39,049 bases of DNA from positions 1 through 39,049 of IMG/VR virus record IMGVR_UViG_3300037246_001116. One strand, 5' to 3'. The notes below the pieces were generated by a model that saw nothing but the letters and a program-made list of their open reading frames with translations, had not been told where the DNA came from and ran no database searches. Numbering within the stretch: the first letter of the stretch is position 1; every line of letters starts with the position of its first letter. The position numbers and the translations under genes are program-made. This stretch comes from a virus. This document shows positions 1 to 39,049 of this stretch, piece by piece.

Positions 1-472
1 TTTTCTTAAATATATTTGAGACGCTTTCACCCATTTTATCCTTGGCTTTTTTGAACATTCCAGTTTCTAGGAATTTGGAAGCGAAATAACCAAATATCGG
101 AGTTGAGGTGGCGAGTGCAGTAGCTACCATATTTTGACGATTAACTTTAAAGTCTTCTGAGATAGCAGTTCCATATTGTGCTATCGCATCTTTAGCAGCT
201 TTGGCAGTTCCTAATGTAGCAGTTTGAACACCTCTCTCTAAGGAATCTATAGTATTTTTAAGACTTCCTAAAACAGAGTTCATCGAACCAGCTATAGCTT
301 TGCTATCTCCACCAGAGGATATCCGTCTCTCAGTTTCTTGCATTTCCTTTGTGGTTTTCTTACCCATTGCAGAAACGGCTTTGCTAACATTACTTACTTG
401 AGATATTCTAACTTGCTGATCGTCAGCTTTCTGTGTTAAACTTCCTTTATCCTTTCCTGAATTTTTTGCCAT
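1..472 (-). CDS. N-terminal part of a probable phage structural protein (runs off left edge)
   Basis: An open frame starts at ATG 472 (MAKNSGKDKGSLTQKADD) and stays open to the left edge, giving about 157 residues with no stop. The start is polar and lysine/glutamine-rich. A low-complexity Ala/Thr/Gly/Ser-rich helical stretch follows, then a hydrophobic patch near residues 115-130 (MVATALATSTPIFGYFASKF). Helical sequence of this kind, lying downstream of the large terminase and a baseplate-like gene, fits a tail or tape-measure-type virion protein, but that is inference from composition and neighbours. Only 11 bases separate it from the upstream HExxH gene. The C-terminal part and any defining domain lie outside the window. 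Confidence 0.7.
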   Translation of the reverse strand, partial: MAKNSGKDKGSLTQKADDQQVRISQVSNVSKAVSAMGKKTTKEMQETERRISSGGDSKAIAGSMNSVLGSLKNTIDSLERGVQTATLGTAKAAKDAIAQYGTAISEDFKVNRQNMVATALATSTPIFGYFASKFLETGMFKKAKDKMGESVSNIFKK

Positions 473-483
473 TTTCTATTCCT

Positions 484-1362
484 CTATTTTATATTTGTTA
501 ATATTGCACCAACCCTTTTATCAACTGGTAACAATTCAACCATTACAGCGGCAACTTCTGATAGCGCCCACAATTCTTGTGATGGTGATGTATAAGAATT
601 TCTTTTCTTAAATGTTTTTGTATAGGCGTCATTCAATGGACCAAATATATGATAAAACCTAGAATAATATCTCATCAATAACATGGGGTTTACTGCAAAT
701 GATGAAGTTATTAAGAAAATATCTTTGAATATATAATCATATTCTTGTTCATCCAATGATGTTTTTGGTTTGATCGTGTCCATAATTGCAGTCATATACT
801 TTGTATGCAACGCTTTTGAGTATCTTCCTTCTGTATTATATAAAGATTTTAATATAGCATCTACATTTAATTTTTCTTGACAAGAAAAAATATCTGAAAA
901 ATAAGATGAATAATATTTTTGGAACGTTGGTTGCATTATTCTAAAAAAGCCAGCCATATTTTTTGAAGCTGATAGATGCATTAATTCATGTAGTGTTGTT
1001 TTAACTAAATTTTTATTCGATGATATCCCAAGCCAATTGGAATTGTTATCAATGAATACAAGTACTTTATCCAATTCTTCTGAGTATAGACCTTGAACAT
1101 TTTTGGTCCAGTCTCTTTTGAATCTTTTTGATAAGAATGATAACAAACCCTTATCCATAAATGTTGGGACTACGTATCCATCCGTCAATAATCTCTTAAA
1201 ATTCTTGGCGTGATATTTACCCCAATCAGTAGCTAAAACAGCTTCAAAAAACTTCACTTTTAATTTGTTCGATGAATACAATTTATACCCATGAAAATCG
1301 TAAGGAAGTTCTTTCATATTTGTTGGTAACGCCCATAATTCTTGTATTGTTTGTTCTTTCAT
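484..1362 (-). CDS. Unknown protein with HExxH zinc-protease motif
   Basis: A 292-residue protein with no overall family that I recognise. It carries one clear zincin-type motif, LHELMHL, with H125, E126 and H129. A later acidic helix near residue 265 (ELWALSEVAAVMVELL) could supply a third ligand, as the downstream glutamate does in gluzincins, but this is not proven. There is no signal peptide. The start is set by GAGGATAAAA just before ATG 1362, inside the last codons and stop region of the terminase gene, so the two are probably translated together. Its place next to terL and tail genes suggests a virion-assembly or structural role, possibly a processing protease. A structural domain that merely resembles a peptidase is equally possible. 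Confidence 0.75.
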   Translation of the reverse strand: MKEQTIQELWALPTNMKELPYDFHGYKLYSSNKLKVKFFEAVLATDWGKYHAKNFKRLLTDGYVVPTFMDKGLLSFLSKRFKRDWTKNVQGLYSEELDKVLVFIDNNSNWLGISSNKNLVKTTLHELMHLSASKNMAGFFRIMQPTFQKYYSSYFSDIFSCQEKLNVDAILKSLYNTEGRYSKALHTKYMTAIMDTIKPKTSLDEQEYDYIFKDIFLITSSFAVNPMLLMRYYSRFYHIFGPLNDAYTKTFKKRNSYTSPSQELWALSEVAAVMVELLPVDKRVGAILTNIK

Positions 1363-1364
1363 TT

Positions 1365-3125
1365 TTATCCTCTGTCAAGCATATCAAATATATTGAAGTA
1401 CGCTTCTGAATTGTCGCTTGAACTTATATTTTGTTTTAATTTCTTTAAAAGAACAGCATTCATATGATCCATACTGTCACCTTCGGATGTCATTGTTTCT
1501 GTCAAAGGACTTCCACCCATATTCATATTTAAAACATCTTGTAAGTCTTGCATCATTTCACCAGAACCACCTGATAATAATAGAGGTGGATCGTATTTTC
1601 TAACGTAGTAACATAGTGCTGCTGACATCGCAACATCATCGTGACACCCCGAGTCAGCTTCTATTCTTCCATTAGTTTTACTTACTAAAGATGTTAATTC
1701 TAATGCCAATCTTTCAGATTTAATGGTCTCTGGATACTGTGTTACAAAAGAATATAAAGCATCTATCATTAATGGTCTTGTTTTTGCTGTTGTTGAAAGT
1801 CCTGGTACGAGTGTGTTCTCACCTCTTTTTTCTTTATATAATTTAGTTGAGTATGAAGAGCTGTTTAAATGCTCAATAACTTGGTTACCATAGGAATTTG
1901 ACTCAACCACAATCGTGGATTCATAGAGTGCAGCGGCCGCTTTCACGACCTCAATGAATTCCATTACCTTCAATTTACCTCGATATTCCCACACCTGATC
2001 CATAGACTCATAATCCCACACCGTGATCGCAGATTTATCTTCCCCGTGTTCTGGTGCTGTATCGACTCCCATTATATAATGAATGTTGGCTTGTGGCTTT
2101 TGGAAGCACCAAGCTTCTCCACTAAAGAGTTTAAATTTCTCCAATGGTTTCTGAACACTATCTTGAACTTTCTCCAAAGTTTCAGATTCGAAAAATGCTC
2201 CTTCTGCTGGTAAGAATTTGAGTTCTAATTCCTGAGCAATTTTCTTTGGATCATTGTCAAAGAGTTCACATTGAGTGGTGTACCAGTCTGGATCATCTGC
2301 AAGTTCATCAATCATTTTCCAATGAACAACAAATGGTTGAAATAATCCTTCTCCAGATATTGCTCTTAGATACTTGTTAAAGTACCATTTGCCAGGACCA
2401 ACGGTTTTATTAGGAGTTGAAATAATAACTGTGCCGTAAGGTACGTTTCTCTTTTTAGCTTGCATTTGGTTTGTTGAAAGAGCAGGTACGATACTGGTCC
2501 ATGCTTTATCGATGTAATCAATAAATGCACCCTCGTCGACGATTAAAAATGTTATGGCTTTACCACGAAGGGTTTTATTTGGTGCTTTTGGATTAACCGT
2601 TGCTACATATACTTTACTTCCATTTGTAAGGATAAATGATCGTTCAGTTTTCTTATCAAAGCCTCTGCCTAACGCTCCCTTCGGTGGCTTCAAAAAGTTA
2701 GGCAATTTTTCAATCATTCCTCTAATGAATCGTGCAAAGTCGGTTGCTTCATTACCATCTTTTGAAATTATACCAACGATAACATTACTATGAAATGTAC
2801 ATAACCAAGCTGTGTATGCTTGGACTATTGTTGAAAATCCAGTTTGTCGGCTTTTTAATAACAGGACATGTTTTTTATATTCGACCATATCAATAAATTC
2901 GAGTTGTTTAGTATATGGATCTATTAATACATCACCACCTGGAAGCTCTAAAAGAATATAATGTGTCGCAAAATATTCAAAACTTTTTTTGCATCTGAGA
3001 TATTCGATAACAAATTTTTTAGCGGCATACTTTAGATGATTTGGTCTTCCTTTCTCCACCTTCTCATCGATTTTCGCTTCTGCTTTTTTAACGGCGAATT
3101 TTAGAGAGTCGACTAACATATCCAT
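1365..3125 (-). CDS. terL: Terminase large subunit, T4 gp17-like
   Basis: This is the ATP-driven DNA-packaging motor and headful nuclease, 586 residues, close to the usual T4-type length. The ATPase domain has a Walker A-like loop SRQTGFST (residues 92-99), Walker B FLIVDE (193-198, with E198 as catalytic glutamate) and a coupling motif ISTPNK (235-240). The RNase H-like nuclease domain shows its expected acidic residues: D355 in IMGVDTA, E408 in VVESN and D496/D497 in CHDDVAMS. The usual Walker A lysine is replaced by phenylalanine in RQxGFS, a form known in phage terminases. AAGGAG lies about 11 bases before ATG 3125. No small terminase subunit was recognised next to it. Confidence 0.95.
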   Translation of the reverse strand: MDMLVDSLKFAVKKAEAKIDEKVEKGRPNHLKYAAKKFVIEYLRCKKSFEYFATHYILLELPGGDVLIDPYTKQLEFIDMVEYKKHVLLLKSRQTGFSTIVQAYTAWLCTFHSNVIVGIISKDGNEATDFARFIRGMIEKLPNFLKPPKGALGRGFDKKTERSFILTNGSKVYVATVNPKAPNKTLRGKAITFLIVDEGAFIDYIDKAWTSIVPALSTNQMQAKKRNVPYGTVIISTPNKTVGPGKWYFNKYLRAISGEGLFQPFVVHWKMIDELADDPDWYTTQCELFDNDPKKIAQELELKFLPAEGAFFESETLEKVQDSVQKPLEKFKLFSGEAWCFQKPQANIHYIMGVDTAPEHGEDKSAITVWDYESMDQVWEYRGKLKVMEFIEVVKAAAALYESTIVVESNSYGNQVIEHLNSSSYSTKLYKEKRGENTLVPGLSTTAKTRPLMIDALYSFVTQYPETIKSERLALELTSLVSKTNGRIEADSGCHDDVAMSAALCYYVRKYDPPLLLSGGSGEMMQDLQDVLNMNMGGSPLTETMTSEGDSMDHMNAVLLKKLKQNISSSDNSEAYFNIFDMLDRG

Positions 3126-3156
3126 GATTATAATGTCTCCTTATTATAAATTTGTT

Positions 3157-4440
3157 CTACTTAACTCGGTTGGTTCTAATGAGATGTAATGTTACACCAC
3201 ATTCCCAATCTCGTGTTGCACGTATAAAATGTGTCATACAAAATTTTGAAATATAATGTCCAGTTAAATCTCTTACATCTGTTATTTTAGATCTGAATAT
3301 TACTCCATTCCCAACCTCTAAAAGATTTTGTAGTATCAACCATTTTTCTAAATGGACTTTCAATATGGACATTTGACCAAAGAATTTAGAGTGAATAGCT
3401 CGTATGTGTGTTTCGGTATCATCATATCCAGTGTGATCTTTAAAAATACTTATTCTTTTTTCTTGACCCTGCTTACTAAAAAATATCTGATTCTTTTTAG
3501 TTGTTACACCATAGTCATTTGCAAATTTTGAAGTATCCAATGATATTGTTTTGGATAGTTCATCTCTAGGTTTTACAATATGCTTCATTGTATTCCCATA
3601 AAGAGAAAATATCGTGTTGCCAGTATATTCTGTTTCAACTGGATTATAGGTGTAAAATGTTTTTCCATCAAATATATTTAAAAGTTTATCTTGTTCTACA
3701 TTATCAGTTGATAATTGTGTTATTGTCACTTTTGTAAAATCAAATCCCCGAGATAAATTTTTTATATACACTTTGGGTGTAATATCTGATGTTATGGCAC
3801 TATTCGATTTTCTTTTTGTTTTAATTGAATTGGATGTTATACCTGCCAAACCATCAAAGAAGCCAAAAGTTCTATCTAAATATTTAAGAGCTTTATAAAG
3901 AGGAGATGGGGGTACTATTATTTGATCATATATTCTACCGTTTGAACCTTGCCCATCATAATAAAGATCACCACCAGATTGTTTGACTAAATCGTTAACA
4001 ATGCTTCGAATATTAGACCCTAAATAAACACCATTGACATAAGCTGTCATAACACTATAACCCTCCAGTGGGACAGCTCTAATTCGAATTGCCGAGCGAG
4101 TCTTATCTGGTATTTGTGGTTGTGAATCTTTCATTAAAAGATCATATTTAGAACCTAACGCCATTAAATTCACTTCTAATATTTCATGTGGAATATTTTC
4201 AGACGTACCAAAAACTTTTATTTTAAGTTGTATTGGTTCTTGTCCATATATCTTTTGTAAAATCATATCGTCGGGATCAAGAAAGAAATCCATTACATAT
4301 GTTTTATATGGTACTTCTACAGATGATATAATAGTCATTTGATTCAAATCGTTTGTTAGATCGAACTTACCGACTTTACACGTTAATCCATAATTTCTAG
4401 ATGGATTTGAATATGATGATCTTTCTTGTGTTCCAGCCAT
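3157..4440 (-). CDS. Probable baseplate or tail hub protein
   Basis: A 427-residue beta-rich protein. The N-terminal region (about 15-130) alternates short strands with a theme of strain, derivative and local axes (KVGKFDLTNDLNQMTIISSV), as in hub proteins of the T4 gp27 / phage late-control D type. A central part contains SPLYKALKYLDRTFGFFDGL (about 185-205). The end reads GHYISKFCMTHFIRATRDWE, then a final strand TLHLIRTNRV, a pattern often seen at the end of hub domains. No catalytic motif is visible. The start ATG 4440 has GAGGAG about 11 bases upstream. It lies between a DUF932-like gene and the terminase, in the structural part of the window. The hub assignment is fold-level inference. 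Confidence 0.5.
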   Translation of the reverse strand: MAGTQERSSYSNPSRNYGLTCKVGKFDLTNDLNQMTIISSVEVPYKTYVMDFFLDPDDMILQKIYGQEPIQLKIKVFGTSENIPHEILEVNLMALGSKYDLLMKDSQPQIPDKTRSAIRIRAVPLEGYSVMTAYVNGVYLGSNIRSIVNDLVKQSGGDLYYDGQGSNGRIYDQIIVPPSPLYKALKYLDRTFGFFDGLAGITSNSIKTKRKSNSAITSDITPKVYIKNLSRGFDFTKVTITQLSTDNVEQDKLLNIFDGKTFYTYNPVETEYTGNTIFSLYGNTMKHIVKPRDELSKTISLDTSKFANDYGVTTKKNQIFFSKQGQEKRISIFKDHTGYDDTETHIRAIHSKFFGQMSILKVHLEKWLILQNLLEVGNGVIFRSKITDVRDLTGHYISKFCMTHFIRATRDWECGVTLHLIRTNRVK

Positions 4441-4476
4441 ATTAACGTACTCCTCATATGTTTATATTTTGTTCCC

Positions 4477-4510
4477 AAAAAAAAGAAGGTTGGGGAATTT
4501 AAAATTCCCC
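4477..4510 (-). terminator. Candidate intrinsic terminator
   Basis: On the minus strand a GC-capped inverted repeat (GGGGAATTT paired with AAATTCCCC, plus-strand 4492-4510) is followed after about six bases by a run of eight T residues (plus-strand A-run 4477-4484). It lies in the 104-base gap after the DUF932-like gene and before the baseplate-like gene, where a transcript end would make sense. Flanking GG and CC bases could extend the stem with a small internal loop and so bring the T-run closer. Confidence 0.6.
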
Positions 4511-4544
4511 TTACCCTCTACCCCGTTCTGTGCTGTTACTACAC

Positions 4545-5540
4545 CTATGTATTCATTTGATCCACAATCTGTACATTTACAATTAATGCTTCTTCCATTC
4601 GTTGTGGTAGAATCAGAACACTTTCTGCTATATTTTCCAACAATCTCTTTAGATTTAGATTTTCCTGGAGGCAAGAATAACGAATTATTGCCATAAAGAA
4701 CTGCCAATTTGTCAGTGTTCCATTCTCCCTAACTTCATCTAAAAATTCTTGAAGTGCGTTTCTTTTCTTTTCTGTAAGTTTATCAATACCTTCTAGAACC
4801 GCATATATATTATCTTCACTTAATACGACATTCATATTGGTTTCCATAACTTCATCAATACAACCTTCGAAGTTATCGATATATGTCCCCACTCCGTATC
4901 TCATACTTACTCCAGAGTATTCAGAATGTATCATTCTCAGCTTTCCTAATTCAAACGCGAAATTGGATCTATAACCTTCTTCTCTGATACTAAGACCGAA
5001 CTGAAGCGTGGATGCTCTTGAACCGTCATAACTATTACCAACTATTAATGTTGGAAAAACGTTTCCAGTAGCATACGCATGATTTCTATTCATGATTGTT
5101 ATATAATTCCTGAAAACACACATATCTGGTGAAGTATATACGTCTTCATCAAATAATAGATTATCCTCAACACCTGCTGATATAGATCTCAAGCTTTCAC
5201 TTACTTTATCGGTTATCATATCATGACCTTGAAATTTATATACATGACTGATACACCTGCAATATCTAAATTTAGTCCAATTTGGCTTCTTAGTAAATAT
5301 TGCAATGTGAGGTGCAATAAAACCATCTGTTTCGTGTGTTTCGGTTTCGTCTGTGTTGTTTTCGTCTAAGTCAGCTAAATTTTCTAAACTACAACTGAGC
5401 TCATGTGTAGGTGCAGAATGTGTAGACAAAGTTCTATATACAACTTCACCGAATCGATCACCATACGAATACAAACCTCTGTTAGCATGGGTACAATCGA
5501 GACCTCTCTCTGCTGCCTTTTCTTCAAATTTTGACGACAT
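4545..5540 (-). CDS. DUF932-like protein of unknown function
   Basis: A 331-residue protein. The central segment has the landmarks of the phage/plasmid DUF932 family: FPTLIVGNSYDGSRASTLQF at about 162-181, followed by SIREEGY and a body of helices ending in NWQFFMAIIRYS. No enzymatic activity is established for this family. A cysteine pair (CRC, about 94-96) and an acidic stretch near residues 57-72 (DLDENNTDETETHETD) are visible. The start ATG 5540 has a strong AGGAGG seven bases upstream. A candidate terminator follows about 35 bases after its stop. It sits eight bases from the unknown 245-residue gene and is probably in the same transcript. The family call is from memory of the motif. Confidence 0.65.
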   Translation of the reverse strand: MSSKFEEKAAERGLDCTHANRGLYSYGDRFGEVVYRTLSTHSAPTHELSCSLENLADLDENNTDETETHETDGFIAPHIAIFTKKPNWTKFRYCRCISHVYKFQGHDMITDKVSESLRSISAGVEDNLLFDEDVYTSPDMCVFRNYITIMNRNHAYATGNVFPTLIVGNSYDGSRASTLQFGLSIREEGYRSNFAFELGKLRMIHSEYSGVSMRYGVGTYIDNFEGCIDEVMETNMNVVLSEDNIYAVLEGIDKLTEKKRNALQEFLDEVRENGTLTNWQFFMAIIRYSCLQENLNLKRLLENIAESVLILPQRMEEALIVNVQIVDQMNT

Positions 5541-5548
5541 AAAACCTC

Positions 5549-6286
5549 CTACGATAAAATTTCTAATACAACCGATTGTACGAAAGAATGAAAATAAAAA
5601 TCATAATAAAATTCTTTATCTATTTCATCTTCGGTCATATAATATAATGTATTTCTTTTAATCTTTAATTGACCAAAAGATTTAAATATTATGTCAACCT
5701 CGTTTTCTTCATTAGTATCAATCGCAAAAACATTCATATCTGTTTCATTTAAGAATTCTGTTTTTAGATTCTCCAGGTTATCCAATACACGAGATTTTCT
5801 TTCTATATCAACAATTCGAATTAATTTATTATAATATTTCATAATTCCATTATAGAGGTGCGGAACTCCTTTTACTTTTACTTTATTTTTAAGATTATCA
5901 AAGGAGATATATTTCTGCCTATCAATGGATATCAAAAAGATATCATAACGATTTTTAAGAACAATGGGGAGAACACTTTTTTCTGTTTCTATTAATCTTT
6001 TGTTTGTAAGTATTCCGTCATACTGACGTATTATAATGTCGTTCTCCCCAAGCTCATTGAATGATATATAATCATCTATTATTTTATTAGTGGTTTCTCT
6101 TAATCTAGTTTTTATAGATTCGTTATCTCTCATAATCTTTCCAATTTGAATGTTTCGTCCAGCCTTATCATTCTCGTCTATATTGGATACATCATAATTA
6201 AATACTTTTAAAAGATTATAATGACATGCGACTATATCATATGAAAAAACGTCTCTTAGTATAAGACGTTCTGAATTAAGTTTCAT
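5549..6286 (-). CDS. Unknown protein, 245 residues
   Basis: I do not recognise this protein. It is Asn/Ile/Asp-rich and looks soluble and mixed alpha/beta, with no signal peptide, membrane segment or nucleotide-binding motif. A basic helical stretch near residues 125-170 (KVKGVPHLYNGIMKYYNKLI) precedes a short acidic region with ETDMNVFAIDTNEENEVDII. The ATG at 6286 lies 11 bases inside the end of the preceding 265-residue gene, which suggests translational coupling. A function in the same module as that neighbour is likely but unknown. Confidence 0.75.
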   Translation of the reverse strand: MKLNSERLILRDVFSYDIVACHYNLLKVFNYDVSNIDENDKAGRNIQIGKIMRDNESIKTRLRETTNKIIDDYISFNELGENDIIIRQYDGILTNKRLIETEKSVLPIVLKNRYDIFLISIDRQKYISFDNLKNKVKVKGVPHLYNGIMKYYNKLIRIVDIERKSRVLDNLENLKTEFLNETDMNVFAIDTNEENEVDIIFKSFGQLKIKRNTLYYMTEDEIDKEFYYDFYFHSFVQSVVLEILS

Positions 6287-7073
6287 ACTCTACACCATCT
6301 AAACAGAGATGCTGAATAGCATAATCTATTTCCAGTTGATGTTGTACATCTTTGATCCCACCCTGTCTTGCAGACAAACATTTTAACAAACTATTGAAAT
6401 CACCAAATTCGAACTTTTTACTTTGATGATAAAGTATTGAAAGCTTTTCTCTATCCAACAAATTATCTTTGATCCTTTGTTCAATAATTTCAGCGAGATC
6501 ATAGCTTTTAAATTTGCAAATTGCGTCACCACGTTTTACAATAAACTGACCAATAGGTATAAAATAATCCATTACATCTTTGCATATATTAACAATGAAT
6601 TTTTTTCTAACACTATACCCTTTCAAATATGTATCACCCCCGATATGATATAATATTTGATAGCCATTATTATACACAAACATGTCAATTGGTTCCGCAT
6701 TTATAACTGGAATAATATTAGAATTTTCGATAATCCTTAAATGTCTTTTATCGAAATCTTTGTAACGTTTTGCTTGATCATTTGGTATCGTTACAACTAT
6801 TGATTCATCTGGATCCACGCCATTGATACTAATTAAAACTGCTCTGGCTGAAGAAACTCTATTTGAATGTCTGGAAAACCAATTTGCAAATGTCGCAACA
6901 CGTAATTCATGCTCAGTGTTTTCTATAGAAAGTCTTTCATCTAATTCTGGTAATTCACATTCAGATGCTTTTGATATTCTATTTTTTCGGGATAGATTTA
7001 ATTTTTCTATATCCTCATCTCCCTCGGGGGTAAATTGATCAAATACTCTTTGAAAATCTCCACGGCTTTCCAT
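6276..7073 (-). CDS. Unknown protein, 265 residues
   Basis: Not recognised. The N-terminal 50 residues are highly charged (PEGDEDIEKLNLSRKNRISK) and look disordered. A mixed alpha/beta body follows, with VVTIPNDQAKRYKDFDKRH at about 92-110 and a strand-rich centre (NIIPVINAEPIDMFVYNNGY). There is no clear catalytic motif. Start ATG 7073 has AAGGAGG about ten bases upstream. Its end overlaps the 245-residue gene by 11 bases, and FolE2 ends 14 bases before its start. It is therefore expressed after the polymerase and FolE2 genes, just upstream of the DUF932-like and structural genes. Confidence 0.75.
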   Translation of the reverse strand: MESRGDFQRVFDQFTPEGDEDIEKLNLSRKNRISKASECELPELDERLSIENTEHELRVATFANWFSRHSNRVSSARAVLISINGVDPDESIVVTIPNDQAKRYKDFDKRHLRIIENSNIIPVINAEPIDMFVYNNGYQILYHIGGDTYLKGYSVRKKFIVNICKDVMDYFIPIGQFIVKRGDAICKFKSYDLAEIIEQRIKDNLLDREKLSILYHQSKKFEFGDFNSLLKCLSARQGGIKDVQHQLEIDYAIQHLCLDGVEYET

Positions 7074-7087
7074 AAAGTCGGTCCTCC

Positions 7088-7918
7088 TTAAATATATGTT
7101 GTTTCGTCAAATCCATTTTCTAAACCTTTCCAATTTATAGCTACTGCATTGGATGTGTGTATTGATTCTTCATGTGTACACCTAACATGCCAATCGAGAA
7201 TCTTTTTCTGGAAATTCAATCTGTGGGATATCTCTCTAATCGAATCCTCAACAAACTGTGGGTAGCTTTTAGCCAATCCCGCGATGAATTTTTCATCACC
7301 CCTTTTAATGATGGGGTATGGAATCGTGTGAACAGCTTGTTCAACCAAATCAATAATATCTTCTAACCATAAATATGCTCTTAAATCTGTTTGAATTAAG
7401 ACATCTGCAAAAGCCCTTTGATTGTGTGGATACCCAAATTTCCCTTCGTGGCATAATGCTGCTGAACATGGACAGTAAGCAGCATATTGAACTCTCACGC
7501 TTTCATAAAATTTAAATTTATTATCTGAATAATCACTTATAAAACCGCATTTATAAAATTGTGGAAAATGATTATCTGAAATAGGAGACTTTTTGATAAT
7601 TGGAAATTTGAAGTCTATTTTTAAAAATACATTTTCCGTCTCAAGTTGTTTTTTGAAATCTTTTACTATCAACTCAAGTGTTGTTCGTTTGAGGGGTATG
7701 TTAATATATGTTTGTATAGTACGCGTGAATCTTGACATAGAAATACCCCTAGTCATATCATCCAAGCTACAAAACATCTCAGCTGTTGCTAATACTTGAG
7801 CGGGGGCTTGCTTCCCATCCCGAGACATGACTCGGAATGGGAGTTCAACCTTTGAAACACCAACTCTTTTAATGCTTGATTTGATTCGTGGCTTTGTTTG
7901 CTGAATATCAGGTAGCAT
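7088..7918 (-). CDS. folE2: GTP cyclohydrolase I type B (FolE2)
   Basis: FolE2 converts GTP to 7,8-dihydroneopterin triphosphate, the entry step for folates and for 7-deazaguanines (preQ0, queuosine, archaeosine-type bases). The 276-residue length fits the family. Visible signatures are VGVSKVELPF near the start, SRFTRTIQ (62-69), the active-site segment YCPCSAALC with C149, PHNQR with H165, and PQFVEDSIREI with E224. Cys, His and Glu at these places match the metal and catalytic residues of FolE2. The ATG at 7918 has AGGAG upstream and overlaps the end of the RNA polymerase beta gene by 11 bases. A QueD-like gene at 27774-28226 could take the product one step further. QueE, QueC and a base-exchange enzyme are not recognised in the window. 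Confidence 0.9.
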   Translation of the reverse strand: MLPDIQQTKPRIKSSIKRVGVSKVELPFRVMSRDGKQAPAQVLATAEMFCSLDDMTRGISMSRFTRTIQTYINIPLKRTTLELIVKDFKKQLETENVFLKIDFKFPIIKKSPISDNHFPQFYKCGFISDYSDNKFKFYESVRVQYAAYCPCSAALCHEGKFGYPHNQRAFADVLIQTDLRAYLWLEDIIDLVEQAVHTIPYPIIKRGDEKFIAGLAKSYPQFVEDSIREISHRLNFQKKILDWHVRCTHEESIHTSNAVAINWKGLENGFDETTYI

Positions 7919-10900
7919 TGTTTATACTCCTATGATCAACTCCCAAAACAGTTAGATAGGAGTTTAATAGTCGAACTGATTCTGGTATAGGATCTGTGAT
8001 ATTTGTTTCAATAATATTTTTTGGATCAATGAGATTTTTTATATAACTATTTTTTGTTTTGAAACAATCAGACTTTAATGTAAACATTTCGTGCAGATTT
8101 TTCATTGCATCATGTCCGATAAAACACGCTGTTTCCATTTCACCACATCTTTGTCCACCTTTATTTTTTCTTCCTCCCAGAGGCTGCATAGTCCGTTTTG
8201 CATAAGACCCTATTCCTCTAGCGGCCAGTTTGTCATCGGCTATATGTGTCATTCTAAAGAAATACATATATCCAACGGTTACTGGGTTTATTATATCCTT
8301 CTGTGATAGTGGATCATGAATATTATATTTGAACTGAGTTTTGGTATATTCCATAATTTCGTCCAAATCTGAAACATGAATACTTTCAAATGGTGGCTGA
8401 ATAACAGAAAAATCGTTAATGAATTCTTCATCTATCTCATCTGGTAGCTGTTCGATAAACTGTTCTGTATACCAATTATCTTTAGTTTTATCGACGAGCC
8501 TTATAAACTTTATGAAATAATCCTTTAACGAATCTTTATCTCCAGATTTAAATATATCCAATGCCTGTGTTTTTAAATCATTCACAGCCATCCCCAAATG
8601 TATTTCGTAAAGTTGACCCATATTCATACGAGAAATTATACCGAGAGGATTGATGCAAATATCTACATGTCGACCATCTGCTAACATTGGCATTTTTTCT
8701 TGTGGTAGAATTGATGAAATGACACCTTTGTTACCATGTCTATTTCCAACCTTATCTCCGACCTTTATAGTTTTCATTTGAAGGCCGTACATCTCAACAT
8801 GTATACCATCTATCTTTTCCTTTTTAATTTTATATTTGCCAACATTATCTAAATTGAGATTATCTTTTATAAAATCTGATGCGACATCTGCTGGTAATTT
8901 ATCCTCAACTATCTTCTGGAGTTTATATTGTTGATCTTTTTGTTTCTGCAAAAATTCTTCTATCCATTCTCTATAAATTGGAACCTCTTCATTCCATTCA
9001 TTTGCATAAATGGTAACATTGGTTATAATAACTCTCTTAGGAGTTTCCAACATAACTGATTCATTAAAAGGTGAAAAGTGATCATCAGTTGTTAGTTTTT
9101 GCATTTTTGCATATACATCTCCAGGTTCCATTAATGTATTGGGTGTTGGTAACGGTTCATATACATCATGACGACCAAGACGATCCAATAGGACTCTATC
9201 AGGTTTCATATTAAAAGATAAATCAACGAAATGCACAGATGAAAGTTCTTCACTGTTTGTCAATCTATCAGAAATCACAATTCCATCTTCATAATTATAA
9301 CCATAGTGAATCATAATTGCAGTTAGCAAATTCTTACCAAAAATGATGTCGCCATCTTTACAATAATTACTTTCTGCTAAAATATCTCCAGCTTTAAATT
9401 TTTCTCCTTCTTTAAAGTACGTCGACATGATATCTACATTCTGCACATATATTTTTCTATTCGAAATATCAAATACTTCACCAGTTTTATCACTATATAA
9501 GACAACCATATATTGCTCATTCAAATACAATACTTCACCATCTTTTGGTGCGATTTTTATAAAGTCTGTATATTTTGTATATAAATGTTCACAACCTGAT
9601 TGAATCATTGGTTTATCAAACTTCTTAAGAAGAATAGCTTGACGCATTTGAGATGACGCCATTTGAAGTCTGGTTGGATCATCGTTTTCACAAAATGGTG
9701 TAAATGAAACTGGTATAGAAATAGGCTGCTTGTCGCAGTATTCGTCCGTGAATCGCATATTTTCATCTAATGGGACGTTGGGTATCAGATTCTGTAAGAC
9801 ACCGCAATTCTCCCTATCAGGCGTATCTACAGGACATATTCTACCGAACATTGTTGGATAAATATCTCGTAGATGTCTTGGTATATTTTCGCGTTTAAAT
9901 CCACCTGGACCTAATAAGCTTGCGCGACTCAACTTGGTTAACTTATCTATTGGATTTATACTGAAATCAAATTGCACTATCTCAGATACGTTACTCTCCG
10001 AAATTAATTGTTTCGTGTTTGTGTTAAATTTTGGCTTTCTGGTTTCTCTATTACTCAAACACATATCAAAAATTATCTTACATATTTTACTATAGATAAC
10101 ATATTCAAAACAACGTATGCGTTTGTTTGGTAGTAATTTATCATCAACTTCTCCACGCTTTAGTGCAACTAACACATCCTCCAGAACTGAGTCAGTTTCC
10201 AAAAATTTCTTGGTAAATATATCCACTTTTGGTATCAACTCCAAAGAATATATAATATCATTCCCTTTTGGGATTGTATTATATTTTGTGTACATTCTTC
10301 CCAATTCTTTTATAAAGTCATCTTGGGTGAAGCCTTGTGATTCTTCTTGATACATTTTTATATCGAATAATAGTTTATCATAAATATTATTCTCTGGGAC
10401 GTCTTGTGATACTATACTCGCAAGATCATCTTTCAACATTTCTTTTAATTGTTCGGGGCCATAAAATGCCATTAGTAAAAGACAAAATGGAATTTTTTTC
10501 CCTAGATATCCACACATAACATATGGCTTTTCTTTTCTAAAGTAGACTAACATTGTACCTACATTAGTCCTCAATTTTAAAGTGTCCCCTCTCATAACTA
10601 TTGGTATATCGAAGAGTTGAAATAATGGGACTTTCTTTCTCCCATTTATAAACATATAGTTATTATCTATAAGTTTTGGTATGTAAAGTTTTAATTCGAT
10701 TTCAGATGAGCCCTTAGAAAACTTCATTAATAAAATCGAATACAAAGTTTTCGAGAGCTCACCCTTTATATTTCTCGAGCTTTTAATCTCAACTTTATCA
10801 ATCTCAAACCCTATTTCTCGAACAGGCTGAACTATTTCCTGTATGACAGGGAGCATACGCTCATAATCTTTTTTTCTCAACGTAAAAATGTTGTTGTCTT

Positions 10901-10937
10901 CATCCTTAATCTTGTAGTATGGGTTTACTATTTTCAA
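7908..10937 (-). CDS. rpoB-like: DNA-directed RNA polymerase beta subunit, phage-encoded, unsplit
   Basis: A 1009-residue beta-like subunit, shorter than the roughly 1340 residues of Escherichia coli RpoB. The bacterial core motifs appear in order: LLGPGGFKRE (341-350) and FGRICPVDTPDREN (364-377) in the fork/rifampicin region, FCENDDPTRLQMA (415-427), HYGYNYEDGIVISDRL (544-559), VGDKVGNRHGNKGVIS (726-741) with the two active-site lysines K729 and K737, and INPLGIISRMNMGQ (762-775). QPLGGRKNKGGQRCGEME lies near the C-terminus. The start codon is TTG 10937, with AGGAGG nine bases before it. It lies 27 bases after beta' in the same transcript. Unlike phiKZ-type phages, the subunit is not divided into several genes. 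Confidence 0.95.
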   Translation of the reverse strand: MKIVNPYYKIKDEDNNIFTLRKKDYERMLPVIQEIVQPVREIGFEIDKVEIKSSRNIKGELSKTLYSILLMKFSKGSSEIELKLYIPKLIDNNYMFINGRKKVPLFQLFDIPIVMRGDTLKLRTNVGTMLVYFRKEKPYVMCGYLGKKIPFCLLLMAFYGPEQLKEMLKDDLASIVSQDVPENNIYDKLLFDIKMYQEESQGFTQDDFIKELGRMYTKYNTIPKGNDIIYSLELIPKVDIFTKKFLETDSVLEDVLVALKRGEVDDKLLPNKRIRCFEYVIYSKICKIIFDMCLSNRETRKPKFNTNTKQLISESNVSEIVQFDFSINPIDKLTKLSRASLLGPGGFKRENIPRHLRDIYPTMFGRICPVDTPDRENCGVLQNLIPNVPLDENMRFTDEYCDKQPISIPVSFTPFCENDDPTRLQMASSQMRQAILLKKFDKPMIQSGCEHLYTKYTDFIKIAPKDGEVLYLNEQYMVVLYSDKTGEVFDISNRKIYVQNVDIMSTYFKEGEKFKAGDILAESNYCKDGDIIFGKNLLTAIMIHYGYNYEDGIVISDRLTNSEELSSVHFVDLSFNMKPDRVLLDRLGRHDVYEPLPTPNTLMEPGDVYAKMQKLTTDDHFSPFNESVMLETPKRVIITNVTIYANEWNEEVPIYREWIEEFLQKQKDQQYKLQKIVEDKLPADVASDFIKDNLNLDNVGKYKIKKEKIDGIHVEMYGLQMKTIKVGDKVGNRHGNKGVISSILPQEKMPMLADGRHVDICINPLGIISRMNMGQLYEIHLGMAVNDLKTQALDIFKSGDKDSLKDYFIKFIRLVDKTKDNWYTEQFIEQLPDEIDEEFINDFSVIQPPFESIHVSDLDEIMEYTKTQFKYNIHDPLSQKDIINPVTVGYMYFFRMTHIADDKLAARGIGSYAKRTMQPLGGRKNKGGQRCGEMETACFIGHDAMKNLHEMFTLKSDCFKTKNSYIKNLIDPKNIIETNITDPIPESVRLLNSYLTVLGVDHRSINNAT

Positions 10938-10964
10938 ATTGCGATTCCTCCTGTTGATAAAGTT

Positions 10965-13631
10965 TTATACTTTTTCTCCTCTTAAAATTCTGTCCATAAC
11001 ACCAGAATAATTGCCAGAGTTGATTATTCCTTTTAAAATGCTTTTTCGTGGATTCGAAAAAGACATTGCTAACATCCAACTCTCTTGATCTGGAACTGAT
11101 TGAATACTATGAAATTTTGCTTTATATTTTTTTCTATCTGGATGCAATCTCCATTTTTTCATTCCAATCCACATGAGTTGTGAGACGATACATTCATAAT
11201 GAACATGATGAATATATCTATCATATACATCAAACAACGAACCGACCAACTCTTCACATTTAGTATCTTTAAATTTGTGAAGCATTGTGGACACAGTAGA
11301 AAGATCTCCAATGATATCTTCTTGTTTCATATCTTTCTTTTCCGAACTGTTTTTTATGATTGCTGATCCTGACGTATGGAATGTTCTTAGAACCAATTGA
11401 GTCGATTTTTCTCCTACAGTCTGAGCGGCAATAACGCCGATATAATGACTATTCAGAGTTTTATAAGATTCACCATAACATGTTTTACAAACTTTTTCAC
11501 TTTTACAGAATATTGGACTTCGTATATAAACTGTTGTGCCAATAATGTTGGTATAATTATCGTGTGTTATTAACCTCAGTTGATCATCATCTTTCGCAAA
11601 ACGATAGACAAGGGACTTACCCTTTTTATCATCTTTAACTTCAACTTTAAGAAAGTCTGTTGTGCCACAATCTTCTGTCGTTTCTGATAACTGTAAGTTT
11701 GCACATGTGAATATCAGTTTTCTAGATAGATAACCTGATGTCCCCGTATTAAGAGCGGTGTCCAATAACCCCTTTCTACAACCATACGTTGAGTTGAAGA
11801 ATTCGGATTGAGTTAGACCATCAGTTAAATTATTTACAATAGGTTTGTCGAGAATTTCTCCACTAAAATTTGATATATAACCACGAGATAAGCATAACTG
11901 TCTTGCTTGATCCCAACTTCCACGAGCACCAGATTCTATAAAATCTGCATATTTAAAATTCTCTCTCAGAAATTCCAACACTTCTTCTGAACTAGATCTT
12001 CTTAGAGACTCATAAATATCACCATCAGTGTCATATATTTTATGTTTGAGTTCTTCGACATTTGGAATTAAAAAGTCGTCCAATGATAATGTACAACCAG
12101 ATAACGTTGAATAATAAAATCCATATTTCTTTATTAAATCTAAAATCCCAACGATATCATCTGGATAATCTTTCTGTATTTGTTGTAGTGTATTTATAAG
12201 AACTCTTTCACCAACAACACCGTCGACTCTATCAAAACCATCTGGTAATAATGAATTAAAAAAGTCAATACCATTAAATTCATCGGTATCAAACTTTCCA
12301 CATGTTAAGTAATATATACCCAATACAATATCTTGATTTGGTATAGTGGTTAACTCACCGTTAGCTGGACTGATTAAATTTTTAGTGACAAACATTTTTT
12401 CTCTAACTTCTTCTGTAGTTTCTTCTGATAGTGGAACATACACAGCCATCTGGTCGCCATCAAAATCAGCATTAAATGGATGACATATAAGTGGATGAAC
12501 TTTAATAACAGAATCTTTAGAAACTTTTATATTAAAACCCAACATACCCAAACGATGTAACGATGGTTGCCTGTTGAGTATACATACCTTACCTTTAACT
12601 TCGTCTTCACAAATATTCATTAATTTCAAATGGTTATATTTGATACATTTATTTATGAAGTTTAGAGCTGTTGGCAGTTTCTTAAAACGGCCTAATCCTA
12701 TAATTCTTTTGGCTATCTGTAGCTTGAATATTTCCAATACCATTTTATATGGCAGTACACATTCATCTAAGGATAGCGATGGTTCTGGAACAATGACAGC
12801 TCTTCCTGAGAAGTCTATTCTTTTTCCTAGAATATTTCCTCGTATTAACCCTTCTTTTTTTGCAAGTTTTTCTAATATTTTTTCGTGTAACTCTTTGACA
12901 TCTTTTTGTAAGTTTCTGAAAAAGGTATAGTATATACTTTTATCTCTAATTGCGTCCAGATGAGATGCTTGCATAACTTCCTTTTTAGTTAAAATTTGTA
13001 AGTAATATCTATTAATTTTGTCCATCAATTGTTTTGAACCACTTTGCGTTGATGGTCGCAAATCTGGAGGCAAGACGATAATTTCACGAATTAAAAAGTT
13101 ATCTATATTTTCAACTATCTTTCTCCAGTTTTCATCCTCTAAATCTTCATACTTCATTTCACTAAAGTTTTTAACGAGGATGTATATAGCTTCCGAGCGT
13201 TCATATTTAGTTGCTGCTTTTGGAATTTTTGTGTCATCATGCACAATAAATGTTTCGTCTTCAATGATATATAAAATACTCTTTTCATTTTTCATAAGAT
13301 TATCAAGTGGGGATTTTATAGCTTTACCACCTAATGAAACAATAAGATCATACATCAAAGGATTGACAACTGGAATTGGTAATACAATTTTTGCAAAGCG
13401 TTTTCTTCTTTCATTACTGTTGACAATATCAACGCCGCAATCCTTACACTGACCACCAGATTTTGATATCCCATAATATGTTCCACATTGACATGTATAA
13501 TTTTTCAGTGGTCCGAATATCTGCTCTGAAAAAAGACCTTCGGCATGAAAAAATTTCTTTTTAAATACTTTGATCGATGTTATTGGTGCTAAATTTTCAC
13601 AAAATTTATTATAATCTAAAATGTTAGGCAT
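10965..13631 (-). CDS. rpoC-like: DNA-directed RNA polymerase beta' subunit, phage-encoded, unsplit
   Basis: An 888-residue catalytic subunit. The N-terminal zinc site is bacterial in spacing (C47, C49, C62, C65), followed by LGKRIDFSGRAVIVPEPSL (268-286), NRQPSLHRLGM (353-363) and the absolutely conserved NADFDGDQMA (387-396) that binds catalytic Mg2+ through D389, D391 and D393. The bridge helix region (ESGARGSWDQ, 566-575) and trigger loop (KGLLDTALNTGTSGYLSRKL, 620-639) are present, as is a second zinc cluster (C655, C709, C715, C718) and GVIAAQTVGEKSTQ. The C-terminal SFSNPRKSILKGIINSGNYSG matches the bacterial end, but the protein stops soon after. ATG 13631 overlaps the E2-like gene by eight bases, with GGGGAGG inside that gene. 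Confidence 0.96.
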   Translation of the reverse strand: MPNILDYNKFCENLAPITSIKVFKKKFFHAEGLFSEQIFGPLKNYTCQCGTYYGISKSGGQCKDCGVDIVNSNERRKRFAKIVLPIPVVNPLMYDLIVSLGGKAIKSPLDNLMKNEKSILYIIEDETFIVHDDTKIPKAATKYERSEAIYILVKNFSEMKYEDLEDENWRKIVENIDNFLIREIIVLPPDLRPSTQSGSKQLMDKINRYYLQILTKKEVMQASHLDAIRDKSIYYTFFRNLQKDVKELHEKILEKLAKKEGLIRGNILGKRIDFSGRAVIVPEPSLSLDECVLPYKMVLEIFKLQIAKRIIGLGRFKKLPTALNFINKCIKYNHLKLMNICEDEVKGKVCILNRQPSLHRLGMLGFNIKVSKDSVIKVHPLICHPFNADFDGDQMAVYVPLSEETTEEVREKMFVTKNLISPANGELTTIPNQDIVLGIYYLTCGKFDTDEFNGIDFFNSLLPDGFDRVDGVVGERVLINTLQQIQKDYPDDIVGILDLIKKYGFYYSTLSGCTLSLDDFLIPNVEELKHKIYDTDGDIYESLRRSSSEEVLEFLRENFKYADFIESGARGSWDQARQLCLSRGYISNFSGEILDKPIVNNLTDGLTQSEFFNSTYGCRKGLLDTALNTGTSGYLSRKLIFTCANLQLSETTEDCGTTDFLKVEVKDDKKGKSLVYRFAKDDDQLRLITHDNYTNIIGTTVYIRSPIFCKSEKVCKTCYGESYKTLNSHYIGVIAAQTVGEKSTQLVLRTFHTSGSAIIKNSSEKKDMKQEDIIGDLSTVSTMLHKFKDTKCEELVGSLFDVYDRYIHHVHYECIVSQLMWIGMKKWRLHPDRKKYKAKFHSIQSVPDQESWMLAMSFSNPRKSILKGIINSGNYSGVMDRILRGEKV

Positions 13632-14058
13632 ACATTATTACCTCCCCGATTTTTCTGACATTTGTTGGTGGATCGAAACAGTCGTTATCAGTATATTTTA
13701 ATAAACAAGCCATCAGTAAAGTAATAAGACTATGACAGATTTTCACGCCTTCAAGTTTTCCAAGACAAAACAAATTATTTCTCGGGTCTTTATTAGGATG
13801 AAGTTGTTTATATAAACATACATATTTTAATCTTCCTTCTCTATCCGCAGTTAGTTCTAATTGTGTTATCAAGTATTTATCATCCAATTCTACCATTTCA
13901 ACTGTATTACAAACATGTTTATAGATTGGTTTAATTGAACACTTAAGACGATATATAAATGTCTGAATTGCTCTATAATCTATATTCTCCCAGGACTTAT
14001 CGTATTTAATCCATCCATGGGAAGATGTTAAGTGAAGATCATTTAAAATATCTATCAT
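13624..14058 (-). CDS. E2-like ubiquitin-conjugating enzyme homologue (candidate)
   Basis: A 144-residue protein from ATG 14058 (MIDILNDLHL). The second half has E2 landmarks in the right order: a strand (KYVCLYKQ), HPN at 87-89, the putative catalytic cysteine C98 in LFCLG, a hydrophobic helix (CHSLITLLMACLLKY) and DPP at 129-131. In ubiquitin E2s the cysteine shortly after HPN forms the thioester, and prokaryotic E2-like proteins (for example PRTRC protein B) keep a similar arrangement. The upstream gene stops in TAATG, sharing a base with this start, and GGGGGTG provides a ribosome site. The frame also opens ten codons earlier (to 14088) without a clear ribosome site. Overall similarity is low, so this is a motif-and-context call. 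Confidence 0.65.
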   Translation of the reverse strand: MIDILNDLHLTSSHGWIKYDKSWENIDYRAIQTFIYRLKCSIKPIYKHVCNTVEMVELDDKYLITQLELTADREGRLKYVCLYKQLHPNKDPRNNLFCLGKLEGVKICHSLITLLMACLLKYTDNDCFDPPTNVRKIGEVIMYA

Positions 14059-14870
14059 TAAGCACCCCCAGATAAAAATGGGTTGCAAATTTCTATATAT
14101 CTATATGTATGATCTATCATATATGTGCCGCCTTGTCGTAACACAACATCATTTAAAAGATTAATGACCTGTGAATAAGACATGATCTGTGGTTCACAAA
14201 ATGCTATACCTTGAAAATCATCAACCTTACATAACTTCGTTTTAACATGACCTCGACTATTACTTATACTTTTTATTTCTTCTTGTAGGTGCAAACCCAT
14301 ATCTCTTTTTTCTTCTGGATAATTTGCTTGCTTAACCAGAAAATCTATTTCCTTAATAAGAGATTTAGTTGATAACGGAATATTGACAGACATTTTCTTC
14401 TTTTGAAGACTAGATATCCCACCCGACAACAATGATACAGCTGCCAGACGCCCCGCTTGAGAAACATCATCTTTCCCAAGATCTATCATATAATCACCTT
14501 CTATATCATCATCTTCAACCAGCTCACTACAATTAATTTGAAGATTTTTACCAACCACCATAAATTTTGAATCACTTTTTATATTTTTATTCACTACATC
14601 TCTACAATCTATAAGATGATTAAATTTCAGTGATTCAACTTCTCTAATGTCATCTTGTACGGGTACATAATCGCATTCAGTTATATGCTGTTTAAGTGCC
14701 ATAACTTTTGGTTTATCTATATCTGTTTTGTTGTAGAGAGAATTTCTAAGATTCCTTTCCTCTACAGTATCTGGGTCAACACCATATATTTTATCCGCAA
14801 ATCGCTGCATACTTTTAGCTATGTATCCACCTAGTGAACCGACCCCAACAATACCAATTGTGTTTACCAT
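14058..14870 (-). CDS. Second E1/ThiF-like Rossmann-fold protein
   Basis: A 270-residue protein with the E1 superfamily nucleotide-binding start IGIVGVGSLGG (5-15), then YGVDPDTVEERNLRNSLYNK (29-48), equivalent to the E1 D-x-D-x-VE-x-x-NL-x-R segment, and DIDKPKVMALKQHI (50-63), equivalent to the stretch with the ATP-contacting lysine. The later D-N-x-x-x-R motif of active E1s is altered to IDCRD (87-91), and no conserved catalytic-cysteine context is clear. The C-terminus is SGGA. It could be an activating enzyme for a different carrier, an E1 partner subunit, or an inactive adaptor. AAAGGGGAA lies upstream of ATG 14870. It is separated from the Ubl gene by a 75-base gap with a hairpin, and its stop is fused to the E2-like start. 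Confidence 0.75.
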   Translation of the reverse strand: MVNTIGIVGVGSLGGYIAKSMQRFADKIYGVDPDTVEERNLRNSLYNKTDIDKPKVMALKQHITECDYVPVQDDIREVESLKFNHLIDCRDVVNKNIKSDSKFMVVGKNLQINCSELVEDDDIEGDYMIDLGKDDVSQAGRLAAVSLLSGGISSLQKKKMSVNIPLSTKSLIKEIDFLVKQANYPEEKRDMGLHLQEEIKSISNSRGHVKTKLCKVDDFQGIAFCEPQIMSYSQVINLLNDVVLRQGGTYMIDHTYRYIEICNPFLSGGA

Positions 14871-14907
14871 TTACATAAATTCCCCTTTCGTTTAAAATTA
14901 GAATTGT

Positions 14908-14927
14908 GTGGGGGCTAATGCCCCCAC
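14908..14927 (-). terminator. Strong hairpin after the Ubl gene
   Basis: An eight-base-pair perfect stem (GTGGGGGC with GCCCCCAC) and a four-base loop. It begins 18 bases after the Ubl gene stop on the minus strand. There is no immediate T-run; the following sequence is ACAATTCTAATTTT. It may be a weak terminator, an attenuator or a 3'-end stabilising or processing hairpin between the first and second halves of the conjugation cassette. Confidence 0.5.
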
Positions 14928-14945
14928 TGTTATTGTCAATACTGA

Positions 14946-15593
14946 TTACCCTTTGTCGTATGCCTCGTTAACAAACTCGATGACATCATCTTCTAAAATG
15001 ATATAATCATTGGTTACTTCTTCTCCATTCACCAATACGATACGAGCGTAAGGATTAACGTTGAGGACCTGACCAAGCATTTTTTCAACTTCATAAATGG
15101 TCTTTCCTACAACAGGATAATTATTCGACATACTACCCGATGAGATTGTTACAGTAATGTTTGATACATTAGGACCATTTGAAATCATTCCACTAAAAAT
15201 TACATGGCTGATATCCGTATCTAACACTTTACTTTCTGTCTTAGACGGATTTCCCATGGCTTCTGCCATACCATTTGGAAAGCTGGTTCTGTCTCCATCA
15301 TCAGGATCTGTCCAATCATCAGGATTGTCGTCGTCGACCTCGGCACCAAAACCATCGACATCACCAATATCTTCAATATCATCAAAGACAGTTTCGTCAG
15401 AAGCATCATCGAAAGAAGCTTCACCAGTGGACATAAAGTAATTCCACAGAGCTTGAATCAAAAATGGCTTTTGTTTCTTGCTCATTCCTACGAATTCGGG
15501 ATTTTCTTGACCAAGACCTACAACCAATCCTCGCATAGTCTCGACGTTCATTTCATTCAATTCAGTCCAAGTGTATTTTTTGTTTGTATTCAT
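14946..15593 (-). CDS. Ubiquitin-like protein: helical N-terminal domain, acidic linker, C-terminal beta-grasp domain
   Basis: A 215-residue protein from ATG 15593, chosen because AAAGGAG lies ten bases upstream; the frame remains open 16 codons further. Residues 8-55 form a small helical domain (LNEMNVETMRGLVVGLG, then KQKPFLIQALWNYF), similar in look to SAP/HeH folds. Residues 62-102 are very acidic and probably disordered. Residues 143-215 have the ThiS/MoaD/Ubl pattern: strand ITVTISSGS, helix TIYEVEKMLGQVL, strand ARIVLVNGEEV, then DYIILEDDVIEFV. The chain ends DKG, so the C-terminal glycine is already exposed. Its position directly after JAB and ThiF genes supports a protein modifier or sulfur carrier. 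Conjugation is inferred from the neighbouring E1-, E2- and JAB-like genes. Confidence 0.78.
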   Translation of the reverse strand: MNTNKKYTWTELNEMNVETMRGLVVGLGQENPEFVGMSKKQKPFLIQALWNYFMSTGEASFDDASDETVFDDIEDIGDVDGFGAEVDDDNPDDWTDPDDGDRTSFPNGMAEAMGNPSKTESKVLDTDISHVIFSGMISNGPNVSNITVTISSGSMSNNYPVVGKTIYEVEKMLGQVLNVNPYARIVLVNGEEVTNDYIILEDDVIEFVNEAYDKG

Positions 15594-15597
15594 GTGG

Positions 15598-16344
15598 TTA
15601 ATTCTCCTTTTGAATTTTTGGTTTTCTGATTTTTGAATCACACTTCATTGTGGTTATATCAAAGTAGGCTTCGCCTATTTGATTATTTATATTGATGGTT
15701 CCTGTAAGCAAATTGTAGTATGAACAACACATAAGTATAGCGACCATAGCATTTGTAAATATCAGCTGGGGAGCTGACTCGGTCATTTCGTCACACGATA
15801 ATTCGTATGGCGCTTTATCTCGGGGATTTTCAATTTCTGGATGATATGCACATAAGTCAGATGTGATTTCTTCACCATCTTTTTTATAATATGTCTGTAC
15901 ATTACCAACCGTAATATCATTTCCTCCTGAAATTAATATAATATCATCTAATTTTTGACAATATTTTGAAACGATTGATCTCGTCTTATGATTATCAACA
16001 CCCATAAAAACGGTATCACCACTCGAGATCAGTAATTCAATATTATCTTCTGAGACGTATTGATCCTTATATTCCAGGGCAAAATTTTCTAGTGTATACC
16101 CAGGCGGTATATATTTATCATACTCATCTTTCAACTCTAACATTGTTATCCTAGCTTTATTTCCGAGATTTTTAAAATTTTGTCTCGGTCTATTTAAAGA
16201 ATCATAAGCATCACCGTCAATGAGAGTTATAGTTATCTTTTTATTTTCCAACATTGTAAATCTGGCGTATTTAGTTATAAATAAAACTAACCAGGATCCA
16301 ATACCTCCAAGACCAACTATTTTTATGTTAATTTCATTCTTCAT
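15598..16344 (-). CDS. ThiF/E1-like ubiquitin-activating enzyme
   Basis: A 248-residue adenylating enzyme. Motifs in order: KIVGLGGIGSWL (8-19) for ATP binding, LIDGDAYDSLNRPRQNF (41-57), which corresponds to the E1 segment ending in N-x-x-RQ, and GVDNHKTR (115-122), equivalent to the DN-x-x-x-R motif with the Mg2+-binding aspartate D117. C184 in ELSCDEMTESAPQLIFTNAM is a candidate catalytic cysteine; its context resembles the C-x-x-E segment I recall for PRTRC ThiF proteins. It should adenylate the C-terminal glycine of the neighbouring Ubl. The ATG at 16344 overlaps the JAB gene end by 11 bases, and the Ubl start follows five bases after its stop, so the three are one translational unit. 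Confidence 0.88.
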   Translation of the reverse strand: MKNEINIKIVGLGGIGSWLVLFITKYARFTMLENKKITITLIDGDAYDSLNRPRQNFKNLGNKARITMLELKDEYDKYIPPGYTLENFALEYKDQYVSEDNIELLISSGDTVFMGVDNHKTRSIVSKYCQKLDDIILISGGNDITVGNVQTYYKKDGEEITSDLCAYHPEIENPRDKAPYELSCDEMTESAPQLIFTNAMVAILMCCSYYNLLTGTININNQIGEAYFDITTMKCDSKIRKPKIQKEN

Positions 16345-17641
16345 GATTTGTCAAAACTCCTTCTTTTGCTCTTTTCTCTCTGAGAAAATCTGCAGCGGTA
16401 TAAGTGTTTCCGTCATGTTTTTTTTCACAACTCGGACACGCATTTACCATTTCTGGGTTTTCAATAAAGAATGTTGATCCACAATCATCGCATTTGATAG
16501 ATTTTTTTAATTTTGCGTTTTTTACTGATTCGAATTCATGTATTGGAATGGAGTTATCATGTCTTTTAATTCCATCTTCATCAATTTCTCCAGAATGAAA
16601 TAATGGAGTTGAATCTCTTTCGAAAAATATTTTATCCTGTTCAGTGAAAGACATATCAAAATTATCATCGGGTGTAATGTCATCAGGACCACAGAGATCA
16701 TTAGTAACATCATTATTAAGCATACCATCCACAGAAAGAGGATTATCGGCGGTATTATAAACATCATCATCGAACACAATATCATCCAATAAGCTACTTA
16801 CCTTTACTTCTTTAAATATACATTCTTCACATACAGTTTTTGGTATTTCGGAGTCATCTACTTTATCTAATAATCGGTTAGTTTTAAACCATTCATCCCA
16901 CTCTTTTGTATGAGTCGATGGTGCTGTTGGTGGTGTTCCTCGCATATAATTTGCTGGAGTCACAAATTTTAAATTTTCTTCATCAGAAACAATTGTACCA
17001 TGATCCAATATTTTATAAAATTTAGTTGTAGTTTGTAAAAACCTTGTTTCGGTTGCATTTTCAATTCCTTCAATATAATCACATGGATCGACGGGTACTC
17101 TTTTATCGTTAATTACGATACATGCTGCAATTGAAACTTCATCTAGATTGATGTGACCAACTGTTATATGTAACCCATCAAAATATCTCTCATCTTTTTC
17201 ATCTGTAGTGGAATGAAATGCTCCAAAATCAGAATGACAATGTATTGTGCCACAATTGATGTATGAAGGATCCACAACAATATTATACTTACATCTTGAA
17301 TTACTTACCGTCTGATGTGGAATTGTGTAATCTATTTTTTTGAGTTTTGGATTTGTCGGGTGTGTTTTTAAATTGAGAATAACACCAGATTCACTATGAT
17401 ATTCCCCAAACGCTAGTTTGAAAAATCCAACAATTTTACCGAATACTTTTGCTTTAATCTTCGGTAATTTCATCCTTGCAAATTCAGGTAATTCTTCACC
17501 CATATTTATATGAGAAACTTTAATCATAGCATCAATTAAACCACTTTTCTTTTTTAAATATATATGTTTTGACACAATATAACAAGCATCATCTTCAGGT
17601 AATTTATCAGGCATTTTTTCAAAATAATAAACTGGTAACAT
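16334..17641 (-). CDS. JAB/JAMM metalloprotease (deubiquitinase-like) with C-terminal zinc ribbon
   Basis: A 435-residue protein. The JAMM signature is perfect: H134-C-H136, then S144 and D147 (IHCHSDFGAFHSTTD), with a glutamate in EYHSESGVIL (80-89) as the likely catalytic acid. This family removes Ub/Ubl proteins from isopeptide bonds or trims their C-termini. Since the neighbouring Ubl already ends in glycine, removal rather than maturation is the more likely job. Residues about 270-370 form a long acidic linker (for example FDDDVYNTADN). The C-terminus has a zinc ribbon with C384, C387, C402 and C405, perhaps for substrate or Ubl binding. Start ATG 17641 has AAAGG upstream. It is the first gene of the cassette, after a hairpin. 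Confidence 0.88.
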   Translation of the reverse strand: MLPVYYFEKMPDKLPEDDACYIVSKHIYLKKKSGLIDAMIKVSHINMGEELPEFARMKLPKIKAKVFGKIVGFFKLAFGEYHSESGVILNLKTHPTNPKLKKIDYTIPHQTVSNSRCKYNIVVDPSYINCGTIHCHSDFGAFHSTTDEKDERYFDGLHITVGHINLDEVSIAACIVINDKRVPVDPCDYIEGIENATETRFLQTTTKFYKILDHGTIVSDEENLKFVTPANYMRGTPPTAPSTHTKEWDEWFKTNRLLDKVDDSEIPKTVCEECIFKEVKVSSLLDDIVFDDDVYNTADNPLSVDGMLNNDVTNDLCGPDDITPDDNFDMSFTEQDKIFFERDSTPLFHSGEIDEDGIKRHDNSIPIHEFESVKNAKLKKSIKCDDCGSTFFIENPEMVNACPSCEKKHDGNTYTAADFLREKRAKEGVLTNHEE

Positions 17642-17661
17642 ACTTTACCTTTCATTGTTGT

Positions 17662-17685
17662 GATGGGAGATTTTAGTCTCCCATC
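17662..17685 (-). terminator. Nine-base-pair hairpin before the Ubl cassette
   Basis: A perfect stem (GATGGGAGA with TCTCCCATC) with a six-base loop starts four bases after the stop of the 1206-residue gene. There is no T-run after it; ACAACAATG follows. It lies directly before the ribosome site of the JAB gene, so it could reduce read-through or shape translation of the cassette. Terminator or 3'-stabilising function is inferred. Confidence 0.5.
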
Positions 17686-17688
17686 TGG

Positions 17689-20600
17689 TTAATTTTCTTC
17701 TTCCTGTTTAGGGAACACATTATCACTAGTTATTGCATATGATGGTATATCTAATTTTTTCCTGGCTATCATGTTATTCATATGTGTATGGGAAAAAAAG
17801 TTATTTTGAGGTCCAAGATAATTAAAAAACTTAAATGATTCTTTTTCTCTTGTTGATTTTTTAAGTATTCTTGGGGTTGGAAATGTTAGCAATGATGCGA
17901 CTAACATGTCACTCCTGACCCAATCATGTGATTTTTGATATGGACTATTATAATATGAATATGTGTGTAATGGGCCATATAGACCCGACTTCATATCTAA
18001 ATATGCCGATCCATTTTTTAATGAGCTGTTAGTCAAACTATAACACATATCATAATAACGTGTTCTAGGTCTTTTAATATCAACATTTATATTATCATAT
18101 TTTAAACCTAATGATACATTAGAATCATATACAGTTCTAAAGGAACTAAACTGACTATCAGCTACCACTGTCTGTATCATAAATTTATTAAAACCAGAAA
18201 ATGTATATAGGGTACCATTTTCCACCATACCTTCATATGAAGTTTTATCTATATTTGAAGTGTGTAATCGTCTATCATTAGTTATATGATTTACAAAATC
18301 ATTCCTCGTTTCTCTTGGATTTTCCACCATTCCAATTGTTATTTCATCTTCTGTTAATAATGGTGTTTTAATTTGAGATAAAATCGAGTCTCCATATATT
18401 ACCATAAAATCATCTTTCATTTCTGATGTGAATAGTCTGGTTTTTCCAGTATAAAATCGGATCTTAGCAGCAGTTAATTTATTGAGTTTGAATATCTTGA
18501 ATCTATCTAAAATAATATCGGCCCACATTGTATAACCACTTTTCATAATAGCCAGATCTCTGTTGTTAAATTTTATACAACACACCACTTCATCAACAGC
18601 ATTTTTTGGAAAATGCGGCATTCCTCCAATGTCAGCTTTTATGAAATCACCAGCTTCTAAATTATTAACTTCTTTGATAGCATGAGACATGCTATTTAAG
18701 CAATGTTGTCCACAGCTTGATATCATCGGTTGGAAGATAAGATCCTCGCTACCATCATCTACAACTGCATATAATGTTGCCACTTCCCCTCTAATAGCAC
18801 TATGAGGAATATCGCTGTGCATATTTTGTTGTATATTAGTGTTTGAAACTTTATCATGAGAATAAATTTTAGCTTGATCATTACGGATTTCACGATCACT
18901 ACTGTTAGGTGATAAAGTGGATAATAAACGTGAGTCAGGATATTTATCTACAACAGTTACAAAATCATATATTTTTTTAATGCTTGGGAGTTTGTTAGTG
19001 TTAGAATCCCAGTCGGACGTCAACATTATTTCGTCACCAACTTTAAAGTTAATATATTCTTTATCAGTCCCTGTTTCATATAAATCTCTTATGGTAAATA
19101 TTTTTACATCATCAACTTCTGATATACAAGATTTTAGATGATGGGCAGCTGGATAGAAAAACATTAGATCCCTCGGATATGCTTTTATTTCCTGCGTTGA
19201 TAATGAAGCATTATTCCCCTCACGCATAATTTTAAATGGAACTTCCGTGTCAGTTTCACTTCTAGGTATAGCCTGATAAACTGTTTGACCTACAATAACT
19301 GTTTCAGAACCATTTATTGTTGGTACGGTTACTTCAATTTCATTATTTTCAGATTGCATTCCTATAATATACCTTGGTAAAGGAATAAGTAATTGATATA
19401 TATCATTTTCCATGTCTTCAAATGGAATTAAATCTTCTATATTTAATGTAATTTCATTCGAATCAGAATCCGATGGAGTAAATTTATAATTCACGGTTAG
19501 TACATCTGTATTCATATTCGAATAATGATGCTTTTTGGGTTCCATAGTTATTTTTTGTACTTTGGCTGATCCTGTTATAATCTCACTTAAATGATCAAAA
19601 ATATTATATGGAGATGGCGCATCTTTTGTTTTAATTAATTCTCTACGTCTAAAAGAAAATGGGGAATTATTCTTTATATTGAAGATATTATCTTCATCAT
19701 CAGTTTTATTTTTAGTAGAAAATGTGAACATCAAATCAACTTTTCTAATATGTGGGTCCTCATGATTTTTCTCGATATGTAATGTTCCCTCATTACTTAA
19801 TTCAAATACATAAAAACCTTCGTTCTCACGAATAGATTTTATTATATCATATTTACTGTTATCTTCACTTTTAATATCTGTGATAATTATATCGCCAATA
19901 TTAAAACTTTTTCCCCCAAGTATAGCATTTTCTATATAATTTTTAGCTTTTCTATAACTGGATACCACAAAGGCAATACCTTTATCAGTTAATGGAATTC
20001 GGTGTATTTTTTTATTTGTGTCTTTTATTTGTACGTGTGTTATAGTAGAATCCTTTTCGATAAGGACAGATTCATTAACCTCATAAGTTTTTAGTCCATC
20101 AAACGAAATAATTTTAAACTTTTTATCCTTTTCTGTCTTAGTTTTTAATAGTGACCCAATTAGTATTTTATGTCCTTCGAGATGAATTGTATCTGAGATT
20201 CCCGTAGAATGTTTTTGAGCGACACCATCATTTAAATCAATAACTGAATCCCCATATTTGTCTTTACCAGTAAAACCATCGGCTATACTGTGAGCATTTA
20301 TTGTGTGTATTGGTTCATTGAAGTTTTTTGAGTCCTTTTTTCTTACCCCTTGATTATATATAAATGAAGCAACTGACATACGGTGTTCTAGTATAGAGTT
20401 TTCATTGAGTGTTAATGTAAATATTTTCTCTGGATTAACATATGAATTAAACTCCCATTCAAACCAGTTCCCCAGAAAATTTACATTCCCATACGTTTCT
20501 GGACCAGCTGTAATATCTGCATTAAATCTGTTATTCCAAAAGTAACCAGTCATTTTTTCAACATATTTTTTGATATTAATAAGACCGTAATTTCCAAGTG

Positions 20601-21309
20601 TCATCTTTCCAGTACAGACACTACCACCATAACTTACATTTGATAATGGGAATTGATATAAATAATCGGTGAATGTGTTAACTGGTTCTAAAGAGATTGC
20701 TGCTTTCATTTTAGAAATAGTTGTTTCCTCTACTCCACGACGACCCCGCGTACGCATAATCTCTATCAAGATATATGTATATGGAAAATAAACTCTAAAA
20801 TTTAATTTGTAATGCTCCTTTTTTACATTTGTTATTATTTGTTTTTCTACACTCTTTATATATTGAGTTCTCAAATTTATTTGCTTTTGAACTTCTTCTT
20901 TTTGCTCAGGAAGAACTTCATTCTTTTCAAGTACCCCAGTTTGAGCATTAAATTTATTATACATTTTTGCAACAAGAGACATAACGGCAGTCTTATTTGA
21001 AAGCCTGAAGGTTCTCACTCCAGGTATTTCTTGCATCAAAAAAGCATCTTTTGTAGAATCTACTTTTGTTGTATAAATGCAACCAGTTGGTAATAACATA
21101 GTTGCGTTCCGAGATAAAATCTCAGTGTTAATGTTGCTGAATATATCATTAAAAGATTTTCTAATGACAGATTTGGGCCCGTCTACATCTTCTTCTGAGT
21201 ATGCCATTGTTGCGATATCACTTTTAAAATTCAAAACAATTGATTGCGGATAAATATCGTCAACATCAAACGAATTATCACCAGTAACACCGATAGTATT
21301 TTCAGACAT
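17689..21309 (-). CDS. Unrecognised large protein, 1206 residues
   Basis: No family recognised. The start ATG 21309 (MSENTIGVTGDNSFDVDDIY) has AAAGGA nine bases upstream; the frame is open 22 codons further but without a ribosome site. The protein looks soluble and mainly beta/mixed, with no membrane spans. Landmarks include an early Lys/Glu-rich helix near residues 140-185, a Trp/Phe/Tyr/Asn-rich segment (GYFWNNRFNADITAGPETYG, about residues 265-285), several small beta-barrel-like repeats with the theme GDIIITDIKSED, KVGDEIMLTSDWDSN and LEAGDFIKADIGG, and an aromatic C-terminal region. Neither Walker nor metal-protease motifs are visible. It directly precedes the JAB-E1-Ubl genes, separated only by a hairpin. 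It could be a virion protein, a modification target or a scaffold; none is proven. Confidence 0.85.
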   Translation of the reverse strand: MSENTIGVTGDNSFDVDDIYPQSIVLNFKSDIATMAYSEEDVDGPKSVIRKSFNDIFSNINTEILSRNATMLLPTGCIYTTKVDSTKDAFLMQEIPGVRTFRLSNKTAVMSLVAKMYNKFNAQTGVLEKNEVLPEQKEEVQKQINLRTQYIKSVEKQIITNVKKEHYKLNFRVYFPYTYILIEIMRTRGRRGVEETTISKMKAAISLEPVNTFTDYLYQFPLSNVSYGGSVCTGKMTLGNYGLINIKKYVEKMTGYFWNNRFNADITAGPETYGNVNFLGNWFEWEFNSYVNPEKIFTLTLNENSILEHRMSVASFIYNQGVRKKDSKNFNEPIHTINAHSIADGFTGKDKYGDSVIDLNDGVAQKHSTGISDTIHLEGHKILIGSLLKTKTEKDKKFKIISFDGLKTYEVNESVLIEKDSTITHVQIKDTNKKIHRIPLTDKGIAFVVSSYRKAKNYIENAILGGKSFNIGDIIITDIKSEDNSKYDIIKSIRENEGFYVFELSNEGTLHIEKNHEDPHIRKVDLMFTFSTKNKTDDEDNIFNIKNNSPFSFRRRELIKTKDAPSPYNIFDHLSEIITGSAKVQKITMEPKKHHYSNMNTDVLTVNYKFTPSDSDSNEITLNIEDLIPFEDMENDIYQLLIPLPRYIIGMQSENNEIEVTVPTINGSETVIVGQTVYQAIPRSETDTEVPFKIMREGNNASLSTQEIKAYPRDLMFFYPAAHHLKSCISEVDDVKIFTIRDLYETGTDKEYINFKVGDEIMLTSDWDSNTNKLPSIKKIYDFVTVVDKYPDSRLLSTLSPNSSDREIRNDQAKIYSHDKVSNTNIQQNMHSDIPHSAIRGEVATLYAVVDDGSEDLIFQPMISSCGQHCLNSMSHAIKEVNNLEAGDFIKADIGGMPHFPKNAVDEVVCCIKFNNRDLAIMKSGYTMWADIILDRFKIFKLNKLTAAKIRFYTGKTRLFTSEMKDDFMVIYGDSILSQIKTPLLTEDEITIGMVENPRETRNDFVNHITNDRRLHTSNIDKTSYEGMVENGTLYTFSGFNKFMIQTVVADSQFSSFRTVYDSNVSLGLKYDNINVDIKRPRTRYYDMCYSLTNSSLKNGSAYLDMKSGLYGPLHTYSYYNSPYQKSHDWVRSDMLVASLLTFPTPRILKKSTREKESFKFFNYLGPQNNFFSHTHMNNMIARKKLDIPSYAITSDNVFPKQEEEN

Positions 21310-21325
21310 TTCTTTTTCCTTTATA

Positions 21326-21748
21326 TTAAAGGTTTTTTGTTTCTTTACCAAGATAAGCTTTATATACCTTGGCAAACCCTGTTACGATATGATTTGGTTT
21401 CGTTGATTCAATTATATGGCGATTTTTCATTTTAAATGTTCCAGTTGCGCCAAAATCAACATAATAACAAACTGACCACCCATCCAAAGGATCCCTTTCC
21501 AAAGCAATATAACACACTTCTTTTTGACTTTTTTGATAGGGAACTGGAAGTATAAGATACATATTAGCTCCACTTATAATTTCTGATTCTATTATATCAA
21601 GAGATACTGTATCCATTTTCTTCATTTCTTGATCTTGGATTCTATTACATAATTCAGCTATTATAATATCATCATCATCTTCAGCCCTTATAGTTGGGTC
21701 AGCTTTTATTTCTTCGATTACTTTTTGTAGGATTGTTGATCCATTCAT
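21326..21748 (-). CDS. Unknown small protein, 140 residues
   Basis: Not recognised. The N-terminal half is helical and acidic (AEDDDDIIIAELCNRIQDQE, about 22-41), followed by a strand-rich half with LILPVPYQKSQKEVCYIALE and a short WSVCYYVDFGATGTFKMKN segment. No catalytic motif. The ATG at 21748 shares a base with the upstream stop (TAATG), so it is translationally coupled to the DUF2693-like gene. The 1206-residue gene starts 17 bases after its stop. Confidence 0.75.
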   Translation of the reverse strand: MNGSTILQKVIEEIKADPTIRAEDDDDIIIAELCNRIQDQEMKKMDTVSLDIIESEIISGANMYLILPVPYQKSQKEVCYIALERDPLDGWSVCYYVDFGATGTFKMKNRHIIESTKPNHIVTGFAKVYKAYLGKETKNL

Positions 21749-22086
21749 TATTTTTTACCTTTCACTTGTGGGATATTTATTTTGAATCTCTCTGGAACTT
21801 TTCTATTGTTAGGAAATTCTACCCAATCAGCTGTTGCAAACGGTACTGATCTCCATCCTTTTTTCTCTAGATCATAAACATGAATGATTCCTTTTTCATT
21901 CATCGTTTTCATAATCTTAACAAGGTCCACAGATTTTGGATGGTCCTTCTTTGGAATCTTTGTGAAATCTAAAGTGAATTTCATTATTCTGATTGTTCCA
22001 TCTCTTTTGACAAACTTTACAGTCGCTTCACGCTCATCATAAATCTTCTGCCAAAAGTCTAATGCTGTTTTAATAGTATCTGCCAT
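21748..22086 (-). CDS. DUF2693-like small protein (SH3/Sm-like barrel)
   Basis: A 112-residue protein with the pattern TVKFVKRDGTIRIMKFTLDF (about 22-41), a linker KIPKKDHPK, then GIIHVYDLEKKGWRSVPFAT (about 66-85) and ADWVEF. This matches the small beta-barrel DUF2693 proteins common in T4-like and other large phages, often annotated as SH3-fold proteins of unknown function. A nucleic-acid-binding role is possible but not shown. ATG 22086 has GGAGGAG close upstream. It is probably co-transcribed with the radical SAM gene before it (gap of 10 bases) and overlaps the next gene by one base. Confidence 0.7.
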   Translation of the reverse strand: MADTIKTALDFWQKIYDEREATVKFVKRDGTIRIMKFTLDFTKIPKKDHPKSVDLVKIMKTMNEKGIIHVYDLEKKGWRSVPFATADWVEFPNNRKVPERFKINIPQVKGKK

Positions 22087-22096
22087 AACTCCTCCA

Positions 22097-23107
22097 TTAA
22101 TGACTAATTATTTTATTTGCTTCATTTTCGTTGTCGTCAATATATTTACTCATCATCATACAGGTATGATTACAACCTTTGCAATATGCTCGTTTCTCCA
22201 TTGATATTCTTTTCTGAAGCCAGCTTTCTAAGCGATTTTTATTTAATTCACCTGACTTGAACAATGTTTTATAATTAATACTGTGAATCGTCATTCCACC
22301 CCCGATTCTTAAACATGTTCTAAGACTGCCATTCGAGTCTATGGTTATGTTATGAACTGATTTTTCTAATTCACAATCATAAGTGGAATCTATATGCTTA
22401 AATAATGTTGGTAATATTTCTTCTTTCATGTGAATTAAAAGATTATCATTACTCATAAGCTTATCATATAATTTATTCAAACTTGGTGAATGTTTTATTA
22501 ATTTGCTGTCAGCAGAATATGCTGAAAAATCATACATAAAATTTTTATTAATATCAATTGCTGTTAAACTTGAATATATACCAACACCAGATAACATTCT
22601 TATAAGATTATACGTATATCTCATATTATATTTTGTCATTGTCACTTCTGCCACAACATCATCAACATATTTTTTCATTTTTAATAAAAACCCAAATCCA
22701 GCTCCACTTTTTAATTGACTAATTTTTGATGTTGGTTCCATTAAAACTGTTGGATCAATTGATGCTGAGTAGCCTCTAAATCCACCAGCCTTCTCCATAA
22801 CATCAAAAATTACAGGATGGAGTTCTCTGGTGGAATTTGAGATTATGGTATATAAAATATCTTGTTCATTACAAAATTTAATTATATCACTGAGATCCTT
22901 TCTCAGAAATGGTTCTCCCCCATAAAATATATGAAATAAATTTGGGTTATATATTCTAAATTTGTCTAATAATTTTATAACTTCATTTGCGGGAAGTTCA
23001 TGCTTCATATCATATTCTATTGTTGATTTACTTCGTCTAATAATCCCACAATATTCACAACTTAAATTACACCTTCTGGTTAATAACCAATTTATAATTC
23101 TAATCAT
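22097..23107 (-). CDS. Radical SAM protein with SPASM-like C-terminal cysteine cluster
   Basis: A 336-residue protein. The [4Fe-4S]/SAM motif is canonical: C13-x3-C17-x2-C20 in RRCNLSCEYC, followed by a GGEPFLRKD segment typical of radical SAM enzymes. The C-terminal third has more cysteines (SLRTCLRIGG, then AYCKGCNHTC with C309, C312 and C316), as in SPASM or twitch domains that hold auxiliary clusters. Such enzymes often modify peptides or proteins. Length and C-terminal cysteines argue against QueE. Start ATG 23107 (MIRIINWLLT) is set by GAGGGA just upstream; longer in-frame starts overlap the gp46 gene. No precursor peptide is obvious nearby. Substrate unknown. Confidence 0.82.
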   Translation of the reverse strand: MIRIINWLLTRRCNLSCEYCGIIRRSKSTIEYDMKHELPANEVIKLLDKFRIYNPNLFHIFYGGEPFLRKDLSDIIKFCNEQDILYTIISNSTRELHPVIFDVMEKAGGFRGYSASIDPTVLMEPTSKISQLKSGAGFGFLLKMKKYVDDVVAEVTMTKYNMRYTYNLIRMLSGVGIYSSLTAIDINKNFMYDFSAYSADSKLIKHSPSLNKLYDKLMSNDNLLIHMKEEILPTLFKHIDSTYDCELEKSVHNITIDSNGSLRTCLRIGGGMTIHSINYKTLFKSGELNKNRLESWLQKRISMEKRAYCKGCNHTCMMMSKYIDDNENEANKIISH

Positions 23108-23117
23108 ATTTCCCTCG

Positions 23118-25307
23118 TCATGTGAGCTGAATATGACGATCAGCCTCCAATTGATCTTGATGCCTATGTGAGACAATCAAGAGTGAGCGATTTGACTTAA
23201 GACTATTCATAATACCACAAACATATCCGATATTAGAATCATCCAGGGCATCGAATATTTCATCGAATGCAAATAGATTAAATTCCACACCACCCAACTC
23301 CATTTTTAAATCTCTTAGAGTTAGAATCGTGGCTACATCTATCAGTCGAGTTTGACCACCAGATAATTGTTTTCTATTATGTACTCTGGTTTTTGTATCC
23401 AGAACATTTACTGCAAACTTGTCCCTATACTCTCCAGTTTTTGTTTGTGATTGTGTATCAAATGTTACGATGTAGCGACCATTCGATAATAGATCAAGAT
23501 ACTTTTTCATTGATTTGTTCATAATTGGAACAGCATCATCTATAAGCATAGATGGGATTCCACTCTTTGAAAATGCCTCTTTCCAAAATTCTAGTCGTTT
23601 GATCTCTTCATTTACTTTTTCTGTCTTTTTATTTGAATCTACAATAATCTTAAGCTGCTTCTGTTTGTTGGTTTTAGATTGTTTCAATGTAGTATCATCA
23701 AATTCTTTTTCTAATAACACTCTATCTTGATCTTCGAGATTTGTAATCGTCATTTTATATTTGGTGATCTTTGCTTCCATCTCGGTTTTCTTTCTTTCTT
23801 TCTCTTCTTCCAACCTCAATTCTGTCTCAGCAGCATTATATTCGATTTGTTTTTCTTTGGCTTTTTCTTCGAGATCTTTAATTCCTGCTCTCAAATTCTT
23901 ATTTGCCATTTCAGCTATTTGCTGTTTTACTGATATCAATCTATCTTCTGCTTCTTTGAGTTCAGCAGCTTTTTTAGTGGATAGCTCTTCTATTTCTGTA
24001 CTGATGTGAGATAATTCTATAGTTTGTTTGTCCCCAAGTTTTTTCTTTTTCAGGGATAATTTATTCGACTTTGTATCTAGAAGCTTCACATTGTTTTTGC
24101 GGATTTTTACATTATCTTGTAAATCCTTAATAATATGAGCTATATGATCTAGTGCTTTACCCTCAATTGTTCCAAGGCATGTAGGACACTCAGAACCAAC
24201 AGCGAGATCTGTTTCTTCGAGCTCTTTTATTCTATCGTCAGTAGAAGAAATATGTGCTGCTTCTCCCGCCTTCTCAACGTTTAGAACAGATTCGTCTTGT
24301 GTTATCAGTCGAATAGATTCGGTAAATGTATCGATAAGAGCTCTTTTCTTATCAGTCACTTCTATCGATAAATTTTGATATATTACCGCTATCTCTTTTA
24401 ATTTTTCAGTTTTTGCAGCTGTAAGTTCATTTACTTTTATATTCGCTTCTGCTGTAATAGTGGTCTTTATATTTCCAGCGTCTCCAGCAATCTTTTCCAT
24501 TTCAGTTTTCAATTGAAATACTTTTTCTCGTACATCATTGATACTGTTAATTGGTAAAGTTGCTAAAGTATCTTCTGATAATTTGAGCATTTCTTTCGTT
24601 GATAATATAACTTCTTGAAGCCCTTGTGATTTTGTTTTCTTATCTATTTCATACGTTTTAGATTTCTGTATTTCAGTTAATATTTGTTCTTCAATGTTTG
24701 TTATAACACCATTGGCAATATCTATCTTAGTTAATATATCTCGAATTTGTGCTCCAAGAGTATCCAATTCTTTAGATGCTGTTTTACTAAAATGTCCGTA
24801 TTTTAAGAGATCTAAAATTTTCCAGAATATAGCTTTTTGATCGGTGTCAGTCAGATCAGTAAAGAAGTCCTTTACTTTCTGTCCGAACATCAAAGTATTT
24901 GTGAAAGCTTTTCTATCACAAATCAATCTTTCTATTTCTGGCAAACATTCTTTATGTCCAACTTTATATGGCTTGTCATCATTATTTCTAGTTATGTGAA
25001 CCGTGTTTCTATATTTAGTGTGTTTATGATATCGTTCAACCAGATAAGAATCGCCGCCATCTTCTTTAAATTTCACCCATGTACGACAATTCTTTTCAAC
25101 TATATTATTAACAACATCATCACCTCTTTCACCCTTACTGGTTATACCATAAAAGGTAAATGACATAGCATCCAAACTGATTGTTTTTCCAACACCGTTG
25201 GGTCCAGTTATAAGTGTTAACGAATTTTCGGGACACTCTAAAATGAATGGTTCGGTATACGGACCATAATTTTCCATTCCAATTTCTGTAAATATTATTC
25301 TTCTCAC
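23118..25307 (-). CDS. 46-like: Recombination nuclease ATPase subunit, gp46/SbcC/Rad50-like
   Basis: A 729-residue SMC-type ATPase. Walker A GPNGVGKT (35-42), long heptad coiled coils on both sides of a zinc hook CPTC (374-377), ABC signature LSGGQ (648-652), Walker B LFAFDEIFDALDD with D682/E683, and an H-loop IVSHRHQD. Paired with the gp47-like nuclease upstream it should form the Mre11-Rad50-type complex that resects DNA ends for recombination-dependent replication and, in T4, helps degrade host DNA. The start codon is GTG 25307 with AAGGAG upstream, nine bases after the gp47 stop. The length resembles small phage forms rather than the 1000-residue bacterial SbcC. Confidence 0.95.
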   Translation of the reverse strand: MRRIIFTEIGMENYGPYTEPFILECPENSLTLITGPNGVGKTISLDAMSFTFYGITSKGERGDDVVNNIVEKNCRTWVKFKEDGGDSYLVERYHKHTKYRNTVHITRNNDDKPYKVGHKECLPEIERLICDRKAFTNTLMFGQKVKDFFTDLTDTDQKAIFWKILDLLKYGHFSKTASKELDTLGAQIRDILTKIDIANGVITNIEEQILTEIQKSKTYEIDKKTKSQGLQEVILSTKEMLKLSEDTLATLPINSINDVREKVFQLKTEMEKIAGDAGNIKTTITAEANIKVNELTAAKTEKLKEIAVIYQNLSIEVTDKKRALIDTFTESIRLITQDESVLNVEKAGEAAHISSTDDRIKELEETDLAVGSECPTCLGTIEGKALDHIAHIIKDLQDNVKIRKNNVKLLDTKSNKLSLKKKKLGDKQTIELSHISTEIEELSTKKAAELKEAEDRLISVKQQIAEMANKNLRAGIKDLEEKAKEKQIEYNAAETELRLEEEKERKKTEMEAKITKYKMTITNLEDQDRVLLEKEFDDTTLKQSKTNKQKQLKIIVDSNKKTEKVNEEIKRLEFWKEAFSKSGIPSMLIDDAVPIMNKSMKKYLDLLSNGRYIVTFDTQSQTKTGEYRDKFAVNVLDTKTRVHNRKQLSGGQTRLIDVATILTLRDLKMELGGVEFNLFAFDEIFDALDDSNIGYVCGIMNSLKSNRSLLIVSHRHQDQLEADRHIQLT

Positions 25308-25316
25308 GTTATCTCC

Positions 25317-26357
25317 TTATTCTGGAAGTTCAGTTGTATCCATGATTCTTTTTGCTGTATCCAAATATTTTTTATGTTCGTTTTCTGGAATTTCTTTTAT
25401 TTCTAAATATTTTTTGTGTCTTGTAGTTTCATCCATATTGGCTGTGATACCACGGTTTGTTATATCCACATCAATATCTTCAATAACATTTATTTGTTCC
25501 ATGCCATCATCAAATGTCAATTTCTCTTTCGTATTAAGTTTGACATGATGTCCTTTATCTCGAAGATCTTTAGCTTCTTTAAGAACCTCAGATTTATTAT
25601 CAGCATTAACATCAAATTGACAATACTTCTTATATCCTGTAGTTAGTACGCTTTCTACGTCAAAAGATTTTGTGTCAATTATCAAGAATCTTTTTTCCTC
25701 ATTCTTCTCGCCCCAATCTAATTGAATAGGACTTCCAGTATAATAAATATTGGTCTTACCATATACCATGTGTTGAGGAAGATGATAATGACCAAGGACC
25801 ACTAATTTAAATTTCTTTAAATCTTTTGCTTTTATTGATGATTGAATTGATATTCCAGAACTTAACATACCTTCATTAAGACCGAAATGAGATATCAAAA
25901 TATCTGATTTTGTTGTTGACTTTGTTATATATTCTTTCATTCCAGGGTAATATGGAACGAAGAGAACATTATCCACTCCATGTCCCAACTCTCCCTTAGA
26001 TTGATGTGATATCCATCTGACATTATCAATTGTTTCTAATGATCTTAGTGCGGATACTGATTCATTTCCCTTTGTTGATAGATCATGGTTTCCATCAATT
26101 GCATAAAACCTAAAATCTTTATACTGTACGTCTTGAAAGATATTAAGCATGACATCCTGACCCGCTGTATGGATGATACTTTTATTGTGACATAAGTCTC
26201 CAGCAAATGCTATATCATAAACATCACGCTTTCCACATTCTTCAATTATATTTGCAATTGTGTTTTTCAGGCTTCCGAGTCTTTCAGGAAAACCGTCAAT
26301 AATTGTGTCCTGTGCATATGCTGAAAAATGTATATCAGCTGTAACTGCTAATTTCAT
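25317..26357 (-). CDS. 47-like: Recombination nuclease subunit, gp47/SbcD/Mre11-like
   Basis: A 346-residue calcineurin-type phosphoesterase with all metal-binding motifs: D8-x-H10 (TADIHF), GDLCH (D54), GNHD (N90, H91, D92), ISHFG (H157) and LGHYH (H190, H192). These bind two Mn2+ ions and catalyse exo/endonuclease cleavage. The C-terminal part has an acidic/basic capping region that should contact the gp46-like partner encoded immediately downstream. ATG 26357 has AGGAGAG upstream. The order helicase, 47, 46 fits a T4-like recombination operon. Confidence 0.95.
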   Translation of the reverse strand: MKLAVTADIHFSAYAQDTIIDGFPERLGSLKNTIANIIEECGKRDVYDIAFAGDLCHNKSIIHTAGQDVMLNIFQDVQYKDFRFYAIDGNHDLSTKGNESVSALRSLETIDNVRWISHQSKGELGHGVDNVLFVPYYPGMKEYITKSTTKSDILISHFGLNEGMLSSGISIQSSIKAKDLKKFKLVVLGHYHLPQHMVYGKTNIYYTGSPIQLDWGEKNEEKRFLIIDTKSFDVESVLTTGYKKYCQFDVNADNKSEVLKEAKDLRDKGHHVKLNTKEKLTFDDGMEQINVIEDIDVDITNRGITANMDETTRHKKYLEIKEIPENEHKKYLDTAKRIMDTTELPE

Positions 26358-26365
26358 ATTCTCTC

Positions 26366-27781
26366 CTATTGATTTCCCGAAATTATTTTTACTGCCAATT
26401 CTTCATCGATTGATGTGACTTGGCCGTGATTGTAAGTTATATATTGAATTTCCCATCCCTTTTTCTCATAGAGCTTTTTCCTTGAAAAGAATGTAGATCT
26501 CATTCTTTTGCATCCGACATCAACCATATCTATGATAATTGGTGTTTTCTTTTCGGGGAGGGGTCTAACCACTCGTCCAGACATTTGTTCAATATTTGAT
26601 ATCGGTGATGTCATGAGAAGACAATCTTTAAACGGAGCATCGATTCCATCTCTTATTTTTCCTGGGGTTGAAAATGTTACTTTATAGTGTAGTTTCTCTA
26701 GTGGTTCTGCTTTATAAAATTTGGATTTACTATCAATCGGTAATTCTGTAAATAGTTGATCTATCAATGCAATTCTTTCAGCAACAATGATAGCATGTCG
26801 ATCTTCCGCAATTATTTTATTTAATAATAGTTTTATACATGCTTGAAATGGTTCAGACTTTTTGATTAAATTTAAATATCGAGCTCGTTGAAATTTCCCA
26901 GCCCAATATAAATACATATATCGTTTACGAGTATCTACCTCATAATCCATTAAAACAGCGGTTACTCTGGCGTTCATTACTCCATCGGTATCATCAGAAG
27001 CAACGACCTTACCAAGATGATATTCAATGATATCAAGATTTCCATCTGATCTTTTTGGAGTTGCGCTAAGACCATATGTATAAACTGCTGGAATGAAACT
27101 TGAACAATCTGAAAATGTTGGAGCTCCAGAAGTTGTGTGACACTCATCTGATATAAAGATTCCTATTTTAGATGCGTTTAATACTTCTAAGAAGTCATCA
27201 CGTTTACGCTTTAATAATGATATAAATGTTTGTGCCGTGGATAATATAATTGGTTTTTTGAGGTCTTCTTCAAAAGATTTAGATGTGAGCCTCGCGATAT
27301 CATCTTCTTGTAAATTCGTAAATTCTAATAACCTGTTCTCCCACTGTTCGACTAGAGACTTTATGTGAACTAAAATAAGAGTTTTAAATTTCATTTCTGC
27401 GATTACATAAATTGCGATAACAGTTTTTCCAGTTCCAGGAGACAGTTGTAAAATACAAGCTTTCGAACCCATCATTGTTTTTATTGAACGCTCCTGCAAT
27501 TCATTTCTTGGAACTATGTTATGTTTTATATTGATTTGTTCTGGTTTTTCCAAGAACTGTTCCCTATTTATTTGAACAGCTCCTAAACCAACTTTGTGTA
27601 ATGGATAGTATCTAGGAATTAAAAGATAGTTTTCTGTTTCTTTGTAAAACTTATATATCTTCATATCACCATTATATCCAACAACAGCCCTTGTTAAATC
27701 ATTGATTATGTCTCCGTAGAATTTTTCGTTTTTGTGTGCCTTGGAAATATATATTCCAGACTTATATTTTATATCATACAT
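26366..27781 (-). CDS. uvsW-like: UvsW-like superfamily 2 helicase
   Basis: A 471-residue SF2 helicase of the UvsW/RecG-like functional class. The N-terminal 100 residues form a separate substrate-binding region. Motif I is SPGTGKT (114-120), motif II is DECH (212-215), motif III is SATP (239-242), and motif VI is MSGRVVRPLP near residue 415. In T4, UvsW unwinds branched DNA and R-loops and promotes the switch to recombination-dependent replication. It is followed by gp47/gp46, which act in the same pathway. The ATG at 27781 overlaps the QueD-like gene by eight bases, with AGGGG upstream. Confidence 0.9.
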   Translation of the reverse strand: MYDIKYKSGIYISKAHKNEKFYGDIINDLTRAVVGYNGDMKIYKFYKETENYLLIPRYYPLHKVGLGAVQINREQFLEKPEQINIKHNIVPRNELQERSIKTMMGSKACILQLSPGTGKTVIAIYVIAEMKFKTLILVHIKSLVEQWENRLLEFTNLQEDDIARLTSKSFEEDLKKPIILSTAQTFISLLKRKRDDFLEVLNASKIGIFISDECHTTSGAPTFSDCSSFIPAVYTYGLSATPKRSDGNLDIIEYHLGKVVASDDTDGVMNARVTAVLMDYEVDTRKRYMYLYWAGKFQRARYLNLIKKSEPFQACIKLLLNKIIAEDRHAIIVAERIALIDQLFTELPIDSKSKFYKAEPLEKLHYKVTFSTPGKIRDGIDAPFKDCLLMTSPISNIEQMSGRVVRPLPEKKTPIIIDMVDVGCKRMRSTFFSRKKLYEKKGWEIQYITYNHGQVTSIDEELAVKIISGNQ

Positions 27782-28226
27782 TACATTGACCCCTGTATTC
27801 TACATAATTATTTTCAGTCTCATGAACACGAACTAGGCATAAAAGATCCTTTAAAACACCCGTGTTTAGTTTTTGATATATAAACAAAGCTAAAAATTCT
27901 GCTGTCGGTATTGGCATTATATCATTCAAATATTTGTGATCAAATCTATCAATAATTTCGTGTTGTATATGATATTTTATGCTATTAAAATCAATAACCA
28001 TACCCGTTTGCACATCCATCTTACCGCGAAATCCGACAACAATATCAACAGAATGTCCGTGTACTGTTCCACATTTTTCATGACCTTCTAACTTATGTGC
28101 AATTTCGACTCTACACTTTTTATAGATTGTCATTTCAACCCTATTATTTATAAAACCCTCACAATATACACACAATCCATTATAAATATTCTCTGACGCT
28201 CCACATAAATAACATTCCTCTTCCAT
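27774..28226 (-). CDS. queD: QueD-like 6-carboxytetrahydropterin synthase with N-terminal zinc-ribbon extension
   Basis: A 150-residue T-fold enzyme of the PTPS/QueD family. The metal ligands H44, H56 and H58 and the QueD-type C-x3-HGH motif (C52-GTVHGH) are present, with DFNSIK and DHKYLND later and VHETENN near the end. QueD makes CPH4 from 7,8-dihydroneopterin triphosphate, the product of FolE2 (7088-7918). The first 25 residues carry C5, C8, C19 and C22, a probable zinc ribbon that ordinary QueD proteins lack, as far as I know. ATG 28226 has AGGAGG upstream. It is set among topoisomerase and recombination genes rather than next to FolE2. Confidence 0.9.
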   Translation of the reverse strand: MEEECYLCGASENIYNGLCVYCEGFINNRVEMTIYKKCRVEIAHKLEGHEKCGTVHGHSVDIVVGFRGKMDVQTGMVIDFNSIKYHIQHEIIDRFDHKYLNDIMPIPTAEFLALFIYQKLNTGVLKDLLCLVRVHETENNYVEYRGQCNV

Positions 28227-28237
28227 GTGATATCCTC

Positions 28238-29533
28238 CTATATTAATTCATATTGTTGAAGAACATATGTATCAATATTATTTAAATTTTCTTTTGTTTG
28301 TTCGAGTTTTTCATTTAACGGAACCAAATCTAATTCCATTGTTAATAATCTTTTTATATTTAATTTCAATAATCTTTCCACATCTTCTAATGGAACATTA
28401 GATTGATCAGATATTAAATGAATCTTTCCTTGAATATCTAACTTTCCTGACATATGTTTTTTAAGTGCGGGTCGTATTTTCAGTAAAAGTTTATAATCTC
28501 GCATCAATGATTTGATATTTTCTATTTCAGTTTTAAGCATCTTTATAACAGCTTTTTTGTAATTCTTATATGAGTTTAATAACAAGTTATCAACTGATGA
28601 TCTACCTACAACATGGTTTTCATCAACCATGATAATATCAAACGAAAGAACACCAATTAAAAACGTTTTCAACTTTTCAATGAAATCTTGATAAATGGTA
28701 TCTCTATTTCTTTGTCGAATTACTTGAAAAACTATATCTGTAGTTTGAACTGACGAATCAGTATATCCGATCATATTAGCAGATAATTCATCTGAGAATT
28801 TGTTAAGCAAATATTCAAATCTTCTTCCTGGAGGCCAGGACTTTAAAGAAACTTTATTTTGATGTGGAAATTCTTCGATGACACCTTCAACATCTAACTT
28901 CCCCTCACCAGTTGTCAACAATTTCTTTAACTCATTATTTTTAGCTGTTATCGTACAATCTGTTTTTGGTTTAATGACTGGCTCGGTTTTTCGAATTGCC
29001 AATAACCACATAAGACGTTTTTTGAGATCCTTCTTGGAATAACATGGTATGTATGTCTTATACCCAAATCCAATTCCCTGAGTATATTCGTTTCCAAGTA
29101 AACATATTGGAAACATAGTTGGTAAGTAAATTGGTTCTTTATCATCAAGTTCTGTAGTTACCCAATCAACATATTTAACATACTTAAATGCCATCTCCAA
29201 TACTTTTGGAGAAGATTTGCATTCTGTGTATCTTGGTGCTGCTGGTGGTTCTGATTTGCCCCCGACATTTATACCAAAATTACCCTGACCTATTAATAAG
29301 CCTTGTCTAACCAATGTAACAATTGTTCCGTATGTCTCTCCATGTGGATGATAATGACCAATAGTGTATGCATCGACCTGTCTCGATTTGACAAATTTTT
29401 CTCTGGCTATCTTCCAAGCTGAAAGTAAAACCCTTCTTTCAACTGGTTTTAATCCATCAGTGATCATGGGAAAGTTTCTATAATTTGAATATTGCCCATA
29501 ACTTTTGTAATTTTCTGGTATAAATGTTTTCAC
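28238..29533 (-). CDS. 52-like: Type II DNA topoisomerase subunit A, T4 gp52/GyrA-like
   Basis: A 431-residue DNA-cleaving subunit, near the size of T4 gp52 and lacking the GyrA C-terminal wrapping domain. Landmarks: DGLKPVERRVLLSAW (26-40), HYHPHGETYGT (60-70), GQGNFG (82-87) and the active-site tyrosine Y102 with its arginine in AAPRYTE (98-104). The C-terminal part is helical with leucine repeats. With the GyrB-like subunit (31073-32860) it should form an ATP-dependent topoisomerase needed for replication. The start codon is GTG 29533, preceded by GAGGAGG. It overlaps the preceding 60-codon gene in GTGA. Confidence 0.92.
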   Translation of the reverse strand: MKTFIPENYKSYGQYSNYRNFPMITDGLKPVERRVLLSAWKIAREKFVKSRQVDAYTIGHYHPHGETYGTIVTLVRQGLLIGQGNFGINVGGKSEPPAAPRYTECKSSPKVLEMAFKYVKYVDWVTTELDDKEPIYLPTMFPICLLGNEYTQGIGFGYKTYIPCYSKKDLKKRLMWLLAIRKTEPVIKPKTDCTITAKNNELKKLLTTGEGKLDVEGVIEEFPHQNKVSLKSWPPGRRFEYLLNKFSDELSANMIGYTDSSVQTTDIVFQVIRQRNRDTIYQDFIEKLKTFLIGVLSFDIIMVDENHVVGRSSVDNLLLNSYKNYKKAVIKMLKTEIENIKSLMRDYKLLLKIRPALKKHMSGKLDIQGKIHLISDQSNVPLEDVERLLKLNIKRLLTMELDLVPLNEKLEQTKENLNNIDTYVLQQYELI

Positions 29534-29712
29534 GATATATCCTCCTCTCTCAAAATAAACGGTGGAGTATATCTTATTTTGTCCTTTACAATAGAACCAG
29601 ATTTCATATCAGATCCTTCTACCCACTCCCTATATGTTAATGGGGATATGTCAGTGCGTCCCCTAACCCACATTATTTTATCTTTACTATCTCTTGCAAC
29701 TTTAGTTTTCAT
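29530..29712 (-). CDS. Small unknown protein, 60 residues
   Basis: A short gene that I accept because of its strong ribosome site (AAAGGAG seven bases before ATG 29712) and its GTGA overlap with the topoisomerase A gene. The product is basic at the start and acidic at the end (MKTKVARDSKDKIMWVRG, then FILREEDIS). No family recognised. It could be a regulator or partner of the topoisomerase, given the coupling, but nothing in the sequence shows this. Confidence 0.65.
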   Translation of the reverse strand: MKTKVARDSKDKIMWVRGRTDISPLTYREWVEGSDMKSGSIVKDKIRYTPPFILREEDIS

Positions 29713-29726
29713 TCTTCTCCTTTTCT

Positions 29727-30107
29727 TTACACTTTTTGTACATTGAACATCAGAGGAAATTGAAATGTAAAATCAAATACTTCACATCCATGTAAAGTTT
29801 GTTCTTTTCTCACCAATTTTGCATCAAAAAATTCTTTCATTGAAGTGGTTCCATACAAAATTCTATCGGTTTCCATTTCATAGATGTACACCTCATCAGT
29901 CAATGAACTATCGTGCCACTCCCACGGCCATATATGCATTTTTATACCTATCGGTTTAATGTATGCTTTTATAGCATTTTCAAAGCACATGAAATCACAA
30001 CAATTAAAAATTTCATCGTTTAAATCAAATATATTATCTTGTGATTTTACGCCGCACATATAATGTGAATTAATGTAAAAATCTTTGTTAGCCACTAGTC
30101 CCACCAT
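29727..30107 (-). CDS. Unknown protein, 126 residues
   Basis: Not recognised. It is rich in Cys, Trp, Phe and Met (IFNCCDFMCFENAIK, then GIKMHIWPWEWHDSS) with a strand-rich C-terminal half ending DFTFQFPLMFNVQKV. The ATG at 30107 has no clear ribosome site. A GTG at 30095, preceded by GGTGGGA and sharing a base with the stop of the preceding gene (TAGTG), is a plausible alternative start that would give MANKDFYINS. Function unknown. Confidence 0.7.
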   Translation of the reverse strand: MVGLVANKDFYINSHYMCGVKSQDNIFDLNDEIFNCCDFMCFENAIKAYIKPIGIKMHIWPWEWHDSSLTDEVYIYEMETDRILYGTTSMKEFFDAKLVRKEQTLHGCEVFDFTFQFPLMFNVQKV

Positions 30108-30592
30108 GATTGTATGTGTTTTCTCATTAATGTAAAAAGGTGATCTAAATCCTGTTCTCTAAGCATAGTTTCATGTTTTGCAGCTCTGCGGAAATCTTTG
30201 ACTTCACGTTCTTTGTCTTGTGGAGTCTTTACATTTGGATATTGAAGGAGACAATGATCCGTCTCAGACTCATTATCTAATTCATCAGACTTCCATGTTA
30301 ATACACCCCACCTATCTTCGTGGGTTTTATATGCGCTGTCACAATATTCGTCATTTATTAATCTATCTAAAAGATCAACACAAACTTTAATCTTATCAGC
30401 ATCTTGTATATTCTTTGTATGTACTCCGTAGTTTCGTATAAGATCTTCTGTCAGATGGAGTTTATGTCTTAAAATTTGATAGATATATACATGATCCCAC
30501 TGTCTATCTTTCCAAATAACAGGAAACCATACAATCAAACTTTCTATACCATTTTTTAAATTATACCAACCGCTTTTTATTTTTCTAAACAC
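30095..30592 (-). CDS. Conserved phage-type unknown protein, 165 residues
   Basis: A helical, charged protein beginning MFRKIKSGWYNLKNGIES, followed by VWFPVIWKDRQWDHVYIYQI (about 21-40) and ending RKHIQSWWD. The W-F-x-x-I-W-x-D-R-x-WD pattern followed by a helix, with a Trp-rich end, is one I associate with small unknown proteins in many large phages; no function is established. The start codon is GTG 30592 with AGGAGG upstream. Eight bases separate it from the preceding deoxyribosyltransferase-like gene. Confidence 0.75.
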   Translation of the reverse strand: MFRKIKSGWYNLKNGIESLIVWFPVIWKDRQWDHVYIYQILRHKLHLTEDLIRNYGVHTKNIQDADKIKVCVDLLDRLINDEYCDSAYKTHEDRWGVLTWKSDELDNESETDHCLLQYPNVKTPQDKEREVKDFRRAAKHETMLREQDLDHLFTLMRKHIQSWWD

Positions 30593-30601
30593 TAATGCCT
30601 C

Positions 30602-30994
30602 CTATACGAATTTATCTAACGTTTCTTGGAATGTGAATGATTCTACTGGTTCTATGATTGGTGTAAGTGTTTTCTCTATAATATCTATTTGAAATACTTT
30701 CTTCCCAGCCTCCAACATAAAATTTACTTCGGTTGCTGAACCAGCACTCCAGAGAGGAAGGTAATAAGAATGAAAACACCCAATGTCACAATCTTCAGTT
30801 AGATTCAGAAAATAACCAATTTCCTTTCCTGGTCTAGGTTTATCTCCCATAGTCTTCACACATGCTTCTTGATGTTCTGGAATATTTGGATTAACGATTT
30901 GACAATCGAGATATTCACATACTATTATCCATATAGCATCCAATTCCATTTGTGTATTATATGTCATTCTGGAATGCCCAAAATATATTTTCAT
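30602..30994 (-). CDS. Small Rossmann-like protein, possibly nucleoside 2-deoxyribosyltransferase-like
   Basis: A 130-residue protein from ATG 30994 (MKIYFGHSRMTYNT), chosen because AAGGAG precedes it; the frame is open ten codons further into the structured gap. It begins with a strand and a polar loop, then a helix, and has NPNIPEH (about 40-46) and SAGSATEVNFMLEAGKKVFQ (about 88-107). This layout resembles the nucleoside 2-deoxyribosyltransferase/DUF4406 superfamily, which acts on nucleosides or nucleotides. Catalytic residues cannot be assigned with confidence. A nucleotide-metabolism role is inferred and weak. Confidence 0.7.
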   Translation of the reverse strand: MKIYFGHSRMTYNTQMELDAIWIIVCEYLDCQIVNPNIPEHQEACVKTMGDKPRPGKEIGYFLNLTEDCDIGCFHSYYLPLWSAGSATEVNFMLEAGKKVFQIDIIEKTLTPIIEPVESFTFQETLDKFV

Positions 30995-31012
30995 ATTTTT
31001 CTCCTTGTTTAT

Positions 31013-31070
31013 GATGGGAGCCAAGCTAGCGTTACTGTTGCTATCTTAGAATACTGATCAAGGCTCCATC
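31013..31070 (-). ncRNA. Structured intergenic element
   Basis: In the 78-base gap between the GyrB-like gene and the next gene, GATGGAGCC (minus strand, from 31070) pairs with GGCTCCCATC (to 31013), with one bulged base. About 39 bases lie between, including a possible inner stem TAGC with GCTA around a nine-base loop. It starts three bases after the upstream stop codon. It is too short for a tRNA and has no T-run. It may be a terminator-like 3' element, a processing site or a small structured RNA. Confidence 0.4.
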
Positions 31071-31072
31071 AA

Positions 31073-32860
31073 TTATTTTTGTGAAACTAATTTTCTTTTA
31101 GCGTCTACACTAGAAAACAGTTTCAATAGCTCTTCTATATTATCTGTATATTTGACTTTTTGAAAATGTCTTGTACTTTCCTGTAATAAACATATTTTCA
31201 ATTGATTAGGATTCAATTCTCCTAACCCTTTAAATCTGGAAATGGTTCTGTTCTCTTCCCTAGCTTTCTCCAATTGCTTCGTCGTCCATAATGGTTTAAA
31301 TGTTCTTTGTTCATTTATAGCGAAGAGAGGAGTTTTTGCGACATAATATTTTCCAGCTTTGATTATTTCTGGTGTAAGTATAGCTATAACCATTGTCAGC
31401 AAACATGCAATATGAGCTCCATCAGGATCAGCATCGGTGGCACATATGATTTTATCATATCGTAGATTGTTTATATCAAAGTGTGGTTCGACACCAGTTC
31501 CCAAAGCCATGATCAATTCACCAACTTCTGTGTTTTTTAGAATATTTTTTGCTGATGTGATATTGGGTATGGATTTTCCTTTAAGAGGAAGTATAGCATG
31601 TTTCTCTGGATTTCTTGATTGAATTATCGACCCTCCAGCACTACCTCCTTCGACTATATAAAGTTCACCATTAGGTTTAGAACAATCTCTTAATTTTGTG
31701 AATTTTGTAGATGCTCGTCGACCTCCAGTATCCTGCTTTTTCAAACTTTTGGATTCTATCTTCTTTCTATGTAATTCAAATTTTTCTAATTGATCTTTGA
31801 TAATATCTGGATTACTTTCACACCAAGCTTCTAATTGATGATTAAATATTTTGATGTATTTATCGAAATCGCTTTTTCTATTTGTCAACCTTTCCTTTGT
31901 TTGTCCAGAAAACTTAGGCTCAATCAAATGGAGTACAAGGTAAGCTCGAAGTCCAACAAGAGCATCATTACCAAGAAATTTAAATCCATATTTTTTTGCT
32001 TTGGATAAAAAGAATGTTTTTATAGCTTCAGTAAAAACGTTGTAGTGTGTACCAAGGCGTTCGACTGGCAATAAATTCACGGATGATATAACCTTTGGTC
32101 CTCTTGCTCCATAGTCCACATATCCAAACATTGCCTCAAATTTTTCGTCTATATTTTTAGCTGATAATATTATTGGTTGAAATGGTTTGTCGTCTAATAT
32201 ATCACACTCAGCTTTGAAATGATCTAGTCTAGTTCGATTAAATACTTCCTTTTTATCACCTACCATCATAACGAAATACATATCGGATTTCAACTCTGCT
32301 GATGCTGTTGTCAATCGTTTTCTTATTCTATCTAGATCTATTTGATTGCTTTCAAAATATTTTTTAGATGGGACAAATTCTATTTTAGTTGAATACGGTA
32401 TTTCACCGTTATACGCTTGAGTCCTACTCTTTTTAAGTTTACCCTTTTCAAAATAGAAAAATCCATGTTTCCCATCTCTATAACAATCTATCATATATTT
32501 GTCTGACAAAGCATTTATAGCAACTAACCCAACTCCATGAAGTCCAGAACTGATTTTATATGCAGATTTGCTATCCTGGAACTTGGCACCAGAAAATAAT
32601 TTTGTTGAAATTACTACTGGAACATTTTTTTCTAATGGTATTCCTCGGCCATTATCACTGATAGAACATATACCACTTTCTGGATTAATGTTTACGGCAA
32701 TAATTTTTGCGTGTCCAGCCAATGCTTCATCCAAGGCATTATCCAAAGCTTCTTCAACCAAGTGAGTTGGTGTATCTGTATCTCCTATATACATTCCAGG
32801 TGATATTTGTATGTGTCGTATTTCAGCCACGACCCTAATATCTTTAGCATTATATGTCAT
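31073..32860 (-). CDS. 39-like: Type II DNA topoisomerase subunit B, T4 gp39/GyrB-like
   Basis: A 595-residue ATPase subunit, shorter than bacterial GyrB. The GHKL ATPase has EEALDNALDEA with N41, DNGRGIP (69-75) and SGLHGVGLVAINALS. The TOPRIM domain has E403 in IVEGGSAGGS and the acidic triad D475, D477 and D479 in ATDADPDGAH; RFKGLGELNPNQL lies near the end. It works with the GyrA-like subunit (28238-29533), four small genes away. ATG 32860 overlaps the stop of the VWA gene (ATGA). ATPase and TOPRIM are kept in one polypeptide, unlike the gp39/gp60 split in T4. Confidence 0.94.
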   Translation of the reverse strand: MTYNAKDIRVVAEIRHIQISPGMYIGDTDTPTHLVEEALDNALDEALAGHAKIIAVNINPESGICSISDNGRGIPLEKNVPVVISTKLFSGAKFQDSKSAYKISSGLHGVGLVAINALSDKYMIDCYRDGKHGFFYFEKGKLKKSRTQAYNGEIPYSTKIEFVPSKKYFESNQIDLDRIRKRLTTASAELKSDMYFVMMVGDKKEVFNRTRLDHFKAECDILDDKPFQPIILSAKNIDEKFEAMFGYVDYGARGPKVISSVNLLPVERLGTHYNVFTEAIKTFFLSKAKKYGFKFLGNDALVGLRAYLVLHLIEPKFSGQTKERLTNRKSDFDKYIKIFNHQLEAWCESNPDIIKDQLEKFELHRKKIESKSLKKQDTGGRRASTKFTKLRDCSKPNGELYIVEGGSAGGSIIQSRNPEKHAILPLKGKSIPNITSAKNILKNTEVGELIMALGTGVEPHFDINNLRYDKIICATDADPDGAHIACLLTMVIAILTPEIIKAGKYYVAKTPLFAINEQRTFKPLWTTKQLEKAREENRTISRFKGLGELNPNQLKICLLQESTRHFQKVKYTDNIEELLKLFSSVDAKRKLVSQK

Positions 32861-34413
32861 AAAATCTCTTTCCTTTCGGGTAAAAATACGGTGAAACCAA
32901 CTTTATCTAATTTCACATCAGTTCCTTTTGGTGTTATAACCCAAATCATTCTTTTCGGAAATTTTCTTCTATCAATTTCATTAAAATCTTCAGTGTATCC
33001 GTCTGTAAAACATATGCAAACATCAACTTTTAATTCTCTACATCTTTCTATGCCTTGAATTAATTTTGTTCCACCTCTCCCTTTTACATCGAAATTGATA
33101 TCAGATACTTTCTTTAATTTATATTCTTTATGAATAATTGTATCAACTTCTAAAACAGTAGTCTCACAATGAGGATCTTTTTCTATAATATTTTTACAAC
33201 CACTTAATCCTTCTAAAATATCTTCTGGACCCTGACTACCAGATGTATCAATAATAATTCCAATTATAAAAGAATCATCTCGTTTTCTTCCAGGGAAAGG
33301 AGAGATCATTGGAATATTATGATCTTCTAACTGAAATACATAAGTTCTTTTTCTATTAATATGTGTTAATGAACGTTTATATTTTCCAAGTTTAGATCCT
33401 CTTACAAGTTGTCTCACGAGTTCATAATAGGGAATCGCAGGTGGCTTTAATGCTTCTTCAATTAAATCTTGAATATATCCAGGTAGGTTACCTCTATTTT
33501 TTGAACGTCCAAAATTCATTGCTGAATCTCTTATTATTCTTTGTGTATATGTATCTATATTTCTAGATAACGAATGTGGATCCGTTATATTCTCAGAAGA
33601 CCATAATACATGATTCCCCAAATCTGATTCATCTGTCATTTGTAGTGGGTCGGCATTTGAAGTTCCTTGGCCTGTTGATTTTCCATCCTCAGAATCATCT
33701 GACTTTCCACATCCTTTTCCTTTACCAGATTCTTTATCGTCTTCATCACCATTATCTTGAGGTGAATTTATAGAAGCGTCATCATTAGAATCATCTGGAT
33801 CTCCATCATCTGGATCTCCATCATCCTGTTCTTTACCAGATTGCTTATTTCCCTTACCATCATTGCCTTTTCCAGGTTTTGTTTTCTCACCACATTCTTC
33901 TTTTCGTTGTCTATCTAATAATGTATAATAATATTCTTCCATCATTCTATCTGGTTCGAGATTATGATTTTGCGGAAACTGTAAGTGAAATGGAACTCCA
34001 GCGATCATCAATGGACTTTTAATTTTTCCTTGAAAATTTACACAACAATCACAAGCTGTATTTATTAACTTCTTATGTTCCTTCCATTCGTCAAATGGTA
34101 TATCTGCTAATATTCTCATTAATCTGGATATGTGTTTATTTAATATATGAAGACCTTCGTGATGTAAGATTTCATTTAAATCTTCGTCGGAAGTGGATGA
34201 AAGCAAAATAGGATTATATAATAACTCCAACGTCCCTGCGGAAGTTGGAGATATACATGCTGGACTTTTTAGACCAACTTCTGCTTTCCGTCTGACAAGT
34301 GAAAATAGAAAACCAAAATAGTCATAACGAAGAACCCATTTTGCGATCAAACCTTTAACTCTCTTATCCGTATCTTCTATCATTTTTTTGTATTTGATGT
34401 GATCTTCGTTCAT
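32857..34413 (-). CDS. VWA-domain protein with N-terminal HExxH metallopeptidase-like domain
   Basis: A 518-residue protein of the putative-metallopeptidase plus VWA type (DUF2201-like). The N-terminal domain has ILHHEGLH (H85, E86, H89), a classical zinc motif. A Ser/Asp/Gly/Lys-rich linker follows (about 185-270, with a repeated GDPDD unit). The C-terminal VWA domain has the MIDAS motif IIDTSGS, then GRGGTKLIQG and CFTDGYTED. Such proteins work with MoxR AAA+ ATPases as metal-dependent chaperone or protein-remodelling pairs. The MoxR-like gene lies immediately upstream. The start is ATG 34413; an in-frame ATG two codons earlier is too close to AAAAGG. Confidence 0.88.
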   Translation of the reverse strand: MNEDHIKYKKMIEDTDKRVKGLIAKWVLRYDYFGFLFSLVRRKAEVGLKSPACISPTSAGTLELLYNPILLSSTSDEDLNEILHHEGLHILNKHISRLMRILADIPFDEWKEHKKLINTACDCCVNFQGKIKSPLMIAGVPFHLQFPQNHNLEPDRMMEEYYYTLLDRQRKEECGEKTKPGKGNDGKGNKQSGKEQDDGDPDDGDPDDSNDDASINSPQDNGDEDDKESGKGKGCGKSDDSEDGKSTGQGTSNADPLQMTDESDLGNHVLWSSENITDPHSLSRNIDTYTQRIIRDSAMNFGRSKNRGNLPGYIQDLIEEALKPPAIPYYELVRQLVRGSKLGKYKRSLTHINRKRTYVFQLEDHNIPMISPFPGRKRDDSFIIGIIIDTSGSQGPEDILEGLSGCKNIIEKDPHCETTVLEVDTIIHKEYKLKKVSDINFDVKGRGGTKLIQGIERCRELKVDVCICFTDGYTEDFNEIDRRKFPKRMIWVITPKGTDVKLDKVGFTVFLPERKEIL

Positions 34414-34424
34414 GATCATCCTTT

Positions 34425-35636
34425 TTAAGATTCAGGTTTTCTCAGTTTCTCGAAAAACTTTTGTTGAAAAATTGGTGACTTATATAATTCTTTCATCAAC
34501 TTTGTAGTATATTTAAATTCTTTGCTTGTTCTATCAATATCAGATTGTATTATTAATAACGAAGCTGTATCTACAGGCATTGTTATTAAGAAGTCATGGA
34601 TATTTTTAATTTCAGCAGCCATTAAAGCTGGCATTGTATTTTGTAAATATGTTGTAAATGATGTCATTAAATCTCCAAGCTTTGAATTATCATTTGCATG
34701 GAGCATCTTTTCAATTATTGGTTTTGCCTTTTCTTGATAGTTCTTAATGATGTCGTCAGGTTTAACGACCTGTGTATTATCTCTACAAAACCCAATGAAC
34801 ATCATTGCAGCTGATGAATTTAGAAGTCCTGAAATTCTGGTTTCAAGATTCATTATATTATAATTTCCTTCAGTTGAGATTTCTGCTTTCCATAATATAT
34901 CTGAAACTTTTTCCCATGTAGCTGGATTAGAATATACAGAACCAACTTTTTGTGAACGAAAATCATATACTCTATCATGAAAAGTATTAATATAATCTAA
35001 AACGAACGGATGAAAATCCATCTTCGTTCCATATTTTAGAAATGCTGCTGCTGAGACTTCAATGTATATATGTGATTGTCGACGGAGACCAGCGGCGTCT
35101 TCTAAAGTGTTCATTGAATATTCTTGTTCGTCTGGATTGTCTATAGATATTACAAACCAACCTTTTGGAAATTCATATCTATGAACACAATATTCATTTT
35201 GAACTTGCCATAATAATTGTTGTAGTGGGTGATCACCGCGAGCGAATTCATCAATAACGTAGATTCCATATTTATTGGATGGTTGTGGTACAAAATCTGA
35301 ATATAACATTCTAAATTGACTTGTATTTTCGATTTTGTCTGTAACGATAGGGAAAGGAACTAGAAAATCATCTCGAGTTAAAACTGGACTTGTTATTCGA
35401 ATCAGATCAAATTCCTTTCCTGTTGTCTGAGTTAATTCCTTTTGGAGTTGGTAACATATTTGCGTTTTACCAACTCCAGCTGGACCGATAATATGATAAC
35501 ATTGTTTCTGAACGTTTCTTCCTGCCTCCCACGTTTTCAATGTTGAAGTTATGTCATCATTAAGATCTTCTTTTACCTTATCAATTGTTGTTACACTGAT
35601 ATTTAACTTTTCAAAATATTTAACTTCGTTTGGCAT
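34425..35636 (-). CDS. MoxR-type AAA+ ATPase
   Basis: A 403-residue AAA+ ATPase: Walker A GPAGVGKT (51-58), Walker B IYVIDE (125-130), a sensor-1 region with FVISIDNPDEQEYSMNTLED and an arginine-rich GLRRQSH. The second half is helical and ends in a basic KLRKPES. MoxR ATPases pair with VWA proteins, and here the VWA gene follows within about 11 bases. In bacteria such pairs insert metals, remodel complexes or act in stress and phage-defence systems. The substrate in this phage is unknown. ATG 35636 has AGGAG upstream, overlapping the stop of the candidate ssDNA-binding gene. Confidence 0.85.
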   Translation of the reverse strand: MPNEVKYFEKLNISVTTIDKVKEDLNDDITSTLKTWEAGRNVQKQCYHIIGPAGVGKTQICYQLQKELTQTTGKEFDLIRITSPVLTRDDFLVPFPIVTDKIENTSQFRMLYSDFVPQPSNKYGIYVIDEFARGDHPLQQLLWQVQNEYCVHRYEFPKGWFVISIDNPDEQEYSMNTLEDAAGLRRQSHIYIEVSAAAFLKYGTKMDFHPFVLDYINTFHDRVYDFRSQKVGSVYSNPATWEKVSDILWKAEISTEGNYNIMNLETRISGLLNSSAAMMFIGFCRDNTQVVKPDDIIKNYQEKAKPIIEKMLHANDNSKLGDLMTSFTTYLQNTMPALMAAEIKNIHDFLITMPVDTASLLIIQSDIDRTSKEFKYTTKLMKELYKSPIFQQKFFEKLRKPES

Positions 35637-35646
35637 TTCTCAGCTC

Positions 35647-36603
35647 CTAGAATTTGATGTCTTTAAAACTGAATGTAGAATCTCCCCCATTAGCCGCATT
35701 TGTAGCATCGGTCTGTGGTGGTGCTTCATCTTTGATTTTTTGCTGATCAGAACCCATTGACACCACACCAGCATCTGTAGACTCTTGTTTTGATGCTCCA
35801 CTGGTTGCCTTTTTCTTAGACCAATCAAATTTTTCACGAAACTTATCAAAAGTATTTTTAGAAAGATCTAACAATTCAAGAGCAAATTCCTTGCTCACTT
35901 CTGCTCCACGATCAAATGCAAATACCATTTTTATACCGAAATTACTTTCGGCTGTGGTCTTGTATATTCGCGTGACAAATCGTTTCTGATTTATAACACG
36001 TTTTTCAAATTCACGTACGGCATCACCTTCTTCATTCAATATAGGATCAAGGTCTAAATGATATAGTTCTGATAGATAATCAGAAACATTTCCATATTTT
36101 GTACCTTTACCACGAATGAAAACAAAAACTGGTTTGTTCTCTTCATCCAGAACAGGAGATCCAGTAGGCTGACAAAGAATACCTGCCACGATTATTTGAG
36201 ATTTACAATTTTTACAATACTCAACGGCTTTTCTATCTGCTGATAATACGGGACAGATTCGAGGACTACCATCTGGCATAGCCTGTGATCCATACCACGG
36301 TGCTTGAGGAGTATCTTTAAAAGAAAAACACTTCGTTTTTGTTCGTCCATTTTCCTTGGCTTCATTATTTAAGATGTCTTTTACGTGAGTAATGATCATG
36401 AAAACTTCAGTATGATTAGCAGAGTGTCCTCTAACTTGAAGCTTTTCAATTTCTTCCATGGTACCATTTTGATGTTTTCTATTTTGACCACTGATATAAA
36501 TACTCTTAAAAAATTCTTCCTCTGCAGGAGTTTGATCTCCACCACCGCCACCAACCGCTACACCCGTACTATTTAATTCTTGATACTGATCTAAAATTGA
36601 CAT
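35647..36603 (-). CDS. Candidate single-stranded DNA-binding protein with cysteine cluster
   Basis: A 318-residue protein. After a Gly-rich N-terminus (GVAVGGGGGDQ, 14-24) there is a mixed core with a cysteine group (C117, C130, C133 and C144; PRICPVLSADRK, then YCKNCKSQ) that could bind zinc, as in T4 gp32. After about residue 260 the tail is disordered and ends in acidic/hydrophobic residues (GDSTFSFKDIKF), as in many ssDNA-binding proteins. Position among replication genes fits. No sequence motif proves DNA binding; an alternative is a DNA-repair cofactor. ATG 36603 has AAAGGAG upstream. Confidence 0.55.
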   Translation of the reverse strand: MSILDQYQELNSTGVAVGGGGGDQTPAEEEFFKSIYISGQNRKHQNGTMEEIEKLQVRGHSANHTEVFMIITHVKDILNNEAKENGRTKTKCFSFKDTPQAPWYGSQAMPDGSPRICPVLSADRKAVEYCKNCKSQIIVAGILCQPTGSPVLDEENKPVFVFIRGKGTKYGNVSDYLSELYHLDLDPILNEEGDAVREFEKRVINQKRFVTRIYKTTAESNFGIKMVFAFDRGAEVSKEFALELLDLSKNTFDKFREKFDWSKKKATSGASKQESTDAGVVSMGSDQQKIKDEAPPQTDATNAANGGDSTFSFKDIKF

Positions 36604-36618
36604 AAATTTTATCTCCTT

Positions 36619-37260
36619 TTAGTAATTTGTTATTAAACACCATTCTTGATTCATTTGAGTTCTTGGACCTTCTACATCATCAGAATTTATAATTATCGTA
36701 AATTCATCATTAAACCAGCATCCTAATTTATCTCCCATTAATGCGTCACTGGAAATAAAATTCTTTTTAAACTCAGAGTATTCTGATTTTTGATTTTCTA
36801 GATTATCCATCATCTTCTCAAATTCTGGGTCCATTTTGATTGTTATTGGAGTTAGCTTTCTAACTTTTTTATCTGTTATTTTTCCTGATATTAATTTTGT
36901 GTGTGGGCAATAAATGACAACCAGTAGATCATCGCCATTTGAATTTGTTACTCTTTTAAATACTTCATTTCTATATATAAAAACTCCAGTGTCAATGTCA
37001 TAGAGCCATCCATCACTCATCTCTCTCATCCGTTCAATAGTTGTATGTGGTCTACATTTAACTCCTTCTGTTCTTCTCTTATGTTCACATACTGAGCAAT
37101 TCTCTGAGTTAATATTAAAGTGCTTATTAAACGAAGGAGTCTGAGCTTTCTTGAAGTATCGCAACATTTGTCCACGATTCATTATAAATTTTAATAGTGT
37201 AATTGGATATACTGTTGTATTGTACCTTTCTAAATACTTTTCTGTTGATGAAAATCTCAT
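36619..37260 (-). CDS. Unknown protein with CxxC motif, 213 residues
   Basis: Not recognised. The N-terminal 50 residues are basic and helical (RGQMLRYFKKAQTPSFNKHF), then CSVC (55-58) and a further cysteine in GVKCRPH suggest a small metal site. A strand-rich section (WLYDIDTGVFIYRNEVFKRV, about 85-104) follows, then a Lys/Glu-rich helix. ATG 37260 has GAGGGAG upstream. It is the first gene after the palindrome and promoter-like region, about 70 bases from the -10-like box, so it may head a transcript that runs into the ssDNA-binding and MoxR/VWA genes. Confidence 0.75.
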   Translation of the reverse strand: MRFSSTEKYLERYNTTVYPITLLKFIMNRGQMLRYFKKAQTPSFNKHFNINSENCSVCEHKRRTEGVKCRPHTTIERMREMSDGWLYDIDTGVFIYRNEVFKRVTNSNGDDLLVVIYCPHTKLISGKITDKKVRKLTPITIKMDPEFEKMMDNLENQKSEYSEFKKNFISSDALMGDKLGCWFNDEFTIIINSDDVEGPRTQMNQEWCLITNY

Positions 37261-37333
37261 TACATAGCTCCCTCTAAAAATTTTTCTTGGGTGTTAATCT
37301 CCTTTCGAGGTAAATATTAAAAATAAAAAACTT

Positions 37334-37362
37334 ATTATATACATGCAAACAATTCAATTGAA
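37334..37362 (-). promoter_or_regulatory. Candidate promoter within the 150-base gap
   Basis: On the minus strand a perfect TATAAT box (plus 37334-37339) lies 17 bases downstream of TTCAAT (plus 37357-37362), a weak -35-like element sitting on the palindrome centre. Transcription would start near 37327 and lead to the gene at 37260. The region is very A/T-rich, so chance matches are likely. A phage polymerase may use other signals. Confidence 0.3.
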
Positions 37363-37371
37363 TTGTTTGCA
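37344..37371. repeat. 28-nt perfect palindrome
   Basis: Two 14-base arms (TGCAAACAATTCAA and its complement) with no spacer form a perfect inverted repeat in the longest non-coding gap of the window. It could be an operator for a dimeric regulator, a terminator stem for the 94-residue gene (a T-rich stretch follows about 15 bases later on the minus strand) or a replication-related site. Confidence 0.6.
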
Positions 37372-37410
37372 CATAATGCTTCTCATTTATTAATATATAT
37401 AGGTATGATT

Positions 37411-37695
37411 TTAAGTTACTTTCTCTGATGGGGGTGCTACAAAGTTTACCATGATGCTGGCGGGTGTTACATGATTTTCTAAATCCACGGTAATTGTAGC
37501 GTCTTTGGCGGCACATTGATCGATGGTTGCTTTGATGAGTTGTTTTGCAGTTGATGGCATAAAATTGTCAACATGTGTTAATGACAATCCATTTCTTAAA
37601 TTAAATGCTACACCATCAGCAGTTTCTAAAACTTCAACGATTTGATCTTTTTCTAACACAATTTTCGTTTCTTTATTCTTAATTACAATTTTCAT
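37411..37695 (-). CDS. Unknown small protein, 94 residues
   Basis: Starts with three short strands (MKIVIKNKETKIVLEKDQIV), then a GVAFNLRNGLSLTHV segment and a helix. Mixed alpha/beta, no motif recognised. ATG 37695 has AAAGGAGAG upstream, and it follows the 196-residue gene after ten bases. It is the last gene before the palindrome-bearing gap. Confidence 0.75.
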   Translation of the reverse strand: MKIVIKNKETKIVLEKDQIVEVLETADGVAFNLRNGLSLTHVDNFMPSTAKQLIKATIDQCAAKDATITVDLENHVTPASIMVNFVAPPSEKVT

Positions 37696-37705
37696 AATCT
37701 CTCCT

Positions 37706-38296
37706 TTAATTTACATTCTCGGCAAATATGTTATATTTATTTCTTTTTGAGCGATCTATAAACCACTCGATTATACCTTCTTTATCATATGTTCTCAGAA
37801 ATTCAGAATCATTCTCGGTTATTGTAGTTAATAAATTTGCTTGATTCGTTATTTCATCTATAATTATTTTATACTTTTTTCGTACATACTTATCAATATC
37901 CACTTTTATAATGTCTTCAAGATATTTCCATACATATGACAGAACTGTCAAATTATCATATTCAACGAATTCTATAAATTTAAACATTTCTCCTATTTCC
38001 ATTTGTGTATCGTAAATGAGCTTCGGTGAGAATTCAAAATTATATACCTCTAACATTTGATCAAGATATTTATCTATAAATATTTTTTGCATTGTATCAG
38101 ACATTGATAAAATATCATTTTTTAATACACTGTACGTATCATAAAATGTTTCTTTATTCATTGAGTCTAATATATCGAACGTACTGGATTCGTATATTGC
38201 AAATAGAGCACGGCGGTCTTCGTCTTCTTGATAATTATCTATTTCTTCTGGTGTTGTCACACCCGCGATTAAAATCTCAACTGATTTGTCTGTCAT
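37706..38296 (-). CDS. Unknown protein, 196 residues
   Basis: A mainly helical, acidic protein (DNYQEDEDRRALFAIYESST, about 21-40) with long amphipathic helices near 70-160. No family recognised. ATG 38296 has GAGGGGAA upstream, formed by the last codons of the beta-like gene, so it should be translated directly after it. This coupling hints at a polymerase-related role, which is inference only. Confidence 0.75.
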   Translation of the reverse strand: MTDKSVEILIAGVTTPEEIDNYQEDEDRRALFAIYESSTFDILDSMNKETFYDTYSVLKNDILSMSDTMQKIFIDKYLDQMLEVYNFEFSPKLIYDTQMEIGEMFKFIEFVEYDNLTVLSYVWKYLEDIIKVDIDKYVRKKYKIIIDEITNQANLLTTITENDSEFLRTYDKEGIIEWFIDRSKRNKYNIFAENVN

Positions 38297-38297
38297 A

Positions 38298-39049
38298 TTA
38301 TTTCCCCTCGACCATTAAAGCCATAAAATAAGCATTTACTAAATCACGCGTTGGAGATACTTGTGTTTTACGAAACTCAGTGTGTCCAGTCTCAACTATT
38401 TCAGTGATCATTTCACTTTTGCTTCTGCGATCATCAGACATCGGACCAAACATTTCCTGTAGAAGTGTTAATGCATTATAAGACGCCAAAGCCCAAGTAT
38501 CACCTTCACCTACCTTCTGACCACCTTCGGCTCGCTTTCCAGCTGTAGGCTGAAAAGTTTTCGTGGTAATAGGACCAGTGGAACGTCCATGCATTTTTTC
38601 TGCTGCCATATGTTCAAGTTTTCCAACGTAAGAATAACCGAATGGAATTGGTGATGCAGTTTTTACACCATACTCTGGGAGCATCATATGATATCCACTT
38701 TTAAGATTTAACAATTTTAGAACTCGGCCAATACTATCCTTTGTTGGAGCTTGGAATGGAGGAATAATAATTGGTGAAAATCCGCTGTTTCTAATTTGTG
38801 TTACCATATTTTTAAACTTTGCATCACTCATAGATTTAAATGATGCGATCATTCCAATGCTCATTTTCGAATTTGAACTACCATCTAAATTTGAATAGAC
38901 ACTGGATAGTAATGCTATAATTTCTTCTTTGTTGTTTAATTTGAGTATTCGTTTCCCGATCTCTTTTGCTATCAGTCCACAATACAACTCATACATCTGA
39001 CCAATATTCATTCGACTGATTACTCCGAGAGGATTCATAAGAATATCAA
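38298..39049 (-). CDS. rpoB-like: Second RNA polymerase beta-like protein (C-terminal part, cut by right edge)
   Basis: About 250 residues in frame to the window edge, beginning DILMNPLGVISRMNIGQMYE. This equals the RpoB switch region NPLG-x-x-SRMN-x-GQ and aligns with residues 759-779 of the beta protein at 7908-10937. Further on come MHGRSTGPITTKTFQPTAGK, GGQKVGEGDTWALASY and LQEMFGPMSDD, the bacterial beta C-terminal motifs that contact beta'. It differs clearly from the first beta (for example FQPTAGKRAEGGQ instead of MQPLGGRKNKGGQ). It is therefore a separate gene, not a duplication in recent time. Catalytic lysines lie outside the window. Confidence 0.93.
   Translation of the reverse strand, partial: DILMNPLGVISRMNIGQMYELYCGLIAKEIGKRILKLNNKEEIIALLSSVYSNLDGSSNSKMSIGMIASFKSMSDAKFKNMVTQIRNSGFSPIIIPPFQAPTKDSIGRVLKLLNLKSGYHMMLPEYGVKTASPIPFGYSYVGKLEHMAAEKMHGRSTGPITTKTFQPTAGKRAEGGQKVGEGDTWALASYNALTLLQEMFGPMSDDRRSKSEMITEIVETGHTEFRKTQVSPTRDLVNAYFMALMVEGK

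Follow-up and report, generated by a model that had tools for sequence, protein, structure and literature searches.

A predicted ubiquitin-like conjugation and deconjugation cassette adjoining the RNA polymerase genes of large phages

Ubiquitin-like conjugation in bacteria is known mainly as a form of anti-phage defence. Among the described systems, operon type 6d combines a JAB protease, an E1-like protein, an E2-like protein without the usual histidine and a small ubiquitin-like protein (Ubl) with a C-terminal glycine (Iyer, Burroughs and Aravind 2006, PMC1779556), and appears to correspond to the TIGRFAM PRTRC proteins A, B and C plus ThiF. The BilABCD system consists of a Ubl, an E1, an E2 and a JAB, with an E1 built from one inactive and one active adenylation unit (Chambers 2024; Hor 2024, in PMC11354881). 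Here we describe phages in which a full predicted set of writer and eraser proteins is a core module attached to the phage's RNA polymerase (RNAP) operon. Our main reading, to which we assign a probability of roughly 75%, is that the set would form a complete Ubl conjugation and deconjugation cascade and a core module of a clade of large tailed phages that encode a multi-subunit RNAP of their own.

The window, meaning the whole stretch of 39,049 nucleotides that was analysed (IMG/VR record IMGVR_UViG_3300037246_001116), contains a terminase gene, as do 8 of 10 related contigs. The features of the locus are as follows.

7908..10937, minus strand: phage RNAP beta subunit (PHROG RNAP beta, 2.3e-48), adjoining beta' in 59 contigs
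10965..13631, minus strand: phage RNAP beta' subunit (PHROG RNAP families, 8.8e-37), its start overlapping the E2-like gene
13624..14058, minus strand: HPN-type E2-like protein, 144 aa, predicted catalytic Cys98 (AF2 pLDDT 91.7; VIA matches)
14058..14870, minus strand: ThiF-2, E1-like protein of 270 aa without the E1 Arg/Gln (Pfam ThiF, 4.2e-8)
14946..15593, minus strand: Ubl modifier, 215 aa, Rho_N-like domain, acidic linker and ubiquitin fold ending K-G (AF2 model, PDB matches)
14949..15170, minus strand: ubiquitin-fold domain of the Ubl, aa 142-215, the C-terminal 74 residues (VIA structure matches)
15423..15593, minus strand: Rho_N-like three-helix domain of the Ubl, aa 1-57 (AF2 helices; PF07498 in homologues)
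15598..16344, minus strand: ThiF-1, predicted active E1-like enzyme, 248 aa, catalytic Cys184 (Pfam ThiF, 1.6e-13)
16334..17641, minus strand: JAB/JAMM metalloprotease, 435 aa, with a C-terminal zinc-ribbon-like CxxC region (HxHx7SxxD; weak PRTRC_A match)
17689..21375, minus strand: 1228-aa protein, its N-terminal part bearing an E2-like domain of Prok-E2_D/PRTRC_B type (Pfam PF14460), the next gene upstream of JAB

The initial annotation had described five adjacent, co-oriented genes with overlapping ends. An ORF check of the window found all five on the minus strand with their coordinates correct, and both their key residues and their order are conserved. Overlaps do occur between JAB and ThiF-1, between ThiF-2 and the E2-like gene (1 nt, TAATG) and between the E2-like gene and RNAP beta' (8 nt), but ThiF-1 and the Ubl gene are separated by a 4-nt gap and the Ubl gene and ThiF-2 by a 75-nt gap. 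A cassette of five genes also proved too small, as 17689-21375 is a further member. Likewise, the placing of a full set inside the transcription operon of a large phage agrees with the terminase and the RNAP operon, except that a separate PRTRC/6d-type E2 gene had been left out of that set. Related cassettes were found in more than 60 other phage contigs. Because the residues recur in 50-80 diverse homologues and more than 50 contigs share the gene order, the cassette is not a product of chance, and the locus looks like a seemingly complete, intact set for attaching and removing a ubiquitin-like tag.

The best reading of these sequences is that the phage cassette is related to, but distinct from, the bacterial PRTRC-type ("6d") operons. 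Both have separate genes for a JAB, an E1-like protein, an E2-like protein without the usual His and a Gly-ended Ubl, and in distant phage versions the E2_D domain, JAB and ThiF are matched by the PRTRC_B, PRTRC_A and PRTRC_ThiF models. The phage cassette differs in having Rho_N on its Ubl, a probable pseudo-E1, a second, HPN-type E2 and the linkage to phage RNAP. Its E2_D domain forms part of a large fusion protein and is without the conserved downstream His of the 6d E2 (RFNADIT, thus FNAD, in the window; the His is also absent from most of the family), and its Ubl, with the extra Rho_N domain, is not of the small standalone PRTRC_C type; the PRTRC_C model did not match it. The PRTRC ParB model TIGR03734 matched nothing over its cut-off in 10 genomes or records, in which some contigs are possibly partial, and had zero matches in the RNAP-linked phage contigs L032, L044 and L064, themselves possibly partial. 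With Bil the cassette shares a Ubl, E1, E2 and JAB and, by prediction, the combination of an inactive with an active adenylation unit. However, the phage units are the separate proteins ThiF-2 and ThiF-1 whereas those of Bil are fused, the phage Ubl has one ubiquitin fold plus Rho_N where the Bil Ubl has two ubiquitin folds, and the phage cassette has two E2s and is carried by a phage. Type II CBASS Cap2/Cap3 has E1, E2 and JAB chemistry in common with what is predicted here; in the phages the E1 and E2s are unfused and the cassette has its own Ubl. The lambda-type tail proteins TAPI/TAPK (Ubl plus JAB/NlpC) are likewise a phage-encoded Ubl and JAB, but they belong to a tail locus rather than an RNAP locus and E1 or E2 proteins are unreported there (PMC1779556). 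The main text of a jumbo-phage review covering 224 phages (PMC7824862) contains no mention of Ubl, JAB, E1-like, E2-like or ThiF.

The JAB protein had been credited with an exact JAMM motif, and HCHSDFGAFHSTTD fits H-x-H-x7-S-x2-D, which is kept in 81 of 82 homologues, the single exception being truncated. Its PRTRC_A match has E = 0.012 in the window and 1.8e-21 in Arash, all below the curated cut-off, and JAB homologues give Prok-JAB matches near or above the cut-off; its predicted role is Ubl maturation and removal. Scanning for viral relatives with JAB as the sole query protein gave none; they were found by an RNAP scan followed by profile scans. ThiF-1 has the adenylation motifs claimed for it (GxGGxG, DGD, N51/R54/Q55, K63, D117) as well as C184, and D43, D45, N51, R54, Q55, K63, D117 and C184 are kept in all 73 homologues. 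The PRTRC-type ThiF model TIGR03736 matches with E = 0.0013 in the window and 7.7e-31 in phage KLEB27-3, all scanned proteins falling below its 144.75-bit cut-off. ThiF-2 is E1-like by Pfam, as annotated, but instead of being another active E1 it is probably a partner without activity. It retains GxGxxG, DxD, K55 and D88-C-R-D91 (53 homologues), and positions 43/44 of the N-L-x-R-Q motif are mostly N/S, with R or Q absent among the residues listed for the 53 sequences. The absence of the E1 arginine and glutamine suggests that ThiF-2 is probably a pseudo-E1 partner; the loss of these residues may have another cause. The C-terminal GG(A) of ThiF-2 was considered as a second Ubl tail and judged unlikely to be one, its codons in the window (GGGGGTGCTTAATG) resembling a Shine-Dalgarno sequence for the E2 gene that overlaps ThiF-2. 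GG(A) is lost in 4 of 11 non-overlapping relatives and kept in 7, mostly with gaps of 0-5 nt, and given this retention the rejection is not fully settled. A ThiF match in the Acinetobacter 'phage' MD-2021a was discarded as a bacterial MoeB on a contig that carries host metabolic genes.

By AlphaFold modelling and PDB comparison, the product of 13624-14058 has a predicted E2 fold. E2 or UEV proteins account for all 50 listed VIA matches of the model, the best of them (Z 6.9, rmsd 4.0 over 112 residues) lying below the VIA caution line of Z 8. Foldseek alone returned nothing significant against the PDB (best E 0.48), so the E2 verdict draws on the VIA re-alignment and the motif. The sole PDB profile match of the protein aligns HPN...C with an E2 (E = 0.17). 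P44, H87 and C98 are present in 48 of 48 homologues, the P of HPN in 47 and N89 in 44. Canonical E2s have an HPN-x7-C spacing, and the window protein has HPN-x8-C98. The signature HPN...FCLG...DPP given in the initial annotation holds for HPN-x8-C98, but HPN cannot be called invariant, as the closest relatives (L002, L003/L004, L008) have HPH, and within DPP the second P alone is well conserved. Seven core-only contigs yielded no HPN-type E2 ("E2b"), in a search whose genomes included no positive control. The E2_D domain is matched by Pfam at aa 238-287 (window 20515-20664), with Cys254 and Asn246; PF14460 scores E = 0.0042 and 17.3 bits against a 25-bit Pfam cut-off in the window, and E-values in homologues go down to 3e-11. 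Cys254 is present in 66 of 66 family members and Asn246 in 98%, and the ortholog in L004 is 41% identical. The C-terminal two thirds of the protein are without assigned function.

RNAP lies directly downstream in all 59 contigs that carry a cassette of the Rho_N-Ubl, ThiF-2 and HPN-type E2 type, and RNAP beta' and beta follow the cassette in every relative with ThiF-2 plus a Ubl or E2-like gene (full cassette). Conversely, when the 66 RNAP loci with 5 kb or more of upstream sequence were examined, 55 were linked (56 including the L267 fusion). The RNAP subunits of cassette-bearing lineages are as little as 51% identical, and pairwise divergence of RNAP beta' correlates with that of each cassette gene (Mantel r 0.54-0.81, 0 of 2000 permutations). 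This tracking indicates vertical inheritance rather than cargo pick-up. Given the linkage in all 59 contigs, the Rho_N-Ubl, ThiF-2, the HPN-type E2 and RNAP beta' and beta are one inherited package. The cassette is not strictly essential, since the RNAP relatives L244 and L258 are without the core and L243 retains only ThiF-2 and E2. It is also possible that the RNAP linkage stems from a shared early operon instead of a common target. The carriers are large, mostly uncultured bacterial viruses. Matches to a 'BIG' profile downstream in L084-L104 were left unused; two proteins tested had no Pfam match, and the matches may be model drift.

Host takeover or counter-defence, in which host proteins such as host RNAP would be tagged or JAB and a decoy Ubl would disarm a host Ubl-based defence, seems unlikely. 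The cassette components would be enough for it and JAB-only counter-measures have been proposed for Borgs (PMC12660748), but JAB alone would do for counter-defence, leaving a full writer with two E2s superfluous, and the divergence of ThiF-2 and E2 follows the phage's own RNAP. We also think it unlikely that the cassette serves phage-borne defence or superinfection exclusion by tagging the virion or replication proteins of rival phages, in the way that bacterial Bil tags phage tails. Conjugation is tied to defence in Bil, Bub and type II CBASS (PMC12687455, PMC13373217), and the E1 proteins weakly match PADLOC E1-E2 models. However, vertical co-inheritance with RNAP and a fixed operon position are unlike mosaic defence islands, and the flanking genes scanned contained neither a CD-NTase (10 proteins, Pfam) nor an effector. 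Rather, the core position beside RNAP and the Rho_N domain on the tag favour a predicted transcription-linked role over accessory defence or counter-defence.

The proposed modifier itself had been annotated as a beta-grasp protein ending in glycine. A ubiquitin fold was obtained for 14946-15593 by AlphaFold and PDB comparison, and the C-terminus reads ...YDKG, with K214 and G215 invariant across Ubl alignment A8 (a single Gly, not Gly-Gly). Together with the E2 fold of 13624-14058, this decides both structural checks named in the initial annotation in its favour. About one third of the Ubls have tails beyond K-G, including one of +66 aa (L067) and a Ubl-ThiF-2 fusion (L072), so that a processing peptidase would be needed. 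The Rho_N-like domain, which resembles a domain of the transcription factor Rho, has helices at 9-14, 17-30 and 42-56 (pLDDT 79-97, AF2 model), and PF07498 (Rho_N) matches 32 of 46 Ubl homologues (best 3.4e-15), the window's own copy being below the Pfam threshold. Rho_N is found on 56 of 56 complete RNAP-linked Ubls in the ThiF-1-based set, as well as on a Rho_N-matching Ubl-ThiF-2 fusion, and on 0 of 28 Ubls unlinked to RNAP; the RNAP-adjacent Ubl of L248 gives no match to the Rho_N profile. The ubiquitin-fold domain has VIA Z scores of 8.0-8.7 to TtuB, ubiquitin, ISG15 and MoaD (rmsd 1.5-3.8 A over 61-81 residues), and many homologues have ThiS/TGS/Ub-Mut7C matches in profile searches. TtuB is the best structural match with MoaD close, ThiS and moaD_arch are among the weak family matches and ThiF-1 scores best with ThiF-type models, as would suit a sulfur-carrier pathway. 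There the Ubl would donate sulfur in the manner of ThiS, MoaD or TtuB for the modification of tRNA or a cofactor, with adenylation by ThiF-1, processing by JAB and the E2-like proteins as scaffolds. We regard this as improbable: ubiquitin, ISG15 and SUMO match the Ubl about as well as MoaD, two E2-fold proteins with an invariant Cys, one of which also has an invariant H and nearly invariant P and N residues, have no place in such a pathway, and rhodanese, thiolase and cysteine desulfurase are absent among the window genes scanned (Pfam or NCBIfam). It is very improbable that no conjugation takes place and that the proteins serve instead as structural parts of the phage RNAP or in its assembly, their catalytic residues being retained to bind metal or nucleotides. 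The 8-nt overlap of the E2-like gene with rpoC and the Rho_N on the Ubl would fit, but the full motif sets of E1 (R, Q, K, D, Cys), E2 (HP-C) and JAMM are all conserved side by side, and core versions without a nearby RNAP gene occur in other phages and MAG contigs.

In the conjugation and deconjugation cascade that we prefer, JAB would trim those Ubls whose residues extend past K-G, as its motif and the tails of relatives suggest, and the window's own copy would not need trimming. ThiF-1 would adenylate the terminal Gly and then load the Ubl onto Cys184, perhaps paired with the degenerate ThiF-2 in a heterodimer like NAE1-UBA3 or the adenylation halves of BilD. The next carrier would be the HPN-type E2 (at Cys98), E2_D (at Cys254) or both, and from there the Ubl would reach a target, from which JAB would remove it again. 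Because the tag bears a Rho_N-like domain and the package adjoins the phage RNAP genes, our tentative guess from context is that the tag is most likely placed on the phage transcription machinery or on proteins that work alongside it. The fuller proposal, that this clade modifies its own RNAP or transcription complexes during infection by means of a Rho_N-tagged modifier, two kinds of E2 and an E1 paired with a pseudo-E1, as an ancestral trait inherited vertically with the polymerase, is doubtful; if true, it would be a viral counterpart of the eukaryotic control of transcription by ubiquitin. Rho_N on the tag together with co-occurrence with RNAP offers a testable link from Ubl modification to viral transcription.

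Searches of isolated phages with the central-family Ubl and E2b as queries gave no matches. Simpler versions of the cassette are carried by the cultured phages Bacillus KLEB27-3 and Vibrio D69 and include a polyubiquitin-like precursor, so experiments are possible now. This precursor, KLEB27-3 gp199, consists of four near-identical head-to-tail Ubl repeats plus a tail, a layout that can be likened to that of eukaryotic polyubiquitin genes, although its repeats are 57 residues long, end in KG and are phage-borne; the PRTRC_C model weakly matches this poly-Ubl.

The 39,049 bases of this IMG/VR virus record encode gyrase B, an SMC-like ATPase, a helicase and a multi-subunit RNA polymerase (RNAP), together with a phage terminase and a ubiquitin-like cassette placed as follows:

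1365-3125: phage terminase
17689-21375, minus strand: E2_D protein, 1228 aa, first in transcription order
16334-17641, minus strand: JAB, second
15598-16344, minus strand: ThiF-1, E1-like, third
14946-15593, minus strand: Ubl, the ubiquitin-like modifier, fourth
14058-14870, minus strand: ThiF-2, second E1-like protein, fifth
13624-14058, minus strand: E2-like protein, sixth and last cassette gene
10965-13631, minus strand: RNAP beta', seventh, its start sharing 8 nt with the E2-like gene
7908-10937, minus strand: RNAP beta, eighth

Another piece resembling RNAP beta, at the edge of the window (38298-39047; E = 1.2e-23 to the window's beta), suggests that there are more RNAP genes.

ThiF-1 and ThiF-2 matched the Pfam ThiF family (1.6e-13 and 4.2e-8), while the window's JAB, Ubl and E2-like proteins had no significant family match by themselves, and relatives were therefore gathered. 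An RNAP scan gave three close relatives, among them the near-identical contigs L003 and L004, the latter carrying the whole cassette in the window's gene order. From a ThiF-1 profile scan we took the best 80 of 138 loci. Iterated profiles recovered the order [E2_D protein], JAB, ThiF-1, Ubl, (extra genes), ThiF-2, E2-like in more than 50 contigs. Between Ubl and ThiF-2, many relatives have two small genes (for instance L039:9222-9740, about 180 aa, and L065:9785-10030, 81 aa) that are missing from the window and gave no Pfam match in the copies tested.

All 59 contigs of the first set that have RNAP also have ThiF-2, and the beta' and beta genes lie directly downstream in every contig with the E2-like gene; these contigs share descent and are not independent observations, but their RNAP beta' identity ranges from 51 to 100%. 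Most were found through ThiF-1 or other cassette proteins and three through RNAP, so the link is not a search artefact. The nine ThiF-2-profile matches that lack RNAP (L016-L024) belong to another group of phages and are short E1-like proteins. Conversely, of the 66 RNAP loci whose upstream sequence was long enough, 55 have the cassette, or 56 if a fusion in L267 is counted. Beside more distant RNAPs (38-42% identity) the E1-like and E2-like neighbours persist, as mostly does JAB; none of these neighbours was found at the RNAP loci L244 and L258, and L248 has the E2_D-JAB-ThiF-1-Ubl core but lacks ThiF-2, and no Rho_N domain was detected there. Pairwise divergences of RNAP beta' correlate with those of each cassette gene (r 0.54-0.81; 0 of 2000 permutations). 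As judged by sequence comparison, such a pattern is what vertical inheritance of a core module gives.

The enzymes named in the initial annotation were largely borne out. ThiF-1, described there as an E1 with all adenylation motifs, keeps D43, D45, N51, R54, Q55, K63, D117 and C184 each in 73/73 homologues, and the JAMM motif of JAB (HxHx7SxxD) is held in 81 of 82, the sole exception being truncated. The second E1-like protein stands as a ThiF family member that retains GxGxxG, DxD, Lys55 and DCRD, but it mostly has Asn or Ser where active E1s have Arg and Gln. In BilD, a single E1 contains both an active adenylation domain and an inactive one (PMC11354881). ThiF-2 may, by analogy with NAE1-UBA3 and BilD, supply the pseudo-E1 half of a split E1. 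In one contig (L243:8397-9655), ThiF-2 and the HPN-type E2 remain next to RNAP, with no detectable JAB, ThiF-1 or Ubl.

The E2 fold proposed for 13624-14058 was recovered in a structure prediction from 48 sequences (pLDDT 91.7). Foldseek alone gave no significant match; after VIA realignment, all 50 listed chains were E2 or UEV proteins, the best being UBE2L6 (Z 6.9, 112 residues). In the only PDB sequence match of the family profile (E = 0.17), HPN and Cys line up with the corresponding residues of an E2. P44, H87 and the catalytic C98 are found in 48/48 sequences, but the Asn of the claimed HPN motif (N89) is not invariant (44/48). A second E2 domain had been missed: the gene upstream of JAB bears Prok-E2_D, the kind of E2 found in PRTRC/6d operons, with Cys254 in 66/66 and Asn246 in 98%. 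The trio E2_D-JAB-ThiF also occurs in Bacillus phage KLEB27-3, Salmonella phage Arash and Vibrio phage D69.

The predicted beta-grasp fold of the Ubl was likewise found, as a ubiquitin fold in its C-terminal domain (Foldseek probability 1.00 to SUMO and ubiquitin; VIA Z 8.7 to TtuB and about 8 to ubiquitin, ISG15 and MoaD). Overlooked was an N-terminal domain of the Rho_N kind, with a Pfam match in 32 of 46 homologues (best 3.4e-15) and matches to Rho chains; the window's copy is under the Pfam threshold yet aligns with its homologues and is predicted to form three helices. Rho_N is present on 56/56 complete RNAP-linked Ubls versus 0/28 from contigs without RNAP. Four contigs (L221, L233, L239, L270) have another Rho_N-Ubl gene, located upstream of the one for E2_D, and such phages may thus use two modifiers.

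Nearly all Ubls have K-G at or near the C-terminus, followed by nothing in 55, by Cys in 19 and by other tails of up to 66 residues in the rest; in a small outlying group (L016-L023), T-G-G precedes the last two or three residues. In L072 (8715-9944), Rho_N-Ubl and ThiF-2 form one 409-aa reading frame. Both the tails and this fusion need a peptidase, which fits JAB. The cultured Bacillus phage vB_BauM_KLEB27-3 has a polyubiquitin-like gene, gp199 (L006:3718-4425), in which four nearly identical Ubl repeats of 57 aa, all ending AGVKG, follow one another head to tail and are completed by a tail MPRIVVK; E2_D gp196, JAB gp195 and ThiF gp194 are close by. Vibrio phage D69 gp307 (L193:2286-3077) has three repeats, each ending TGTKG, near E2_D gp304, JAB gp303 and ThiF gp301.

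In the most likely mechanism, which builds on predicted and compared folds, motifs, conservation and linkage, JAB would mature the Ubl where needed, ThiF-1, perhaps paired with ThiF-2, would activate it, and a putative thioester relay would pass it to one or both E2 cysteines, perhaps with a division of labour, and on to targets, from which JAB could remove it. Because Rho_N-Ubl is paired with RNAP, transcription is our best guess for the target, with a probability of roughly one in three; other candidates are host proteins, virion proteins and competitor phages.

The RNAP-linked cassette is predicted to work as bacterial Ubl operons do, with a core related to the 6d/PRTRC type (PMC1779556). 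Several defining PRTRC features (the downstream His, a PRTRC_C match and, in the contigs tested, ParB) were not found, so we did not file it as PRTRC. Bil and CBASS have another architecture and, unlike them, the cassette is phage-borne. The open-access literature searched contained no account of such a cassette, and the main text of a review of 224 jumbo phages (PMC7824862) mentions no Ubl, JAB, E1-like, E2-like or ThiF protein.

The core also occurs in large phages with no RNAP nearby (L078 and L080-L104, leaving out L082 and L088), as well as in many MAG contigs from Methylomirabilota, Chloroflexi, CPR and others. Two MAG contigs, L105 and L130, carry the cassette in its RNAP-linked form and may be phage contigs within the bins. 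One record labelled Acinetobacter phage MD-2021a in INPHARED (CAKLQH020000004.1, L194) was rejected, as it resembles a bacterial chromosomal contig (acsA, kdpA/B, folB). ThiF-1 relatives lie on five separate contigs of the Chloroflexi MAG MGR_bin130 (L147, L152, L156, L160, L168) and four of SKS1.bin7 (L154, L159, L163, L169), most bearing the core cassette, as multicopy systems. Elsewhere in the window (32857-35636), a DUF2201 metallopeptidase/VWA protein adjoins an AAA ATPase, perhaps as a MoxR/VWA-like pair.
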